A DNA stretch of 64,000 nucleotides, taken from positions 62,001 through 126,000 of the forward strand of contig NZ_BEDT01000004.1 of NCBI RefSeq assembly GCF_002260845.1. Reading direction: 5' to 3'. The position numbers were made by a program, and so were the translations under genes. The notes beneath the pieces were generated by a model. That model was given only the letters and a program-made list of their open reading frames with translations. It was not told where the DNA came from and ran no database searches. This DNA is from Pseudolactococcus reticulitermitis. Lineage in GTDB: Bacteria > Bacillota > Bacilli > Lactobacillales > Streptococcaceae. Positions 1-64,000 of this stretch are shown in pieces. The first letter of the stretch is position 1; every line of letters starts with the position of its first letter.

Positions 1-457
1 AGAAATCAAACCATTGGGCGCGCGCAGCATCATCTCCTGCCTGAGTTTCAGGAAAGTTAGGGAGATAGATTAGGTGCGCAACCGTGACCACCCACCCCCT
101 AGGATCACGTCCAGGTGTTGCAATTGTTTTGAGCTGCGCCACGAGTTTAGGCGCGATTTTGAGGTGGGTCTCCTCAAAAACTTCACGAATGGCAGCTTGT
201 GTGGTATCTTCATTTTTGTCCAAAAACCCACCCGGCAGCGCCCAATGATGTAAATCAGGATGTGCTTTACGCTGGATTAAGAGGAGATTGACCCGATTGG
301 TCTCAGGATTGTAGGCGAAGATGACATTATCAACGGTGACACTGGGTGTTTCGTAGGTTGGATGATCTTGTTTGAGATACCAAGCGAGAAATGCTTCCTC
401 ACTTGCTTGCTGTTCATAATAGACTTTTTCTGCTGCTTTGCTGACAAATGTTGGCAT
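1..457 (-). CDS. Nudix hydrolase (partial, C-terminus off window)
   Basis: This gene reads leftwards from an ATG at 457 and runs off the window; 152 codons are visible. The Nudix box is clear: GGFLDKNED, then an Arg-Glu core REVFEETHL, matching G-x5-E-x7-REUxEExxU with His in place of the usual last Gly. The text just before it (LLLIQRKAHPDLHHWALPGG) and the later TIATPGRDPRGWVV resemble ADP-ribose pyrophosphatase-type Nudix enzymes of lactic acid bacteria. The family cleaves nucleoside diphosphates linked to another moiety; the exact substrate cannot be told. An AGGAGAGACC stretch just upstream of the ATG supplies the ribosome site. Confidence 0.85.
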   Translation of the reverse strand, partial: MPTFVSKAAEKVYYEQQASEEAFLAWYLKQDHPTYETPSVTVDNVIFAYNPETNRVNLLLIQRKAHPDLHHWALPGGFLDKNEDTTQAAIREVFEETHLKIAPKLVAQLKTIATPGRDPRGWVVTVAHLIYLPNFPETQAGDDAARAQWFDF

Positions 458-545
458 GGTCTCTCCTTTTTTGGTTTATGTTAAGTTTAACCTAGGAGAT
501 AGGTGATGTCAAATTTAGGCTAACAGGTACAGAATAGGATATTAG

Positions 546-574
546 TTGTCATAATATGAAAAATAGGTTAAAAT
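546..574 (+). promoter_or_regulatory. Promoter of apbE
   Basis: TTGTCA at 546-551 and TAAAAT at 569-574 are separated by exactly 17 bases, a good vegetative sigma promoter. Transcription would start near 581, just ahead of a cre-like palindrome. Confidence 0.65.
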
Positions 575-587
575 ATAAAGAGACAAA

Positions 588-601
588 CGAAAACGTTTTC
601 A
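588..601 (+). promoter_or_regulatory. cre-like CcpA operator
   Basis: CGAAAACGTTTTCA matches the catabolite-responsive consensus TGWNANCGNTNWCA except for the first base and is almost perfectly palindromic. It lies just downstream of the predicted transcription start of apbE, a position where CcpA represses in low-GC Gram-positives. This suggests glucose repression of apbE and the following sortase-like gene. Confidence 0.6.
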
Positions 602-637
602 TGATGAGGGGATAGAGATACCGAAAGGAGAGGTTGA

Positions 638-1756
638 ATGAAAAAAAGATTGCAGTGGCGACTAGGTGCGATGTTGCTGATTGTACCAGTTTTACTTGCA
701 AGTTCTGGTTGCCAAAAAAAGGAGGATAGCTCTAAAAAAGCACCAGAAAAAAAAGTCGAGCTGATGAAAGAGCCTTATAAAAATGAAGAGTTTGCAACGG
801 GTACGTACGTTGAAATTTTGATTTATGACAAAGGACATGGTGAGGCGGATTTTGAAGTTGCTAGAAAACAACTCAAGGAGTTAGCGGCGAAGTTCGAAAT
901 TTATGAGCAAGGTGAAAGCGAGCTAGATAAAGTCAATGCCCAAGCAGGCATCGCACCAGTTAAGGTATCAAAAATCACCTTTGAATTAGTTAAGGCGCTA
1001 GATAAATATGCTCAGACTTCTGATGGCTACTATAATCCAGCTGTTGGTGTGATGACACATCTTTGGCATATTGGTTTTTCGGATGCTCAAGTTCCCTCAG
1101 AGGAATTAATCAAAGCAACATTAGACAAAGTAAACGTTGATGATATCGTGTTAGATGCTAAAAATCAGACGGTCTTTCTCAAGAAAAAAGGGATGATGAT
1201 TGAGGCTGACGGTATTGGTAAAGGCTTTATTGGAGCGCAATTATTGGAAACCCTTAAAGCTAGAGGGGTGACGACTGCAGTTGTCAACCTAGGTGGTCAT
1301 GCTTATACGATAGGTAAAAACCCAGATCGTGAAGACGGTGCTTGGGAGGTTGGGGTTGCCAATCCAACATTAGGTGAAAGTCAAGACAGTCCTTTAGTAG
1401 GCGTGGTAGCCAGCCACCATACGAGTTTTAATACCACGAACTATTATGGGCGCTATCTAAAGGTTGGAGACAAAGTTTATTCTCACTTATTTGATACTAA
1501 GACGGGCTATCCAGTAGAAACAGATTTATTGAGCGTGACCATGGTTGGTGATACGCCCTATCATGATGATGCTTATAGTAATGCCCTGATGAACATGGGG
1601 CTTGAAAAAGGGATGAAATACGTCAATGCTCACGATGAATTAGACGCTATCTTTATTACCAAAAATAAAGAAGTATACATCTCAAAAAATATTCCAGGAG
1701 AATTTGAACTTCTAGATAAAAGTTTCACAGTAGTGAAAGGTGTCGCAAAAAAATAA
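638..1756 (+). CDS. apbE: FAD:protein FMN transferase, lipoprotein
   Basis: 372 residues. The N-terminus is a lipoprotein signal (LLASSGCQKK, lipobox Cys about residue 25), so the enzyme is membrane-anchored outside the cell. The body matches ApbE: ATGTYVEILIYD near the start of the domain, GIGKGFIGAQL and VNLGGHAYTIGKNP in the middle, and the C-terminal YSHLFDTKTGYPVE plus DDAYSNALMNMG. ApbE transfers FMN from FAD to Thr/Ser of target proteins; extracellular forms flavinylate electron-transfer proteins. The ribosome site AAGGAGAGG precedes the ATG. A sortase-like secreted protein follows 32 bases later and is probably cotranscribed. The flavinylation target is not in this window. Confidence 0.93.
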   Translation: MKKRLQWRLGAMLLIVPVLLASSGCQKKEDSSKKAPEKKVELMKEPYKNEEFATGTYVEILIYDKGHGEADFEVARKQLKELAAKFEIYEQGESELDKVNAQAGIAPVKVSKITFELVKALDKYAQTSDGYYNPAVGVMTHLWHIGFSDAQVPSEELIKATLDKVNVDDIVLDAKNQTVFLKKKGMMIEADGIGKGFIGAQLLETLKARGVTTAVVNLGGHAYTIGKNPDREDGAWEVGVANPTLGESQDSPLVGVVASHHTSFNTTNYYGRYLKVGDKVYSHLFDTKTGYPVETDLLSVTMVGDTPYHDDAYSNALMNMGLEKGMKYVNAHDELDAIFITKNKEVYISKNIPGEFELLDKSFTVVKGVAKK

Positions 1757-1788
1757 TTGAATAATCATTGAAAGGTCATGGTGATGAA

Positions 1789-2547
1789 ATGAAAATTCAG
1801 AAAAGTTTAAAAATAATGACGGTCACATTGGCACTTTTGGCTAATTTTGTTGTTTCAACACAAGTATTAGCAAGAGAAAAAGGTGATACTAAAAAAGATA
1901 AAGAATCAAGACAAATTAATATTGATTTACGCTTCAATCAACGCTATACAGAGCAGCAAGAAGCTGAAAAAGTGACGCAAAATACTAACAATGAGCCTAA
2001 ATTAGTTGAACCTGCAGTACAGCCTACTCCTGTTTCAGATCCAGCACCTCCAGCTGATACTGATGCGCAGCCAGCAGCTCCAGCGCCGGCTACTCCAGCA
2101 CCACCACCAGCGCCAGCGCCTGTACCAGCACAAGTGACGGCAGATGTATTGTCAATGCTCGGCATAAATATTCCGTTTCAAAACGGTGGCATGAGTGGTG
2201 GTCAGGCCGTTATTGATGCAAATCCGGGAGGTATTGCGTCAACTTGGGGAGGTGCGACACCATATTCTGGAACAGATGGTCTCAATACGCACTTTATCGG
2301 GCATCACTGGGGTGCTTTCGATCCTGTCATCAATTTAAGTAATGGTGGTGTGGTGACTGCTTATGATGCAAATGGTCAAGCCTTTAATTACACGATCTAC
2401 AAAATTGCAGTCGTTGATACAAATGGTAATAACGTTCAGACAGGTGAGTCTATGTATGGTGAAATTACCTCAATCGGTGGTGGTGAACGTATCGTCCTGC
2501 AAACCTGTATTGATGAAACGACCAGACGGATTGTCTTTGCAGCTTAA
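1789..2547 (+). CDS. Secreted sortase-family protein with Pro/Ala-rich linker
   Basis: Start taken at ATG 1789, which opens a standard signal peptide (MKIQKSLKIM..., about 28 residues); an in-frame TTG at 1768 would only add seven polar residues. After a charged segment comes a long Pro-Ala linker (PAAPAPATPAPPPAPAP), then a domain of about 130 residues with the sortase signatures: a His in THFIGHHWG, a Cys in IVLQTC about 63 residues later, and an Arg pair in DETTRRIVF. These fit the His-Cys-Arg triad of sortases. The linker suggests the domain is held away from the membrane or wall. The class and substrate are unknown; no LPXTG protein is adjacent. Cotranscription with apbE is likely. Confidence 0.72.
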   Translation: MKIQKSLKIMTVTLALLANFVVSTQVLAREKGDTKKDKESRQINIDLRFNQRYTEQQEAEKVTQNTNNEPKLVEPAVQPTPVSDPAPPADTDAQPAAPAPATPAPPPAPAPVPAQVTADVLSMLGINIPFQNGGMSGGQAVIDANPGGIASTWGGATPYSGTDGLNTHFIGHHWGAFDPVINLSNGGVVTAYDANGQAFNYTIYKIAVVDTNGNNVQTGESMYGEITSIGGGERIVLQTCIDETTRRIVFAA

Positions 2548-2558
2548 AGTTTAGAGTA

Positions 2559-2609
2559 AAAAAATACGCCTCAAAAGTTGGGAAACCCAAACTTTTAGGG
2601 CGTATTTTT
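2559..2609. terminator. Bidirectional intrinsic terminator
   Basis: A long stem (AAATACGCC then CAAAAGTTGGG, pairing with CCCAAACTTTT and GGCGTATTT) flanked by A and T runs sits between two convergent units, the sortase-like gene (plus) and the rarA operon (minus). Confidence 0.85.
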
Positions 2610-2617
2610 GATTTAAA

Positions 2618-2803
2618 TCAGTCAAGACCACCTTGAAAATCAGTGTCAATATCTTGCACGTAGGCTTTGTAATAATTGACCAAGCTGTTTTTAAATTCCT
2701 GGTAGTCGTCTTCACTATACTCACGATTGTCGTCAATTTGGGCTTTAAAATGTGGTAAATTCAATTCTGTTCGGATGCGTTGTTCTAATTCGTCTCTAGT
2801 CAT
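2618..2803 (-). CDS. Small acidic hypothetical protein (61 aa)
   Basis: Last gene of the leftward rarA operon; its ATG is two bases past the stop of the preceding gene. The product is short, charged and probably helical (MTRDELEQRIRTEL, then an acidic DDNREYSEDDYQEFKNSL). No signal peptide or membrane segment is visible and no family is recognised. The tight spacing argues it is real and cotranslated with its neighbour. Confidence 0.55.
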   Translation of the reverse strand: MTRDELEQRIRTELNLPHFKAQIDDNREYSEDDYQEFKNSLVNYYKAYVQDIDTDFQGGLD

Positions 2804-2805
2804 GC

Positions 2806-3537
2806 TTAATGCTCCATTTCATTATCTGGTTGATTAGGGGAATCGAAATCCCAAGTGATATGGCCTGTCCGAAGTGTTTCAGACGCTGCTTTGTCGATAG
2901 GTGGTTGATTTTCAAAAGGTAGCGGCCCATCTAGGGCTGGGCGTTTTTCAAAAGGGATACTTGAATCGTAGATAATCCCAGTGGCATCATCTGTGGTAAT
3001 GCCATTATTTTGCGTATAATCGGGCAAGGGATATTGGTTGAGAAAATTGACCAAAAAATCAATGTTTTCAGGAGGGGTCTCATCCTGTTCAGCAAACTCA
3101 TCTTCCCCAATCAAAGGTAATTTTCGCTCACGCAAGATACGCTCATAATCATAGGTTGCACCATCAAGTTCAAGCTTAGTCTCATCGTAGGTGGCTTGCG
3201 CTTGAACGACTGCATAAAAAGCAGTTTGACTATTAGATTTTTGAGTCTGATTGCTCATTTGCGCAGCATCATATGCTTTTTTGGCAACGTCAAGGTCATG
3301 ATTAGCCGTGATGAGCGCTTTTTCTGATAAGTGGGGTTGCAGCTCTAAAGTATTGGCATGTTGAATGGCGAGAGAGTAATTTAAAGTTTTAGTTTCGAAA
3401 TTTTTTTGAGCTTCAGCACTCTCTTTTTTAGCTTCTTCTAAACGAAGCATGACGATATTGAGTTTGTCTGAAGCTTGATTAAAGGCCAGTTCAGCTTCTA
3501 GAAGTCGCGTTTTGGCTTGTAAAAGTAGATCAGTCAT
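2806..3537 (-). CDS. Coiled-coil hypothetical protein (243 aa)
   Basis: Residues 1 to about 140 form an Ala/Glu/Lys/Gln-rich segment with a coiled-coil heptad look (AKTRLLEAELAFNQASDKL...). The C-terminal 100 residues are acidic and Pro-rich (DETPPENIDF, PLPFENQPPIDK), probably disordered. There is no signal peptide or membrane segment. It lies 23 bases after rarA and two bases before the 61-residue gene, so the three likely form one operon. Function is not recognised. Confidence 0.6.
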   Translation of the reverse strand: MTDLLLQAKTRLLEAELAFNQASDKLNIVMLRLEEAKKESAEAQKNFETKTLNYSLAIQHANTLELQPHLSEKALITANHDLDVAKKAYDAAQMSNQTQKSNSQTAFYAVVQAQATYDETKLELDGATYDYERILRERKLPLIGEDEFAEQDETPPENIDFLVNFLNQYPLPDYTQNNGITTDDATGIIYDSSIPFEKRPALDGPLPFENQPPIDKAASETLRTGHITWDFDSPNQPDNEMEH

Positions 3538-3560
3538 TTGCCTCCTTTAGCTGTTATCTA

Positions 3561-4817
3561 TTATTTATTTTTGTGCCGATTAATTTCTTCTTGCCTGAGT
3601 TGTAGGGCGCGTTCGTATTTACCTAAGCCGTCAGAATGAAAATAGTCAGCATTTTTTAACTTATCAGGTAGGTACTGTTGGTCGACCCAATGACCTGGAA
3701 AATTGTGTGGATACTGGTAATCCTCTGCCCGCCCCAGTTTTTTAGCCCCCGCATAGTGCCCATCTTGCAGATGTGGCGGGATGGGCAAGACGCCATGTTT
3801 ATGCAAATCAGCGATGGCGGTATCCATGGCGATATAGGCAGCATTGGATTTAGGGGACAAGGCTAGGTCAACTACGACATTTGCCAATGGAATTCGAGAT
3901 TCTGGAAAACCTAGCCGTTCAGCCGCTGTGACCGCTGTGACCGTCCGAGCGCCAGCGTCGGGATTGGCCAGCCCAATATCTTCATAGGCGATGACCATGA
4001 GCCGCCTCGCAAGACTTTGCAAATCGCCACCCTCAATTAAACGTGCGGCATAGTGCAGGCTGGCATTGACATCAGAACCACGAATCGACTTTTGCAAGGC
4101 AGATAAGAGATCGTAATGGGCATCGCCGTCCTTATCAAAAGTCGCTGCCGATTTTTGCAGGGAGTTTGCCATATCATCCAAGGTCACATGGTGGTCAGAA
4201 CTTGATAAAACGGCAAGCTCTAGTGAATTCAAAGCGGAACGAACATCACCATTTGTCGAATGGATTAGAAACTGTTTGGCGTCTTCGTCCAGCGTGACGT
4301 CAAAGTCAAAGCCACGATCAGCATCAGAGATGGCACGATCGACTGCGACCGCAATATCCTCGGGCGTCAGGGGTTTCAGCTCGAAAATTTGAACACGACT
4401 CCGGATGGCTGGGACCACGCTAAAATAAGGATTCTCAGTCGTCGCCCCAATCAAGATAATCTCACCATTTTCAAGGAGTGGTAATAAAAAATCTTGTTTA
4501 GGCTTATCCAGACGATGGATTTCATCCAAAAGGAGGACGAGTTGCCCTGAAAACTGGGCTTCCGCCGCAATTTCTTGTAATTTTGTTTTTTTGTCAGAGG
4601 TGGCATTAAAGGTGCGAAAAGCCATATCTGCCGTCCCCGCAATAGCAGAGGCAATCGAGGTCTTCCCAATACCGGGAGGACCGTAGAGAATCATGGAACT
4701 GAGTAGCTTGGTTTCAACCATTCGCCGAATGATTTTGCCTTCGCCGACAAGATGGCGCTGGCCGATGATTTCATCTATCGTTCGCGGTCTCAAACGCCGC
4801 GCCAAATTTGCTTGCAT
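3561..4817 (-). CDS. rarA: Replication-associated recombination protein RarA/MgsA
   Basis: 418 residues, the usual family length. The N-terminus LARRLRPRTIDEIIGQRHLVGEG is characteristic; Walker A is GPPGIGKT (residues 46-53), Walker B is LLLDEIHR (about 95-102), and sensor 1 is IGATTENPYF. The C-terminal tetramerisation region includes GSDVNASLHYAARLIEGGD and ANPDAGARTV. RarA is a clamp-loader-like AAA+ ATPase acting at stalled replication forks. It heads a leftward operon with two unknown genes. Confidence 0.95.
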   Translation of the reverse strand: MQANLARRLRPRTIDEIIGQRHLVGEGKIIRRMVETKLLSSMILYGPPGIGKTSIASAIAGTADMAFRTFNATSDKKTKLQEIAAEAQFSGQLVLLLDEIHRLDKPKQDFLLPLLENGEIILIGATTENPYFSVVPAIRSRVQIFELKPLTPEDIAVAVDRAISDADRGFDFDVTLDEDAKQFLIHSTNGDVRSALNSLELAVLSSSDHHVTLDDMANSLQKSAATFDKDGDAHYDLLSALQKSIRGSDVNASLHYAARLIEGGDLQSLARRLMVIAYEDIGLANPDAGARTVTAVTAAERLGFPESRIPLANVVVDLALSPKSNAAYIAMDTAIADLHKHGVLPIPPHLQDGHYAGAKKLGRAEDYQYPHNFPGHWVDQQYLPDKLKNADYFHSDGLGKYERALQLRQEEINRHKNK

Positions 4818-4849
4818 ATCTTAGGCTCCTAGTAAATGTGTTATAATGA

Positions 4850-4859
4850 CATTATAGCA
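4850..4859 (-). promoter_or_regulatory. Extended -10 promoter of rarA
   Basis: On the minus strand the sequence reads TGCTATAAT, an extended -10 with a perfect hexamer (4851-4856 on the plus strand), about 35 bases upstream of the rarA ATG. No clear -35 is present, as is usual for extended -10 promoters. Confidence 0.5.
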
Positions 4860-4919
4860 TTTTTTAAAGGGTTGAAAGCAATTTAGAGTCGTGATGATAG
4901 ACACCCATAAAGGAGAAAT

Positions 4920-5390
4920 ATGTCAAAATATGGTTTTTTAGATGCCTTAGATAAAGCTTTAGCAAAAGCGTTCACATACGATTACGAGATTAACTGGGAT
5001 AAGAAAAACCATGCGGTGGAGATTTTTTATCTGCTCGATGTTGAAAATCCGGGTGTGGCTGTGACGGATACGGAAGATGATACTGAAGCTTCGAGCGAGA
5101 ACATCTCATTTGAAGATGCTGTCGTCTTTTATAACCCGGCAAAATCTCAAATCGCAGTTGAAGATTATCTGGCTAGTTTTCCTTATGGGCCGAAAAAAGG
5201 CTTGTCCCAAGAATTTATCGCCTACTTTGTGACCTTCTTGCAAGAAACAGCGGATAATGAATTGGATGCCTTGACAGACTTTTTGAGTTCTGACGAAGCA
5301 GAATTTGCAGGCACATTTGATTTGGAAAGCTTTGAAAAAGGACGTGAAAAACTGGTGGAGACAACATTTTTTGCCTATCCTCGATATTAA
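4920..5390 (+). CDS. DUF3013 family protein
   Basis: 156 residues. The sequence MSKYGFLDALDKALAKAFTY and DYEINWDKKNHAVEIFYLLDVE, followed by VVFYNPAKS and PYGPKKGLSQEFIAYF, is typical of the DUF3013 family found in streptococci and lactococci. It is acidic, cytosolic and of unknown function. A good ribosome site (AAAGGAGAAAT) precedes the ATG. A Ser-rich lipoprotein gene follows after 16 bases, so the two are probably cotranscribed. Confidence 0.8.
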   Translation: MSKYGFLDALDKALAKAFTYDYEINWDKKNHAVEIFYLLDVENPGVAVTDTEDDTEASSENISFEDAVVFYNPAKSQIAVEDYLASFPYGPKKGLSQEFIAYFVTFLQETADNELDALTDFLSSDEAEFAGTFDLESFEKGREKLVETTFFAYPRY

Positions 5391-5406
5391 TTTGGAGAAA
5401 ATGAAC

Positions 5407-5841
5407 ATGAAAAAAATAACAGGCCTATTAGCGATTTTATTGGTCGCGATTATGACCATCACAGCATGTGGCGGTAAGAAGTCAGACACTAAAAAATCGT
5501 CAGCGACTTCGAAAAGTAAGGTAAGTCAAACCGTTTCAAAATCAAGTCAATCATCAACGTCAAGTCAGGTGCTAGAGTCGTCAAGCAGTTCAGTCGTGGC
5601 ATCAGCTTCAGAGTCAGAGCACGTACATGGCGAGGCTGAGGAAAGTCAATGGTCACAGCAATCTAGCGAGGCAGCAAAAGTGATGACCGTCTCAGAAGCG
5701 CGTCAGACTTTGCGAGAGTTGAATATCAACGATGGCAATTTTTCAAATGCTGATATTAACAAGTACATTTTAGAAGCGCAGGCAGCTGGGCAAGAGTTTG
5801 GCGCTTATATGGTGGCACAAGGTTTTGAAGCCTTAAAATAA
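5407..5841 (+). CDS. Ser-rich lipoprotein, unknown function
   Basis: Start chosen at ATG 5407 (MKKITGLLAILLV...), nine bases after GGAG; another ATG at 5401 is too close to that site, and the longer frame back to 5305 lies inside the DUF3013 gene. The signal ends in a lipobox (TITACGGKK). A Ser/Lys-rich linker follows (KKSSATSKSKVSQTVSKSSQ..., then ESSSSSVVASASESEHVHGEAEE). The last 55 residues form a compact domain (MTVSEARQTLRELNINDGNFSNADINKYILEAQ...) seen in small lactococcal lipoproteins. It should be exposed on the outer face of the membrane. Confidence 0.7.
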   Translation: MKKITGLLAILLVAIMTITACGGKKSDTKKSSATSKSKVSQTVSKSSQSSTSSQVLESSSSSVVASASESEHVHGEAEESQWSQQSSEAAKVMTVSEARQTLRELNINDGNFSNADINKYILEAQAAGQEFGAYMVAQGFEALK

Positions 5842-5862
5842 AGCGAGACTTGTCGCTTTTTT
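5841..5862 (+). terminator. Intrinsic terminator
   Basis: AAGCGA pairs with TCGCTT across a six-base loop and is followed by a T run, directly at the end of the lipoprotein gene. Confidence 0.65.
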
Positions 5863-5905
5863 GTGTTGCCAAGCAGAATGAATAATTTGAAGGAATAAAT
5901 AAACA

Positions 5906-6862
5906 ATGACTAACTGGAATGAATTATCAGTCACGGTTTCACGTGAAACCGAGGACGCCGTCAGCAATATTTTAATCGATGCAGGCGCCCAAGGCGTTGC
6001 CATTGAAGATACACAGGATTATCTGGACAATCTGGACAAATTTGGTGAGATTTTACCTGAGATTGAGCAGCTAGAGACTGTGATTATCAAGGCTTATTAT
6101 CCTGAAAATCTGTCAATCATTGAAATTGCTGAGAGTGTCAAGGCACAGATTTCAGGTCTTCTAGCCTTTGACTTAAATCCTGGGGAGTTTACCGTCACCA
6201 CCCAAAGTTTGGCTGAAAATGATTGGTCAGATAGCTGGAAACAGTATTTCTTACCGACACGGATTTCCCACAGCTTGACGATTGTGCCGTCTTGGACGGA
6301 TTATGCGCCAGCATCTGCCGACGAAAAAATCATTCGTTTGGATCCAGGTATGGCTTTTGGGACAGGGACGCACCCGACGACGAAACTTTCTTTATTTGCC
6401 TTGGAGCAAACCTTGCGGGGTGGTGAGACTTTGCTAGATGTCGGCACGGGTTCAGGTGTTTTGTCTATTGCTGCGCATCTCCTAGGGGCTCAAAACATCC
6501 ATGCTTTCGATTTGGATGAGGTGGCGGTGAAAGTTGCCGAAGAAAATATCCAGCTCAATCCGGATATGACCAACATCATCGTTAAACCCGGCGACTTGCT
6601 CAAAAACGTGACGACAAAGGCGGATGTCATCGTCGCTAATATCCTAGCCGACATTCTCATGAACGTCATTGACGATGCCTACAACCTCCTGTATGACGGC
6701 GGTTTCTTGATTATGAGCGGGATTATTGACAGCAAATCACAGATGATTTTGGACAAAAGCCATGCGGCTGGGTTTGCCCTTGTGACACGGATGCAACAAG
6801 GCGAGTGGCACTGTCTCATTTTACAGAAAGCAAATGACGACGCGAGTGTTATCGGAGGATAA
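5906..6862 (+). CDS. prmA: Ribosomal protein L11 methyltransferase
   Basis: 318 residues. The N-terminal substrate domain ([20 protein letters not shown]...) is followed by the SAM-binding core: [27 protein letters not shown] (motif I) and [11 protein letters not shown] (motif IV). PrmA trimethylates L11 on several residues. rsmE starts six bases after its stop, the common prmA-rsmE pair. Confidence 0.95.
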
Positions 6863-6868
6863 ACGCAG

Positions 6869-7615
6869 ATGCAACAGTATTTTTTAAACCAAAAATGCCC
6901 AGAGCTTGGCGCCACTTTTAGCCTTGAGAAAGCAGATAGCCACCACCTTTTCACCGTCATGCGGGCGCAGGCGGCAGAAAAGGTTCAAGTCGTCTTTTCA
7001 GATCAAACCCTTACGTTAGCTGAGGTCAATGGTGAACAGGAGACTTTGACGCTCCTTAAAATTTTATCCAGAACAGTCGAGCTACCCCTAGGCGTGACGA
7101 TTGCTGTGGGGCTTCCCAAGAGCGATAAATTAGAGTTTATCACGCAGAAAGCGACAGAACTCGGCGCGCAAGCCATTCTAGCCTATCCAGCGCAATGGTC
7201 AGTGACCAAGCTAGATGCCAAGAAGGCCGCCAAAAAGCAAGAACGCCTAGAAAAAATAGCCAAAGGTGCCGCAGAGCAGTCCAAACGGCTGATGATTCCT
7301 GAGACTGAAATTTTGAGCAATCTCAAAGCTTTAACTGACCAGTTTGACCGATACGACCAAGTTTTGATTGCTTATGAAGAATCAGCTAAAACAGGCGAAA
7401 CGGCAGCCTTTGTTGACCGCTTATCACAATTAAAGTCAGGTCAAAACCTGCTTGTCATTTTTGGCCCAGAAGGCGGACTGTCACCAGAGGAGATAGAGAA
7501 ATTTACACAACTCGGTGCGGTTAAAATCGGTCTGGGGCCGCGGATTATGCGTGCGGAGACAGCACCCCTGTATGTCTTGTCTGCTATTTCATTTTATACG
7601 GAATTGTTGGGATAA
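6869..7615 (+). CDS. rsmE: 16S rRNA m3U1498 methyltransferase
   Basis: 248 residues of the SPOUT/RsmE family: an N-terminal PUA-like part (MQQYFLNQKCPELGATFSL), the GLPKSDKLEFITQKATELG segment, and the C-terminal knot IFGPEGGLSPEEIE and LGPRIMRAETAPLYVLSAIS that binds SAM. It methylates U1498 of 16S rRNA and is translationally close to prmA. A short terminator hairpin in a direct repeat lies 70 bases downstream. Confidence 0.95.
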   Translation: MQQYFLNQKCPELGATFSLEKADSHHLFTVMRAQAAEKVQVVFSDQTLTLAEVNGEQETLTLLKILSRTVELPLGVTIAVGLPKSDKLEFITQKATELGAQAILAYPAQWSVTKLDAKKAAKKQERLEKIAKGAAEQSKRLMIPETEILSNLKALTDQFDRYDQVLIAYEESAKTGETAAFVDRLSQLKSGQNLLVIFGPEGGLSPEEIEKFTQLGAVKIGLGPRIMRAETAPLYVLSAISFYTELLG

Positions 7616-7682
7616 ATTTATCAGCCGATAAACAGAGGTCATACGTAATCATTGACACAACCATTTCCCATAAGAAAACGAG

Positions 7683-7717
7683 AATCAAGGCACAAGCCTT
7701 TTTCTTATCTCAAAAAA
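7683..7717 (+). repeat. Left direct repeat of mini-island (contains terminator hairpin)
   Basis: 35 bases starting AATCAAGGC and ending CTCAAAAAA, matching 9682-9716 at 33 of 35 positions; weaker similarity continues about ten more bases. Inside, AAGGC-ACAA-GCCTT followed by TTTCTT forms a small terminator that would serve rsmE. The two copies bracket the ATPase pair. Confidence 0.85.
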
Positions 7718-7733
7718 CGGTAAAAGTACATTT

Positions 7734-7741
7734 GCTATAAT
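7734..7741 (+). promoter_or_regulatory. Extended -10 promoter of the ATPase pair
   Basis: TTGCTATAAT contains an extended -10 (TGC followed by TATAAT at 7736-7741). No -35 is evident. It would give a leader of about 75 bases before the ATG at 7822, which has a strong GGAGG ribosome site. Confidence 0.5.
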
Positions 7742-7821
7742 ATTGTATTTAAGTGTTAAAAAGTGTTGAGAGATATGATACGATATACTTGAAGTAAGAG
7801 ATAATCTGTAAGGAGGATATC

Positions 7822-9051
7822 ATGAAATTACTAAAAATAGTTATAGAAGATTTGCCTTTGTTTAAAAAGGGGACTGAAATTTCTTTTCTAACAGAAAGTC
7901 GTGTTAAAGAAAGCGAAAAACATGAGTTAATCCATTTATTTAAAAATTTTTATTTTAATAAAACTTTGACTTTTACGGGATTAAATGCGGCTGGTAAAAC
8001 ACAAATTTTTAATGTGATAGCGTTTACTATGAGTCTGATGCAAGCTAAACCTATTAATAGTCCAATGCTACAATCCATTTTTTCTAATAACTCCAATGTT
8101 TTAAATTTAGGTATTGAGCAAAAAGGGAAAATTAGTGTTTATTTTTATAGTCATATTGATGGTCAAGCATCTGTAAACAAATTAGAGGTAACAATATTAA
8201 GGACAAAAGATAGTTCTGATGATGAGTACAAATATTTTATATCCGAAGAAATACTTTATAGAAAGAGCACAGCAGGTATTCGATCAAAGAAAGATTTATA
8301 TTGTTTTAACAAGAAAGAAAATGAAAAAATCCAAATCCTAGATAGAAAGTCGGAAGATTTCTTAGCTTTGAGTTCAGATGTCAGTTTATTAAACGTTTTT
8401 TATAATCTTAAAACCTACAAAAAATTATATTATAGGAATATGCTAAGATTTACTGATTTTAATATGCTAAGTACTTTTGTCACTGTCCCACTTGAAGTCA
8501 TTCAATTCCTTGATCCTAGCATAGAATTTTTGAAATTTGATATTGTTGAAGAACGAGGAGAAAAAGATTTTAAAATTGAGCTTAAGTTTAAATGGGATGA
8601 AAAAATAGTAATACTGGATTCTCCAACAGAATTAAATACAATCCTTTCTTCTGGGACAGTAAAAGGCTTGGGTGTTTTTATGAGTGCTATTTTAACCTTG
8701 AAAAATGGTGGCATTATGCTGATAGATGAGCTTGAAAATCATTTTAATAGAGAAATTGCATTGACTTTAATTCATTTGTTTACTGATCGAAAAATAAATA
8801 CAGAAGGTGCTGTATTAGTTTACACCACTCATTATTCAGAACTTCTTGATACATTAGATAGAAATGATTCTATTTATATTGTGTCTAAAGATAACAATAT
8901 TTTCTTGAAAAAACTTTCTGATGAACTTAAACGAAACGATATTCGAAGAAGTGATCAATTCATCAAAGGCATTCTCAGTCATACTGCTCCTAAATATGAT
9001 GCCGAAATGAAGTTAAAAAGAGTGATCAAGAAAATCTCTAAATCTGAGTAG
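7822..9051 (+). CDS. OLD/AbiL-like AAA ATPase (putative defence ATPase)
   Basis: 409 residues. It has the ABC/SMC-like ATPase layout of OLD and AbiL-type defence ATPases: Walker A GLNAAGKT (residues 53-60), a divergent central region, and Walker B GGIMLIDELENHFN (about 295-308) followed by a His switch in YTTHYSELLD. There is no fused TOPRIM domain; the next gene may carry that role. Codon and base use are much more AT-rich than in rsmE or relA, and the pair sits between direct repeats, so acquisition is likely. Phage defence is an inference from architecture and context only. Confidence 0.75.
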   Translation: MKLLKIVIEDLPLFKKGTEISFLTESRVKESEKHELIHLFKNFYFNKTLTFTGLNAAGKTQIFNVIAFTMSLMQAKPINSPMLQSIFSNNSNVLNLGIEQKGKISVYFYSHIDGQASVNKLEVTILRTKDSSDDEYKYFISEEILYRKSTAGIRSKKDLYCFNKKENEKIQILDRKSEDFLALSSDVSLLNVFYNLKTYKKLYYRNMLRFTDFNMLSTFVTVPLEVIQFLDPSIEFLKFDIVEERGEKDFKIELKFKWDEKIVILDSPTELNTILSSGTVKGLGVFMSAILTLKNGGIMLIDELENHFNREIALTLIHLFTDRKINTEGAVLVYTTHYSELLDTLDRNDSIYIVSKDNNIFLKKLSDELKRNDIRRSDQFIKGILSHTAPKYDAEMKLKRVIKKISKSE

Positions 9052-9094
9052 GAGCATATTCTGAGTAGGAGCATATTCTGAGTAGGAGCATATA
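9044..9094 (+). repeat. 17-bp tandem repeat x3 carrying stop codon and Shine-Dalgarno
   Basis: CTGAGTAGGAGCATATT occurs three times in a row (9044-9060, 9061-9077, 9078-9094 with the last base changed). The first copy contains the TAG stop of the ATPase; the third supplies AGGAG for the TTG start at 9095. Each unit therefore repeats the stop/ribosome-site junction. Confidence 0.95.
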
Positions 9095-9481
9095 TTGAAT
9101 AGAAATGCGATCATCTGTGAAGGAGCCGCAGAAGAAGCGATTATTGAAATTTTACTCAATCATTCCCTGTTATTAATAGAATCGGATGAAAATTTATTAG
9201 AAGATGGTCCGATTAGGGTTCGATCAGCTGATGAGTTTTGTGAAAAATATTTGGGTAGAGATTTTGATGGAAAAGTTGACGTGTATAGAATACTAGATTC
9301 AAGGAGAGAACAATTTAGTTTTAAGACGCGCAGAAAAGCAAAATTATACGAAGAAAAGCTTAATATTCACAATGTGATTACGGCACCTGAAATAGAAATT
9401 TTGATCATTATTTCAGAAGATAAGTATCAAGAATTTCTGAAATCTAAAGAGAAGCCAAGTGACTTTTCCAAAAAAAATTAA
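9095..9481 (+). CDS. Small ICEG-motif partner protein (TOPRIM-like?), zero-frame product
   Basis: 128 residues from a TTG start at 9095 preceded by AGGAG. The N-terminus NRNAIICEGAAEEAIIEILL looks like the first strand and Glu of a TOPRIM or related metal-binding fold; VYRILDSRREQF and TAPEIEILIII follow with conserved-looking acidic residues. The frame ends at TAA 9479-9481 just after a run of eight A. The frame one base back continues for about 50 codons with similar composition, so the full protein may be about 177 residues. I do not recognise a named family. It is probably the partner of the ATPase. Confidence 0.6.
   Translation: MNRNAIICEGAAEEAIIEILLNHSLLLIESDENLLEDGPIRVRSADEFCEKYLGRDFDGKVDVYRILDSRREQFSFKTRRKAKLYEEKLNIHNVITAPEIEILIIISEDKYQEFLKSKEKPSDFSKKN
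9472..9478 (+). other. Candidate -1 frameshift / slippage site
   Basis: A AAA AAT fits the X XXY YYZ slippery heptamer in the zero frame and is followed directly by the TAA stop. It is part of an A8 run (9470-9477). Slipping back one base joins the partner gene to the downstream frame (TTA AAA ATG AAA AGT). Transcript slippage adding one A would do the same. Confidence 0.4.
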
Positions 9482-9483
9482 AA

Positions 9484-9627
9484 ATGAAAAGTGTAAAAAG
9501 TTATCAATTTGTAAAAGAATACTTTGAAGATCCGGACAAATTACTTAATGCTATAAAAATTTATCATCAGAAAAAGCATAAAGCAACTGAAGAAGAGACA
9601 CTTTACGATTTACTGAAATCCACGTAA
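9484..9627 (+). CDS. C-terminal segment of the partner protein in the -1 frame (47 codons)
   Basis: From ATG 9484 the frame reads MKSVKSYQFVKEYFEDPDKL and ends LYDLLKST at TAA 9625. It begins three bases past the stop of the 128-residue gene and has no ribosome site of its own. The charged, helical composition and the abrupt Lys-rich end of the upstream product suggest it is the natural C-terminus of one protein, reached by frameshifting, or that the gene is broken by a one-base change in the A run. Confidence 0.5.
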   Translation: MKSVKSYQFVKEYFEDPDKLLNAIKIYHQKKHKATEEETLYDLLKST

Positions 9628-9681
9628 CGCTGACCTCTTTGTATTAAAAAGGGAAAATACTTGTTAGTCCAAAAGAATCAT

Positions 9682-9716
9682 AATCAAGGCGCAAGCCTTT
9701 TTCTTATCTCCAAAAA
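9682..9716 (+). repeat. Right direct repeat of mini-island (contains terminator hairpin)
   Basis: Second copy of the 35-base repeat at 7683-7717, with two mismatches. AAGGC-GCAA-GCCTT plus TTTCTT gives a terminator for the ATPase pair. It runs directly into the relA promoter region. Confidence 0.85.
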
Positions 9717-9717
9717 G

Positions 9718-9726
9718 TGTTAAAAT
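9718..9726 (+). promoter_or_regulatory. Extended -10 promoter of relA
   Basis: TGTTAAAAT (TG-N-TAAAAT) predicts a start near 9733. That lies downstream of the in-frame ATG at 9725, which supports the relA start at 9797. Confidence 0.45.
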
Positions 9727-9796
9727 GGTAATAATTATCATCAATTTAGGAAGGATTGAGTTTCGACTAAGTCTAAGTTGGCTCAAATTTAAAAAT

Positions 9797-12007
9797 ATGG
9801 CAAGTGAACCAAATCTTACCGGCGCGGAAGTTGTCGCTTTAACTGAACGCTATATGAATGAGCGCGATATTATTCTGGTTAAAAAAGCGCTCAAATACGC
9901 AACCAATGCGCATAAAGAGCAGTATCGCCAGTCAGGCGAACCTTATATCATTCATCCGATTCAAGTGGCGGGGATTTTAGCCAAGCTGAAACTTGATGCG
10001 GTTACCGTCGCTTGTGGCTTTTTGCATGATGTCGTCGAAGATACAGAAAGCACCTTAGATGACTTGGAGGTGGCATTTGGGCATGATGTCAGAATTATCA
10101 CGGACGGCGTGACCAAGCTCGGTAAAGTGGAGTATCAATCCCACGAGGAGCAATTGGCAGAAAACCACCGCAAAATGCTCATGGCCATGTCCAAAGATAT
10201 GCGCGTGATTTTGGTTAAATTAGCTGACCGCCTGCACAATATGCGGACGCTCAAACATCTGCGCCCCGACAAACAAAAACGCATTTCCCGAGAAACGATG
10301 GCGATTTATGCACCCTTAGCCCACAGACTCGGGATTTCTCGGATCAAATGGGAGCTGGAAGACCTCTCTTTTCGCTATCTTGATGAAATCGAGTTTTACC
10401 GCATCAGAGGTTTAATGAAGGAAAAACGTGCGGATCGAGAACGTTTGGTTGAAGAAGTCACATCAAAACTTAAAGATTATACTGAAAAAGCAGGCGTCGT
10501 CGGCGAAATTTATGGTCGTCCCAAGCATATTTACAGCATCTACCGGAAAATGCACGACAAGAAAAAACGCTTTGACGAGCTTTATGACCTGATTGCTGTT
10601 CGCTGTATTTTAGAGACGACGAGCGATGTCTATACGACCTTGGGCTATATTCATGACCTCTGGAAACCCATGCCGGGGCGTTTCAAGGATTACATCGCCA
10701 ACCCTAAGGCCAATGGCTACCAATCGGTGCACACGACCGTCTACGGTCCCAAAGGCCCCATGGAGTTCCAAATTCGGACACGGGAAATGCATGAGATTGC
10801 CGAGTATGGTGTGGCCGCCCATTGGGCTTATAAAGCAGGTCGTAAGGATAAAGTCTCTGCCAATGAAATCACACAAAACCTTAACTGGATCCATGAGCTA
10901 GTCGAATTACAAGACGAGTCAAATGACGCCCAAGATTTTGTCAAAGCCGTTCAAGAAGACATCCTGTCTGAAAAAATCTACGTCTTCACACCCGCAGGTG
11001 CTGTCCAAGAATTGCCAGCAGGGTCAGGGCCGATTGATTTCGCCTATGCCATTCATACACAGGTCGGAGATAAAGCCGTCGGTGCTAAAGTCAACGGTCG
11101 GATGACGCCACTCACCCATGTCTTAAAAACAGGTGATGTCGTCGAAATCGTGACCAATAAAACGTCATTTGGCCCCAGTCGTGACTGGATTAAGCTGGTT
11201 AAAACCAATAAAGCCCGCAATAAAATCAAGCAATTCTTCAAAAATCAAGATAAGGAGTTGTCGATTAACAAAGGTCGCGAGATGTTGCAGGAATATCTGC
11301 AAGAGCATGGCTTTGTCGCGAATCAATATCTGGATAGAAAACACCTCGAGCCGCTCTGTAATCGCCTCAATTTCAGAGATGCGGAGTCTCTCTATGCGTC
11401 TATCGGTTTCGGTGAAACGGGTGTTGTGACCGTTTTTAACAAATTGACCGAAAATGAGCGCCGCGAAATCGAGCGCGAAAAAGCCCGTAAAGAGGCGGAA
11501 GAGCTGATGAACGGCGAGGTGAAAACCAAGGGCGATGTCATGAAGATTCGCCATGATGGCGGGGTCAATGTCGCTGGGATTGATAGCCTGCTGATTCGCA
11601 TGAGCAAGTGCTGTAATCCAGTCCCAGGTGATGCCATTGTCGGTTATATCACCAAAGGCCGTGGCGTCTCGATTCACCGTAGCGACTGTCAAAACGTGAA
11701 AAGCCAAGAAGACTATGAGAATCGTCTGATTCCTGTTGAGTGGGAAGAACAGACGGGGAATAAGGACTACGTGGCGAATATTGATATTTTTGGCTTTAAC
11801 CGGACAGGCATCGCCAATGATGTCATGCAAGTCCTGTCGAACACGACGAAAAATTTGATTTCGATTAATGCGCAGCCGACCAAGGATTTGAAGATGGCGA
11901 ATATCCACGTTCAACTTGGCATTAAAAATTTGTCAGAGCTGACAACCGTTGTCGATAAGATCAAAATGGTACCAGATGTTTATAGCGTCAAACGCACGAA
12001 TGGTTAA
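9797..12007 (+). CDS. relA: Bifunctional (p)ppGpp synthetase/hydrolase
   Basis: 736 residues from ATG 9797 (MASEPNLTGAEVVAL); the frame is open back to 9725 but the extra residues do not look like the family. Domains: HD hydrolase with HDVVEDT (His77-Asp78), synthetase with GYQSVHTTVYGP (about residue 310), TGS (KIYVFTPAGAVQELPAGSGP), and C-terminal ACT (NIDIFGFNRTGIANDV). Both catalytic centres look intact, so the enzyme should make and degrade (p)ppGpp in the stringent response. The ribosome site before 9797 is weak. It is separated from rsmE by the AT-rich mini-island. Confidence 0.95.
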   Translation: MASEPNLTGAEVVALTERYMNERDIILVKKALKYATNAHKEQYRQSGEPYIIHPIQVAGILAKLKLDAVTVACGFLHDVVEDTESTLDDLEVAFGHDVRIITDGVTKLGKVEYQSHEEQLAENHRKMLMAMSKDMRVILVKLADRLHNMRTLKHLRPDKQKRISRETMAIYAPLAHRLGISRIKWELEDLSFRYLDEIEFYRIRGLMKEKRADRERLVEEVTSKLKDYTEKAGVVGEIYGRPKHIYSIYRKMHDKKKRFDELYDLIAVRCILETTSDVYTTLGYIHDLWKPMPGRFKDYIANPKANGYQSVHTTVYGPKGPMEFQIRTREMHEIAEYGVAAHWAYKAGRKDKVSANEITQNLNWIHELVELQDESNDAQDFVKAVQEDILSEKIYVFTPAGAVQELPAGSGPIDFAYAIHTQVGDKAVGAKVNGRMTPLTHVLKTGDVVEIVTNKTSFGPSRDWIKLVKTNKARNKIKQFFKNQDKELSINKGREMLQEYLQEHGFVANQYLDRKHLEPLCNRLNFRDAESLYASIGFGETGVVTVFNKLTENERREIEREKARKEAEELMNGEVKTKGDVMKIRHDGGVNVAGIDSLLIRMSKCCNPVPGDAIVGYITKGRGVSIHRSDCQNVKSQEDYENRLIPVEWEEQTGNKDYVANIDIFGFNRTGIANDVMQVLSNTTKNLISINAQPTKDLKMANIHVQLGIKNLSELTTVVDKIKMVPDVYSVKRTNG

Positions 12008-12039
12008 GTTGAAAAAAATCGAAAAAAGTTAACTTATTA

Positions 12040-12069
12040 TTAGCAATTACTTAGCAAATAAGATATAAT
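12040..12069 (+). promoter_or_regulatory. Promoter of candidate small RNA
   Basis: TTAGCA (12040-12045) and TATAAT (12064-12069) are 18 bases apart, predicting a start near 12076. Confidence 0.5.
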
Positions 12070-12075
12070 TAATAG

Positions 12076-12185
12076 TGTAGTAGTGAGCTCATTACGAATG
12101 GTGAGGATTCTTTCCCCCTTTGAACCTCATCAAATTCCCTTTTTTACCATAAAACACTCTGATGGACGCATCGGAGTGTTTTAAT
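12076..12185 (+). ncRNA. Candidate structured small RNA between relA and dtd
   Basis: About 110 bases between a vegetative promoter and a strong terminator, without an ORF. Three folds are visible: a palindrome GTAGTGAGCTCATTAC (12080-12095), a hairpin (TGAGG-A-TTC pairing with GAACCTCA, 12102-12129) whose loop is TTTCCCCCTTT, and the terminator. The C-rich loop is complementary to AAAGGGGG-type ribosome sites, as in several antisense small RNAs. It could instead be an unlinked leader for dtd, although the terminator and the separate dtd promoter argue against that. Confidence 0.45.
12151..12184 (+). terminator. Intrinsic terminator
   Basis: AAAACACTC-T-GATG pairs with CATC-G-GAGTGTTTT around GACG, with T residues at the end. 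It ends the candidate small RNA. Confidence 0.85.
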
Positions 12186-12236
12186 CTGTCCAGTTTCTAG
12201 ATTTTTAGGTTTATTTTCTGATTGGCGCTCAAAACA

Positions 12237-12245
12237 TGATAAAAT
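12237..12245 (+). promoter_or_regulatory. Extended -10 promoter of dtd (leaderless geometry)
   Basis: TGATAAAAT ends only seven bases before the dtd ATG at 12253, so transcription should begin at or next to the start codon. Confidence 0.5.
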
Positions 12246-12252
12246 AGAAGGT

Positions 12253-12699
12253 ATGAAAATCGTGATTCAGCGCGTGAAACGTGCCAGCTGCTCTGTCAAT
12301 CAAACCATTATCTCAGAAATCCAACAAGGCTTGTTGCTTTTGGTCGGTGTCGAAGATGCCGATACGGTTGAAGATATGGCCTATGCAGTCAGAAAGATTG
12401 TCAATATGCGCATTTTTTCGGATGAGCAGGATAAGCTGAACCTGTCCGTCAAAGCTATTCCTGATGGTGCTATTTTGTCAATTTCTCAGTTTACGCTATT
12501 TGCGGAGACGAAAAAAGGCAATCGACCGAGTTTTTCTGGTGCGGGTAAGCCGAACTTTGCACAGGCCATGTATGAACAGTTCAATGCGAGTTTGTCTGCC
12601 GAAATCCCAACAAAAGCGGGTGTCTTTGGGGCGGATATGCAAATCACATTAGAAAATGATGGGCCAGTCACCATTATCCTAGATACGAAAAAGAGATAA
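12253..12699 (+). CDS. dtd: D-aminoacyl-tRNA deacylase
   Basis: 148 residues, full family length. Signature motifs [11 protein letters not shown] and [12 protein letters not shown] are present. The enzyme removes D-amino acids (and Gly) from mischarged tRNA. In lactic acid bacteria dtd often follows relA, as here. The TMEM175-like gene starts 25 bases later and is probably in the same unit. The promoter lies so close that the mRNA may be leaderless. Confidence 0.95.
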
Positions 12700-12724
12700 A
12701 GTGAGCCGATGAAAGAGGTCAGAA

Positions 12725-13498
12725 ATGTCAAAAGAAACTTATCCAAGACTAGCAAAAGCGCATGGGAAAGAGCTTGCAGCGATGCGAGAGGCGATTAAAA
12801 ATGAATTTATCACCAACAATCCCGAGTTTGCGGGTAAGTCTGATGCGGAAATTCACCGTCTGATAGGCGAGCACGATAAGGCGCGTGAAACAGAGCGGCG
12901 CGTGCGGCTGAAAGAGCATTGGGAGGTCTTTACCGATGCGGTGGTGGCGATTATCATCACGATTATGCTCTTAGAGATTCCGGTGCCTAGGGAAGGGCAT
13001 ACCTATCAGGACTTTGTCTCGGCTGTTATCGTCTTTCTGATTAGCTTTTTTATCGTCGCAGACCTCTGGTTTGATCACCATCGGTTATTTGATGGCGTTC
13101 GTGAGGTTTCAGATAAGATTATCGTCATTGATTTTGTGCAGCTGGGCATGCTTGCCATGATTCCTTTGTTAACCAAATGGATTATGGATGATGTGACTTC
13201 CTTTGCCATGTTAAATTTCGGTCTGACCGTGCTTGCCGTCAGGCTGTTGCAGGTTTTGATTGGCTATGAAGTGGGTAAAATCCAGTATAAAAAGACGCCT
13301 ACGATTTGGAAACTCCAGCGGGAACTGGCGCGAGTACGCTTGATGACAACGCTCATGGCAAATGCTTTTCTGACACTTTTCGCTTGGTTTCAACCGCAGC
13401 TTGGGCACTGGCTTTTCATCGTGATTCCCCTCTTATCTTTGACAATGGGCGTGCTTGGCAAACCTGCGGACAATCTATCGGAAATGCTGGCAGATTAA
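12725..13498 (+). CDS. TMEM175-family membrane protein (DUF1211)
   Basis: 257 residues. A charged N-terminal region of about 60 residues precedes VFTDAVVAIIITIMLLEIPVP, which corresponds to the FSDAV filter helix of TMEM175 K+ channels (Thr here instead of Ser). Six hydrophobic segments can be counted. Prokaryotic members form tetrameric K+-permeable channels. The long cytosolic N-terminus is somewhat unusual. A GAGGTCAGAA stretch precedes the ATG. Confidence 0.8.
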   Translation: MSKETYPRLAKAHGKELAAMREAIKNEFITNNPEFAGKSDAEIHRLIGEHDKARETERRVRLKEHWEVFTDAVVAIIITIMLLEIPVPREGHTYQDFVSAVIVFLISFFIVADLWFDHHRLFDGVREVSDKIIVIDFVQLGMLAMIPLLTKWIMDDVTSFAMLNFGLTVLAVRLLQVLIGYEVGKIQYKKTPTIWKLQRELARVRLMTTLMANAFLTLFAWFQPQLGHWLFIVIPLLSLTMGVLGKPADNLSEMLAD

Positions 13499-13525
13499 TC
13501 GTTTAAAATTTATGGGATATTATTG

Positions 13526-13580
13526 TTGACAATTTTCAGATAATTTTGTATAGTAAGTAAGAGAGAATTTTCTGAATATT
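13526..13580 (+). promoter_or_regulatory. livJ1 promoter with two CodY boxes
   Basis: TTGACA (13526-13531), 17-base spacer, TATAGT (13549-13554). AATTTTCAGATAATT (13531-13545) covers the spacer and AATTTTCTGAATATT (13566-13580) lies just past the start; each differs from the CodY box AATTTTCWGAAAATT at one position. CodY should repress when branched-chain amino acids and GTP are plentiful. Confidence 0.8.
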
Positions 13581-13616
13581 ATGATTGTTATTTGTTTAAG
13601 TCAATGAGACGAGACA

Positions 13617-13708
13617 AAAGGTGTTAAACCGCACCTACGCTGTATGAAAATAGGCAATCACACGGTTCGGCGTTGACCGGCGTTGCGGTTTATGAACTAG
13701 ATTAAGGA
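13617..13708 (+). repeat. Intergenic repeat element, copy A
   Basis: About 92 bases from AAAGGTGTTAAACCGC to GATTAAGGAG, closely matching 35839-35933 (one indel and scattered changes). The ends are inverted (TTAAACCGC with GCGGTTTA), so the transcript folds into a long hairpin, and the element ends at the ribosome site of livJ1. Confidence 0.8.
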
Positions 13709-13717
13709 GAAACGAGT

Positions 13718-14902
13718 ATGAAATTTAAATCTTTAGGCATCGTCGCAGCAGCAGGTTTAGCTGCTTTGACATTGACAGCTTGTGGGGCAGCACCAGGTGC
13801 GAATTCAGCAGCTTCAAAAGGCACAGAAATTGGCAAAACCTTTAAATTAGGCTATGACCTTGAGCTTTCAGGTGGTGTTGCAGCTTATGGTAATGCCGGT
13901 AAAAATGGTGCGAATCTAGCAGTTGATGAAATCAACAAAGCAGGCGGTATTGACGGCAAACAAATCACAGTTGTCTCAAAAGATAACAAGTCTGACAATG
14001 CCGAAGCCGCAACGGTTGTATCTAACCTCATTAACAATGATAAGGTCAATGCTGTGATTGGCTCAATGACATCAGGTGCGGTTAAATCAATGACGCCAAA
14101 CATTACAAAAGGTGCAGTCCCATTGGTCACACCGGCAGGAACAGACGACACGCTGACCGTGACGAATGGCAAAGTGAATGAGTTTATTTTCCGGTCGACG
14201 TTCCAAGATAGCTACCAAGGGAAAGTCCTGGCTAACTATACCACCAATGAACTCAAGGCTAAAAAAGTCGTGCTTTACTATGATAATTCGTCTGACTATG
14301 CCAAAGGGATTGCCAAGTCATTTGAGAAAACTTATGATGGTAAAATCGTTGATAAAGTAACTTTCCAATCTGGGGATAAGGATTTTCAAGCAACCTTGTC
14401 GAAGATTAAAGGTGAAGATTTCGACGCCATCGTCATGCCGGGTTATTACAATGAAACAGGTTTGATTACCAAACAAGCGCGTGAACTTGGGATAGACCAA
14501 GCCATCCTAGGTGGTGATGGCTTTGCGGATCCAACTTTCATCACACTTGCTGGCGATGCGGCAGCGACCAATGTCTACTATGTATCAGGCTATTCAGCTA
14601 AAGCCCTCGCTAACGAGACGACAACGAAGTTTATCGCGGCTTACCAAGCCAAATATAAATCTGAGCCGTCAATGTTTGACGCACTGGCTTACGATGCGGT
14701 TTACATGGTGAAACAAGCAGCCGAAGATACAAAAGCTAAAACGTCAGTGGATGTTAAAGACGGACTTGCCAAACTCAAAGACTTTAAAGGGGCGACTGGC
14801 GACATTACCGTCGATAAAAACCATAACCCTGTCAAAGATGCCGTTGTCGTGAAACTTGAAAACGGTAAAGAAGCATCAGCAACACTTGTCAAACCAGATT
14901 AA
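13718..14902 (+). CDS. livJ: Branched-chain amino acid ABC transporter substrate-binding lipoprotein (paralogue 1)
   Basis: 394 residues. Lipoprotein signal with lipobox LTLTACG. The body is a type I periplasmic-binding fold of the Leu/Ile/Val family: FKLGYDLELSGGVAAYG, NGANLAVDEINKAGGIDG, YYDNSSDYAKGIAKSF and MFDALAYDAVYM. It delivers branched-chain amino acids or a related ligand to LivHMGF, whose genes lie 12 kb away. It is the first of three tandem paralogues and has its own CodY-controlled promoter. Confidence 0.92.
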   Translation: MKFKSLGIVAAAGLAALTLTACGAAPGANSAASKGTEIGKTFKLGYDLELSGGVAAYGNAGKNGANLAVDEINKAGGIDGKQITVVSKDNKSDNAEAATVVSNLINNDKVNAVIGSMTSGAVKSMTPNITKGAVPLVTPAGTDDTLTVTNGKVNEFIFRSTFQDSYQGKVLANYTTNELKAKKVVLYYDNSSDYAKGIAKSFEKTYDGKIVDKVTFQSGDKDFQATLSKIKGEDFDAIVMPGYYNETGLITKQARELGIDQAILGGDGFADPTFITLAGDAAATNVYYVSGYSAKALANETTTKFIAAYQAKYKSEPSMFDALAYDAVYMVKQAAEDTKAKTSVDVKDGLAKLKDFKGATGDITVDKNHNPVKDAVVVKLENGKEASATLVKPD

Positions 14903-14921
14903 TCACGAAATATATCTATCT

Positions 14922-14942
14922 CACAAAGTCAAAGGCTTTGTG
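14922..14942 (+). terminator. Intergenic hairpin between livJ1 and livJ2
   Basis: CACAAAG pairs with CTTTGTG around seven bases. Only a few T follow, so it may be a partial terminator or an mRNA-stabilising hairpin that sets the ratio of paralogues. Confidence 0.5.
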
Positions 14943-14968
14943 ATTTATGCGTTACAATAGGAGAAGAA

Positions 14969-16141
14969 ATGAAAAAAATTGCAATATTAGGACTTGCAGC
15001 GGCGTCACTTTTGACTTTAGCTGCCTGTAGCAGTGCGCCAGGTGCGGCAAAAAATGGCGCAGCAAAAGGAAATCCGATTGGTAAAACCTTTAAAATCGGT
15101 TTAGACATGGAATTGTCAGGCGCCTATGCAGCACCTGGTAATGCCGAAAAAAATGCCGTCCAATTAGCAGCAGATGAAATCAATGCTAAAGGTGGCATCA
15201 ACGGCAAAAAAATTGAATTAGTCGTGAAAGACAACAAGACTGATAACGGCGAAGTTGCAACGGTTGCTGCCAACCTGACCAGCAATGATAAGGTCGCTGC
15301 CATCATTGGCCCAATGTCATCTGGTGGGACACTTGCTGCGACACCAAACGTGACCAAAGCGCAAGTGCCATTAATCACACCGACAGGAACCAATGATAGT
15401 TTAACGGTTAAAAAAGGTAAAGTACAGCCTTACATTTTCCGGACGATTTTCCCAGATGCCTTCCAAGGGAAAGTCATTGCAGATTACACTGAAACGACTT
15501 TGAAAGCTAGTAAAGTCCTTGTTTATTATGATAATTCGTCAGATTATGCCCGTGGGATTTTAGAGACTTTCAAGTCTAATTATCAAGGCGATATTGTTGA
15601 TACTTTGAGCTTCCAAGCAGGCGATAAGGATTTCCAAGCAGCCTTGACTAAAGTGAAAAATAAATCATTTGATGCGATTGTGCTCATCGGTTACTATGCT
15701 GAGGGTGGTCTTATTACCAAACAGGCACGTGAAATGGGCTTGGACCAACCGATTGTTGGTGGAGATGGGATCTCTGACCCGACTTATACCGAGTTAGCAG
15801 GTAGTACTGCGACAAATGTCTATTATGTTGCAGGCTTCTCGACAAAAGCACCGTTTAACGATAAAACAACAACATTTATCAAGGCCTATCAAAAAGCCTA
15901 TAATAGCGAACCATCAGCTTTTGCGGCCTGTGCCTACGATGCGGTTTACATGATTAAGCAAGCGGCAGAAGATGGCAAAGTCAAAAATTCTGCAGAATTG
16001 GCTCAGGCTTTGGCTAAAGTCAGGGGATTGGTTGGTGTGACAGGCACGATTGACATCGATCAAAATCATAATCCTGTTAAATCAGCAGTTATGGTGAAAT
16101 TAGAAGATGGTAAGGAAGCTTCCGCTGAGATTGTCAAATAA
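14969..16141 (+). CDS. Branched-chain amino acid ABC transporter substrate-binding lipoprotein (paralogue 2)
   Basis: 390 residues with lipobox LAACSSAPGA. It shares the fold and most motifs of its neighbours (FKIGLDMELSGAYAAPG, YYDNSSDYARG, AACAYDAVYM). It begins 66 bases after paralogue 1 without a clear promoter of its own, so it is probably read from the first promoter through the intergenic hairpin. Ligand preference may differ: GAYAAPGNAEKN replaces GGVAAYGNAGKN in the binding-site loop. Confidence 0.9.
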   Translation: MKKIAILGLAAASLLTLAACSSAPGAAKNGAAKGNPIGKTFKIGLDMELSGAYAAPGNAEKNAVQLAADEINAKGGINGKKIELVVKDNKTDNGEVATVAANLTSNDKVAAIIGPMSSGGTLAATPNVTKAQVPLITPTGTNDSLTVKKGKVQPYIFRTIFPDAFQGKVIADYTETTLKASKVLVYYDNSSDYARGILETFKSNYQGDIVDTLSFQAGDKDFQAALTKVKNKSFDAIVLIGYYAEGGLITKQAREMGLDQPIVGGDGISDPTYTELAGSTATNVYYVAGFSTKAPFNDKTTTFIKAYQKAYNSEPSAFAACAYDAVYMIKQAAEDGKVKNSAELAQALAKVRGLVGVTGTIDIDQNHNPVKSAVMVKLEDGKEASAEIVK

Positions 16142-16197
16142 TTTTATGGAATCTTATCTTTTGTCAAAAAATAGAGATAAAATGGCAGTAAAACACG

Positions 16198-16228
16198 AAC
16201 GTTTAAAGTGAAATTTAAACGTTTTTTT
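16198..16228 (+). terminator. Intrinsic terminator
   Basis: AACGTTTAAA pairs perfectly with TTTAAACGTT and is followed by seven T. It ends the livJ1-livJ2 transcript. Confidence 0.85.
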
Positions 16229-16247
16229 GATATATACAGAAATTTGC

Positions 16248-16275
16248 TTGACAACTTTCTGAAAATTGATAAAAT
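16248..16275 (+). promoter_or_regulatory. livJ3 promoter with CodY box
   Basis: TTGACA (16248-16253) and TAAAAT (16270-16275), spacer 16. The CodY box AACTTTCTGAAAATT (16253-16267) fills the spacer with one mismatch. Confidence 0.78.
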
Positions 16276-16326
16276 AATAGTTAAAATATTTACGGATGTC
16301 TTGCCCGATTTATATAGGAGAAAATC

Positions 16327-17508
16327 ATGAAAAAATTGTCAAAAGTTCTCGTCGGTTTAACGGCTGTAGCAGCAGTTCTCGTTCTGACTTCTTGTAGTGC
16401 AGCGCCTGGTGCCTCAACCAACACGACGGGTAATCGAATTGGGAAAACGTTTAAACTGGGCTATGACATTGAAATGACAGGTGCCGTCGCAGCTTATGGG
16501 AAAGCTGGCGAGCGTGGGGCTGATATGGCTGTCGCGGAAATCAATGCAGCTGGCGGCATTAACGGTAAAAAAGTCGAAGTGATTAAGAAAGATAACAAGT
16601 CTGATAATGCTGAATCTGCGACAGTCGCCGCTAATTTGATGTCAAATGATCAGGTCAATGCCGTCATTGGGACCAACGCCTCATCGCAAACAAAGGCCAT
16701 GATCCCTAACGCTAATAAGTTCGCAGTGCCTATCGTTGCGCCAACTTCAACCAATGATGAGTTGACCCATCAAGGTAATAAGGTCGAAAAATTTGTTTTT
16801 CGTGCTATTTTCCCAGACTCGTTCCAAGGCAAGGTCATTTCAGATTTTGTCACAGATACCTTGAAATCGGACAGTGTTGCCGTTTACTATGATAATTCGT
16901 CAGATTATGCCAAAGGTCTCTACCAAAATTTCAAAGATAATTATAAGGGTCAGATTGTCGATGTCGCGACCTACCAGGCGGGCGACAAAGATTTTCAAGC
17001 GCAATTATCTAAACTATCGAAAGAAAAATTTGGCACTTTGCTTGTCCTAGGCTACTACCAAGAGGCTGGGATTTTGGTCAAACAGGCGCGTGAACTAGAC
17101 ATTAACGTACCGGTCATCGGTGGGGACGTCCTCGCTGATCCAACTTTCTCGAAGCTAGCAGGACCTGATGCGGCGAACGACATCTACTTTGTCTCAGGGT
17201 TTTCAAGCTTGAAGCCAGCTAATGCCAAAACGGAAGCCTTCATCAAAAACTACAAGGCTAAATACGGCGAAGAGCCCTCAGCTTATGCTGCCTGCGCCTA
17301 CGACGCAGTCATGATGGTCAAGAGCGCTGCAACCGCTGAAAAAGCTAAAACCTCAGTAGATGTTGCCACTGGCCTTGCTAAAATCAAGAATTTCGAGGGT
17401 GTGACTGGTACTATCACCGTCGATCAAAATCACGATCCAGTCAAATCAGCTTATCTGGTTAAACTGGAGAAAGGAAAAGAAGTCTCAGCTGAGATTGTTA
17501 ATCCATAA
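16327..17508 (+). CDS. Branched-chain amino acid ABC transporter substrate-binding lipoprotein (paralogue 3)
   Basis: 393 residues, lipobox LTSCSAAPGA, same LivJ-type fold (FKLGYDIEMTGAVAAYG, YYDNSSDYAKGLYQNF, AACAYDAVMMVK). It is transcribed separately from paralogues 1 and 2 from a CodY-box promoter and ends in a strong terminator. Three binding proteins for one permease would widen ligand range or affinity; this is inference. Confidence 0.9.
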   Translation: MKKLSKVLVGLTAVAAVLVLTSCSAAPGASTNTTGNRIGKTFKLGYDIEMTGAVAAYGKAGERGADMAVAEINAAGGINGKKVEVIKKDNKSDNAESATVAANLMSNDQVNAVIGTNASSQTKAMIPNANKFAVPIVAPTSTNDELTHQGNKVEKFVFRAIFPDSFQGKVISDFVTDTLKSDSVAVYYDNSSDYAKGLYQNFKDNYKGQIVDVATYQAGDKDFQAQLSKLSKEKFGTLLVLGYYQEAGILVKQARELDINVPVIGGDVLADPTFSKLAGPDAANDIYFVSGFSSLKPANAKTEAFIKNYKAKYGEEPSAYAACAYDAVMMVKSAATAEKAKTSVDVATGLAKIKNFEGVTGTITVDQNHDPVKSAYLVKLEKGKEVSAEIVNP

Positions 17509-17552
17509 AGCAGACGAGTAGTGGCGTTTCATTCATCTTTATTATAGAGTAG

Positions 17553-17608
17553 ATCAAAGAAAACTAAAAGGATGAGCTGTTTTGCTCGTCCTTTTAGTTT
17601 TCTTTGAT
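17553..17608. terminator. Bidirectional terminator
   Basis: A very long hairpin: ATCAAAGAAAACTAAAAGGA continues into GAGC and is mirrored by GCTC and the complement ending CTTTGAT. It separates livJ3 from the convergent Mga-like regulator. Confidence 0.9.
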
Positions 17609-17648
17609 TTGCCGATTAAATAATCAAGGCACCATATTGTATCTTTGA

Positions 17649-19121
17649 CTATCCTTTATCAGCTCGTTTTTTCGTTTCGAGCTGCTTAATAAAGAGCGCC
17701 AAGTTACCTCTATTATGCCAGTCCATGTAAAACAAAGAGATTGGAAAAAAGGGAACATCTTGAAGAGTTTTTTCAGGTGGCTGATTAGAAACAATACCAT
17801 CAGGCTTTTCACCATCTAACTGTTCATAAGTATAAATCTCGATTGGAGATGAGGTGCTATTGATAATTTGAGTGATAAGTGCTTGTCGATGAAGCGAGGA
17901 AATACTACTTTGTACTAGAAGTTTGATGGGTTGGTGATGCTTCGCTGAAAGAATCCACAATAAGATTGTATAGTAATGCCATAAACTGGGGAAGTTTTGG
18001 ATAAGTGATTTAATTTCGTCATTTTCCTTAGGGAGACTTTTAGTAAACTTTTTGATAAGTTTAGGGACAGTGTCATCAACTCTATTAAACTTTTCGACAC
18101 TTCTCACCAAGTCAAGTGTTTTGGCGCGACCTCTAAAAATAGTAGCTTCACGATGAAAAAGCGCTAAATTATAGGTTAGGTATTTGATTTCATGTTGTTT
18201 TAATGATAGCTGAGATTTCTCTTGAAATTGCGTCAGGAAATATTGAATGCTAGGAGAATGGTTGGATGGGATTTGAAGCAGATATTGCTCACACTCCTCT
18301 GGCGTGAGTATATTGGCACGACAAAAGAGAAAATATAAGTAGCGGCATTCTGTTTGTTTTGTTTGCAAATCAGGACAGTCGTTTAAAAATGCAAAGCTAT
18401 CTATTTTTTTGAAAAAGTCATCATATTTAATAAAAGGAGAGTCTTGTATTATAAAATCCTCTTCTGAGTTTATAAAAAAGCCAAATTTACTAGACATTTG
18501 AAAAATATAAAAACCTAATCTTATTTTTGATAGGGTAGTATGCGTGATATGTGGGACAACGTCTAATATGAGTTGCATAACTTGATCAAGGCTTGAGGAA
18601 GTCGTGATAATCTGATCTATATTACAACCTAGAAGTAGGTTGTAATATAGAAATCTAATTTGGTGTTCTTCACCTTGGAGTGGATTGTCTTGAAGAAAAC
18701 TAATTTTGCAGTGATAAGGTTTAAGAAAGTCATTTAATTGTTTGATGTGGAGAGAAGCGTTGGATCTGCTGAGTTTTAAATTAAGATATAACTCTGTAAA
18801 AGTGATTTTTGGATTCGTTAAAATACTCATGATAATCTGATATTTGACAGATTTTTGAATAAAATAATGATATAAGTCAAAAAAGTTAAAGTTTGTTTTC
18901 AATAACATTTTGAGTTTGCCTTTTTCCAGTATAAAGGTTTTTAAATCATTTTTTTCACAATATGTTAATAAGGTATCAAGATAAGCTTTGATTGTTTTTT
19001 TGGTGAGATTAAGTTCAGTCTCTAAGTCGTTAAAAGAGATCTCTTTTGTAGGCTTCTTGCTAACTTGACTAACAATTTCTAAAATATGTTTATATTGTTT
19101 GTCTAATAGAAAAGTTTCCAT
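17649..19121 (-). CDS. Mga/AtxA-like stand-alone transcriptional regulator
   Basis: 490 residues from ATG 19121; upstream ATGs at 19139 and 19136 lack a ribosome site, while GGAG (19131-19134, minus strand) is nine bases before 19121. Two N-terminal helix-turn-helix units are visible (EISFNDLETELNLTKKTIKAYLDTL and ITFTELYLNLKLSRSNASLHIKQL), followed by a long helical PRD-like region and a C-terminal EIIB-like part (PIKLLVQSSISSLHRQALI). This matches the Mga family, which activates surface-protein genes. It is divergent from the first WxL cluster and is its likely activator. Codon use is AT-rich. Confidence 0.75.
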   Translation of the reverse strand: METFLLDKQYKHILEIVSQVSKKPTKEISFNDLETELNLTKKTIKAYLDTLLTYCEKNDLKTFILEKGKLKMLLKTNFNFFDLYHYFIQKSVKYQIIMSILTNPKITFTELYLNLKLSRSNASLHIKQLNDFLKPYHCKISFLQDNPLQGEEHQIRFLYYNLLLGCNIDQIITTSSSLDQVMQLILDVVPHITHTTLSKIRLGFYIFQMSSKFGFFINSEEDFIIQDSPFIKYDDFFKKIDSFAFLNDCPDLQTKQTECRYLYFLFCRANILTPEECEQYLLQIPSNHSPSIQYFLTQFQEKSQLSLKQHEIKYLTYNLALFHREATIFRGRAKTLDLVRSVEKFNRVDDTVPKLIKKFTKSLPKENDEIKSLIQNFPSLWHYYTILLWILSAKHHQPIKLLVQSSISSLHRQALITQIINSTSSPIEIYTYEQLDGEKPDGIVSNQPPEKTLQDVPFFPISLFYMDWHNRGNLALFIKQLETKKRADKG

Positions 19122-19246
19122 ATAAAGTGTCTCCATCATTTCTGGTTATATTAAATTAGTATATAAAATTTTTATAAAAAGGGGAAATATTTATTATTAG
19201 TACTTCTTTTTATTTTAAGGGATTTGAGTAATCAGCCCTTTATTTC

Positions 19247-19330
19247 AATGGAGACCTTATTTTTTACCTCTTTTCAGGGATTTTTTGGGGTCTTTTAATG
19301 GAAACTCTTTTTAAAAAAAAGTGGTATTCT
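19247..19330 (+). promoter_or_regulatory. Promoter of first csc cluster with direct repeats for an activator
   Basis: TGGTATTCT (extended -10, hexamer 19325-19330) has no -35. Instead AATGGARAC occurs twice on the same face of sequence, at 19247 and 19297, exactly 50 bases apart, each followed by a T-rich tract. The proximal copy covers the -35 position. The arrangement fits an activator-dependent promoter driven by the divergent Mga-like protein. A stem ATACACAA/TTGTGTAT (19338-19369) opens the leader. Confidence 0.5.
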
Positions 19331-19436
19331 AATATACATACACAAAATTACAATATTTAGGTTGTGTATTCAATTAATAACAGCCATGAGATGATTGTTT
19401 TATTAAAAAAACTACTATTAAAAAAGGGGGATTAGG

Positions 19437-20216
19437 ATGAAAAAGACAATTTTGGTTGTGCTATCTTCTGTATTATTAAGTGGGTCATTACTTGCTAACG
19501 CCGATGCGATAAATCAAGAAACAACTGAAACTGGCATTGTGTTTACACAAAAAAAAGTAGTCAGTTCTCCGCGTAATCCAAAGGATCCGAGAAAACCATT
19601 TATAGGGAAGGAAGGCCTTATCGACACTTTCGAAGATGATAATGAACAGAATCATTCGCTAGCGACACAAGCGAATCCGAAACTTTTAAGTTGCAATGAG
19701 GCAACAGACTTCGGCTTGTCTCATGTACCTGCGAATTTATCATTTGGTGTGATTAGAGATACAGAAGGTGTTTCAGTTTATCGTTCGCATGGGAATGCTG
19801 CATTTTACGAAGATGACAACTTTTTTTTACAAATGGTGGATAATCGTGATCAATCATCTACTGATTGGCACATTAGTGTGCAACTGCAAGACAAGATTTC
19901 TTCTGCTAGTGGTTCCCATAAAGTGGATGGCGCAATGCTCTGGTTTCCAAAAGGTGACGCAAGAAATGAGTTGAATCAAGATAGTGCAACAGTTGACACA
20001 TCGAATTTTGAAAATTTTGGTGGTTACGTCACTGATACAACACCGTTAGAAGTTTGGCGTACAAAGGGGGATTTAGAAACACGCGGGAAAGCTGTTTCAA
20101 CTTATGTTTGGGATGCTAACGCGATAGAGTTACATATCCCTGACGATGCTGGACTTTTAAATGAGAAATATTCATTTAGACTGCTTTGGACAGCAGCAGT
20201 ATCACCAGATATATAA
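19437..20216 (+). CDS. WxL-domain surface protein (small, divergent)
   Basis: 259 residues with a signal peptide (MKKTILVVLSSVLLSGSLLANADA). The C-terminal 170 residues follow the WxL plan: LSFGVI, MVDNRDQSSTDWHISVQL and the terminal SFRLLWTAAV. The W-x-L motifs are relaxed (WHI, WTA), so wall binding may differ. The Pro-rich spacer is short (PRNPKDPRKP). It is the first gene of the first csc cluster, behind an AAAAAGGGGG ribosome site. WxL proteins attach non-covalently to peptidoglycan. Confidence 0.75.
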   Translation: MKKTILVVLSSVLLSGSLLANADAINQETTETGIVFTQKKVVSSPRNPKDPRKPFIGKEGLIDTFEDDNEQNHSLATQANPKLLSCNEATDFGLSHVPANLSFGVIRDTEGVSVYRSHGNAAFYEDDNFFLQMVDNRDQSSTDWHISVQLQDKISSASGSHKVDGAMLWFPKGDARNELNQDSATVDTSNFENFGGYVTDTTPLEVWRTKGDLETRGKAVSTYVWDANAIELHIPDDAGLLNEKYSFRLLWTAAVSPDI

Positions 20217-20243
20217 CTATTAAAAATAGAAAGAGATTTAAAC

Positions 20244-20960
20244 ATGAGAAACCTAAAATTATTTTCGGTATTAGCTTTAGCAGTGTTTGCAACAACTGTA
20301 GCAAACGAAGTTGTTAAGGCAGATCCACTTCTTGATCGTTCGACAGCAGGAAGCATTGAATTTGACGATGATACAACGACAATCATTACGCCAACGGATC
20401 CAGAAAATCCAGGCTCAGTATTGCCAGTTACACCAACCGACCCAGCGTATCCAGGTGACGTTATTCCTGGACCTAGCGGTGGCTTGTTCTTAGCGACTAT
20501 CCCTAAAACCTTCAATTTTGGTAGCCATAAGATTGGTGCTACAGATATTTTTTCTGGGGGTATTTTAACTTATGCTCAAGAAGCAAGTTTTGATGATAAA
20601 ACTTACTCACAAGCAGTAAGCGTCCACGATGGTCGGATTTCAAAACATGATTGGATGCTAACTGCGCAATTATCAGCATTTGATTCTGGTAAATTAACTG
20701 GTTCAACAATTACAATTGATCAGGTCAAAACAGTTTCTCAATTTGCAAATCAAGAACCATTGTTGATTCAAGGTGCAAAAACAGAAATCACACAAACTAG
20801 TCCGGTTAATTTCTTAAAATCTAATCCCAAAGCAAAAGGTGACACTTCTGCAGTATGGACAGATGCTTCAGATGTAAAAATCCATATCCCTGCAGATAAA
20901 ATCACTAAGGGTGTGCACAAAGCAACAGTTGATTGGACTTTGGTAGCGGGTGCTAACTAA
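20244..20960 (+). CDS. WxL-domain surface protein (CscC-type)
   Basis: 238 residues: signal peptide ending near VANEVVKA, Pro-rich spacer (ITPTDPENPGSVLPVTPTDP), then the WxL domain with FNFGSHKIG, VHDGRISKHDWMLTAQL and the terminal TVDWTLVAG. Starts 27 bases after the previous gene and is probably in the same operon. The family acts as the wall-bound part of csc complexes. Confidence 0.85.
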   Translation: MRNLKLFSVLALAVFATTVANEVVKADPLLDRSTAGSIEFDDDTTTIITPTDPENPGSVLPVTPTDPAYPGDVIPGPSGGLFLATIPKTFNFGSHKIGATDIFSGGILTYAQEASFDDKTYSQAVSVHDGRISKHDWMLTAQLSAFDSGKLTGSTITIDQVKTVSQFANQEPLLIQGAKTEITQTSPVNFLKSNPKAKGDTSAVWTDASDVKIHIPADKITKGVHKATVDWTLVAGAN

Positions 20961-21029
20961 TTGTTTCAATCTAAATATACCTGTATCAAATAAAACTATC
21001 AAGATATAACTAAAAGGGGAATCCGAATT

Positions 21030-21812
21030 ATGAAAACGATTAAATTACTTTCGGCTTTGGCGTTGACACTCGCGACAGCAACAGCAGTTTCAACAGTAGC
21101 TTCTGCAGAAACAACAAACTCATCAGTTGAATTATTAACTGATACTGGTAATGGTGCAACAATGATTCTACCAACTGACCCTGAAAAACTAGGAACTGAT
21201 TTGCCAGGTACAATCTATCCAAGTGGTCAAAAACCTGACATTACTGATCCATCAGTTGTTAAAGGGAAAGAGATTGTAACGAATACGACCTATCCGAATA
21301 CAGTTGTTCCAGGATATGCCGGAGATCTTTATTTCTCATTGATTCCTAAACAATTTAACTTTGGTGCGCACAAGGTTAATGCGGCAGACCAACAAAAAGG
21401 TGTGACTTACAAACAAGAATCAGCGCAGCCTTTTAGTCACGTTCAAGCAGTTGAAGTTCATGATGGACGTGTGTCTACTGGTGACGATTGGCATGTAGCA
21501 GCGGACTTGGGAGCATTACCTAATATTAAAGGTGCTACCATCACTTTTAGGAACACTAAAGTGAACACTGAGTACACGGGTGGTGCGATTAGATTAGGTA
21601 AAGATCACAATGTAACAGCCAAAACCTTCACATTAACTGAGGGTGCTGGGGCAAAAAACTTCTTGAGCGCAGGGACACAATCTAAAGGTGATAGCTCTGC
21701 TTACTGGCGTGATATTAATGATTTAGAAATCTCTATCCCTGCAGGCTCACTAAAAGTTGGTACCCATACTGCTGATGTGACGTGGACGTTAACCAACACA
21801 CCAGAAGTTTAA
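21030..21812 (+). CDS. WxL-domain surface protein (CscC-type)
   Basis: 260 residues with signal peptide (ALTLATATAVSTVASA), a spacer with ILPTDPEKLGTDLPGTIYP, and WxL domain features FNFGAHKVN, VEVHDGRVSTGDDWHVAADL and the terminal DVTWTLTNTPEV. An AAAAGGGG site precedes the ATG. It is a clear paralogue of the genes on either side. Confidence 0.88.
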   Translation: MKTIKLLSALALTLATATAVSTVASAETTNSSVELLTDTGNGATMILPTDPEKLGTDLPGTIYPSGQKPDITDPSVVKGKEIVTNTTYPNTVVPGYAGDLYFSLIPKQFNFGAHKVNAADQQKGVTYKQESAQPFSHVQAVEVHDGRVSTGDDWHVAADLGALPNIKGATITFRNTKVNTEYTGGAIRLGKDHNVTAKTFTLTEGAGAKNFLSAGTQSKGDSSAYWRDINDLEISIPAGSLKVGTHTADVTWTLTNTPEV

Positions 21813-21864
21813 AATTTAAAAGATTAATTCAATTAAAAATAAGAATTAGGAGAAAGAATCAAAT

Positions 21865-22647
21865 ATGAAAAAGACTAAAGTATGGAGTGCCCTAGCACTT
21901 TCAGTAGCTTTGTTGACAGCTACATCAGGTGCTGTTTCAGCTGCAGTTGTTGATGCAACAGGAAAAGCAAAAGAAACGACAGCTAACTCAGCTGGTTTTG
22001 TCACAGATAATACAACTGTCATTGATCCACAACTTCCTGGTGGGGGTGGTGTTGATACATTACCTTCTGGTCCAACTAATCCAGATACAGTAGATCCGAA
22101 AGTAAAAGCGAGTGATTTAGCATTATATGCTTATCCAACTGAATTTAACTTTGGTATCACAAAAATCTCTGCGGCTGACAAACAGAAAACCACAGTCGTA
22201 TTGACCCAAAAGAAATGGGCTACGATCAATAATAATTCCGATGGCACTGATACAACAGATCCAGCAAAACTTCATCAACGGGATTTTCAAAGTCTACGGG
22301 TTCAAGATGGACGATTAAACACAAAAGATTGGACAGTTTCTGCAGAGGCAACACCTTTTACAAATGGTACAAAATCATTGACCGGTGCTAGTATTAATAT
22401 TGCCAACGCAACTGAATATACATCTGATCCTAAGGGGAAAGTAGTAGCAAAGGCAAAATTCAAGATTGAAGCAGATGGTGCTACCGTGACCTCAGACATT
22501 TTGAAAGCAGATCCAGAAGCACGGTTCACATCAGATCTTAAATGGGCTACTGATAAAGTAACGCTAGAATTTCCTGGTGCTGTTATTGATACAGGTAACT
22601 ATAGTTCAACGGTTACATGGACTTTGTCAGGAACACCTGATGTATAA
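21865..22647 (+). CDS. WxL-domain surface protein (CscC-type)
   Basis: 260 residues: signal peptide ending SGAVSA, spacer DPQLPGGGGVDTLPSGPTNP, WxL domain with FNFGITKIS, LRVQDGRLNTKDWTVSAEA and terminal TVTWTLSGTPDV. Preceded by AGGAGAAAG. An intra-operon hairpin follows directly after its stop. Confidence 0.88.
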   Translation: MKKTKVWSALALSVALLTATSGAVSAAVVDATGKAKETTANSAGFVTDNTTVIDPQLPGGGGVDTLPSGPTNPDTVDPKVKASDLALYAYPTEFNFGITKISAADKQKTTVVLTQKKWATINNNSDGTDTTDPAKLHQRDFQSLRVQDGRLNTKDWTVSAEATPFTNGTKSLTGASINIANATEYTSDPKGKVVAKAKFKIEADGATVTSDILKADPEARFTSDLKWATDKVTLEFPGAVIDTGNYSSTVTWTLSGTPDV

Positions 22648-22653
22648 TGACTA

Positions 22654-22690
22654 AAATGATGTGCTTGGAGATACGCAAGTCGTCATTTTT
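22654..22690 (+). terminator. Intra-operon terminator-like hairpin
   Basis: AAATGA and CTTG pair with CAAG and TCATTT around GAGATACG, followed by TTGTCTTTT. It lies between the fourth and fifth WxL genes and could attenuate downstream expression. Confidence 0.5.
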
Positions 22691-22736
22691 GTCTTTTCAA
22701 GATGAACGATTTAGTTTAAGGAGTTGTAACATTAAA

Positions 22737-23507
22737 ATGAAAAGTAAGACATTATTGTGTACGGCAATAGTTCTAATCGTTGCAATATTTCTTATTGGAA
22801 CGGTTGCTTCAGCTGATACGCAAACAAGTAACGGTTTTGCATCTTTTAAAGAAGATACATCGCCTACTAATCCCAAACTGCCAGGTAAAATTGGTGGTGG
22901 GAAAAGTGATCCAGAAGCCCCAGCGGATCTTTTAAATCCAGCTAAAGGCCCCACTATTTACACGCCAATTGGCAAAAATGAACTTGGCATTGTGCAACAT
23001 CCATCAATTTTTAACTTTGGCGAAACAATTCTTAGACCAGATAGCAAAAGAAAGGATTTGGTCGTTAAAGCTTTGTCTAAAAATAAAGATGGGACAGATT
23101 TTGCAGACAAATATGGAGACGGTTCATATGTGCAATATGTGACGGTCTATGATGGTCGCACAGCCTCAGATGGGTGGCAATTAAGTGCTTCGGCAACTGA
23201 GCTAACAGATGTCGCTGCTGCCTCGAAAAAATTGACAGGTGCAACAATTTCAGTCGCTAACACGATGCGTTGGAATGATGATGTGGATGCTGGAAAAGGT
23301 ACCAATAAGAACCTGACAGGAGCGGATTTTACACTTACAACAGATGACACCCCTGTTATAGTTATGGGAACAACTGATGCAAAATATGAATCTGATATTG
23401 TCTTTCGTTCGGAAGATGTTGCCCTGACTATACCCAAGGCAACTATTAAAGTTGGTAACTTTTCATCAACGGTTACATGGACTTTGGTTGCAGCAGCAAC
23501 ACCATAA
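22737..23507 (+). CDS. WxL-domain surface protein (CscC-type)
   Basis: 256 residues from ATG 22737, which opens the signal peptide (MKSKTLLCTAIVLIVAIFLI). The frame is open back to 22647 but that stretch is not signal-like and contains the hairpin. AAGGAG ends 14 bases before the ATG, long for a ribosome site; an in-frame ATT at 22731 is better spaced. Domain features: FNFGETILR, VTVYDGRTASDGWQLSASA and terminal TVTWTLVAAATP. Confidence 0.83.
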   Translation: MKSKTLLCTAIVLIVAIFLIGTVASADTQTSNGFASFKEDTSPTNPKLPGKIGGGKSDPEAPADLLNPAKGPTIYTPIGKNELGIVQHPSIFNFGETILRPDSKRKDLVVKALSKNKDGTDFADKYGDGSYVQYVTVYDGRTASDGWQLSASATELTDVAAASKKLTGATISVANTMRWNDDVDAGKGTNKNLTGADFTLTTDDTPVIVMGTTDAKYESDIVFRSEDVALTIPKATIKVGNFSSTVTWTLVAAATP

Positions 23508-23667
23508 TAGTAAGAGAAATGAAGGTTTTTGTCCTGTCATACTCTGTCATATAAACCTTTAGAAAATTTGTTTTAAATAATGGTAAATTTAAAAAATCGT
23601 AGTTTAGTATTAGAGTATCAAGATAATGTAAAATTTGTGAACCTTGAAAGGAAAAAACAGAACAAGT

Positions 23668-24753
23668 ATGTTAAACAAAAAAATTAAATATCTATCAATT
23701 ATTCTAATACTGACAATGCTTACGGCTAGTCAAATTTTCACGGGCGCAATTATATCGCGTGCGACAACGCAAGGTAATTACTCTATTCAAAAGATAAACC
23801 CAGAAACTGGGGAAATCAAGGAAAATGCTTCTTACTATGATTTGAAGATGGCACCCGGTGAAACCAAAACAATTGAAGCTAAAATTCTCAATAAAGGCTC
23901 TGAAGAAATTACGGTTAAAGATCAAGTTTTTTCAGCTTTTACGAATGCGAATGGTCAAATTGATTATACAAAACAGGCCGATCAGTACGATAAAAGCTTG
24001 AAAATCAAAATGAGTGACATTGCAAAAGTCAAAGCAAGTGATATTAACGCTAAAGTTCCACCAACTGGAGAAACAACCGTTAGTGTGGATATTACGGTGC
24101 CTCATGATGCGCAAACAGGCGTTATCTTAGGATCGTGGCATTTTGAAAAAGAAGATCAAGTGGCTACCGAAGGTAAAAAAGAGGGCGTTACCATTAACTC
24201 TAAGTATGCCTATGCGCTTGCAATTAAAATTACAGTAGACAAAGAAATTGAAAAACCAAATCTGAATCTTTTAAACATTTCAGTTGGCGAGGTTAACTAC
24301 AGAAAAGCTTTTCTGGCAGAGTTACAAAATGATATGCCTACAATCACAGGAAAGATGACCATTGAGGCTAAAGTAACAGCTAAGGGGAAATTTGAGACAC
24401 TATATGAAAATAAATTAGAAGGACTTACTTTCGCACCAAATTCTAACTATAAATTTCCAGTATTTTTAGGTACAGATCAGTTTAAAGTTGGGGAATATAC
24501 GTATCGCATCAAAGCAACGACAGATGATCCAAAATGGTCAAGTAAGACTTGGGAATGGAATAAAGATTTCACTGTCTTACCAGATGAAGCTAAAAAGGGC
24601 AATTCTCAGGCGATTAATGATCCAAGACCTGAGAAAGTGCCAATGTGGGTCTACTTTGCGATTAGTGGATTAACATTATTAATTCTGTTACTTATTTTAT
24701 TGTTGATCATTTTAAAGAAACGTCGTAAAAAGAAAGAAGTTGAAGAAAAATGA
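23668..24753 (+). CDS. cscA: DUF916/DUF3324 WxL-interacting membrane protein (CscA-type)
   Basis: 361 residues from ATG 23668 (MLNKKIKYLSIILIL); the frame runs back to a TTG at 23644. Order: signal peptide, DUF916 domain (YYDLKMAPGETKTIEAKILNKG), second domain (DUF3324-type, LNISVGEVNYRKAFLAELQND), then one membrane helix (MWVYFAISGLTLLILLLILL) and a basic tail KKRRKKKEVEEK. These proteins bind WxL proteins and peptidoglycan and anchor the complex to the membrane. The next gene overlaps its end. Confidence 0.92.
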   Translation: MLNKKIKYLSIILILTMLTASQIFTGAIISRATTQGNYSIQKINPETGEIKENASYYDLKMAPGETKTIEAKILNKGSEEITVKDQVFSAFTNANGQIDYTKQADQYDKSLKIKMSDIAKVKASDINAKVPPTGETTVSVDITVPHDAQTGVILGSWHFEKEDQVATEGKKEGVTINSKYAYALAIKITVDKEIEKPNLNLLNISVGEVNYRKAFLAELQNDMPTITGKMTIEAKVTAKGKFETLYENKLEGLTFAPNSNYKFPVFLGTDQFKVGEYTYRIKATTDDPKWSSKTWEWNKDFTVLPDEAKKGNSQAINDPRPEKVPMWVYFAISGLTLLILLLILLLIILKKRRKKKEVEEK

Positions 24754-24785
24754 TTGGTCTTAGAGCTAACAGAGCTAAGGAGCGT

Positions 24786-25085
24786 ATGGTGAAAAAAATT
24801 GTTAAGTGTCTGTTATTGACGCTTATATTGGTCGTATCTACGGGGTCGCTCCATATTTCAGCTGAAACTTATGGAGAATTTCAAGTAGAAAAAGGAGCAC
24901 CATCGCAGACACCGTTACCGAGTGGCGGAAGTGGTGTTGACGCCGCAAATAAACTTCCTGTGACAGGAGAACAAATAGCTACCTGGGCTATATTTGGTGG
25001 TTTGCTCCTGCTTGCTTTTGTGCTTCTCCTTCTTGCTCTGAGAAAAATAAAAGAAAGGGTGGCAGATGATGTGTTTGAAAAATAA
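24786..25085 (+). CDS. cscD: Small LPXTG wall-anchored protein (CscD-type)
   Basis: 99 residues from ATG 24786; a GTG at 24789 is better spaced from AAGGAG, and the frame is open to 24750. Signal peptide (MVKKIVKCLLLTLILVV), a short Gly/Pro/Ser region, then LPVTG (57-61), a hydrophobic helix and a basic tail: a complete sortase signal. The mature part is only about 30 residues. Its end overlaps the next gene by 20 bases. Confidence 0.85.
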   Translation: MVKKIVKCLLLTLILVVSTGSLHISAETYGEFQVEKGAPSQTPLPSGGSGVDAANKLPVTGEQIATWAIFGGLLLLAFVLLLLALRKIKERVADDVFEK

Positions 25086-27624
25086 AAAGCACTACGTCTA
25101 TGTATCAATGGCTATTGCCATCGTTTTAAGTATGGTGTTAATTGAAACGAAAGCGAATGCGCTTGTTTTACCCAATGTGGGACTTGAGAAAGTTGGTATC
25201 GACCCAGATGACAAGCGTGCTGATTTTGAAGCTGCAGCAACACATCCAGATGCTGATAGGTCGTTTACTTCGATTAAGATTGAGCAACCGGACGAAATAA
25301 CAAATGATGCGGCTTATAAAGCAACGGCAATAGCCAATAATACGTATCGGTTAGTTTCCTCATTGTCTGACTTTATCAGTGCTTGGCGAGATGCTGATAT
25401 TACCTATATCGAAGTTGAAAAAGATTTGCCTAATACAACATTCACTAACGGTGAACGTCCAAACGGTGCGAGTGTCATCGTGCAAGGTAATGGTCATACA
25501 GTCGATTTAGGAAATAATACACTAAAATTAGGTCAAATTAAATCAGAAACAACGACTACTTTCAATAACATTGAATTGAAAGAAGATCTAACGGTAGGAA
25601 CTATCCAAACGGTGTCAACTTCCCTCCTTAATGCCAATAATGGGATCGGAACGAAACTGACGGTCAATCTACATGATTTTAATGTGTCTCAAAGTACAGT
25701 AGCTTCCAAAACTAAGGGGCCAATCAATGTTATCTATGGTATTGGCGCAAGAGTTGTTTTGTCTGGTGAGAATACCTTTAAGATTGCAGGGTCAATTACA
25801 CATAAAGCCGGCAGCGTTGAAGTTGCCAATAATGCAGTTGTGAAACTAGAGCGTAATCCTTCTGATTTGTTTATAGCGGAGTTCAATTTTGATAAATTAC
25901 CATCGGGTAGCGTGAGTAAGTTTAGCGGCTTGAAGATGGGGGATGGTTCTACAAATGATGCCTCTCAGTATGCTAGCACTGGTAATGCACCAAATGCTCA
26001 ACCTGTAAGTGGTAATGCAGAGATGGTTAAAACTGGAGATTATGTCACTTGGAAACTACTGAATTTTGGCTATTTTACAAGGATAGGCGGTTACGATTCT
26101 CCGGCCTTTACGTTTGGTCAAAGTAATACGATTGATATTCCCAAAACTATCAACGGGAATATGATGACGGCTGGTTATGGTAAAGATGTCGTCTTTAATG
26201 CAGGAACTACTTTAGATATTACCCAGAAACTAAGCAGCGATTACTCTCCTATTCAAAATTCGGGAGGAGCGATTAGATTTATTTCACCAAAGACTTTACA
26301 CTTTGCGATAGAAACTCCAGGTAGTCTAGTTAAAGCTGGTAAAATTTATTATGCTACTAGCGGAAGTGCGATGTATATTACTAACTCCGTTATCGAAGGT
26401 TGGACAGGTACTAATGCGCGACCAAATTCACCAAATTTCAGCAGTACTTTTAGAGAGCTAAAGGTCTTGGATAATGGTGCCAGAGTTGACGGTTCTAATA
26501 GAACGGATACTAATTTATTTGGTGCTACAACACGTGAATTCCAAACAGTCGCAACAGGTGTTGGTGAGATTAAGATTAACTATATTGACCAAAATGGTAA
26601 TAAAGTTGGCGATGCCAATTATCCGTTGATTGACAATGTTAATTTTGTTGGTCAGAGTTTTAACCTTGCGACCAAAGAATTCGCCATTGACAACATGCCC
26701 ACAGGTTATAAATGGGCGATTGATGAGCAAGTTTATGAGAAAGCTGGCAGAGGCGATCAGGGACAACCAGGTGGGGATAACACTGACGCTGATGATAATG
26801 GTGATGGTTTCGGTCAAGCGAATTTCGCCATTGTGCCAATGCAAGGTGAAACCTACACCTATAACATTTATGTTTATAGTGAATCAAATCCCAATACCAC
26901 CTATACTTATGTTGACCCGTGGACAGGCTTGTCATTTAAGTCAGATAAAGTAACGGTTGGTAGTGAGAAAGTTGGGAATTATGTGCCAGCTCATGTGGGT
27001 AATACGATTGATTGGACAAATAAACTTTATACCGAAACGAATGTCCCAACAGGTTATGTTTACGTCCCAAGTCGTCTGTTGCCACCGACTATGTCACAGC
27101 CAACAACGACAGAAGTCAAGGATGCTGTAACACCATCAAATACGATTATTTATGTCTATAATCCTAGTTATAAGGGAAGTTTGACACTTTCTGCTGTACC
27201 GAATCTTGATTTTGGTGACCAATTAATTTCACCTGAAAACAGAGGCAAACTCTACCCTGCAACTTTTTCAGATGACTTAACCGTGACTGATGACCGTAGA
27301 AATGTTAAAGATGGCTGGCATTTATCAGTTCAGCAAGCAGCACCTCTCACATCAACAGACGGTAAAACGGTGTTAAGAAACGCCATTTTCTTTCGTGAAG
27401 TAGATGGTGGCACACTAAAGCCTCTAGAAGGTGGCAGTGATCTAGCTGTTTATAACGATGTATCCCAAGCAGCTTTAGGGTTTCAAGAAATAGTTAAACC
27501 AACAAGTAGTTGGAACAAAAAAGCGGATGGTGCTGGTTTCTACCTTAAAGATAATGGTAAATTGCAGGCAGGAGATTATTCGACTGTTCTAACATGGACA
27601 TTGGGAGCAGGACCAAGCCAGTAA
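25066..27624 (+). CDS. cscB: Large WxL-domain surface protein (CscB-type), beta-helix N-terminal region
   Basis: 852 residues. Signal peptide, then a region with pectate-lyase-like repeats of short strands (SVIVQGNGHTVDLGNNTLKL, VVLSGENTFKIAGSITHKAG), a MucBP-like segment (IKINYIDQNGNKVGDANYPL), and a C-terminal WxL domain (LDFGDQLIS, DDRRNVKDGWHLSVQQA, terminal VLTWTLGAGPSQ). The long stalk probably carries carbohydrate or host binding. Starts within the LPXTG gene and ends the first csc cluster. Confidence 0.88.
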   Translation: MMCLKNKKHYVYVSMAIAIVLSMVLIETKANALVLPNVGLEKVGIDPDDKRADFEAAATHPDADRSFTSIKIEQPDEITNDAAYKATAIANNTYRLVSSLSDFISAWRDADITYIEVEKDLPNTTFTNGERPNGASVIVQGNGHTVDLGNNTLKLGQIKSETTTTFNNIELKEDLTVGTIQTVSTSLLNANNGIGTKLTVNLHDFNVSQSTVASKTKGPINVIYGIGARVVLSGENTFKIAGSITHKAGSVEVANNAVVKLERNPSDLFIAEFNFDKLPSGSVSKFSGLKMGDGSTNDASQYASTGNAPNAQPVSGNAEMVKTGDYVTWKLLNFGYFTRIGGYDSPAFTFGQSNTIDIPKTINGNMMTAGYGKDVVFNAGTTLDITQKLSSDYSPIQNSGGAIRFISPKTLHFAIETPGSLVKAGKIYYATSGSAMYITNSVIEGWTGTNARPNSPNFSSTFRELKVLDNGARVDGSNRTDTNLFGATTREFQTVATGVGEIKINYIDQNGNKVGDANYPLIDNVNFVGQSFNLATKEFAIDNMPTGYKWAIDEQVYEKAGRGDQGQPGGDNTDADDNGDGFGQANFAIVPMQGETYTYNIYVYSESNPNTTYTYVDPWTGLSFKSDKVTVGSEKVGNYVPAHVGNTIDWTNKLYTETNVPTGYVYVPSRLLPPTMSQPTTTEVKDAVTPSNTIIYVYNPSYKGSLTLSAVPNLDFGDQLISPENRGKLYPATFSDDLTVTDDRRNVKDGWHLSVQQAAPLTSTDGKTVLRNAIFFREVDGGTLKPLEGGSDLAVYNDVSQAALGFQEIVKPTSSWNKKADGAGFYLKDNGKLQAGDYSTVLTWTLGAGPSQ

Positions 27625-27672
27625 CTGATGCAACGCTGAACCTTTTAGCCGGTTTACTAAAATAAGATGAAA

Positions 27673-27716
27673 AAATAGCACTTTCAATCGAGTATTCAGA
27701 TTGAGAGTGTTATTTG
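27673..27716 (+). terminator. Hairpin ending the first csc cluster
   Basis: ATAGCACT-T-TCAATC pairs with GATTGA-GAGTG-TAT around nine bases. The T run is poor, so efficiency is uncertain. Confidence 0.5.
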
Positions 27717-27828
27717 CTTAAATTTTATATACTTTGTTACTGGGTAAGAAAAGGGTAGAGAGACTGTGAGTCTCATGCTTTTTTGGGAAGCAAAAAGTCC
27801 ACTCTTAAATTGAATGGGCTTTCTTGAG

Positions 27829-29376
27829 TTAATAATCCATGTGGATATATGATGCAGCATTTTTAGGAATGGTACGTGTACTTACTTTTCCTAGACCAGC
27901 TTCACCGTTCATTTCTTTAATTGTGACCGTATCACCAGAAACACCGGTAACAACTGCGACGTGTCCATAAGTCGCATCAGCGCCGGCACTACCTGGTGCA
28001 AAGACTGCAATTGTCAAGTTAGCAACAGGCTGGTCATCAACACGGAGACCTTCACGGCTTGCGTTTGCTGCCCAGTCTTTCGCATTGCCCCACCAGTCGC
28101 CCATGCGTGCTTTAAAGATGTCTTTGACATACCAAGTACAGTTTTCAGCAGCATAGGTATTGTTGGTCGTATAAGGACCGTCATTGACATCAATTGGGAC
28201 TGCGATGACGCCATCAAAATCGACATAATCTTTGAGCAAGTCATACCATTTTTGAGCATTTGCTTCTATGGTGCTCACTTTTGTTTGAGGATCATCTAAA
28301 GCGACACCTTCGTAATAAAGTGACCAGTCTAAACTGGCTTGAGCTGGATCGGTTGCACTGCCGACGATATCTTTGACGTTAGTAAATGCACCGTTTAATT
28401 CTGTAGAAACTAAGTTGAGTTGCACATCGAGTGACAAGGCTCTATCTTCAGCTTTAGACCAACGATTACCATTGATCATGTTAGACCAACCAGACCATTG
28501 GAAGATACCGGCCACGCCGCCTGAATCATTGACCGCTTCAGGATTGAAACCTGATTCACGTTCAGCTACTGCCAAGGCGCCAGATGCCCCTTCAAGTGTG
28601 AAACCTTCTTGTCCCATCAAATGATTGGCAATATCAATGGCATTTTGCGCATTTTCTACAGATAGATTAGCTTCGCTGGCTAAGGTCTCTGCTGAGATGG
28701 TGAGGACACCCCCATTGATTGTCTGGGCAGGTTTGATGATTAGTTCTTGACCAGCAAAAATGAGTTGCGTATTTGTGAGTTTTGAATGCTTGATAATATC
28801 TTCAACGGATACCTTTTGCGCTTGGGCGATGTCCCATAAGGTATCGCCAGCCTTAACGGTATAGGTTACAGCTGGGATGATGATGGGTTCAGGGCGCTTA
28901 GCAGCAACAGCAGGTTTAATCACCAGTTCTTGACCGATATAAATGAAATCAGTGTTATTCAGCTTAGAATTTGTGATGATGTCTTCAACAGACACCTGAT
29001 GTGTTTGGGCGATGTCCGACAAGGTATCGCCAGCTTTAACAGTATAAGTGACTGCAGGCTGAGCCTTAGCGGGTGCCGCGGATGTTTTAGCAGCCGCTGG
29101 TTTGACGGCAGTTGGCACAGGTTGACTGGTTTCGATGGTTTGCCCAACAGCAATTTGAGTTGGATCTGAAATGCCATTCAGTGCAGTGAGTGTTTCAACA
29201 CTCGTGTTAAATTTTTGAGCGATATGCCAAAGATTATCTCCTGCCTCAACGGTATAGGTATCTGCTGAAGCTGTATTTGAAAATGCTAGAACTCCCGCTA
29301 CAGTGCTAGCGCCAAGTGCTAGTTTCGCTGCGGTTTTATTATAATTATCTGTCATGGCTTGGTCGTGTTTGCCCAT
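27829..29376 (-). CDS. Secreted peptidoglycan hydrolase: 3 LysM + phage-type lysozyme-like + CHAP
   Basis: 515 residues. AAGGGA precedes the ATG at 29376. A slightly extended signal peptide (ends ASA about residue 38) leads to three LysM repeats (YTVEAGDNLWHIAQ, YTVKAGDTLSDIAQ, YTVKAGDTLWDIAQ) separated by Pro/Ala linkers, then a lysozyme-like domain (ESGFNPEAVNDSGGVAGIFQ) and a C-terminal CHAP amidase/endopeptidase (AENCTWYVKDIF with the Cys, AYGHVAVV-type His in TYGHVAVVTGV). It should cleave peptidoglycan at the cell surface. It lies leftward between the csc cluster and livHMGF. Confidence 0.9.
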   Translation of the reverse strand: MGKHDQAMTDNYNKTAAKLALGASTVAGVLAFSNTASADTYTVEAGDNLWHIAQKFNTSVETLTALNGISDPTQIAVGQTIETSQPVPTAVKPAAAKTSAAPAKAQPAVTYTVKAGDTLSDIAQTHQVSVEDIITNSKLNNTDFIYIGQELVIKPAVAAKRPEPIIIPAVTYTVKAGDTLWDIAQAQKVSVEDIIKHSKLTNTQLIFAGQELIIKPAQTINGGVLTISAETLASEANLSVENAQNAIDIANHLMGQEGFTLEGASGALAVAERESGFNPEAVNDSGGVAGIFQWSGWSNMINGNRWSKAEDRALSLDVQLNLVSTELNGAFTNVKDIVGSATDPAQASLDWSLYYEGVALDDPQTKVSTIEANAQKWYDLLKDYVDFDGVIAVPIDVNDGPYTTNNTYAAENCTWYVKDIFKARMGDWWGNAKDWAANASREGLRVDDQPVANLTIAVFAPGSAGADATYGHVAVVTGVSGDTVTIKEMNGEAGLGKVSTRTIPKNAASYIHMDY

Positions 29377-29509
29377 AGATGATGTCCCTTCTTTTGAGGT
29401 AATGGTTTATAGTCTTACTATAATACCTTATATTATATCATAGATTGTCCAAAACGAGAAATCATATATAAACTTTTGATTAAGAATCAATTAAATCACG
29501 GCTAGCAAC

Positions 29510-29537
29510 TTGAATTTTCTGAAAATTGTGGTAAAAT
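29510..29537 (+). promoter_or_regulatory. livHMGF promoter with perfect CodY box
   Basis: TTGAAT (29510-29515) and TAAAAT (29532-29537) are 16 bases apart. AATTTTCTGAAAATT (29513-29527) is an exact CodY box overlapping the -35 and spacer, implying direct repression. The leader is about 100 bases. Confidence 0.85.
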
Positions 29538-29643
29538 AAGTAAGATAATTGTCTAGTACAACGCTATACGATGCTATAATCATCAAGTAGCAACGTTGGA
29601 GATGTGACATAAACATAAATAAATATAAAAATGGAGAAAAGCA

Positions 29644-30525
29644 ATGCAAATTATTGTCAATGGCTTGATTCTCGGGAGTGTCTACGCGCTGATTGCGCTG
29701 GGTTACACCATGGTTTACGGGATTATTAAGCTGATTAACTTTGCACACGGCGACGTCTATATGATGGGCGCTTTTATGGGCTATTATTTGATTAACAGTT
29801 TACACCTGAACTTTTTCATCGCCTTGATTTTATCAATGGCGGGTTGTGCCCTACTCGGAATGGCGATTGAATTTTTAGCCTATCGTCCGCTACGTAAATC
29901 GACTAAAGTCGCGGCGTTGATTACAGCAATTGGTGTGTCATTTTTACTTGAAAATGTCATGATTTATTTCGTAGGTTCTGCCTCTCGTCAATTTCCAAGT
30001 GCGATTAAAGTCACCAAATATGGCTTTGCGGGTATCACCATCACCAATGTTCAGCTGATGATTTTGGTGACCGCTGTAATTTTGATGGTGCTTTTGCAAC
30101 TCATCGTCAAAAAAACGAAAATGGGGAAAGCCATGCGTGCGGTCTCAGTCGAGGCTGACGCGGCACGTCTGATGGGGATTAATGTTGACCGGACGATTTC
30201 ATTTACCTTTGCGCTAGGTTCAGCGCTTGCGGGTGCGGCGGGTGTTTTAATTGGGCTTTACTATGGCTCGATTGACCCACTCATGGGTATGGCGCCGGGA
30301 CTGAAAGCCTTTGTTGCTGCCGTTCTTGGTGGGATTGGGATTATTCCTGGTGCTGCGCTTGGTGGGATTGTCATTGGGTTGCTCGAAACAGTGGCGCAGT
30401 CCTTACCTGGTAAACTCTCATGGGTCGCAGGTTACAAGGATGCGGTGGTTTACGCTGTCCTCATTATCATTCTTTTAATCCGTCCTGCCGGCATTCTCGG
30501 CAAAAACGTGAAAGAGAAGGTGTAG
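29644..30525 (+). CDS. livH: Branched-chain amino acid ABC transporter permease LivH
   Basis: 293 residues, very hydrophobic, with family motifs MQIIVNGLILGSVYALIALG at the N-terminus and GYTMVYGIIKLINFAHGDV, and the cytoplasmic EAA-like loop AMRAVSVEADAARLMGINVD. First gene of livHMGF. It pairs with LivM to form the channel for branched-chain amino acids delivered by LivJ-type lipoproteins. Confidence 0.95.
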   Translation: MQIIVNGLILGSVYALIALGYTMVYGIIKLINFAHGDVYMMGAFMGYYLINSLHLNFFIALILSMAGCALLGMAIEFLAYRPLRKSTKVAALITAIGVSFLLENVMIYFVGSASRQFPSAIKVTKYGFAGITITNVQLMILVTAVILMVLLQLIVKKTKMGKAMRAVSVEADAARLMGINVDRTISFTFALGSALAGAAGVLIGLYYGSIDPLMGMAPGLKAFVAAVLGGIGIIPGAALGGIVIGLLETVAQSLPGKLSWVAGYKDAVVYAVLIIILLIRPAGILGKNVKEKV

Positions 30526-30529
30526 GCTG

Positions 30530-31489
30530 ATGAAAAAAAATCTCAAAACAAATGGCATCTGGCTGGCGATTATCGCTGTCATTTATGGCATTCTTTTCGG
30601 CTTGATTAGTGCGGGCATTATCAATGCCTTTGTCGCACAAATCATCACGCAAATCGGCATTAATCTCATCGTTGCCGTCGGGCTCAACCTCGTTATCGGT
30701 TTCACCGGGCAATTCTCCTTTGGTTCTGCTGGGTTTATGGCGATTGGCGCCTACACGTCAGCTATCGTCACTGCACGCATGGCACCAACTTGGGGGACGA
30801 TTTTCTTGTCAATGCTGATTGGCGCACTTGTTGCTGGTGTTGTTGCAGTTATCGTTGGCTATCCAACCCTGCGTTTGAAGGGGGACTACTTGGCGATTGC
30901 GACCCTGGGTGTGTCTGAAATCATCCGTATCCTCATCATGAATGGTGGCGATTTGACCAATGGTGCAGCAGGTCTGTCCAATATTATCCTCTTTACAGAC
31001 TGGGGCATGACCTTTATCTTTGCCGTTGCGATTATCGTTTTGATTCTGAACTTTATCAATTCACCGTCAGGCCGTGCCACACTTTCGGTGCGTGAAGACG
31101 AAATCGCCTCTGAATCCATGGGGGTCAATGTGACACGTGTCAAAGTCATCGCTTTCACGCTCGGTGCCATGGTCACAGCCATTGCAGGAAGTTTGTACGC
31201 AGGCTTTATCGGAACGGTCACACCGAAAGATTTCACTTGGATGAAATCTGTTGATGCTTTGATTATCGTGGTACTTGGTGGTTTAGGTTCTATCACAGGA
31301 ACGATTATCGCAGCCATTATCCTAGGCTTGCTCAACATGTTCCTCCAAGATTTCGGTGCCATCCGAATGATTATCTACTCACTTGTTTTAATTCTCGTGA
31401 TGATTTTCCGTCCGGGTGGTTTGCTTGGCACATGGGAATTCAAACTCTCACGTTTTTTCAATCAAAAAGAAAATAAGGAGGCTAAATAA
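30530..31489 (+). CDS. livM: Branched-chain amino acid ABC transporter permease LivM
   Basis: 319 residues with about eight to ten membrane helices. Motifs NLVIGFTGQFSFGSAGFMAIG, GDYLAIATLGVSEIIRI and the cytoplasmic loop SVREDEIASESMGVNV are characteristic of LivM. It begins four bases after livH and its stop overlaps the livG start by one base. Confidence 0.95.
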   Translation: MKKNLKTNGIWLAIIAVIYGILFGLISAGIINAFVAQIITQIGINLIVAVGLNLVIGFTGQFSFGSAGFMAIGAYTSAIVTARMAPTWGTIFLSMLIGALVAGVVAVIVGYPTLRLKGDYLAIATLGVSEIIRILIMNGGDLTNGAAGLSNIILFTDWGMTFIFAVAIIVLILNFINSPSGRATLSVREDEIASESMGVNVTRVKVIAFTLGAMVTAIAGSLYAGFIGTVTPKDFTWMKSVDALIIVVLGGLGSITGTIIAAIILGLLNMFLQDFGAIRMIIYSLVLILVMIFRPGGLLGTWEFKLSRFFNQKENKEAK

Positions 31490-32253
31490 TGGCACTTCTT
31501 GAAGTTAAAAATCTCACGAAAAATTTCGGTGGCTTAACGGCAGTCGGTGATGTGAATATCGAACTCGGGGAATCAGAGCTTGTCGGTTTAATCGGGCCAA
31601 ATGGTGCTGGTAAAACGACATTGTTTAACCTTTTGACCGGTGTGTATGAGCCATCAGAAGGGACGGTTAGTTTAGATGGTAAAATTCTAAACGGTATGCC
31701 GACTTACAAAATCGCAGCCGCAGGTCTATCTCGGACTTTCCAAAATATCCGCTTGTTCAAAGATTTGAGCGTGTTGGACAATGTCCTGATTGCCATGGGG
31801 ACACGAAAAAAATCTAAATTAATTGAATCATTTTTGCGCTTGCCGGGCTATTATAAGCAAGAAGCAGAGATGACAAAAGAAGCGCTTGAATTGCTGGCAA
31901 TTTTTGATTTGGATGTCAAACACGATAGTTTGGCGAAAAATTTACCTTACGGTGAGCAACGCCGTTTGGAAATCGTGCGTGCCCTTGCAACACAGCCTAA
32001 AATTCTATTTTTAGATGAGCCAGCAGCTGGGATGAACCCGCAGGAAACCGCGGAATTGACGGCTTTAATCAAGCAAATTCAGCAACAATTTAACATCACT
32101 ATTCTCTTGATTGAGCATGATATGAGCTTGGTTATGAATGTGACCGAACGGATTTATGTGTTGGAATATGGTCGTCTGATTGCCCATGGCACGCCAGACG
32201 AAATTAAAAATAATAAGCGCGTGATTGAGGCGTATCTAGGAGGAGAAGCATAA
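31489..32253 (+). CDS. livG: Branched-chain amino acid ABC transporter ATPase LivG
   Basis: 254 residues: Walker A GPNGAGKTT, the family segment AAAGLSRTFQNIRLF, a signature in LPYGEQRRLEIVRAL, Walker B ILFLDEPAAGMNPQET and H-loop LIEHDMSLVM. It powers import with LivF. It starts one base into the livM stop and overlaps livF by one base, so translation is coupled. Confidence 0.95.
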   Translation: MALLEVKNLTKNFGGLTAVGDVNIELGESELVGLIGPNGAGKTTLFNLLTGVYEPSEGTVSLDGKILNGMPTYKIAAAGLSRTFQNIRLFKDLSVLDNVLIAMGTRKKSKLIESFLRLPGYYKQEAEMTKEALELLAIFDLDVKHDSLAKNLPYGEQRRLEIVRALATQPKILFLDEPAAGMNPQETAELTALIKQIQQQFNITILLIEHDMSLVMNVTERIYVLEYGRLIAHGTPDEIKNNKRVIEAYLGGEA

Positions 32254-32963
32254 TGGCGATGTTAGAAGTTAAAAACCTTGACGTCCATTATGGTGTCATC
32301 CAAGGTGTGCGTGATGTGTCATTTGAGGTCAATCAAGGCGAAGTTGTTTCCTTGATTGGTGCCAATGGTGCTGGGAAAACCTCCATTCTTCGAACGATTT
32401 CAGGACTTGTGAGACCGTCAAATGGGACGATTACTTTCGAGGGTCAAGAGATTCAAAAAACACCTGCTCAGAAAATCGTGGCCAGTGGTCTGTCTCAAGT
32501 GCCAGAAGGTCGTCACGTTTTCCCCGGACTTTCTGTCTTGGAAAACCTTGAAATGGGTGCTTTCTTACGTAAAAATCGGGAAGAAAATGCCCAAAATCTC
32601 AAACACGTTTTCCAACGTTTTCCACGTCTGGAAGAGCGTAAAACGCAAGATGCCGCAACCCTATCAGGTGGCGAACAACAAATGCTTGCCATGGGTCGCG
32701 CCTTGATGAGCCAACCCAAACTTTTATTGCTAGATGAGCCATCAATGGGATTGGCACCGATTTTTATTCAAGAAATTTTTGAGATTATCAAAGATATCCA
32801 AAAACAAGGCACAACGGTTTTATTGATTGAGCAAAATGCCAATATGGCGCTCTCGATTGCTGACCGTGGCTATGTTTTGGAGACCGGTAAGGTCATCTTG
32901 TCTGGTACAGGTCAAGAATTGCTGGCGTCTGATGAAGTTCGTAAGGCTTATCTGGGTGGTTAA
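32253..32963 (+). CDS. livF: Branched-chain amino acid ABC transporter ATPase LivF
   Basis: 236 residues: Walker A GANGAGKTS, SQVPEGRHVFPGLSVLENLE (typical LivF), signature LSGGEQQMLAMGRAL, Walker B LLLLDEPSMGLAP and H-loop LIEQNANMAL. Last gene of livHMGF; a terminator follows. Confidence 0.95.
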   Translation: MAMLEVKNLDVHYGVIQGVRDVSFEVNQGEVVSLIGANGAGKTSILRTISGLVRPSNGTITFEGQEIQKTPAQKIVASGLSQVPEGRHVFPGLSVLENLEMGAFLRKNREENAQNLKHVFQRFPRLEERKTQDAATLSGGEQQMLAMGRALMSQPKLLLLDEPSMGLAPIFIQEIFEIIKDIQKQGTTVLLIEQNANMALSIADRGYVLETGKVILSGTGQELLASDEVRKAYLGG

Positions 32964-32988
32964 TGAAAAAATAAGGCTGTTGCCTAAA

Positions 32989-33017
32989 AAGTACGCAGTT
33001 ATGGCGTGCTTTTTTGC
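32989..33017 (+). terminator. Intrinsic terminator after livF
   Basis: AAGTACGC pairs with GCGTGCTT and is followed by TTTT. Confidence 0.75.
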
Positions 33018-33081
33018 TAATTATCGTGGTAAAATGGAGCTAACGATAGGAACAGGACTATAAGAAAGTAGGGAAACAACT

Positions 33082-33741
33082 ATGGCAGTAAAAGATTTTA
33101 TGACTAAAAAAGTCATCTACGTCTCTCCAACGACTAAAGTAGCAAAAGCTGCGGATATCATGAAAGAGCAGGGTATTCATCGACTTCCCGTGATTGAAAA
33201 TGATAAATTAGTCGGTCTGGTGACGGCTGGTACGATTGAGAAAGCGAGCCCATCTGTGGCGACATCACTATCAGTCTACGAGATGAACTATTTACTGAAC
33301 AAAACGACCGTTGGTGAAGTGATGATCCGTGAAGTCTTGACGATTTCGAAATACGCCTCACTCGAAGATGCTGTCTATCGCATGCGTCAAAACAATGTCG
33401 GTGTCTTGCCGGTTGTTGACAATGATATCATCAGCGGTGTGATTACAGACAAAGATGTCTTTGGTGCTTTTTTGAAAATTGCAGGCTATGGCGAAGCGGG
33501 CGTTCGTGTGCGTCTGCTCATGCCTGATGTCATGGGCTCTTTGGCAAAAGTAGCGGATCTCTTAGCAGACAAAGCCTTGGATGTCAGAAGTATCGTTCAA
33601 ATCAATGCTGAAAATAAAAAGACGGTCGTTGAAATCCAGTTGACAGGTGCACTCAGTTCAGATGAAATCGAACAAGCTCTAGTCGCAGCAGGATTTGAAG
33701 TTGACGAAATTCATGAAACGGAAAGCAAGCTGGTGAGATAA
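33082..33741 (+). CDS. CBS-domain pair plus ACT domain protein (AcuB-like)
   Basis: 219 residues: two CBS motifs (MTKKVIYVSPTTKVAKAADI and VLTISKYASLEDAVYRMRQN, each ending in a LVGLVT/ISGVIT strand), then an ACT-like C-terminal domain (VRVRLLMPDVMGSLAKVADL). Such proteins sense adenine nucleotides and amino acids. Its place right after livHMGF, though behind a terminator, hints at a link to branched-chain amino acid control; that is inference. Confidence 0.8.
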   Translation: MAVKDFMTKKVIYVSPTTKVAKAADIMKEQGIHRLPVIENDKLVGLVTAGTIEKASPSVATSLSVYEMNYLLNKTTVGEVMIREVLTISKYASLEDAVYRMRQNNVGVLPVVDNDIISGVITDKDVFGAFLKIAGYGEAGVRVRLLMPDVMGSLAKVADLLADKALDVRSIVQINAENKKTVVEIQLTGALSSDEIEQALVAAGFEVDEIHETESKLVR

Positions 33742-33846
33742 ACGCTATTTAGTTAATGGCATATCATGCGCAATTTCAGATAAATATGATAAAATAGACG
33801 AATAAGTCTATTTTTTATGGCTTATAAACTAGATTAAGGAAAAAAT

Positions 33847-34584
33847 ATGTTTTACACTTACCTCAGAAATTTCGTTGCTTTCCTCTTGTGGATGCTCAAT
33901 GGTAACGCTCACTATCACAATCAAGATAAAATTTTAGATCCATCTGAAAACTACATCCTCGTCGCTCCGCACAGAACGTGGTGGGATCCCGTTTACATGG
34001 CCTTTGCAACCAAGCCTAAGCAATTTATCTTTATGGCGAAAAAAGAGCTCTTCAAAAACGCCTTTTTCGGCTATTGGATTGAAAAATGTGGTGCTTTCCC
34101 CATTGACCGAGACCATCCGGGTCCTAGCACCATCAAATATCCGACAAAGGTGCTGAAAACCTCTAACCGTTCGCTGATTATGTTCCCTTCCGGCTCTCGG
34201 CATTCGACAGACGTCAAAGGTGGTGTTGCCGTCATTGCCAAAATGGCGAAAGTCCGCATTTTACCTGCTGTTTATCAAGGACCGATGAGTTTCAAGGCAC
34301 TGGCGAAACGCGAGCAGGTCGACATGAATTTCGGGAAAGCGATTGACATTTCAGATATTAAGAAAATGGACGGCGCGGGGATTGCTGAAGTGGCACGTCG
34401 GATTGAAACTGAGTTTGACCGCCTGGATGCTGAATTAGAAGCGACAAAAGTTCCGCATCGCCGGATGTTCCTAGGCTATATCCCACGTTTGATATTGCTG
34501 ATCCCAGCGATTATCATCACTTTACTAACCGTGCTTTTTACAATAATCGCAGCACCCATTCATAAAAAACTGAAGAAATCATGA
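33847..34584 (+). CDS. plsC: 1-acyl-glycerol-3-phosphate acyltransferase family protein
   Basis: 245 residues. The acyltransferase motifs are present: HRTWWDP (H-x4-D, residues about 42-48), the acceptor-binding segment GAFPIDRDHPG, and FPSGSRHSTDVKGG (usual FPEGTRS, with Ser for Glu). A C-terminal hydrophobic stretch (LILLIPAIIITLLTVLFTII) would hold it in the membrane. The family adds the second acyl chain in phosphatidic acid synthesis. The changed FPEG motif leaves some doubt on substrate. Confidence 0.82.
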   Translation: MFYTYLRNFVAFLLWMLNGNAHYHNQDKILDPSENYILVAPHRTWWDPVYMAFATKPKQFIFMAKKELFKNAFFGYWIEKCGAFPIDRDHPGPSTIKYPTKVLKTSNRSLIMFPSGSRHSTDVKGGVAVIAKMAKVRILPAVYQGPMSFKALAKREQVDMNFGKAIDISDIKKMDGAGIAEVARRIETEFDRLDAELEATKVPHRRMFLGYIPRLILLIPAIIITLLTVLFTIIAAPIHKKLKKS

Positions 34585-34602
34585 GCAATCATGGTTTTTC
34601 TC

Positions 34603-34638
34603 TTGACAAAACAAAGTGTACTGTCTATAATAGTACAC
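34603..34638 (+). promoter_or_regulatory. Consensus promoter with GntR-type operator
   Basis: TTGACA (34603-34608), 17-base spacer, TATAAT (34626-34631): a perfect vegetative promoter. GTGTACT (34616-34622) and AGTACAC (34632-34638) form an inverted repeat around the -10, the expected operator of the YtrA-type GntR regulator encoded next. Autorepression is likely. Confidence 0.75.
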
Positions 34639-34666
34639 ATGACATAACGCAAAAGAAAGGATAAGC

Positions 34667-35023
34667 ATGAATAAATTAGCCATTTACGAACAGCTATCGC
34701 TTGAAATCAAAGGCGACATTGCGTCAGGGATTTTGCGTTCGGGTGATAAATTACCGAGTGTCCGAAAGTTTGCTTTGGAGAAGAAAATCAACCCTAATAC
34801 TGCAGCTAAGGTTTATAAAAATTTAGAAAATGAAGGGGTCATTACCTCCATTCCCAGTAAGGGAAATTTTGTCAGTCAGGATGTTGAAAATCTCAAATCA
34901 ATTCAGATCAATGATTTTACAAAAGAACTTAAAGACTTGCTAGAGCAAATGCGGCTGCTGTGTGTGGAGAAAAGCAGGATTTTAGAAATCGTTGAGGGGG
35001 TGTATCATGAGTTTGAAAATTGA
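34667..35023 (+). CDS. GntR-family regulator, YtrA subfamily
   Basis: 118 residues: a winged-helix domain (YEQLSLEIKGDIASGILRSG, LPSVRKFALEKKINPNTAAKVYKNLE) and a short helical tail typical of YtrA regulators, which control the ABC transporter they precede. The ABC ATPase start lies inside its last codons (17-base overlap). Confidence 0.9.
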   Translation: MNKLAIYEQLSLEIKGDIASGILRSGDKLPSVRKFALEKKINPNTAAKVYKNLENEGVITSIPSKGNFVSQDVENLKSIQINDFTKELKDLLEQMRLLCVEKSRILEIVEGVYHEFEN

Positions 35024-35834
35024 AAATGTTAGTAAAGCAATCAATGGACAGCAGATTTTGTCGCAAGTCAATCTGGATATACAAACTGGGAGCATTGTTG
35101 GGCTAGTTGGTCGAAATGGTGCTGGCAAGACAACGCTAATGCGCCTGATTGCAAGTGAGATGCAGTCAGACACAGGGGATATCAGTCTAGATTCGGCAGA
35201 TTTAAATGACATTTTTTATCTGGATACCTTAACCAACTGGATGACTGGCTACAATGCGAGCAAGGCAGCAGAGGTTTTCGAAATTTTCTACGACAAATTT
35301 GATAGACAAGTTTTTTTTGATATTTTGACCAATCAAGATTTATCAGAAACTAAAACGATTGCCTCTTTTTCAAAAGGTCAACGGGTATTGATTGAAGTAG
35401 CTGCTGGCGTGGCGAGTGGTGCGACTTATTTACTTTTCGATGAACCATTGGACGGCTTGGATGTTTTTGTGAAAGATTACTTCAAAACGCTCTTGCTAGA
35501 AGTTGTTGAACAGGGCAGAAGTGTGATGATTGCGACGCATAATTTGGCGGAATTGGATAGCCTTGCGGATCGCGTTTTCTTGATTAAAGACAGCAAAATT
35601 GTCGAGCAAGAAAAAGATAGTGATATTGTCAAAATTCAGTTTGTTTACGAGGGGGAGACACTGCCGAGCAATCTACTGGAAGTGGCGATTATCTTGGAAC
35701 AGCGAGGGCGTGTTTATCTGGCGCTCGTGCCACATGATGTTTTGGACTGTATCTTTAGTGATTATTTAACCTATAAATTTGTTGAAATTCTTCAAGTGAC
35801 GACTGAGGATATTTTCCGTAAAGAGCTGGGATAA
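35007..35834 (+). CDS. ABC transporter ATP-binding protein
   Basis: 275 residues from ATG 35007 behind GAGGGGG. Walker A GRNGAGKTT, a signature in FSKGQRVLIEVAAG, Walker B YLLFDEPLDGLD and H-loop IATHNLAEL. With the GntR regulator upstream and a membrane protein downstream it forms a YtrA-type exporter operon, often linked to cell-envelope stress or antimicrobial peptides. The substrate is unknown. Confidence 0.88.
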   Translation: MSLKIENVSKAINGQQILSQVNLDIQTGSIVGLVGRNGAGKTTLMRLIASEMQSDTGDISLDSADLNDIFYLDTLTNWMTGYNASKAAEVFEIFYDKFDRQVFFDILTNQDLSETKTIASFSKGQRVLIEVAAGVASGATYLLFDEPLDGLDVFVKDYFKTLLLEVVEQGRSVMIATHNLAELDSLADRVFLIKDSKIVEQEKDSDIVKIQFVYEGETLPSNLLEVAIILEQRGRVYLALVPHDVLDCIFSDYLTYKFVEILQVTTEDIFRKELG

Positions 35835-35838
35835 AGGG

Positions 35839-35933
35839 AAAAGGTGTTAAACCGCGCTTAACGCCGTATGAAAATAGGCAATCACACGGTTCGGCATTGA
35901 CCAGAGTTGCGGTTTATAAATGAGATTAAGGAG
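35839..35933 (+). repeat. Intergenic repeat element, copy B
   Basis: Second copy of the element at 13617-13708, here between the ABC ATPase and its membrane partner. Same inverted ends (TTAAACCGC, GCGGTTTA) and the same exit into GATTAAGGAG as ribosome site. Confidence 0.8.
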
Positions 35934-35938
35934 TTCGG

Positions 35939-37147
35939 ATGAAAAAAGTATTTAAAGCGTATTTTAAGTTACGTAAAGGCTGGCTTATCACACTCTATGC
36001 CTTGCTTTTGTTGGGGGGGTTGGCGAGCATGGTCAATGACGGTGTCCAATGGCGTAAGTGGGAAACTGCTGTGACGCAATATACCAATGAAAAAGATTAT
36101 CAAAAATTTAGGACATACTATCAAGAAAATCCTGATATGGATGTCTACGCTAACATGTTACCTGAATCAAAGCGGATGTATTTAAATTTAACACCAATTA
36201 ATTCCAAATTTTATAAGGTAGATAGGATTAAGGGGCATATGATTTATGAATCGGCGCCCGCTGACTATCAAACCTTTAAAAAAGACTTGTTGCGCTATTA
36301 TCCTGCGCCTAAATATCTTTATACTAGCCAAGACTATCGCAATATATCGGGTGCTGGTAGAGATGATAAGAATGTCTTTGTCAAGTTTAATCTGATTGCT
36401 TTGATGGATCTAAATATCCTGCTGATTTTTGTAGGCGCCTTTGCCTTAGCGATTGTGCTTGACCAGTCTAAAAATGTGACGGCTTTTATTGGCGCACGGA
36501 TCGGTGGTATCTCTAAGGTTCATGTCGTTCAATTTATCTATTGGACAGGTATTCCTTTAGTGATGGCAAGTATTTTATCTCTGATCACACATTTGACGCG
36601 GCAATTTTTTATCCCGATTCAGTATGTGACGATATCAGGGGAGAGAATTTTGCAAGTGAGTGGCGAAAGCTTATCCGTTGCTTTAATAGCAGCGATTGGC
36701 GTTAGCCTGATCAATGCGCTGGTTGGCAAGCCTGTTTACAAGATTATGACGGGAGTCTTAGCGGTACCAGCTCTGGCAATGGGGATAGCCAATCTGCGTC
36801 AGCTGATTACTTATCGACCCATCTCGGATATTCTGGTAAAAACCCCTTCTTTTGTTTATCTGCTCGTTTTTGCTGTGATTGCCATTCCGATTATCCTTAT
36901 CTTACAGAAAAGACAGTCATTAGAGCAAGATTCCTTTTATATCAAGCTTAAAGCCTTGCGTCTGCCGTTTTATATCGGCGTGGTCATCTTGACAATTCTT
37001 GATTTTGTTCTGCCTTTCTTTATGATGGGGCGCGTGATGGAAGCACCACTTGATGTGGTGATTAATCTGGTCATGATTGCTGGCGTTTTCACTGTTTTCG
37101 CAAAACTTATCCTTGATAAGGATGTTCGAGATTTCTTGAAAAATTAA
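35939..37147 (+). CDS. Polytopic membrane protein, probable ABC permease subunit
   Basis: 402 residues. One helix at 14-31, an extracellular region of about 120 residues (TNEKDYQKFRTYYQENPD...), then seven or eight helices, for example LLIFVGAFALAIVLDQSKNV and YLLVFAVIAIPIILIL. It follows the GntR-ABC genes, separated only by the 95-base repeat element, and is most likely the permease of that system. No specific family is recognised. Confidence 0.65.
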   Translation: MKKVFKAYFKLRKGWLITLYALLLLGGLASMVNDGVQWRKWETAVTQYTNEKDYQKFRTYYQENPDMDVYANMLPESKRMYLNLTPINSKFYKVDRIKGHMIYESAPADYQTFKKDLLRYYPAPKYLYTSQDYRNISGAGRDDKNVFVKFNLIALMDLNILLIFVGAFALAIVLDQSKNVTAFIGARIGGISKVHVVQFIYWTGIPLVMASILSLITHLTRQFFIPIQYVTISGERILQVSGESLSVALIAAIGVSLINALVGKPVYKIMTGVLAVPALAMGIANLRQLITYRPISDILVKTPSFVYLLVFAVIAIPIILILQKRQSLEQDSFYIKLKALRLPFYIGVVILTILDFVLPFFMMGRVMEAPLDVVINLVMIAGVFTVFAKLILDKDVRDFLKN

Positions 37148-37153
37148 TAAGAT

Positions 37154-37186
37154 TTAGCACTCTAAAAAAAGAGTGCTAATTTTTTT
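37154..37186 (+). promoter_or_regulatory. CIRCE-like HrcA operator, also terminator-like
   Basis: TTAGCACTC (37154-37162) and GAGTGCTAA (37171-37179) are exact CIRCE arms, but separated by eight rather than the usual nine bases. A T run follows, so the same hairpin can terminate the upstream operon. It lies directly upstream of the dnaJ -35. Confidence 0.85.
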
Positions 37187-37213
37187 GTCAAAATTGGTCA
37201 AACATGGTAAAAT
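37185..37213 (+). promoter_or_regulatory. dnaJ promoter
   Basis: TTGTCA (37185-37190), 17-base spacer, TAAAAT (37208-37213). Confidence 0.7.
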
Positions 37214-37260
37214 AGATGTACACTAAAAATACTAATTAAACTAAAAGAGGTTTTACCTAA

Positions 37261-38400
37261 ATGGATAATACAGAATACTATGATCGTCTGGGCGTCAGCA
37301 AGTCTGCCAGCCAAGACGAAATCAAAAAAGCCTATCGTAAATTGTCAAAACAGTACCATCCAGATATTAATAAAGAAGCGGGTGCTGAGGACAAATATAA
37401 GGAAATTCAAGAAGCCTATGATACGCTGGGCGATGAACAAAAACGTGCAGCCTATGACCAATATGGCGCAGCCGGTGCCAATGGTGGCTTCGGCGGCGGC
37501 GGTTTTGGAGGCTTTGATGGTTTCTCAAGCGGTGGCTTCGGCGGTTTTGACGACATCTTTTCGTCATTTTTCGGTGGTGGCGGTGGTGCGCAAAGCAATC
37601 CGACTGCCCCACGTCAAGGTCAAGATTTACAGTATCGCATGAAGTTGAAATTTGAAGAAGCGATTTTTGGCGTTGAAAAAGAAATCAAATATAATCGCGA
37701 GCAAGCCTGTCATACCTGTCATGGCAATGGTGCGAAACCGGGTACGCAGCCTGTTACTTGTGCCAAGTGTGGCGGTCGAGGTCAAGTCCAAGTCGCGCGT
37801 GACACACCACTTGGTCGTGTGATGACAACAGCGACTTGTGATGTTTGTCATGGCACTGGTAAGGAAATCAAAGAAAAATGTCCAACTTGTCATGGGGCTG
37901 GTCATGAAAAACAAGAGCATAAAGTGAAGGTCAAAGTCCCAGCAGGTGTTGAAACAGGTCAACAAATGCGCATGCAGGGCGGCGGAGATGCTGGCGTCAA
38001 TCAAGGCCCTTATGGCGACCTCTACGTTGTTTTCGATGTTGCGGCATCTGACAAATTTGAACGTGATGGCTCTGAGATTTTCTATGAGATGCCCCTTGAA
38101 TTTGTTCAAGCAGCCCTTGGCGATGAAGTTGAGATTCCAACCGTTCATGGCAATGTCAAGTTGAAAATCCCAGCAGGCACACAAACCGGTCAAAATTTCC
38201 GCTTGCGTGGTAAAGGTGCGCCTAAACTGCGTGGGACAGGGAATGGTGACCAACACGTCATCGTTAATATTGTCACACCTAAGAAACTCAATGACGCACA
38301 AAAAGAAGCGCTGGCAGCCTTTGCTAAAGCTAGCGGTCAAAGTGTTTCAGCTCAGAAATCAGAAGGTTTCTTTGATAAGTTGAAGAAAGAGTTTAAGTGA
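37261..38400 (+). CDS. dnaJ: Chaperone protein DnaJ
   Basis: 379 residues. J-domain with HPD ([11 protein letters not shown], residues about 33-35), Gly/Phe-rich linker (about 76-110), four zinc motifs ([32 protein letters not shown]) and the C-terminal substrate-binding domain. It is the co-chaperone that stimulates DnaK. It stands apart from hrcA-grpE-dnaK, as in Lactococcus, with its own CIRCE-like operator and promoter. Confidence 0.97.
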
Positions 38401-38403
38401 TTG

Positions 38404-38546
38404 CTGATACTGATAGCGATACGGCGTAGCCGTAAACTTCTGTAGAAAATTAGGGGTTTGCCGTAAGCAAACGAAGTTTGTGCGGACAAACCGTCTATTT
38501 TCTATGGAAGTTAGCTGGAAGTTCAAATTACCTGATACTGACAGCG
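38404..38546. repeat. Structured intergenic element flanked by 15-bp direct repeats
   Basis: CTGATACTGATAGCG (38404-38418) recurs as CTGATACTGACAGCG (38532-38546); each is followed by a small hairpin (ACGGC-GTA-GCCGT; GCGGT-GCG-ACCGC). Between them is a long composite hairpin (38437-38510: CTTC, TAGAAAAT, GGTTTG, CCG, CAAAC-GAA-GTTTG and their partners). It has no ORF and looks like a small mobile or duplicated structured element. Confidence 0.6.
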
Positions 38547-38581
38547 GTGCGACCGCCAATTTCAGCAAGCAGTATCTTTTT

Positions 38582-38622
38582 AAAACCTCTCATCAAGCCC
38601 AAACTTGATGAGAGGTTTTATG
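38582..38622. terminator. Terminator with perfect 16-bp stem
   Basis: AAAACCTCTCATCAAG (38582-38597) and CTTGATGAGAGGTTTT (38604-38619) pair exactly. It probably ends dnaJ transcription. Confidence 0.75.
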
Positions 38623-38649
38623 TTGCATAGGAAACAAATATGGTATAAT
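38623..38649 (+). promoter_or_regulatory. marR promoter/operator, leaderless geometry
   Basis: TATAAT (38644-38649) ends six bases before the ATG at 38656. TTGCATAGGAAACAA (38623-38637) resembles the two operators before the MFS gene (TTGACAAGGAAACAA) and overlaps the -35 region, implying autoregulation. Confidence 0.6.
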
Positions 38650-38655
38650 AAAGCT

Positions 38656-39102
38656 ATGGAAAAATCAGAACACATCATGGCTGGCATTACTGATCTGAAT
38701 AATAAGCTCTTGCTATTGCGCAAGCCGATTATGGAAAAAGCGATGTCAGGCTTTAGCTTATCAGAAATTGCTTATCTGGAATATATCGCCTTACATCCAG
38801 ATGCCAATGTCACACGGCTTGCGGCTGCACTTTATATGACGCGAGGGGCGATTAGCAAAATCACGAAAAAATTGGAACAGAAAGGCATGATTACCAGTTA
38901 CCAGAAGCCTGATAATAAGAAAGAACTCTATTTTGCTTTAACAGCTGAAGGGCAAAAGATTGATGCTGTTCATCGTCAGTTACACCAAGACTTTATCGCA
39001 GCTGATCAAGAGGTATTTGCGGCTTTTTCAGATTGTGACTTAACAACGATTCTACGGTTTGTCGAGGCCTATAATCAGCATCTGGATCAAGATTTAAAAT
39101 AA
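38656..39102 (+). CDS. MarR-family transcriptional regulator
   Basis: 148 residues from ATG 38656; the frame extends upstream through the promoter and hairpin, which cannot be coding. Winged-helix core: FSLSEIAYLEYIALHPDANV, TRLAAALYMTRGAISKITKK (recognition helix) and the wing GMITSYQKPDNKKELYFALT. It should repress the downstream MFS exporter; the same 15-base operator occurs in both promoters. Confidence 0.9.
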   Translation: MEKSEHIMAGITDLNNKLLLLRKPIMEKAMSGFSLSEIAYLEYIALHPDANVTRLAAALYMTRGAISKITKKLEQKGMITSYQKPDNKKELYFALTAEGQKIDAVHRQLHQDFIAADQEVFAAFSDCDLTTILRFVEAYNQHLDQDLK

Positions 39103-39132
39103 AACCTTTAGCGGGTTTTATTTTTTTTTGAG
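39099..39132 (+). terminator. Intrinsic terminator after marR
   Basis: AATAAAACC pairs with GGTTTTATT, followed by a long T run. Confidence 0.85.
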
Positions 39133-39141
39133 CGAACATAG

Positions 39142-39192
39142 TTGACAAGGAAACAAAAATAAGGTAAACTGATGATGTTGACAAGGAAACAA
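39142..39192 (+). promoter_or_regulatory. MFS promoter with two MarR-type operators
   Basis: TTGACA (39142-39147), 17-base spacer, TAAACT (39165-39170). TTGACAAGGAAACAA occurs at 39142-39156 (over the -35) and 39178-39192 (over the start site), 36 bases apart. Confidence 0.75.
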
Positions 39193-39227
39193 TAAATCAT
39201 CGACCTCTGAAAGGTAACCCAATAACA

Positions 39228-40616
39228 ATGACAAGTACTCCAAATAAAATTCCCCGCCCAACCATGCTAGCGGCTTGGACACTGACACTGGCAGCGATTG
39301 CCCCTATGTTAGACGCAACCATGGTCAATATCGCAGTCAAAGCACTCACGCAGGATTTTTCAACCAGTCTTTCCGTCATCCAGTGGGGGATGACGGGCTA
39401 TATCCTTGCCCTTGCTGTCGCTGTCCCGATTTCTGGCTGGTTGATGAACCATTTTAATGGGAAGCGCGTTCTAATTCTCGCCGTCCTCGCTTTTGGTCTC
39501 ACCTCAGTCTTAGCGGGGCTGAGCTGGCGAGTCGAGATTTTCATTTTCTTCCGTCTCCTGCAAGGTTTCAGCGCAGGCATTATCACGCCATTAATGGCCA
39601 CTTTACTCGTTAAAACGGCTGGGCCTGAAAATATCGGCAAAGTAATCGCCATCGTCACAACACCCATGATTTTCGGCCCTATCTTTGGCCCTGTGCTTGG
39701 CGGTTTTATCATCGAATTTAGCTCTTGGCAATGGATTTTCTACATCAACATCGCAGTGGTCGCAGCTACCGTTCCCTTGATGATGAGAAATTTGCCTGAT
39801 TTCCCCGCTTTCAATCGCGAAAGTCGCTTGGATATTGTCGGTATTCTCCTTTTGGCAGCCATGAGCGTGGCTTTCATCTTCGGCGTTTCCAAGGCAGCAG
39901 ACCAAGCGAGTTTTACCAATCCCACAACGCTCATTTGGCTTGGTCTCGGTCTTGCGCTGCTGCTGGCATACATCGTCTACGACCGTCGCACGACCCATCA
40001 AACCGTTCTGCCGCTCACGCTCTTTCGCCACACGACATTCAAAGCGACCAGCATTGGCTTATTTCTCGCCAACATTGCTATTATGGGACCGATGTTAATT
40101 CTTCCTTTATTTTTCCAAAACATGCTAGAGTTGACCACGATTGAGGCAGCGCTCGCGCTGATGCCACAAGGTCTGGGGATGCTAATCACCCGGCCTTATA
40201 TCGGTCGGATGATTGATCAAGTCGGTGCGAAAAAAGTTGTCTTAGTTAGTGTCGTCCTCTCAATCATTGGCTCTCTTCCGCTTATTTTGGTCACGTCCCA
40301 CACCAGTCTGATTTGGCTATCTGTGCTTCTCTTTATTCGTGGCATGAGCATTGGAGGCATCACCATTCCCCTGTCAAGCGATGCTTATACAGGTCTTGAT
40401 GAGCGAGAATTACCGCAAGCAAGTGTCGGTGCCAATGTGATTGAAAACCTCGGTTCTGGTTTTGGCACAGCGTTACTAGCGACAGTCGTTGCCTCGGTCA
40501 CTGTCACAAATGGCATACTTTCAGGTTTTCATATGGGCTTTCTGGTATCGGTTATTATCCTTGCCTTGATTAGTTTACCCGCTTTATTTTTGACAGATAA
40601 GGCTCAGTTAAGTTAG
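39228..40616 (+). CDS. MFS multidrug efflux transporter (DHA2/EmrB-QacA type)
   Basis: 462 residues, about 14 membrane helices. Motif LDATMVNIAVKAL in helix 1 and the segment WGMTGYILALAVAVPISGWL are diagnostic for the 14-helix drug:H+ antiporter group; GRMIDQVGAKKV resembles motif A in the second half. It probably expels toxic compounds and is induced when the upstream MarR protein lets go of its operators. Confidence 0.92.
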   Translation: MTSTPNKIPRPTMLAAWTLTLAAIAPMLDATMVNIAVKALTQDFSTSLSVIQWGMTGYILALAVAVPISGWLMNHFNGKRVLILAVLAFGLTSVLAGLSWRVEIFIFFRLLQGFSAGIITPLMATLLVKTAGPENIGKVIAIVTTPMIFGPIFGPVLGGFIIEFSSWQWIFYINIAVVAATVPLMMRNLPDFPAFNRESRLDIVGILLLAAMSVAFIFGVSKAADQASFTNPTTLIWLGLGLALLLAYIVYDRRTTHQTVLPLTLFRHTTFKATSIGLFLANIAIMGPMLILPLFFQNMLELTTIEAALALMPQGLGMLITRPYIGRMIDQVGAKKVVLVSVVLSIIGSLPLILVTSHTSLIWLSVLLFIRGMSIGGITIPLSSDAYTGLDERELPQASVGANVIENLGSGFGTALLATVVASVTVTNGILSGFHMGFLVSVIILALISLPALFLTDKAQLS

Positions 40617-40674
40617 CAAGTTTATAATAAAGTCATTCCTAAAATATTTTTCATAACCTTCCCCTTTTTACATG

Positions 40675-40700
40675 GCTCGCCAAACTTGGCGAGCTTTTGT
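40675..40700 (+). terminator. Intrinsic terminator
   Basis: GCTCGCCAA pairs with TTGGCGAGC across AC and is followed by TTTTGT. Confidence 0.75.
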
Positions 40701-40707
40701 GTTATTG

Positions 40708-40716
40708 TGTTATAAT
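40708..40716 (+). promoter_or_regulatory. Extended -10 promoter of yqeG operon, leaderless geometry
   Basis: TGTTATAAT ends six bases before the yqeG ATG at 40723, so the transcript probably starts at or beside the initiation codon. Confidence 0.5.
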
Positions 40717-40722
40717 GGAAAT

Positions 40723-41250
40723 ATGAGCATTGAAAATTACAAACCGGATTTTCTGTTGACGGCTGCTTATCAGCTGGACGCAGCAAGTTTGAGACGGCAT
40801 GGGATTCGTGCTGTATTGGTCGATTTAGATAATACCTTGACGGCTTGGAACAATCCTGATGGCACGCCTGAGATGCGGGCTTGGCTGGCAGAGATGAAAG
40901 CAACAAACATCAAAGTCATCGTCGTTTCCAATAATAATCACGATCGCGTTAAAAGAGCTGTCGAGCGATTCGATGTGCCATTTGTCAGTCGTGCTATGAA
41001 GCCTTTCGACATGGGCATCAAAAAAGCCTTGGCGGTCTTGGGTGAAAAGCCTGAGGATGTGGTCATGGTCGGCGATCAGCTGATGACGGATATTCGCGCG
41101 GCGAAGCGGGCGGGCGTTCGCAGTGTACTGGTGCAGCCCTTGGTCGAGTCGGATGCCTGGAATACGAAGTTTAATCGGGCGCGTGAACGGCGCGTGTGGC
41201 GCAAGTTAATAGAAAAATATGGAGAACCCGAGTGGCAGAACGCGATTTAG
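40723..41250 (+). CDS. yqeG: YqeG family HAD phosphatase
   Basis: 175 residues from ATG 40723; an upstream frame to 40672 crosses the terminator and promoter. HAD motifs: LVDLDNTLTAWNN (D-x-D-x-T), VVSNNNHDRV (motif II), and MVGDQLMTDIRAAKRAG (motif IV). The closest known class is YqeG/GEP4-like phosphatidylglycerophosphate phosphatases. First gene of the conserved yqeG-yqeH-yhbY-nadD-yqeK operon; its end overlaps yqeH. Confidence 0.9.
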   Translation: MSIENYKPDFLLTAAYQLDAASLRRHGIRAVLVDLDNTLTAWNNPDGTPEMRAWLAEMKATNIKVIVVSNNNHDRVKRAVERFDVPFVSRAMKPFDMGIKKALAVLGEKPEDVVMVGDQLMTDIRAAKRAGVRSVLVQPLVESDAWNTKFNRARERRVWRKLIEKYGEPEWQNAI

Positions 41251-42368
41251 TAACAGAGGCATTAGAAGATTTACATTGTATTGGCTGTGGGGCGGTGATT
41301 CAGACGGCAGACAAAGACGGCGTGGGCTATACGCCCAAGTCAGCGCTAGAAAAAGGGCTGGAAACTGGCGAGTTGTACTGTCAACGCTGTTTCCGTCTGC
41401 GTCATTATAACGAGATTGCGGCGGTCAATATCAGTGATGACGAGTTTTTGCGTCTTTTGACGGAAGTCGGCAATACTAATGCCTTGGTTGTCAATGTCAT
41501 TGATATTTTTGACTTTAATGGGTCAGTTATTCCGGGATTGCATCGTTTTGTGGCGGGAAATGATGTCTTGCTTGTTGGCAATAAACGTGACATTTTGCCG
41601 AAATCGGTCAAGGAAAGTAAGGTCAGAAATTGGTTGCGGGAACGCGCCCATGAAGAGGGCTTACGACCTGTTGATGTCGTCTTGACCAGCGCCTATAACC
41701 GCGATGACACGCTCGACCTCGTAGATGAGATTGAAAATTACCGCGAGGGTCGCGATGTCTATGTGGTCGGTGTGACCAATGTTGGGAAGTCGACCTTGAT
41801 AAACGCGATTATTAAGAATGCGACTGGGGATAGCGATGTCATTACGACCAGTCGTTTTCCGGGCACGACCCTTGATAAAATCGAAATTCCTTTGGATGAT
41901 GGGAGCTTTATAATTGACACACCAGGGATTATTCATCGCCATCAAATGGCACATTTTATCGGGCCTGAAGACTTGAAATTAGTCAGTCCGAAGAAAGAAA
42001 TTAAGCCCAAAACTTACCAGCTCAATGCAGGTCAGACTTTATTTATGGGGGGCTTGGCGCGTTTTGATTTCATCAAAGGCGATAAGCAAGGCTTTACAGG
42101 TTTTTTTGATAATCACTTGATGATTCACAGAACCAAGCTTGAAAAGGCAGACGAGTTTTATGTCAAACACAAGGGCAGTCTCTTAGTGCCACCACGTGAG
42201 GATGATATGGAAACTTTCCCTAAACTTGTCCGGAAAGAATTTGCCATTAAAGGTAAATCAGACATTGTCTTCTCAGGCTTAGGCTGGATTCGTGTTGCGA
42301 AGCCAGCGATTATTGCGGCTTGGGTGCCTGAGGGTGTTGATGTGGTGGTTAGAAAAAGTTTAATTTAA
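41232..42368 (+). CDS. yqeH: Ribosome biogenesis GTPase YqeH (circularly permuted)
   Basis: 378 residues from GTG 41232, seven bases after GGAG and overlapping yqeG by 19 bases. An N-terminal zinc finger (CIGCG...CQRC) precedes the permuted G motifs: NKRD (G4), TSAYN (G5), GVTNVGKS (G1) and DTPG (G3). YqeH is needed for assembly of the 30S subunit. Confidence 0.95.
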   Translation: MAERDLVTEALEDLHCIGCGAVIQTADKDGVGYTPKSALEKGLETGELYCQRCFRLRHYNEIAAVNISDDEFLRLLTEVGNTNALVVNVIDIFDFNGSVIPGLHRFVAGNDVLLVGNKRDILPKSVKESKVRNWLRERAHEEGLRPVDVVLTSAYNRDDTLDLVDEIENYREGRDVYVVGVTNVGKSTLINAIIKNATGDSDVITTSRFPGTTLDKIEIPLDDGSFIIDTPGIIHRHQMAHFIGPEDLKLVSPKKEIKPKTYQLNAGQTLFMGGLARFDFIKGDKQGFTGFFDNHLMIHRTKLEKADEFYVKHKGSLLVPPREDDMETFPKLVRKEFAIKGKSDIVFSGLGWIRVAKPAIIAAWVPEGVDVVVRKSLI

Positions 42369-42409
42369 TAAGTCTAAGACTGCAGTAAACCGCAACCTAA
42401 TACAGTTTG

Positions 42410-42443
42410 AAACCATCATCAGTTTATGGTATGATGGTTTTTT
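42410..42443 (+). terminator. Intrinsic terminator after yqeH
   Basis: AAACCATCAT pairs perfectly with ATGATGGTTT, followed by TTT. Just upstream (42384-42411) a stretch beginning TAAACCGCA resembles the first third of the 13617/35839 repeat element. Confidence 0.85.
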
Positions 42444-42473
42444 AATGGGAACAAAAGAGAATACTGAGGAAAA

Positions 42474-43157
42474 ATGATGAATACGATGAGTTTGTTGGCT
42501 CAGGAAAAACTGTTAGCCTATATCGGTCTTGGCATTGCAGTAGTTGCTGCTGTGGTGATGCTAATTTGTTCAGGTCAATTCCTCAGAGGAAAAAATAAGA
42601 AGCGCGACTTGAGCGTGTTCTTGCTTGCTTTGCTTGTTGTGCTCACAAGTCTAGGCGCTTTCATGTATACGGCGCTGACCGTAGAAATGCCCAAACCAAA
42701 TCCGATGATTGCGGTCATGAATAAAATGAATGACAATCGGGACTATCAAAATTATGGGATAGAGGCTAACCAGCTGACAACCTCGATGATTAATGAGTGG
42801 GGTGCATCTGGTGATATTTCGCCTGAAAAAGGACAAGAAATTATTAATAATCATAAAGCCAAAATTGACGCCTTAGTTGCCAATGGGAAAGGCTATCTAA
42901 AAGCGATTGATAAAGTAGCACCGAAAGCAAAATTAGACACATTACCCAAAGCCTACGGTGATTATGTGGCGGCGGTTAAAGCAAATATTAAGATTAGCCT
43001 GAACATGCTGACAGACATTCAGACGGTTAAAGGCAATCAGAAAGAGATGGTAGACAAGGTCACTAAGGAACACAATCAGTTGTTGATGGCAGCGCAAGCG
43101 CGTATCAACTCAGCAGCGATTGCCCTGAACAGAATACGTGGTAGTGAAAATAAGTAA
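42474..43157 (+). CDS. Two-TM hypothetical protein inserted in the yqeGH-yhbY order
   Basis: 227 residues (an alternative ATG is one codon in). Two N-terminal helices (LLAYIGLGIAVVAAVVMLIC and LSVFLLALLVVLTSLGAFMY) are followed by an extracellular, helical, Lys/Asn-rich domain of about 160 residues. No family is recognised. It separates yqeH from yhbY, which usually are close, and lies behind a terminator, so it is likely a separate unit. Confidence 0.6.
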   Translation: MMNTMSLLAQEKLLAYIGLGIAVVAAVVMLICSGQFLRGKNKKRDLSVFLLALLVVLTSLGAFMYTALTVEMPKPNPMIAVMNKMNDNRDYQNYGIEANQLTTSMINEWGASGDISPEKGQEIINNHKAKIDALVANGKGYLKAIDKVAPKAKLDTLPKAYGDYVAAVKANIKISLNMLTDIQTVKGNQKEMVDKVTKEHNQLLMAAQARINSAAIALNRIRGSENK

Positions 43158-43296
43158 TGCGTTAAAAGTATGAGGTCGTCTCACACGCGGGCTTGTGCTT
43201 TTTGTTTCCTCTAAATTATGGTAAAATTAAACTTAGAGATTTAAAACTTAAATCGACAGCACACAAGCGGTTATCGCTAAATAAAGAAAGAACACG

Positions 43297-43605
43297 ATGG
43301 ACTTAACAGGAAAACAAAAACGCTATCTGCGCGCTGAGGCGCACCATTTGACACCGATTGTTCAAATCGGAAAAGGTGGTTTAACCAATGAAATTAAAAC
43401 CAGTATTCGTAAAGCTTTGGACGCCCGCGAACTCATCAAAGTGGCGATTCTCCAAAACTCTGATGCGGACATCAACGATGTGGCAGAAGCAATCGAAGAA
43501 ATGTCATTTGATGTGATACAAAAAATTGGTCGTATTTTAGTCGTTTTCAAAGTGGCTGAAAAACGCGAAAATCGTAAACTCTCCCTCAAAGTTAGAGACT
43601 TGTAA
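43297..43605 (+). CDS. yhbY: YhbY family RNA-binding protein
   Basis: 102 residues of the CRM domain: LTGKQKRYLRAEAHHLTPIV, QIGKGGLTNEIKTSIRKALD, and the C-terminal IQKIGRILVVFKVAEKRENR. It associates with pre-50S particles in assembly. Followed at 80 bases by nadD. Confidence 0.95.
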   Translation: MDLTGKQKRYLRAEAHHLTPIVQIGKGGLTNEIKTSIRKALDARELIKVAILQNSDADINDVAEAIEEMSFDVIQKIGRILVVFKVAEKRENRKLSLKVRDL

Positions 43606-43686
43606 GCCTGATTTTTAAAGATAAGCCGACAGGCTCAGCACCAGACTAAAAAGCCTCACGCATGTTTTAACGTCAAAGGAGTTATC

Positions 43687-44289
43687 ATGGGCATTGAACT
43701 TCTCACCCCCTATACGAAAGTTGAACTTGAGCCGCAAAAAACGGGAGAGCGCCGACAGATTGGGCTTTTTGTCGGGAAATTTGCCCCGATTCATCTGGCG
43801 CATCTGGTGATTGCGGATCAGGTGTGGCGGGAGCTCAGCCTTGAGCGCGTGTTGTTCATGCCTGAGCACGATGATGAAAATGGGACGGTTCTCAGCCTCT
43901 TGGCGCGGGGGCTGCAAGGTCATCCAGGCTTTGGGATTGAGACTGGTCGGCTCCATCACACGAGAGAACCGCTGATTGAGACGCTCAAAACCTTGATTGC
44001 CAATCATCCTGAGACGGATTTTTACTTGATTGCCGGCAGTGACGAGATTGGTCGGCTGTCACAGCTGGACAATGCGTCAGAACTCGCGCAACTGGTGCAA
44101 CTCGTGGGCGTACAGCGACCGAAATTCAGGACGGGCACATCGCTACCTATTTTATGGGTGGATGTGCCACAGATGGACATCTCGTCCAAAAATCTGCGAG
44201 ATATGATGCGTCACGGCATTGAGCCAAAGTTTTTGATGCCGGATGCGGTGCTTGAGATGATTAAGGAGAGGGGCTTATATGGGCTTTGA
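43687..44289 (+). CDS. nadD: Nicotinate-nucleotide adenylyltransferase, divergent
   Basis: 200 residues. The nucleotidyltransferase start reads [20 protein letters not shown], where the usual GG-x-FNP-x-H-x-GH has lost a Gly and the Asn and ends HLAH (streptococcal NadD also has Ala there). The C-terminal [13 protein letters not shown] corresponds to ISSTxIR. The Trp after GSDEIGRL is absent. Position between yhbY and yqeK supports NadD, which makes NaAD from NaMN. Activity with the altered loop is likely but not certain. Confidence 0.82.
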
Positions 44290-44878
44290 GTTTTATCCTG
44301 AAGTTGGGCTGACGCGAGTGGAGCTGTTGGACAAAATCTCAGCAAATATGTCTGAAAAACGCTTTCAGCATGTCCAAAACGTCGCCCAAGCCGCTGTCAA
44401 ATTAGCTGAGCGCTGGCAGTATCCTGAGCCTAGAAAAGCAGAATTAGCAGGTCTCCTGCATGATTATGCCAAGGAAGAAACGGATGCGACTTTTATTCAG
44501 TTGATAAAGAAATATCAGCTAGACTCAGATCTCCTCAACTGGAACAATAATGTCTGGCACGGTCTTGTCGGGATTTATAAAATTCAGGAAGACTTGGGTC
44601 TGACTGACCCAGAAATTCTGCGGGCGATTGAGATTCATACGGTCGGAAGTGCTGAGATGACGCTGTTGGATAAGCTTTTGTATGTGGCAGACTATGTCGA
44701 AGCTGGGCGCACTTTCGAGGGTGTTGAGACTGCACGGCTCCTTGCCTATGAACAAGATTTAGATGCTGCGGTGGCGTATGAAACCGTTCAGACAGTCGCT
44801 TTTCTTGCTAGCAAGCATGTGTCCATCTATCCGCAAACGATTTTGACCTATAATGCCTATGTTGACCAACTCAAATAG
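44279..44878 (+). CDS. yqeK: YqeK family HD-domain Ap4A hydrolase
   Basis: 199 residues with HD motifs: [20 protein letters not shown] (first His), [12 protein letters not shown] (HD), HGLVGIYKI, and [12 protein letters not shown] (distal Asp). YqeK cleaves Ap4A symmetrically. It overlaps nadD by 11 bases and contains the start of the next gene. Confidence 0.93.
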
Positions 44879-45818
44879 GACTAAAAAACGTCTGTTTCTA
44901 GGTTTTACGGCAGGTTTTCTGGCAATCAATGGTGGGCAAGGCATCTATCAAGCTTTGTTGATGAACAGACGCAAGCGACAATTTCGGACTTATTTGAAGA
45001 ACGCCCCCGAGGTTAGGTTTGGCAATTTTCATCGTGGCTCAGTCTATGGCTACAAACACATCAGAAGTTCTCAAAATGTTTATTTTGCGGTGAGACAGCT
45101 TTCAGATGAACGTTTTATCGTTCGCCGGCATGCTCAGATTTGGACCCTGCCTGAAAGCTATGCCATCACTGATTTCGACTATAATTTTCTCAGCGATTTT
45201 GCTTACTATGTCGATGATCAAATGGCCAAGCAAGACTTTTTCGAGCCGATTGTTGCGGGTGATGCTTTAGATGAGCGCTTTCAGGTCATTCGAACGATTG
45301 ATGATGAGACTGGCATGCAGGCTATGGCTGTACAAGTCAGTCGGACTCAGATTGTCATCGCTTATGCTGGCACGAACCCACTCGATGCGAGAGACTTGAA
45401 GATGGATATGACGACGATTGTCGCCAAGCAAAATCTGCCGAGTTCAGAAAATCAGCAGCATCAAAAGGCAGAGCTGTTTTATCAGGCTGTCCAAGCTGAT
45501 TATCCTGACCTGACCATCACGCTGACCGGTCATTCACTAGGCGGATTTTTAGCCCTGTACGTCGCTTGTCGCAAGAACCTCGACGCCACCGTTTATAATG
45601 CGCCTGACCCTTGCCAACTCTTAGGCGACATGTCCTTAAAACAAGAACTTGAACTCAAAAACTACCGCCATGTTTATGATGCCATGGGCAATTTTGCGGG
45701 TAACGGCACGGGTGCTGAAGTGTTTAGCAATCGCCGTTTTTTCCTCGCACGCACGCCCTTTGTTTACCACGGTATCGCCTCGTGGCGCTTTGATTCAAAC
45801 GGAAAAATAGAAAGATAA
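44853..45818 (+). CDS. Lipase/esterase-like protein (DUF2974-type)
   Basis: 321 residues; starts at ATG 44853 (or 44859) inside yqeK. An N-terminal hydrophobic stretch ([20 protein letters not shown]) may insert in the membrane. The alpha/beta hydrolase core includes [12 protein letters not shown] and the nucleophile elbow [13 protein letters not shown] (G-H-S-L-G), and a His in FVYHGIASW. Resembles class 3 lipase-like proteins. It is an extra member of the yqeK-rsfS gene order. Confidence 0.75.
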
Positions 45819-45824
45819 GAAAAT

Positions 45825-46181
45825 ATGACAATTCAAACTGTACTCCAAACCGTAGTGAAAGCTGCAGATGACAAAAAAGCGCTCAATATCGTTGCCCTAG
45901 ATATGCGCGACGTGAGCGGTGTGATGGATACGCTGGTCGTGATGGAAGCCATGAATGCGCGCCAAATCGATGCCATTGTCGATAACATCACAGAAGCGAT
46001 TAAGAAAAATGGCGGCGACATCCATGGTGTTGAAGGCGTTGGCGCAGATGGTTGGGTCTTGATTGACTTGATTGATGTCGTGATTAATGTCATGACCCAC
46101 GATGCGCGTTTGACTTATAGCCTTGAAAAACTGTGGCATGATGCACCGGATATTGATGTTGACGCATGGTTGAGCGCATAA
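45825..46181 (+). CDS. rsfS: Ribosomal silencing factor RsfS
   Basis: 118 residues: VLQTVVKAADDKKALNIVAL, DTLVVMEAMNARQIDAIVDN, GADGWVLIDLIDVVINVMT and the C-terminal YSLEKLWHDAPDI are typical. It binds L14 of the 50S subunit and blocks subunit joining in starvation. The usual SDYFV is changed to MDTLVVM. Confidence 0.95.
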   Translation: MTIQTVLQTVVKAADDKKALNIVALDMRDVSGVMDTLVVMEAMNARQIDAIVDNITEAIKKNGGDIHGVEGVGADGWVLIDLIDVVINVMTHDARLTYSLEKLWHDAPDIDVDAWLSA

Positions 46182-46184
46182 GCT

Positions 46185-46943
46185 ATGGATAATTATCAAG
46201 AATTTGCCCGCGTTTATGACACGATTATGGATGGCACGCTTTATGATGCTTGGCATGATTTTTCGCGTCGCCATTTACCGGCAGAAACTAAGGACATACT
46301 AGAGCTTGCTTGTGGTACAGGCAAGCTTTCTGTGCAGTTTGCGCGAGATGGCTATGCGGTGACGGGGCTTGATTTGTCAGAAGAAATGCTGACGATTGCC
46401 TATAACCGTGCGCTTGACGAGCTGGACGAGTCGGTCGGTATCGGCTTTATCGAGGGCGACATGCGTGATTTGAGCGATGTCGGTACCTATGATGCCGTGA
46501 CCTGTTATAGCGACAGCCTCTGCTACATGCCTGATCGCGAGGCGGTTCAAGCCGTTTTTGACGGCGTTTTCAACGCCTTGAATGCGGGGGGGACTTTTAT
46601 CTTCGATGTGCACTCCGTGCATCAAATCGATCATGTCTTTCCGGGCTATGCCTATCATGAAAACGAAGAAGATTTTGCTTTTATCTGGGACTCATTTCCG
46701 GGAGAAAAAGCCCACAGTATCACGCATGAGTTGACTTTCTTTGTCAAAGACAGTGACGGCAAATTTGAGCGCCGTGATGAAGTCCACGATGAGCGAACTT
46801 ATACGATTGATAACTATCTGACCATGCTAGATAATGCTGGTTTTGTCTCAGTTCAAGTCTTTGCTGACTTTGAAGACCTTGCTCCCCTTGATGCAGATGA
46901 CGACAGCGCTCGCTGGTTCTTTGTGGCAAGTAAATCGGAGTAA
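46185..46943 (+). CDS. Class I SAM-dependent methyltransferase (YqeM)
   Basis: 252 residues starting three bases after rsfS. SAM motif ILELACGTGKLSVQFARDGY (about 40-59), VTGLDLSEEML, FIEGDMRDL and DAVTCYSDSLCYM fit the YqeM family of this operon. The substrate is not established. Confidence 0.88.
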   Translation: MDNYQEFARVYDTIMDGTLYDAWHDFSRRHLPAETKDILELACGTGKLSVQFARDGYAVTGLDLSEEMLTIAYNRALDELDESVGIGFIEGDMRDLSDVGTYDAVTCYSDSLCYMPDREAVQAVFDGVFNALNAGGTFIFDVHSVHQIDHVFPGYAYHENEEDFAFIWDSFPGEKAHSITHELTFFVKDSDGKFERRDEVHDERTYTIDNYLTMLDNAGFVSVQVFADFEDLAPLDADDDSARWFFVASKSE

Positions 46944-46944
46944 A

Positions 46945-47017
46945 GAATGCCTGCTTGGACGGAGCCGTCAGCGCAGGTCAAGTTTCAAGATTTTATGAAA
47001 TAAAATCGCAGAAAGGA
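46945..47017 (+). promoter_or_regulatory. Structured leader element, copy at 47 kb
   Basis: Same element as before the second csc cluster genes: AATGCC-TGCTTGG, then a GGTCAAGTTTCAAG segment, then GATTTTAT-GAA-ATAAAATC (perfect hairpin) and CGCAGAAAGGA as ribosome site. The 5' hairpin (H1) is missing. It precedes the membrane gene at 47024. Confidence 0.7.
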
Positions 47018-47023
47018 TATGTT

Positions 47024-47659
47024 ATGTTCTACTTAGGTATCGCACTTATCATTGGCTTGCTTGCCTACTTCATGCAAGATAAAGGCCAAAGAAAAATGCC
47101 CTTGTGGTTAAAAGTGATTTTAATACTTGTCGTTTTGTATGATCTTGCGATGGTTTCTGAAAAATTATCTGGGATTGCGGTACTCGCTTTACTCGTTTGG
47201 TGGTTTGTCAGACGACCAAGTCGCCAAAAAAGGCAAGAGCTTAAGGCAGCAGCAAAAGTTGAGGCCATGCGTGCTAAAAACGCGTCAGCGCAACCGATAG
47301 ACCCGATCAAACGCTATGTCTCAACGCCTAAACGTCAGGAAGCTCTGGCAGAATTAGACAGCACACCCAAAGAGCTGGCAGCCTATATTCATCAGGAAAT
47401 TGACACCTTTTTCATGAATGAGTGGACGAAGATGTCTGTCATTTATACAGACCAGTCTGATCAGTTTGACGACGATGTCCGTGATAATGCTGGCCATCAG
47501 ATGCGGGAAATTTTGGATGCGATTTTTGCCAAATTTGCCAAGAAGAAACGGGCAGAAATGGTCGAAAAACAAGCCATCAACGCAGAATTGAAAGCCCAGC
47601 ACAAACAAGAAATTGACATCGCCATGCAAGTCTATGAGAAATGGCAGGACAAGGCATGA
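47024..47659 (+). CDS. Membrane-anchored hypothetical protein
   Basis: 211 residues from ATG 47024; the frame is open to 46955 but that part is the leader element. Two to three N-terminal hydrophobic segments ([48 protein letters not shown]) are followed by a basic, helical cytosolic domain ([20 protein letters not shown]...). Function not recognised. Its TGA overlaps the tmcAL start (ATGA), implying coupled translation. Confidence 0.65.
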
Positions 47660-48819
47660 CCTTGAGCGACCTTTCAGGCGAAAATTTGGGCAAGGTTTCA
47701 GGGGTCATCGCAGAATTCAATCCCTTTCATCATGGGCATCAGTATTTGCTGTCACAGGCATCAGGTCTAAAAATCGTCATCATGAGTGGCAACTGGATGC
47801 AGCGAGGCGAGCCCGCAATCGTGGACAAATGGACACGTGCCCAAATGTCGCTAAAAAATGGTGCGGACATCATCGTCGAGTTGCCCTTTTTTGCTAGTGT
47901 TCAGGGTGCGGACTATTTCGCCCAATATGCGGTGCAAATGCTAGCTGACTTAGGCATTGACCAGTTGGTATTTGGGACGGATTCTGATGCCATTGACTAT
48001 GACAGGTTACGTCAGATTTATCATGAAAAAGAGCCAGAGATTCAGACATTTATAGCAGATTTACCTAAAAATCTATCCTATCCGCAAAAGATGCAACAGA
48101 TGTGGCAGACTTTTGCCGAGGTTCAATTTGATGGCAACACGCCTAATCATATCTTAGCTCTAGCCTATACCAAGGCAGTGGCGACTGTCGCGCCAGAAAT
48201 CCAGTTACACCCAGTCAAGCGGATTGGTTCAGGCTTTCACGATGACACCTTGTCAGATTTTGCGTCAGCGACAGCACTTCGAGAGCACGCAGAGAAAGAC
48301 TTATCAAGATTTATGCCAGATTTTGCCAGTTTTCAGGCAGCACCGAAAGTTCAGTGGTCAGATTATTTTCCCTTGCTCAACTATCAGTTACTCTCGGCAA
48401 ATCTCACCGACATTTTTCAGGTCAATGACGAGCTGGCTGTCAGATTGACAAGTGCCATTAAAACAGCGACAGATTTTGAAGCCTTAGTCGATGCGGTCGT
48501 GACCAAGCGCTATACCAAGGCGCGAGTTAGGCGGTTGCTGACTTATATTTTGGTCAATGTGCCTAAATCACAGGGTTTTGACCAACCCAAACCGCATGTG
48601 TTAGGCTTTTCAGCAGCGGGTCAGCGCTATCTAAAAAATTTGGATGTCGTGACTAAGGTCGGAAAAACCTATCAGGATAGGCTCACGCTTCAGGCAGACG
48701 CCATCTATCGTCTGGGCAATCCAGCCATCCCTGAACAAAATTATGGTCGACCACCGCTCAGGCAGACGCATGGCGCAGCCCAAAAGGAAAAAAGTGTCAA
48801 AAATGACGCGCATAGCTGA
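47656..48819 (+). CDS. tmcAL: tRNA(Met) cytidine acetate ligase
   Basis: 387 residues from ATG 47656, overlapping the previous stop as ATGA; an in-frame ATG at 47641 is also possible. The nucleotidyltransferase motif [17 protein letters not shown] (HxGH) and [20 protein letters not shown] are diagnostic; KRIGSGFHD and TYILVNV follow. TmcAL makes N4-acetylcytidine at the elongator tRNA-Met wobble base using acetate and ATP. Confidence 0.93.
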
Positions 48820-48843
48820 CAAATGGTCAAATTGTGATAAAAT
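48816..48843 (+). promoter_or_regulatory. yebC promoter
   Basis: CTGACA (48816-48821), 16-base spacer, TAAAAT (48838-48843) with TG at the extended -10 position. Confidence 0.6.
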
Positions 48844-48883
48844 AGAATAATAAAGTTAAAAGGATACGAAAGAAGGACTTATC

Positions 48884-49600
48884 ATGGGACGCAAATGGGC
48901 GAATATCGTCGCAAAGAAAACGGCTAAAGATGGCGCAAACTCAAAGGTTTATGCAAAATTTGGTGTGGAAATCTACGCTGCAGCGAAACAAGGAGATCCA
49001 GATCCTGAGTCAAACTCAAAACTGAAATTTACGATTGAACGTGCCAAACAAGCGCAAGTGCCACGCCATATTATCGACAAAGCGATTGATAAAGCTAAAG
49101 GGAGCAGCGATGAAACCTTTACAGAAGGACGTTACGAAGGCTTTGGTCCTAACGGATCAATGGTTATCGTGGACACCTTGACGACCAATGTCAACCGGAC
49201 GGCTGCCAATGTTCGTGCGGCTTATAACAAAAATGGTGGTAACTTCGGGGCATCTGGTTCAGTGTCTTACCTGTTTGATAACACAGGTGTCATCGGTTTT
49301 ATCGGGGATAACGCAGACGAGATTTTCGAATATCTCTTAGAAAAAGAAATCGACGTGCGTGACGTTGAGCAACAAGAAGATCAAGTGATCGTCTATACAG
49401 AGCCAGAAGCCTTGCATAAAGCTTTAGAAGCGCTTCGTGAAAATGGTGTTGCTGAATTCACCGTGTCTGAACTTGAATTGATCCCGCAAAGTGAAGTCGA
49501 CTTATCAGGCGAGGATTTAGAAACTTTTGAAAAATTGATTGATGCCCTCGAAGACGATGAAGATGTGCAAAAAGTTTATCACAATGTGGCAGATTTCTGA
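48884..49600 (+). CDS. yebC: YebC/PmpR family protein (YeeN subfamily)
   Basis: 238 residues starting [20 protein letters not shown], with [39 protein letters not shown] and [11 protein letters not shown] in order, the standard YebC layout. The family is annotated as transcriptional regulators and has been linked to translation of difficult motifs. Separate promoter and terminator. Confidence 0.95.
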
Positions 49601-49614
49601 TTGATAGTGACAAT

Positions 49615-49643
49615 AAAAAGCGTTCATGATTGACCGCTTTTTT
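49615..49643 (+). terminator. Intrinsic terminator after yebC
   Basis: AAAAAGCG pairs with CGCTTTTTT around 12 bases, with a T run. Confidence 0.75.
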
Positions 49644-49699
49644 AGTTGGTTTGCTAAAATGTCATGGCATTTAGAAGAAAGTAAGGGAGATAAAATAAG

Positions 49700-50707
49700 A
49701 TGAGGGATGCCTTGCTAAAAAAATATGTGCCGATTCTACCGGGATTGGTCTTGTCAAGTTTAATCGCAGTCATTGCCAAGATAGCTGCCATTTTGATACC
49801 CAATTTAGGTGGGGCGACGCTTGCCATTCTTTTCGGGATTGTTTTAGGAAATACTTTTTTCAAACAGAAAGCTTTAGACGTTGGGACTAAGTTTTCTGAG
49901 AGTATGTTGTTAGAGTACTCGGTCGTTTTACTAGGCTTTACAGTGACCTTTCAGACGATTAGTCATTTAGGGCTGAATGGTTTAGGCTATATTATGGTGA
50001 TGATGACAATCGTCATCGTTTCAACCATTTTTATCGGAAAACGCTTGGGATTTTCCGATAGTATAGTAACAATGATGGCAGGTGGCAACGCTGTTTGTGG
50101 ATCTTCGGCCATTGGTGCCATTGCTCCAAGTATTGGGGCTAATGATGAAGAGAAAGGGCAGGTCATTACCCTCGTTAATCTAATGGGAACTGTCATGATG
50201 TTGACGCTGCCTTTTTTAGGCACGCTACTTTATGGTAACCAGCTATTAGCGCGTAGTGCTTTATTAGGTGGGACGCTACAGTCGGTCGGTCAGGTTGTTG
50301 CAGGCGCTAGTTTAATCAATCACGAAACGGTTAGCTATGCCATGCTTTTTAAAATCACGCGAATTATCTTTTTGGTCGTCGTTGTGTTCATTTTTCAACA
50401 GCGGGCGAGAAAGCAAGGGATGGCGCAAGTGCAAACTCTCAAAAAAGTCAGTGTGCCGTGGTATGTCATCGCCTTTTTAATCATTTGTATCTTAAATAGT
50501 AGTGTGATGCTACCCCATTTTTTCAATGCGGGTGCACATCAAATTGGCACGTGGTTTGAAACGATTGCACTCGCTGCCATTGGCTTACGCCTTGATTTTA
50601 GAAAATTCATGAAAGCAGGGCTCAGCTTTTTAACCTATGGATTACTTGTCGGGATCGTTCAAACGCTTGCAGCACTCCTTTTGATTCATTTGTTTAGGAT
50701 TGGCTAA
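49700..50707 (+). CDS. YeiH/UPF0324 family membrane transporter
   Basis: 335 residues with about ten membrane helices. The segments ESMLLEYSVVLLGFTVTFQT, MMAGGNAVCGSSAIGAIAP and FETIALAAIGLRLDFRKFMK are typical of the UPF0324 (YeiH) family, putative sulfate or sulfonate-related exporters. Start ATG 49700 follows AAGGGAGA. The substrate is not proven for the family. Confidence 0.88.
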   Translation: MRDALLKKYVPILPGLVLSSLIAVIAKIAAILIPNLGGATLAILFGIVLGNTFFKQKALDVGTKFSESMLLEYSVVLLGFTVTFQTISHLGLNGLGYIMVMMTIVIVSTIFIGKRLGFSDSIVTMMAGGNAVCGSSAIGAIAPSIGANDEEKGQVITLVNLMGTVMMLTLPFLGTLLYGNQLLARSALLGGTLQSVGQVVAGASLINHETVSYAMLFKITRIIFLVVVVFIFQQRARKQGMAQVQTLKKVSVPWYVIAFLIICILNSSVMLPHFFNAGAHQIGTWFETIALAAIGLRLDFRKFMKAGLSFLTYGLLVGIVQTLAALLLIHLFRIG

Positions 50708-50721
50708 TCTTTAGCCTACTG

Positions 50722-51558
50722 TCAATCTGCTGTTAAGAAATCATACAGATAGTGATTGACGACTTGATTGTGTTTGTGTAATTGACTGTGCTGCGCTTTG
50801 TTGTTTGTAATCTCATGCTCGGTGTAACTTTTAGCGTTTGTTTGGACGATATAGCTTAAAGCACGTGCAGAATTGACGGGAACTACGCCATCACTCTCTT
50901 TTCCTGTATTGCCAAATAGATTTAAGACGCGTGTCGTTTTGGGAAAATGCGCTTTGTTATCAGCCAGATATTTGTAGGAATCAACCATCATATTAGGTTT
51001 ACCATCATCATTAAGCTGGCTACTTGTCTCATCAGTTTTTTCAGACATCTCCATAAAACCATTAAATGGGCCAGCAATAGTGATGAGGCGTTGTAATTCA
51101 GGCCTATTTTCCTTGTCAGCACTCACGGCCCAATTGACCCAAGCATTGGCACCAGCCGAATGTCCCACAGCATTAAAGGTCTGAATTTTGTAGTTGTTTT
51201 TGAGTTGGGTCAGCACCGTACTTAAGTCTTTAGCGTTGGGTTTACCATCTTTAAAGACCACAGCAATTAAAGGGTGTTTGACATCTGGTTGCCAGTGACC
51301 GGAGACTGATAATTTGCCCTTGCTGTCAATATTATATCTGAGGACTTGACGAAAACCAGCATGTTGACTTAGGTCTGCTATCATATTTTTTTCAGAGCCA
51401 TAGTTCCCCCCATAACCATGGACAAACAAAGTAGGCGTCTGGTAATTGCCAGTCGCTTTTTTATCTAATCGTCTTGGTTTTGTCGTGATCCATAACATGC
51501 TTAAAGAGATGGCTACGGCAAGGGTTATCAAGGTTAATACTACGATTATTTTCTTCAT
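50722..51558 (-). CDS. Alpha/beta hydrolase, DUF915 family
   Basis: 278 residues, leftward. A signal-anchor helix (IIVVLTLITLAVAISLSMLW), then TLFVHGYGGNYGSE (oxyanion loop), the nucleophile elbow AVGHSAGANAWVNW, and a late acidic SDGVVPVNSA and His in AQHSQLHKH complete a Ser-Asp-His triad. DUF915 proteins are surface or secreted hydrolases of Firmicutes with unknown substrates. Ribosome site GGAGCAGAC lies before the ATG. Confidence 0.88.
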   Translation of the reverse strand: MKKIIVVLTLITLAVAISLSMLWITTKPRRLDKKATGNYQTPTLFVHGYGGNYGSEKNMIADLSQHAGFRQVLRYNIDSKGKLSVSGHWQPDVKHPLIAVVFKDGKPNAKDLSTVLTQLKNNYKIQTFNAVGHSAGANAWVNWAVSADKENRPELQRLITIAGPFNGFMEMSEKTDETSSQLNDDGKPNMMVDSYKYLADNKAHFPKTTRVLNLFGNTGKESDGVVPVNSARALSYIVQTNAKSYTEHEITNNKAQHSQLHKHNQVVNHYLYDFLTAD

Positions 51559-51678
51559 GTCTGCTCCAATTCTAACCTAGCTTATTGGGTTTATTATACT
51601 GGATTTTCTAGTAATAATCCATATCCAGTGATTGGGAAATAGGATGTGCAGGAATTGATAAAAACATCAGCAAATCCC

Positions 51679-51706
51679 TTGACTTTTACCCAAAACATGG
51701 TAAACT
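51679..51706 (+). promoter_or_regulatory. rpsU promoter
   Basis: TTGACT (51679-51684), 16-base spacer, TAAACT (51701-51706). Confidence 0.65.
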
Positions 51707-51757
51707 AATATGGTATGCTTTTGGCATAACTATGAAACGGAAAAGAGGTGAAATCCT

Positions 51758-51934
51758 ATGTCACAAACAATCGTACGTAAAAACGAATCGCTTGACGACG
51801 CGCTTCGCCGCTTTAAACGTTCAGTAACAAAAGCTGGAACCCTTCAAGAAGCTCGTAAACGCGAGCATTACGAAAAACCATCTGTGAAACGTAAACGTAA
51901 ATCAGAAGCAGCTCGTAAACGTAAAAAATTCTAA
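51758..51934 (+). CDS. rpsU: 30S ribosomal protein S21
   Basis: 58 residues: [20 protein letters not shown] at the N-terminus, [20 protein letters not shown] and a basic tail [17 protein letters not shown], the full S21 length. AAGAGGTGAAA precedes the ATG. Codon use is strongly biased toward preferred codons, as expected for a ribosomal protein. Confidence 0.97.
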
Positions 51935-51947
51935 TCATTAGCATGGA

Positions 51948-51973
51948 AAAGCAGCCTTGAGGTTGCTTTTTTG
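51948..51973 (+). terminator. Intrinsic terminator after rpsU
   Basis: AAAGCAGCC pairs with GGTTGCTTT around TTGA, followed by T residues. Confidence 0.85.
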
Positions 51974-52062
51974 CTTGCCCTCAGGCGGTCAAAACTAATT
52001 CCTTTACGACCCCCTCTTTTACATGTTATACTCAAATCAAAACTCAGAAAGCAGGTACAAGC

Positions 52063-52689
52063 ATGAAAATCGCAGTTATCGGGGCAACAGGTCAGGCGGG
52101 TAGCTTGATTACGCAAAAATTAGTCGCTGCGGGGGCAAATGTCACCGCACTCGTGAGAAATGCCAGTCGCTTAACAGTCGATATCCCTGTCATCGAAAAA
52201 GATATTTTCGCCTTAACACAAGCAGACCTAGCGCCCTTTGATGTCGTCATCGAAGCCTTTCGGGCGCCTGAGGGGCATGAAATTCAGCACCTGCAAGCCA
52301 TGCGACATCTGATTAGCTTGCTAACAGGTCGTCAGACGCGCCTGATTGCCGTGGGAGGAACCAGCTCGCTTTATAGCGATGCGACCCGCACCAAACGTCA
52401 GATTGACCTTGTTTCTGTGACAGCGCCTTTCTATCCAGTCGCTAAAGCGATGAGTGACGCGGCCCTTGAACTCAAGGCGAGTGACCTCAACTACACTTAT
52501 GTCTCGCCCGCAGCTTACTTTGATCCAGCAGGCTCTGAAACGGGGGCTTACAGCTTAGCCACCGACATTTTCACGGTCAATAGGTCTGGGGAAAGTTATC
52601 TCTCGATGGCAGATTTTGCAAGTGCTGTGCGTGACATCGCGCTTAATGGGACGCACCAAAGGGAACATATCAGCATTTATCAAAATTAG
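52063..52689 (+). CDS. NAD(P)-binding NmrA/YwnB-like oxidoreductase
   Basis: 208 residues with a Rossmann start MKIAVIGATGQAGSLITQKL (GATGxxG) and the family's RLIAVGGTSSLY and YVSPAAYFDP. This is the NAD(P)H-binding atypical SDR group often annotated as NmrA-like or YwnB. The substrate is not known. A weak ribosome site (AAAGCAGG) precedes the ATG; it lies alone between rpsU and pgk. Confidence 0.85.
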   Translation: MKIAVIGATGQAGSLITQKLVAAGANVTALVRNASRLTVDIPVIEKDIFALTQADLAPFDVVIEAFRAPEGHEIQHLQAMRHLISLLTGRQTRLIAVGGTSSLYSDATRTKRQIDLVSVTAPFYPVAKAMSDAALELKASDLNYTYVSPAAYFDPAGSETGAYSLATDIFTVNRSGESYLSMADFASAVRDIALNGTHQREHISIYQN

Positions 52690-52743
52690 GGGCGGATGAG
52701 GCGCGTGAAAAAGTGATTTAATATGCCACCCGTCTACTTTTTG

Positions 52744-52752
52744 TGATATAAT
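52744..52752 (+). promoter_or_regulatory. Extended -10 promoter of pgk
   Basis: TGATATAAT carries a perfect -10 hexamer (52747-52752) with TG at -15. The leader is about 40 bases with GGAGG before the ATG. Confidence 0.6.
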
Positions 52753-52799
52753 GTACTATGTAGATTTATAGAATACAATTTAATGGAGGCAACAACCAA

Positions 52800-53996
52800 A
52801 TGGCTAAACTTACTGTAAAAGACGTTGAGTTGACAGGCAAAAAAGTGCTCGTACGTGTGGACTTCAATGTTCCGTTGAAAGACGGCGTGATTACAAACGA
52901 TAACCGAATTACTGCAGCGTTACCAACCATCAATTACATCCTTGAACAAGGTGGACGCGCAATTCTTTTCTCTCACCTTGGTCGTGTTAAAGAAGCAGCT
53001 GATAAAGCAGGTAAATCTCTTGCACCCGTTGCAAAAGCTTTGTCTGAAAAATTAGGTAAAGCAGTTGTCTTTACGGGTACAACTCGTGGTGCTGAACTTG
53101 AAGCTGCGATTGACGCGTTGAAAGACGGCGAAATCTTGCTGGTTGAAAACACACGTTTTGAAGATATCGACGGTAAAAAAGAATCTAAAAACGACCCTGA
53201 GCTTGGTAAATACTGGGCTAGCCTTGGCGATGGTATCTTTGTCAACGACGCTTTCGGTACAGCTCACCGCGCACACGCTTCAAACGTAGGGATTTCTGCT
53301 AACGTTGATAAAGCAGTGGCTGGTTTCTTGCTTGAAAACGAAATTGCTTACATCCAAGAAGCAGTTGAAGCACCAGTTCGTCCGTTTGTTGCCATCCTTG
53401 GTGGTTCAAAAGTATCAGATAAAATCGGTGTTATCGAAAACCTCTTGTCAAAAGCTGACAAAGTGATTATCGGTGGCGGCATGACTTATACTTTCCTGAA
53501 AGCACAAGGCATCGAAATCGGTGATTCACTTGTCGAAGCTGACAAATTGGACATCGCTAAGGAATTACTTGCCAAAGCTGACGGTAAATTGATCTTGCCA
53601 GTTGACTCAAAAGAAGCCAACGCTTTTGCTGGTTACACTGAAATCAAAGATACTGACGGCGATGCGATCGACCCTGGCTTCCTTGGTCTTGACATCGGTC
53701 CGAAATCAATCGCGAAATTTGACGCTGAATTGACAGGCGCTAAAACAGTTGTCTGGAACGGACCAATGGGCGTATTTGAAAACCCTGACTTCCAAGCGGG
53801 TACAATCGGCGTCATGGATTCAATCGTGAAACAACCAGGCGTTAAATCAATCATCGGTGGTGGCGACTCAGCAGCAGCAGCTATCAACCTTGGTTACGCT
53901 GAGAAATTCTCATGGATCTCAACTGGTGGCGGTGCCTCAATGGAACTTCTTGAGGGTAAAGTCTTGCCAGGTTTGGCGTCATTAACTGAAAAATAA
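52800..53996 (+). CDS. pgk: Phosphoglycerate kinase
   Basis: 398 residues, full length. [20 protein letters not shown], the nucleotide-binding [30 protein letters not shown] and [13 protein letters not shown] motifs are intact. It converts 1,3-bisphosphoglycerate and ADP to 3-phosphoglycerate and ATP in glycolysis. Codon bias is strong, as for a highly expressed enzyme. Confidence 0.98.
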
Positions 53997-54040
53997 GCTT
54001 CTGATGGGCTAGGTCGACCTAGCAATCATCACACTAAGAA

Positions 54041-54074
54041 AAGCACTTAGCAGACGACTGCTAGGTGCTTTTTT
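54041..54074 (+). terminator. Intrinsic terminator after pgk
   Basis: AGCACTTAGCAG pairs with CTGCTAGGTGCT around ACGA and is followed by a T run. Confidence 0.9.
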
Positions 54075-54114
54075 GGCGTGCTGGGGAAAAATGCTGTGGG
54101 AATTATCTTATTAC

Positions 54115-54143
54115 TTGCAAAAAAATAAGCATTTTGGTATAAA
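54115..54143 (+). promoter_or_regulatory. Promoter of second csc cluster
   Basis: TTGCAA (54115-54120), 17-base spacer, TATAAA (54138-54143) with TGG at the extended -10. It predicts a leader of about 190 bases. Confidence 0.65.
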
Positions 54144-54273
54144 TAAATTAACAAAAATAATAATAAAGCGGTAGATATATTAAAAATGAAATATAGCAAT
54201 CAGCAGATGAAGTAAAACACAGGAAGCATAGGATCGTTTTGATAAGATACACAAGAAATAGATGAGAAAATCC

Positions 54274-54335
54274 TTGATTGACCGTCAGGTAGGTCAAGTT
54301 GTCAAGCTTTTGCGAAGTGAAAGCTCAGAAAGGAG
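54274..54335 (+). promoter_or_regulatory. Structured leader element before cscD
   Basis: TTGACC (54278) pairs with GGTCAA (54292); then AGCTTTTGC-GAA-GTGAAAGCT (54305-54325) forms a hairpin, followed by CAGAAAGGAGG. Compared with other copies both stems differ in sequence but keep pairing. Confidence 0.7.
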
Positions 54336-54341
54336 GGAGGT

Positions 54342-54695
54342 TTGAATAAGAAAAACGTTTTAGTTTTGATGCTATTGCTTTTGACATTACCAGCGGCTGC
54401 TGCTTTTGCAGATGAAACGGATGTGACCACACAGGGGAATGTTGGCTTTACTGGAAAGTGGGAGTCGCCACCGTCATCGCAAGAACCGTCCGCAGCAACA
54501 GGTGATAGGGCAGCGCTAGAACCGCCTCCTGCAAGCCATTTACCAGTGACAGTAGTCGACGGCACAGGAACCACAGCAATCAATCTTCCGGCAACGGGGG
54601 AGGCTGAGCAGTCGCCGGTGTTGACGACCCTGCTAGGGGTGATGTTGGTCATACTTGTGATGGGAGGTGTGCAGTCGCAACGCTCACGCCAATAG
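54342..54695 (+). CDS. cscD: Small LPXTG wall-anchored protein (CscD-type)
   Basis: 117 residues from a TTG start at 54342 behind GGAGGGAGG. Signal peptide (NKKNVLVLMLLLLTLPAAAAFA), a Pro/Ser-rich mature part, LPATG at residues 82-86, a hydrophobic helix (VLTTLLGVMLVILVMGG) and basic end RSRQ. A sortase would link it to peptidoglycan. First gene of the second csc cluster; it is not closely similar to the first cluster's LPXTG protein. Confidence 0.85.
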   Translation: MNKKNVLVLMLLLLTLPAAAAFADETDVTTQGNVGFTGKWESPPSSQEPSAATGDRAALEPPPASHLPVTVVDGTGTTAINLPATGEAEQSPVLTTLLGVMLVILVMGGVQSQRSRQ

Positions 54696-54813
54696 TTCAA
54701 TCAAACAGCACAACACGCAGAGTAGTCCCCGACATCATCAAGTCGGTCAGGACTTAGGAAAAAAGGAGGGCACACAGCCATAACTAGCAGTCGATGTCTA
54801 ATAACAACATCAA

Positions 54814-54909
54814 GACTTTGAGCGGACAAGGTTCGCAAATGACCTCACTTGGCAGGCGCGTAAGCGGTTGTCAAGTTCAAAATTTGACGGAGTCAAATCG
54901 TAGAAGGAG
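54814..54909 (+). promoter_or_regulatory. Structured leader element before cscC copy 1
   Basis: GCGGAC/GTTCGC hairpin, AATGACCTCACTTGGCAG, TGTCAAG, and ATTTGA-CGGAG-TCAAAT before AGAAGGAG. The three stems H1, H2 and H3 are present. Upstream, GTCC-CGAC pairs with GTCG-GGAC (54727-54754) as an extra hairpin. Confidence 0.7.
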
Positions 54910-54916
54910 AACTAGG

Positions 54917-55768
54917 ATGAACAAACCCATACTGAAAGCCTCAACATTGCTGGCAACCCTCTTGATTTCAGGCGCAGCGTTAAGTGCGATTGTCAGCGCA
55001 ACGACGATTGGTGGCGACTACACCTCAAGTGCCAACCTAACCCTAGAAGCTGGCGAGGGACCCACAACGCCCCTTGATCCAGAAAATCCAGACGACCCCA
55101 TCACACCAGAAATCCCTGGGACAGGCGGTGAAGGTGGCAATCTGACTGTTGACTATGGCTCTACCCTTTTCTTTGGGAAGCAGAGCATTTCCTCACAGGC
55201 AGCGACCTATTATGCTCACCCAGATTTGGTTAGGGATTCAGGCAGTCATGTGAAAGCGGTACCGCTCTATGCGCAAGTCACAGACCAGTCAGGAGAATTA
55301 GCGGGATGGACTTTGACCTTGACCCAAGCTGCGCAGTTGCATCTGGGGTCAGGTAGCGATACTGATCCAGGCTATGCCCTGAACGGCGCTACCATTAACT
55401 TTAGTGGTGGGACGATTGTTGGTGGTTATGGTTTAGAAGATGGCGTGCCAAGTACTTTTGTCGAGTCTGGAACATTAATCCCTGGTCATGCAGTCCAGCT
55501 CGTAGGTGCAGGCAATGGCGAAGGTGCCGGCACTTGGCTCTATCACTTTGGCGCGATAGGCGATTATGATACAAGCGCAGTCAATACGGCAGATACATCA
55601 GACCACACAGGCAAAGCCACAAAATCACCGATTACCCTAACTATTCCAGCAGGCGTGGTACAAAAAGCCGCAGCTTACTCAACAGAACTCTACTGGAGTT
55701 TGCAAGCTGTACCCGGTGGTGACTGGACAGGTGAGACAGACGCAAAGGATGTAATACCAGCGCCATAA
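54917..55768 (+). CDS. cscC: WxL-domain surface protein (CscC-type), tandem copy 1
   Basis: 283 residues from ATG 54917; the frame to 54794 is leader RNA. Signal peptide (LLATLLISGAALSAIVSA), spacer TPLDPENPDDPITPEIPG, then WxL domain: YGSTLFFGKQSIS, VTDQSGELAGWTLTLTQA and near the end TELYWSLQAVPGG. The second motif is WSL, and about 15 polar residues extend past it, unlike the paralogues. Confidence 0.87.
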   Translation: MNKPILKASTLLATLLISGAALSAIVSATTIGGDYTSSANLTLEAGEGPTTPLDPENPDDPITPEIPGTGGEGGNLTVDYGSTLFFGKQSISSQAATYYAHPDLVRDSGSHVKAVPLYAQVTDQSGELAGWTLTLTQAAQLHLGSGSDTDPGYALNGATINFSGGTIVGGYGLEDGVPSTFVESGTLIPGHAVQLVGAGNGEGAGTWLYHFGAIGDYDTSAVNTADTSDHTGKATKSPITLTIPAGVVQKAAAYSTELYWSLQAVPGGDWTGETDAKDVIPAP

Positions 55769-55859
55769 GCCGTCTATCAAGATGATTAGAGCAGGTGTTG
55801 TCAAAGTGTCGTGACGCCATCACAAACTTTCGCAGTCAAATTAGTAAGCAATTTAGAAA

Positions 55860-55969
55860 ACCTTTGAGCGGATGCAAGTTCTGCAAGTTCGCAAATGTCC
55901 CTGCTTGGCCGGCGCATAGCGTAGGTCAAGTTTCCAGATTTCACAGGACGTGAAATCGCAGAAAGGAGC
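55860..55969 (+). promoter_or_regulatory. Structured leader element before cscC copy 2
   Basis: GAGCGGA, a 9-base tandem TGCAAGTTC x2, GTTCGCAAATG, CTTGGCC pairing with GGTCAAG, and GATTTCAC-AGGAC-GTGAAATC before CGCAGAAAGGAG. An additional H3-like hairpin without a gene start lies at about 55796-55832. Confidence 0.7.
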
Positions 55970-55974
55970 AACTC

Positions 55975-56763
55975 ATGAATAAACGACTCGTAACCTCAGC
56001 CTCAGTCTTGACTGCTGGTCTGATTCTCGCACCGATTTTTGCAACAACTGCTAGTGCCACTGATGTCGCCGCTTACACCTCAGGTGGTTATGTGAGCTTT
56101 GAAGCCGGTGGTACAGTGACACCAGTTGACCCGCTAAATCCACAGGACTTGATTACACCAACAGATCCTGATGGGACTGATCCAGATCCTGGGACAGCTG
56201 CACCGCTATCCATCGACTTTGCGTCAAGCTTGAGCTTTGGTAAGCAAGCCGTTTCAGGGATTAATGCGACCTACTATGCGCATGCCCAGTATATCAGTAA
56301 AGATAAAGATGGGACTGATGTTGATGAAACGCGACCTAACTATGTGCAAGTCACAGATAACCGTGGGACTCAGGCGGGGTGGACTTTGACTGTCGCTGAA
56401 GCAGCGCAATTTACATCGGATGATTCAGATGCTGCCGAATTGGACGGTGCACAACTCTTCTTCTATAAAGGTAGAGCGCTAGGTTCTAACAGTTACACGC
56501 CAAAATATGTGGCGACCAATGAACAAGAAATTTCAACCTCAGCGACTAAAATCATGGCTGCTGCCATTGCACAAGGGATGGGGACATGGGCCTACCGTTG
56601 GGGAGATAACAGCGATTATCAAGAAAATGGTGGGGGGCATCTCGCAATAGATGCCATCTCAACTAAGTCACCGATTACCCTGAAAGTTCCTGGCGGTGCT
56701 GCGATGGCTAAAGTCTATAAAACAGAACTTATCTGGACATTGAGCGATGTTCCAGAAACTTGA
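55975..56763 (+). CDS. cscC: WxL-domain surface protein (CscC-type), tandem copy 2
   Basis: 262 residues: signal peptide ending TTASA, spacer TPVDPLNPQDLITPTDPDG, WxL domain with FASSLSFGKQAVS, VTDNRGTQAGWTLTVAEA and terminal TELIWTLSDVPET. Paralogue of the neighbouring genes, each carried on its own leader element. Confidence 0.9.
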   Translation: MNKRLVTSASVLTAGLILAPIFATTASATDVAAYTSGGYVSFEAGGTVTPVDPLNPQDLITPTDPDGTDPDPGTAAPLSIDFASSLSFGKQAVSGINATYYAHAQYISKDKDGTDVDETRPNYVQVTDNRGTQAGWTLTVAEAAQFTSDDSDAAELDGAQLFFYKGRALGSNSYTPKYVATNEQEISTSATKIMAAAIAQGMGTWAYRWGDNSDYQENGGGHLAIDAISTKSPITLKVPGGAAMAKVYKTELIWTLSDVPET

Positions 56764-56812
56764 GCGGAGGTCAAGTTTCCAGATTTTACAAAGTAAAATC
56801 GCAGAAAGGAGG
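56762..56812 (+). promoter_or_regulatory. Structured leader element before cscC copy 3 (short form)
   Basis: GAGCGGA joins directly to GGTCAAGTTTCCAG, so H1 and the 5' arm of H2 are missing. GATTTTAC-AAA-GTAAAATC and CGCAGAAAGGAGG are intact. Confidence 0.7.
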
Positions 56813-56817
56813 GTGCT

Positions 56818-57570
56818 GTGAAAACAAAAACTTTGTTAAGCCTGCCACTCATCCTGATGGTTCTGGGTTTAACGACACATACTGAGGCGGTAACGCATCA
56901 AACCTATGATTCGAAAGGCATTGTCGGCTTTAACGCTGGCAGCGGTCAGCAACTGCCGGTAGACCCTAATCGACCTGACCCGACCTTTCCGGTCACCCCT
57001 CAAAACCCAGATGGCTCAGTCCCTAGTCCCGGTGGCAACAGCGCGCTGACCATTGACTTCGCCTCCAGTTTGGATTTTGGCAGTCATGCGATTTCAAACC
57101 AAGACCAAACTTACACGGCAAAAGCTCAAGCCTATGTCAATGCGACAAACCTGACACCTAACTATGTCCAAGTGACGGACAGACGTGGCACATTTTCTGG
57201 CTGGGTCTTAAAGGTCGTTGAGCTGTCTCAGTTCACACAAGTAGCGACAGGACCACAGCAATATCCCGTATTGACAGGGGCTGCGATTTCATTGAGTAAT
57301 CACACCCCTGTCTCGCACACGAGGCAAGCCGCACCACAAGCGCCAACCACTGCCCAAACCTTAATTCCGGGTGTGGAATCTCAAATCGCCCTCGCCACTT
57401 CAGGCGCGGGTGCAGGCACATGGGTTATCCGTTGGGGCGACCAAATCAATCTGACTTCGGATGGGCTCAGCCCAGATGTTACCTTATTTGTCCCAGGGGC
57501 GACACCCAAGGATGCGGCAGCTTATCAGACAACACTAAAATGGATATTGGCTGAATTGCCTACCAATTAA
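56818..57570 (+). CDS. cscC: WxL-domain surface protein (CscC-type), tandem copy 3
   Basis: 250 residues from GTG 56818 behind AAAGGAGGG. Signal peptide (MKTKTLLSLPLILMVLGLTT), spacer LPVDPNRPDPTFPVTPQNP, WxL domain: FASSLDFGSHAIS, VTDRRGTFSGWVLKVVEL (first motif WVL) and terminal TLKWILAELPTN (WIL). Confidence 0.88.
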   Translation: MKTKTLLSLPLILMVLGLTTHTEAVTHQTYDSKGIVGFNAGSGQQLPVDPNRPDPTFPVTPQNPDGSVPSPGGNSALTIDFASSLDFGSHAISNQDQTYTAKAQAYVNATNLTPNYVQVTDRRGTFSGWVLKVVELSQFTQVATGPQQYPVLTGAAISLSNHTPVSHTRQAAPQAPTTAQTLIPGVESQIALATSGAGAGTWVIRWGDQINLTSDGLSPDVTLFVPGATPKDAAAYQTTLKWILAELPTN

Positions 57571-57574
57571 TCGA

Positions 57575-57675
57575 CTCTGAGCGAACCAATTTCGCGAATG
57601 CCCCCGCTTGCCCAGCACACCAGCACAGGTCAAGTTTTGGTAGATCACAGAAAGCGAAAGCGCAGAAAGGAGGTT
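57575..57675 (+). promoter_or_regulatory. Structured leader element before cscC copy 4
   Basis: GCGAA-CCAA-TTCGC replaces GCGGAC/GTTCGC, AATGCCCCCGCTTG is followed by CCC...GGTCAAG, and CGCAGAAAGGAGG precedes the GTG. The third stem is weak in this copy. Confidence 0.65.
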
Positions 57676-57678
57676 ATC

Positions 57679-58434
57679 GTGTCAAAAAAATCAGTAACTT
57701 ATCGAACAGTTACGGCACTCGCAGGCTTAGCATTGACCATCCTACCGCAAGCCGCGCGTGCCACGACAACACAAACCTACGATTCAGACGGCTATGTCGC
57801 CTTTACCGCAGGGACTGATAGGACAGGTCCAGTGGATCCGCAAAATCCCACGGAAGCTGTCACCCCGGTCAATCCCTCAGGCACAACGCCTGAAGGGCCA
57901 TCTATCGCCAATGCCAGTCTTACCATTGTCTATGCCTCAAGTTTTGACTTTGGGGCGCATCCGATCAGCAACCGCGCCGAAAGCTACAAGGCTGCGGCAC
58001 AAGCTCTGAACGATGGCAGCACGCGAACCAACTACGTCCAAGTATCCGATAACCGCGGGACTTTCTCAGGCTGGCACTTGAAAGTCACCCTCACGGATTT
58101 TACAACCGCCGATACGGCGCTTCGCGCCAATGGTCATAGCACACTAGCAGGTGCAACTGTGACCCTTGGTGATGCAGCCATTCAGGGCGCTGCAACAGCT
58201 AATCCTGCAGATATTTATACCCCCTTAACTGTCTTGGTGCCAACGGTACAATCCCCAACGCTACTCGGGGCAACCGCAGGTCATGGCTCAGGCACCAATT
58301 TGCTAGATTTTGGCGGCACAGATGGGGCAAGCAAAGACACGGCAGTAACCCTATCCGTACCCGCAGGCGTTGCTGGGGCAGCGAGTTACACAGCAGATCT
58401 GACTTGGCAACTTGACGACACGCCCGTGAATTAA
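57679..58434 (+). CDS. cscC: WxL-domain surface protein (CscC-type), tandem copy 4
   Basis: 251 residues from GTG 57679; the open frame to 57598 is leader. Signal peptide (VTALAGLALTILPQAARA), spacer GPVDPQNPTEAVTPVNPSG, WxL domain: YASSFDFGAHPIS, VSDNRGTFSGWHLKVTLT and terminal DLTWQLDDTPVN (WQL). Confidence 0.88.
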   Translation: MSKKSVTYRTVTALAGLALTILPQAARATTTQTYDSDGYVAFTAGTDRTGPVDPQNPTEAVTPVNPSGTTPEGPSIANASLTIVYASSFDFGAHPISNRAESYKAAAQALNDGSTRTNYVQVSDNRGTFSGWHLKVTLTDFTTADTALRANGHSTLAGATVTLGDAAIQGAATANPADIYTPLTVLVPTVQSPTLLGATAGHGSGTNLLDFGGTDGASKDTAVTLSVPAGVAGAASYTADLTWQLDDTPVN

Positions 58435-58470
58435 ATCAATATAAAATTGCCGATGAAAATCGCAGCAAGC

Positions 58471-58566
58471 CTTTGAGCGGACGTAGTTCGCGAATGACCC
58501 CGCTTGGCAGTGCGCCAGAGACTGTCAAGTTTCAAGCTTTGCCGAAGGAAAATCGCAGAAAGGGAG
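58471..58566 (+). promoter_or_regulatory. Structured leader element before cscB
   Basis: GCGGAC-GTA-GTTCGC, AATGACCCCGCTTGGCAG pairing with CTGTCAAG, and TTTGCC-GAA-GGAAAA before CGCAGAAAGGGAG. Confidence 0.7.
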
Positions 58567-58571
58567 ATACC

Positions 58572-61500
58572 ATGCAAAGAAAAAACAAATTTAAACTTGT
58601 GACTCTTGCAATGTTGTTGGCATTGCTCCCGTCGATGAACTTCGAGGCCATCTATCATGCCTATCGGATAGACCATGTTAAACCAGTGCCTGTCAGTCAG
58701 GTGCTATCCCCTCAAAAAGTAGGCGCTGAGTCACCTATCATAGAAAGGAGTCAAGTCCCAACGAGAACAGCCTTTAGTGGGCAATCCGTGACCCAACCCA
58801 CTCGACCAAATCTGCCACAACGGGCAGTGGTTGATGCGACAGCACCTTCATCTTTTGGCTGGCAGCAGAGTATCAGCAGCTTAGCCTTACCAAGCAATCA
58901 GGTAACGGCAATACAAGATGGGATAGTTTTGGGGAGCTATCCTGCTACTGATGCTGGCGTGCAACAGGCCTTGTATGCGATGTATAGCGCAACAGGTGCT
59001 GCAACATCGGATTTTGTCCTTTACTTTGGCGGTAACACAGCTTTAAGTAACGCGACAGCTAAAGCGCCTGTTACAGCACCAACTGCTAGCAACATGACTT
59101 TTAGCACACTCGCAGGTCATGCCAAAAGTCTGACCTGGGTCTCTAATCCCGCAGATAATTTGGCAAGCTCTAACACAGGGCAGGCGTCAGGTACCAACTA
59201 CACGGTTACTCTACCCACCAGCACCAATACTAATACCTACTTTGGTGTACCGACAGTCTTTCGTAATGTCACTGTATCGGCAGCTAGTAAAACAATCTAT
59301 GCCCAAGGCAACGCCTTTGCGACAACGAATGGCTCTTGGGTAACAGGGGCGGTTAGCATTTATGGCGGGACAGATAGTACGGATATTACTGGCGATACCA
59401 ATCTCTATATCGGCGCAACTGGTGATACAGCGGGTTGGAATATCTATGGTGGCAATGCGACTGGTGGCACGATTTCGGGTGATACCCATGTGACTGTCAC
59501 ACAAAAGACATCTAGTGCGACCTTTACGACCATCACTGGCGGTAACGCCGCAGGCGGTACGATTCAAGGCAATACCAACCTAGACATCAAAGGTGACATT
59601 AATGATAAAATCCTCAGTATTTTCGGAGGTGGGGTCGGTACATCAGCTTCCCCCGTCACAGTCAATGGTACGGTGACGACCTACGTGAGTTCAACCAACG
59701 CCAACGCTCGCTACCAACTCTACCAAGGCGGTGTTTGCTATGGGAATATCACAGGCTCTATCTACAACACCCTGACGGGTCTGGGTGGCTGGACAGGCAG
59801 CTCGACGAATGTGAATGGCACTAATGGGACATTTTCAAACTATAACGGAGGTTCCTACCGTGGCAATATCGGTACCTCAGGTGCCAGCAATGTCATCTCT
59901 AACAGTTACGACACCTCAGCCTTTACGATAGGTCAGGCGCTCTTTGTTGGTGCGAATGGTGGTACGGTACAAAGCTGGGGGGGAGCGACGAATACGACGA
60001 CCTCAGCGCAAGGTCTTATCTATGCCAATATCACCAACTACATCAAGTCAGCCTTCTCAACCGGAACCGCAGGCGCAGTTTATGGTGTCGTTGGTGGCAA
60101 TGGTCATGATTCCCTCAAAATTTCGCCAGCCCAGTGGGGCTTAGGCAGCGACGGTGGTTTGGATGTGACTGTTGGGGTGACACAGGCTAAGGCTTACGCC
60201 CAGATGTCAGCCAGTACTGTTGTCGCTAATGCTCAGACAATCACCAGCAATGCCATTTATGGTGACATCTATACCTGGATGCAATCAGGCGCCATGTCCA
60301 CGGTAGGAGGTGGTGGCTATAGTGACTATACGAGCTTTTCTTATGGTGCCAGCTCTAACGGTTACCTCCAAGGGCAATCGGTGCTAGAGCTTGGCACCTC
60401 TAACGCAGATAATTCTGTTGGTGGTGCGGGCGTTGTCTATTGCACGGCAATGGATAGCACGAAAGAAGCGACCTTGATTGCCAAGGGGACTATTCCTTAT
60501 AGTACAACAGATAAGAGTACAGGTAATGGTTCAGGATGGGATCTATGGGGCGGTGGCGGGACGGTATGGACATATAAGCAAGCTTTCTTGCAAAATGGTA
60601 ATAGTTATCTTATCCACAATAATGATGTCTCACGTTGGACTTATGGCGGACAGTCTAACGGCAGTCAGATCGGTAACTCTTATAATATTCTCAATGGTGG
60701 CATTGTCGATACCTTAGAAGGCGGTGGTTATACTGGCACGACTAGATGGGGGTCAACCAATGCCCAAGTCAATATGGGGCAAGTCAACTGGTTCCTATCA
60801 GGTGGTTCATGGGGTGACCTCTACAATACGGGTAACGCCACCGTCAATGTCTACAACGGCACAATCAATGCCATTGCTGGCGGTAACTATGGTCAAGCAG
60901 GCAGTGAAACGATTGCCGGCAATTCGACGGTCAATGTCTATGGTGGCGACTTCTCAGGCACACCACGAGATGGGACGAAACAACTCTGCGGAGGCACATT
61001 CGCCGATAAAAGTGCTTATATTTTAGGGAATACCACTCTAAATCTGGATTTGATGGGGCCGACGGGAGCAACTTTTAAACTCCCAACAGGCACGAATCTA
61101 TCAGGTGGAGGCGGCTATGGCAACAGTAATAATTACACTGGTTCAGGTGCTGCTAATAGCATCAATCTGAAGATTCACACCAATGCGTCCGCGGACACGC
61201 TCCTGAATGGCGCCGTTGTTTACGGCGATGGCACAACTGCCCCTGAACGTTCTAATGTTGGCACGATCAATCTCGACATTAACGGCGATGGCAATACCAT
61301 CGGCTCAGTCCTTGCCACCAATTACACCGCCATGCCAACGTCAGGCGGTAAACGCTATAATACCAATATCAAAATTGGCGATGGGACGACGATTACGGGT
61401 ACCGTTTCAGCGGGCAATCTTACTGATAATCTGACTGATGCCATCGCTGCCGCTTATCCTGATAAGCAAGCTGTCGTGACCCTAGGCGACAATAGTTCGC

Positions 61501-63551
61501 ACAATCCCATTACCATTAATGGCTCACTGATTAATTTCAACAGTGCAGAAATCACCGCAGGGACGACGGTCAAGGTCGCAGGCTCCTTTAAAAACGGCGG
61601 GACAGCGACAACGGTAGGCAACCATGCAGCAACCTATTCAAAACATGGGACCATTCAGATAGATGAAAATGCGACACTTGCGGTGACGAGTGCGACCTCC
61701 CTCATCTCAGGCAGCAAACTTATCGTCTATCCAGATGCGACACTTTCGACCCCTTACATGCAGACAACGGGTGTCATCAATCTGTCAGACCTCGATATGA
61801 CGACCAACAAGGGCAACCTTTTCTGGGAGCCGACAGGGACACCGCCTGCTAGTATTAACAATACCTATAGCGGCGCTTACTGGGGCACTCAAAAAGGCTT
61901 TCCAGTGCTGACCTTTAATGGAGGAGATAGCAACACAAAATCTGGAGCAGCCAGCATCACTCCGGGTAATTTCTCAGGTGTTGATACCAGCAATAATTAT
62001 GCTTTCCTAGGCGATTATACGACAGCCTCACTGACATTGCCGACGAATCCAACTTGGATTGGCTACGTCATCCCTGGACAAATCCGTGTCTTTAATACGA
62101 CTGGTTTGAACAGCACGACAGGTAACTGGCAGCATCATTTGTCAGGGGTGAGCACAGGGACCTCTGTCCCCAGTAACCCCATCTCATCTTGGGCATCTGT
62201 TGCTGCTAATACCGATGCCAGTACGATAAAACTCATGTACGTGATGAGCTATACCGATGTGTCAGTTGATCCCTTTACCTTTAGTAGTCAAACCCCAGCC
62301 TACATCAAGTCCCGAACGGCTTCTAGCTTTGACGGACGGACGCTGAATGCCTATCCGGCAACCAATCCCAACTTTGATGTCAATGATCCAAGCAATCAAC
62401 CGGGGGCGACCCGAAAAGTTGTGACTCGCGACTACTTTGTTGGCGATCAGATAGGCGGTGGGAATGCAAGCGACACCTACGGTAGCTACATTATCCAAAA
62501 TGTCGTTACCGACGATACCACATCCCTTAACGCAGGAGATTATATCCTCTCTACGACAGAAGCGACCTCGCTCACATCAGACACACTGCAAAGCATCTCT
62601 GGTCTGAGAGGTATCGGAGTCATGTCTGACCTCACTGCCACCAGTGGCGTGATGATGACGACAGATGCGGTTACAACCGCCATCAATGGTCTCGGCACAA
62701 GGGTGCAAAATCCGACATCAGCTGCGACCAACATTGCTGGAAAAGCCTATGCCCAAATGCCCGTGACTTGGCACTTGGGGGCAAGCGAAGCGGATACCAG
62801 TCTGGTCGTTGTACCAGCTGCGGCAGTCATCGCAAGCAATCATCAAACGGCACTCAATGCTTACGATGCTGGGATTTCTGATGATGCTGCCCATGACTTG
62901 AGCAATCAAACCGACTTGGACAATGGCTATACCTATGCGCGAGGTTTTCAGGCAGATGGTACAGTAGCAGCACCAACGCTTACTGCGCCAGCTGATTTGA
63001 TTGCCAGTCTGCAGACTATCGGCTCTAGCGATGCCATCCTAGATGGCAATCATCGGATTACACCAGTGACCTATAGCTATGGTGGGTTGTCTAAAGATAT
63101 CACGCTGAGCCTAACCTTTGGCTCACTCCGATTGACAGCACCAGCAAGCTATGATTTTGGCACCTTGATGGTTCAGCCAACACCTTTGCTTGCCTGGCCG
63201 CAAGCGTCAACGGCTGATGTGCAAGTGACCGATACGCGCCAAGGCGGCGATGTGCAACCTTGGTCTCTGACCGTTAAACAGTCAACAGACCTAGTAGGTG
63301 TCACTAATGGTAAAAATCTCAGCGACTATCTGCGCTTTAAGGATGGCGACAGCAGCCAAGCGATAACCACTGCAGCCTTGGAAGTCCATGTTCATAATCC
63401 AGCAACAGCTGGGACGTTCAACATCAGCGATACTTGGCAAGATAGTTCTGGAAAGGGTGGTGTCTACTTAAACATCCCCGTGCAGCACCAAGTCAAAGGT
63501 GTTTACCAAGGCGACATCACTTGGAATCTCAACGATGTCCCAACCAATTAA
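58572..63551 (+). CDS. cscB: Giant WxL-domain surface protein (CscB-type), Gly/Asn-rich beta-repeat region
   Basis: 1659 residues from ATG 58572. Signal-like hydrophobic N-terminus (LVTLAMLLALLPSMNFEAIY), then about 1000 residues of Gly/Thr/Asn-rich repeats such as IYGGNATGGTISGDTHVTV and ITGGNAAGGTIQGNTNLDI, with spaced GGG-Y/N blocks: a beta-helix/adhesin plan. The C-terminal WxL domain has YDFGTLMVQ, VTDTRQGGDVQPWSLTVKQS (WSL) and terminal DITWNLNDVPTN (WNL). It is probably the main binding stalk of the complex, twice the length of the first cluster's counterpart. Confidence 0.87.
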   Translation: MQRKNKFKLVTLAMLLALLPSMNFEAIYHAYRIDHVKPVPVSQVLSPQKVGAESPIIERSQVPTRTAFSGQSVTQPTRPNLPQRAVVDATAPSSFGWQQSISSLALPSNQVTAIQDGIVLGSYPATDAGVQQALYAMYSATGAATSDFVLYFGGNTALSNATAKAPVTAPTASNMTFSTLAGHAKSLTWVSNPADNLASSNTGQASGTNYTVTLPTSTNTNTYFGVPTVFRNVTVSAASKTIYAQGNAFATTNGSWVTGAVSIYGGTDSTDITGDTNLYIGATGDTAGWNIYGGNATGGTISGDTHVTVTQKTSSATFTTITGGNAAGGTIQGNTNLDIKGDINDKILSIFGGGVGTSASPVTVNGTVTTYVSSTNANARYQLYQGGVCYGNITGSIYNTLTGLGGWTGSSTNVNGTNGTFSNYNGGSYRGNIGTSGASNVISNSYDTSAFTIGQALFVGANGGTVQSWGGATNTTTSAQGLIYANITNYIKSAFSTGTAGAVYGVVGGNGHDSLKISPAQWGLGSDGGLDVTVGVTQAKAYAQMSASTVVANAQTITSNAIYGDIYTWMQSGAMSTVGGGGYSDYTSFSYGASSNGYLQGQSVLELGTSNADNSVGGAGVVYCTAMDSTKEATLIAKGTIPYSTTDKSTGNGSGWDLWGGGGTVWTYKQAFLQNGNSYLIHNNDVSRWTYGGQSNGSQIGNSYNILNGGIVDTLEGGGYTGTTRWGSTNAQVNMGQVNWFLSGGSWGDLYNTGNATVNVYNGTINAIAGGNYGQAGSETIAGNSTVNVYGGDFSGTPRDGTKQLCGGTFADKSAYILGNTTLNLDLMGPTGATFKLPTGTNLSGGGGYGNSNNYTGSGAANSINLKIHTNASADTLLNGAVVYGDGTTAPERSNVGTINLDINGDGNTIGSVLATNYTAMPTSGGKRYNTNIKIGDGTTITGTVSAGNLTDNLTDAIAAAYPDKQAVVTLGDNSSHNPITINGSLINFNSAEITAGTTVKVAGSFKNGGTATTVGNHAATYSKHGTIQIDENATLAVTSATSLISGSKLIVYPDATLSTPYMQTTGVINLSDLDMTTNKGNLFWEPTGTPPASINNTYSGAYWGTQKGFPVLTFNGGDSNTKSGAASITPGNFSGVDTSNNYAFLGDYTTASLTLPTNPTWIGYVIPGQIRVFNTTGLNSTTGNWQHHLSGVSTGTSVPSNPISSWASVAANTDASTIKLMYVMSYTDVSVDPFTFSSQTPAYIKSRTASSFDGRTLNAYPATNPNFDVNDPSNQPGATRKVVTRDYFVGDQIGGGNASDTYGSYIIQNVVTDDTTSLNAGDYILSTTEATSLTSDTLQSISGLRGIGVMSDLTATSGVMMTTDAVTTAINGLGTRVQNPTSAATNIAGKAYAQMPVTWHLGASEADTSLVVVPAAAVIASNHQTALNAYDAGISDDAAHDLSNQTDLDNGYTYARGFQADGTVAAPTLTAPADLIASLQTIGSSDAILDGNHRITPVTYSYGGLSKDITLSLTFGSLRLTAPASYDFGTLMVQPTPLLAWPQASTADVQVTDTRQGGDVQPWSLTVKQSTDLVGVTNGKNLSDYLRFKDGDSSQAITTAALEVHVHNPATAGTFNISDTWQDSSGKGGVYLNIPVQHQVKGVYQGDITWNLNDVPTN

Positions 63552-63577
63552 GCACACAACAAGTTTAACGTGTGATT

Positions 63578-63607
63578 TTGTCCTCAGCGCTTGGTTTTTG
63601 AGGACAA
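63578..63607 (+). terminator. Hairpin after cscB
   Basis: TTGTCCTCA pairs perfectly with TGAGGACAA around 12 bases. Few T follow, so it may be a partial terminator or a processing hairpin before cscA. Confidence 0.5.
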
Positions 63608-63671
63608 CGGACTTATTTTATTGAAGAAGTGTTAAAAAGTATGCAATAGTAATGTAAAGGGAGAAGGGAAT

Positions 63672-64000
63672 ATGACAAAAATTAGAAAATGTTTAATGGT
63701 CATCGCAGCTATTTTTGCGATGGTGCTACTAGGGGGAATCGGACAAACGGTCAGTGCCAATGAGTTTAATTTCTCAGTGACACCCGTTCGCCCCGACAAT
63801 CAAATCGGGAAAAGTAGTTATTTCAACCTACAAATGACGCCCGGGCAGTCACAAACCTTGACCGTGACAGTGAGCAATACGACAGAGAAAACCGTCGTGG
63901 TCGAGGCAGCCATTGCCAGTGCTACGACCAATATTAACGGCGTAGTCGAGTATTCACCCAACAAAATCAAGCAGGACAAGACCTTAACCTACAATCTGGC
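63672..64000 (+). CDS. cscA: DUF916 WxL-interacting protein (CscA-type), partial
   Basis: The first 109 codons are visible. Signal peptide (CLMVIAAIFAMVLLGGIGQT, ends VSA), then the DUF916 domain: FSVTPVRPDNQIGKSSYFNL, MTPGQSQTLTVTVSNTTEKT and a later YSPNKIKQDKTLTYNL. The rest, including the expected membrane helix, lies beyond the window. It completes the second csc cluster and lacks the leader element; an AGAAGGGAA ribosome site precedes the ATG. Confidence 0.88.
   Translation, partial: MTKIRKCLMVIAAIFAMVLLGGIGQTVSANEFNFSVTPVRPDNQIGKSSYFNLQMTPGQSQTLTVTVSNTTEKTVVVEAAIASATTNINGVVEYSPNKIKQDKTLTYNL

What the first reader, a model, noticed from the sequence alone, without database searches (positions are those of the whole stretch)
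54274..58566. Repeated leader RNA with covarying hairpins in front of six csc genes
Seen: the 5' regions of cscD, four cscC copies and cscB share an element GAGCGGAC-GTTCGC-AATGnCCCnGCTTGG...GTCAAGTTTC...hairpin...CGCAGAAAGGAG that ends exactly at the ribosome site. Stems change sequence but keep pairing. H1: GCGGAC/GTTCGC versus GCGAA/TTCGC. H2: CTTGGCAG/CTGTCAAG, CTTGGCC/GGTCAAG, TTGACC/GGTCAA. H3: ATTTGA/TCAAAT, GATTTCAC/GTGAAATC, GATTTTAC/GTAAAATC, AGCTTTTGC/GTGAAAGCT. Such compensation points to selection on RNA structure. Some copies lack stems (copy 3 lacks H1 and half of H2; cscD lacks H1; H3 is weak in copy 4). Inference: a cis-regulatory leader controlling translation of surface-protein genes. 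I know no described motif with this layout. Alternative: simple tandem duplication of a cassette, which explains similarity but not the covariation.
Basis: partly seen in the sequence, partly recalled or inferred. Interest (0 to 1): 0.82.

Follow-up and report, generated by a model that had tools for sequence, protein, structure and literature searches.

The report
Genome-wide repeat inserting at ribosome sites
The 'leader' in front of the csc genes is one of about fifty copies of a small folded repeat that seems to have spread through the genomes of a few lactococci and their kin by landing, nearly always in the direction of the gene, in the ribosome-binding sites of unrelated genes and rebuilding those sites with its own end.

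Summary
A ~93-nt element ending in CGCAGAAAG is fused to the Shine-Dalgarno (SD) sequence of six csc genes. Its hairpins covary beyond a home-made phylogenetic null, and no Rfam family matches. The csc-specific reading fails: a covariance model finds 48 copies in the 2.17-Mb genome, and a second WxL cluster in the window has none. Of 335 genomes of the family, 7 have a match. Of 127 arrays from seven genomes, 118 have a start codon of an ORF of at least 50 aa 6-16 nt downstream; the mirror-image control gives 3. Empty sites at trmFO and, less clearly, cysS place insertion at AAG|GA inside the SD, the element's own end rebuilding it. The rebuilt end is a new target, which may explain tandem arrays. 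Best reading: a non-autonomous, SD-inserting mobile repeat, now in the 5' leaders of about 40 genes of this genome. The mobilising enzyme was not found (Y1 transposase does not co-occur); effects on translation are untested. New variant of a known kind (MITE/BOX/MIRU-like repeats).

The parts
46919..47015 (+). element copy, 5' part degenerate, 3' end fused to SD of the 211-aa ORF at 47024 (not csc; no Pfam hit)
   Evidence: model R1, 64.9 bits
54237..54332 (+). element copy, 5'-truncated (no H1), SD of cscD-like ORF 54342-54695
   Evidence: R1, 33.5 bits
54816..54907 (+). full-length element copy, SD variant AGAAGG, before small WxL gene 54917-55768
   Evidence: R1, 90.7 bits; WxL PF13731
55862..55965 (+). 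full-length element copy with long H1 loop, before WxL gene 55975-56763
   Evidence: R1, 86.1 bits; PF13731
56738..56808 (+). element copy with internal deletion (H1 and half of H2 gone), overlapping the stop of the upstream gene, before WxL gene 56818-57570
   Evidence: R1, 46.7 bits; PF13731
57575..57669 (+). full-length element copy, H3 weak, before WxL gene 57679-58434
   Evidence: R1, 72.2 bits; PF13731
58471..58562 (+). full-length element copy, H3 weak, before large ORF 58572-63551
   Evidence: R1, 89.8 bits; no Pfam hit for the ORF at E 0.001
54342..54695 (+). cscD-like ORF (117 aa, LPxTG-like C-terminus by eye: LPATGE)
   Evidence: ORF; no Pfam hit
19437..27624 (+). second WxL/csc cluster in the window without any element copy (negative control)
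   Evidence: WxL and WxLIP hits; no R1 hit there

Best explanation
It is a non-autonomous interspersed repeat of about 93 nt that inserts in one orientation into Shine-Dalgarno sequences, at (A)AAG|GA. Shown: the sequence family, the three-hairpin fold under selection, the position before start codons, one clear and one weaker empty/occupied pair, tandem units, genome-specific subfamilies and a patchy distribution. The unit reads [A/C]CTTTGAGCG...CGCAGAAAG. Its 3' end supplies AGAAAG in front of the remaining G(A/G), so the SD is rebuilt at its normal distance from the start codon and the gene survives. Inferred: the rebuilt AGAAAG|G is itself a target, so later units land at the same place and give head-to-tail arrays. 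Inferred: the fold is recognised by an unknown trans-acting mobilising activity, on single-stranded DNA or RNA, and effects on translation of the host gene are secondary.
For: 48 copies in the own genome and none in the one-contig congener G010 with the full or half models. 7 of 335 family genomes positive at E 1e-6 (strict filters). 118 of 127 arrays have a start codon of an ORF of at least 50 aa 6-16 nt after the end, against 3 of 127 for the mirror image; with ORFs of at least 80 aa, 113 against 0. The bases left of 98 first units are SD-like: A(G/A)AAG(A/C) in G000, G005 and the G009 set, AGAAAAGA in G018. trmFO: G009 AACTAAAAAAG|GAAAT (empty; G008 also empty) against G000 AACTAAAAAAG|A-CTTTGAG...GCTGAAAG|GAAAT; cysS: G005 CTCAAG|GAGAA (empty) against G000 ATCAAG|A-CTTTGAG...CAGAAG|GAGAA. 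Tandem units joined at AAAG-N-CTTTGAG. Nearest relatives lie in the same genome for 36 of 39 copies of G018 and 6 of 7 of G002. Downstream genes look functionally unrelated. Covariation.
Against: No mobilising enzyme and no autonomous copy found. Y1 transposase is absent from element-rich G000, G002, G009 and G018. The terminal 12 bases with up to one mismatch gave no left end on another body in the six unexplained hits read, of seven. No insertion was caught between strains of one species. Only two of three genes tested gave readable empty sites, and at cysS only a few bases of the left flank align. In G005, G009 and G008 most copies are nearer to copies of another genome (own-genome neighbour for 10 of 34, 3 of 25, 0 of 6), and 15 site groups are shared between species, which speaks for old insertions there. 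Some left flanks, above all in G018, may be ends of undetected upstream units. The motif alone does not explain the near-exclusive start-site position, so retention because of function is not excluded.
Confidence: 0.74

Rival explanations
1. A cis-regulatory RNA family (translation or mRNA-stability control) that was amplified and kept because it regulates its ~40 host genes; the UUUC/GAAA pairing next to H3 tunes SD access.
For: Position before start codons in 118 of 127 arrays; copies at sites shared by species (15 groups) often keep their hairpins by eye; UUUC/GAAA can pair in 97% of cells and changed on both sides once, UUUU with AAAA in L074; the AAAGG motif alone would predict many non-RBS intergenic insertions; 3' ends are lost in 3 of 180 units, 5' ends in 34.
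Against: Host genes share no evident pathway. Absent from six of eleven congeners that have the same trmFO, ctsR and cysS genes. Several copies have lost H1, H2 or H3 while keeping the SD end. UUUC/GAAA shows no covariation above null (167 of 400).
Confidence: 0.16
2. Nested in the best explanation: a non-autonomous member of the IS200/IS605 (Y1, single-strand) world; left guide CTTT before H1 pairs with target AAAG, right guide TTTC before H3 pairs with GAAA at the 3' cleavage site.
For: Guide-hairpin-cleavage-site layout at both ends; no clear target-site duplication at the two empty sites; oriented insertion; 3' end equal to target; 3 of 5 copies with the short end AGAAGG also have an altered guide.
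Against: PF01797 present in only 3 of 18 genomes, two with and one without the element, and absent from four element-rich ones; flanks of the two Y1 copies in element-bearing genomes do not resemble the element; 2 of 5 AGAAGG copies keep the usual guide. Odds lowered from a draft value of 0.20 after this recount.
Confidence: 0.17
3. Leader of csc genes spread by tandem duplication of a csc cassette.
For: One likely gene-plus-element duplicate (56738-57570 and C4:129442).
Against: 35 of 41 arrays of the own genome lie outside the six csc sites; the second WxL cluster lacks it.
Confidence: 0.02
4. Chance similarity of strong SD sequences plus ordinary 5' hairpins.
For: AGAAAGGAG is a plain SD.
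Against: 35 of 48 own-genome matches score above 60 bits over 93 positions; reversed pattern 0 hits against 19; no match at E 1e-6 in 328 of 335 family genomes.
Confidence: 0.01

Closest known systems
BOX elements of Streptococcus pneumoniae (with RUP, SPRITE)
   Same: Small folded repeats, tandem modules, scattered between genes of a streptococcal chromosome; held to be parasitic elements (PMC3049150, abstract and passages seen)
   Different: Sequences not compared here; BOX has boxA/B/C modules and TIRs likened to ISSpn2; the passages seen do not describe fusion to the SD or fixed orientation to the gene
MIRU of Mycobacterium (Supply et al. 1997; recalled, not read; searches did not list it)
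   Same: As recalled: 77-101-bp oriented, tandem interspersed units in translation-initiation junctions of operons (DTGA sites)
   Different: Target there is a stop/start overlap, here the SD; here the end of the unit rebuilds the target
TAACTGA heptamer repeats of Beggiatoaceae
   Same: 169 repeat sets, mostly oriented towards and just upstream of start codons of unrelated genes (PMC4679880, passages seen)
   Different: 7-nt repeats with little SD character and no folded unit described in the passages; they overlap the RBS position rather than rebuild an SD
IS200/IS605-derived small elements (PATE, REP; recalled)
   Same: Hairpins near both ends, guide-like tetramers, oriented insertion after a short target, no obvious duplication
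   Different: No co-occurring Y1 transposase; membership not shown
ERIC and Correia elements
   Same: Folded repeats inside transcripts; orientation-dependent mRNA effects for ERIC (passages in PMC2229807 and PMC3049150)
   Different: Different hosts; not tied to the SD in the passages seen; sequences not compared

Membership tests
MITE-like non-autonomous repeat | multiple dispersed copies without coding capacity | tested here: met
   48 copies of about 93 nt
MITE-like non-autonomous repeat | terminal inverted repeats | tested here: inconclusive
   CTTTGAGCG / CGCAGAAAG agree at 7 of 9 positions (consensus); no covariation between them
MITE-like non-autonomous repeat | target-site duplication | tested here: inconclusive
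   trmFO: AAAG on both sides but indistinguishable from a fixed end; cysS: only AAG shared
MITE-like non-autonomous repeat | related autonomous IS in the same genome | tested here: not met
   No separated halves seen with the 5' and 3' models in G000; none with the 12-base end in six of seven unexplained hits. A partner sharing shorter ends is not excluded
MITE-like non-autonomous repeat | occupied and empty orthologous sites | tested here: met
   trmFO clearly, cysS less so
IS200/IS605-derived element | Y1 transposase available in the host | tested here: not met
   0 in G000, G002, G009, G018; present in G005, G008, G011
IS200/IS605-derived element | subterminal hairpins with guide sequences complementary to the cleavage sites | tested here: inconclusive
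   H1 and H3 with CTTT and TTTC are present, but the guides barely vary and cleavage was not tested
Rfam-described cis-regulatory RNA | match to a curated family | tested here: not met
   0 hits at gathering score in the window; three weak hits to eukaryotic families at E up to 5
csc/WxL gene leader | restricted to csc genes | tested here: not met
MIRU | insertion in DTGA stop/start overlaps (recalled) | tested here: not met
   Junction is AAAG|G of the SD
BOX | boxA-boxB-boxC modules and sequence | not tested
   Compared from passages only
any mobile repeat | observed transposition | not testable with these tools
   needs strains or experiment

The most novel reading that the evidence does not exclude
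The repeat targets translation-initiation sites as RNA: the folded transcript, or its cDNA, recognises SD regions and is copied into them, a bacterial counterpart of a SINE. This would explain why the start-site position is almost exclusive although AAAGG occurs elsewhere, and why 3' ends are intact in 177 of 180 units while 34 have lost the 5' end, though selection to keep the SD would do the same.
Probability: 0.09. Interest if true: 0.95.

Novelty: new variant of a known kind. Interest (0 to 1): 0.68.

Why it matters
An element that sits in the most sensitive few bases of a gene's leader, yet rebuilds them, would be a neat solution to insertion without killing the host gene. It would add the same ~93-nt folded segment to dozens of mRNAs at once. 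It offers a natural set of occupied and empty genes in which an effect on translation can be measured. It also poses a clear question: what enzyme reads the SD in DNA or RNA?

Tried and rejected
Rejected: csc-specific leader (genome-wide copies); known Rfam family; Y1/IS200 transposase as resident partner; an autonomous relative with shared halves or shared 12-base end in the own genome (the orphan 5' half at C1:214274 is an internally deleted copy that still ends in CAGAAAGGG before ATG; the six unexplained 12-base hits read look by eye like chance hits; the seventh, C4:153736, was not read); phage carriage (no match in 50,697 phage records with one unit as query; the one viral-contig hit, L257, lacks the hairpin by eye and is spurious). 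A target-duplication rule was sought in left/right flanks without success; the guide table was partly mis-parsed and only its flank counts are used; guides of short-ended copies were recounted. The alternative pairing TGACC/GGTCA showed no covariation (99 of 400 nulls as high), nor did the terminal repeats CTTT/AAAG (177) and GCG/CGC (318). Single-sequence folds are not uniformly strong: z from -4.1 to -0.4.

Limits: the covariation null is home-made (Fitch-reconstructed substitutions re-placed on a FastTree tree), not R-scape; with 40 nulls only pairs 69-83 and 70-82 pass E 0.05 alone, 68-84 has E 0.086, and 4 of the top 15 pairs are not structural partners. Slid controls were mostly near null, but H3 slid by one still reached the 18-of-400 level. 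G-T cells exceed A-C cells 425 to 105, but without the two pairs that are G-U in most copies only 169 to 105, so the sense strand as the folded one is favoured, not proved. Units studied in detail: 180: 49 of G000, 40 of G005 (43 listed), 48 of G018 (51) and 43 from G009, G008, G002 and G004, with G008 and G002 only in part. 26 of the 180 were left out of the tree: 22 by length or N, 4 identical. One G018 array that runs into withheld bases was left out of the 127. The count of AAAGG sites by context rests on rough gene calls in the window. Names of downstream genes are mine from N-termini, except those with Pfam or record annotation.
Full report
WHAT WAS CHECKED. The six csc leaders are present as described. 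An alignment of 14 copies gave a covariance model, R1. It finds seven copies in the window and 48 in the window's genome of 2.17 Mb at E 0.01, 35 of them above 60 bits. A plain pattern for the 3' half has 19 exact hits in that genome and none when read backwards. No Rfam family reaches its threshold in the window.

WHERE THE COPIES ARE. In the own genome 49 units form 41 arrays; 39 of the 41 are followed 6-16 nt downstream by a start codon of an ORF of at least 50 aa, and the last bases AGAAAG usually join GA or GG to make the SD. The genes look unrelated: peptidyl-prolyl isomerase-, NuoF-, MgtE-, CtsR-, GalE-, NifJ-, RbfA-, TrmFO-, CysS-, PstB- and Fba-like products, named by me from their N-termini. 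Over 127 arrays from seven genomes the figure is 118; the mirrored position upstream gives 3. With ORFs of at least 80 aa the figures are 113 and 0, and random points in the same loci give about 10 of 127. A second WxL cluster in the window has no copy, so csc genes are not special.

HOW IT GOT THERE. The leaders of three genes were compared in 12 congeneric genomes (the trmFO start of one, G006, was not found). At trmFO the genome G009 reads AACTAAAAAAG|GAAAT, G008 is empty too, and the own genome reads AACTAAAAAAG|A-CTTTGAGC...GCTGAAAG|GAAAT, with identical bases well to the left; G005 carries three units there. At cysS G005 reads CTCAAG|GAGAA and the own genome ATCAAG|A-CTTTGAG...CAGAAG|GAGAA, but the flank further left does not align well. 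ctsR holds three units in the own genome and worn copies in G005, G008 and G009; in the other congeners I could not align the stretch. The left flank of 98 first units is SD-like: A(G/A)AAG then A or C in three sets, AGAAAAGA in G018, though some of these may be ends of undetected upstream units. Units follow each other as AAAG-N-CTTTGAG, in G018 as AGAAAAGA-CTT(T/C)GAG, as expected if the rebuilt end serves as the next target. 34 of 180 units have lost a recognisable 5' end and 3 the 3' end; some are internally deleted between short repeats.

DISTRIBUTION. In 335 genomes of the family seven have the element at E 1e-6 under strict filters: six of the genus and G018 of another genus. Six of eleven congeners have none. 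The nearest copy from another locus lies in the same genome for 36 of 39 copies of G018, 6 of 7 of G002, 31 of 42 of G000, but only 10 of 34 of G005, 3 of 25 of G009 and 0 of 6 of G008: recent amplification in some, older copies in others. The commonest H3 arm differs between such sets, GAAATCAC in 12 of 39 G018 copies and GCTGTCGC in 5 of 7 of G002, with complementary partners in the examples aligned. 15 groups of sites are shared between species. On plasmids a full copy stands before scrK in L. raffinolactis and L. lactis; the only hit in G004 precedes the same gene start. A 3' half is found on 12 Lactococcus plasmids; in the three regions read it stands before galM, with an IS6 transposase nearby in two. 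So the element can hitch-hike with genes.

STRUCTURE. On 154 distinct copies a scan of all column pairs put 11 structural pairs among its top 15: six of H3, pair 39-54 of H2, three of H1 and the new pair 4-24. Helix sums exceeded nearly all of 400 tree-based nulls: H1 reached by 0, pair 4-24 by 2, H2 by 1, H3 by 0. On 32 gapless copies 94.4% and 95.2% of cells form standard pairs in the 5' and 3' halves, and all five measures exceed every one of 500 shuffles and all slides; these structures were chosen with such copies in view. Pair 4-24 lies beyond a conserved GA/GA tandem. UUUC before H3 and GAAA of the SD end can pair in 97% of cells but hardly vary, so this pairing is not proved by covariation. 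G-T cells outnumber A-C cells 425 to 105, or 169 to 105 without the two mostly G-U pairs: this favours the sense strand as the folded one. mRNA and single-stranded DNA cannot be told apart.

MECHANISM. The anatomy fits a mobile repeat that reads (A)AAG|GA. The enzyme is unknown. The guide-like tetramers recall IS200/IS605 ends, but Y1 transposases are missing from four element-rich carriers. In the window AAAGGA outside coding sequence occurs 9 times at and 9 times away from start sites, five of the former being element ends (rough gene calls). So either start sites are read specifically, or insertions elsewhere were lost, or copies at start sites are kept for an effect. I hold passenger-with-side-effects the likeliest, regulation next.

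LITERATURE. Searches (listings) showed no paper describing SD-rebuilding repeats in lactococci; the only hit for the element's letters is an unrelated shRNA paper (listing). Passages were seen in PMC4679880, PMC2229807, PMC10969869, PMC3049150 and PMC1534035; no paper was read whole. The MIRU and PATE/REP comparisons are recalled.

VERDICT. Real, selected structure; wrong scope. It is a genome-wide SD-inserting repeat, a new variant of the small-interspersed-repeat kind, with mobility inferred from empty sites, tandem units and subfamilies, and regulation untested.

Noticed in passing
window 19437-27624: Second WxL cluster: five small WxL genes, a WxL-interacting protein (PF06030/PF11797) and a large WxL protein with a pectate-lyase-like adhesive domain, none with the element.
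   Followed up: partly
L018, just 3' of the element at 1501-1594 (minus strand; G000:C1 ~299180): After the element the SD end is repeated: GTCGCAGAAAGG TTGCAGAAAGG before the GTG start, as if short 3'-end pieces had been duplicated or inserted again.
   Followed up: no
L260, L261, L262 around 3001-3046: galM cassette on Lactococcus plasmids carries a 3' half-element at its SD and lies near IS6 transposases in two of three regions read; its upstream joint differs between plasmids.
   Followed up: partly
L132 and L149:1422-1514: Two element ends run into AAAGGAA(C/A)TGAGTT with no long ORF at normal distance (possible two-codon ORF in L149); may mark a leader or a decayed gene.
   Followed up: no
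G000:C4:129442-129532 (L036): Another element copy outside the window before a gene whose start resembles window 56818, a likely gene-plus-element duplicate.
   Followed up: no
L190, L191: One Y1 (IS200-type) transposase each in G008 and G005 in the same neighbourhood, without element-like ends.
   Followed up: yes
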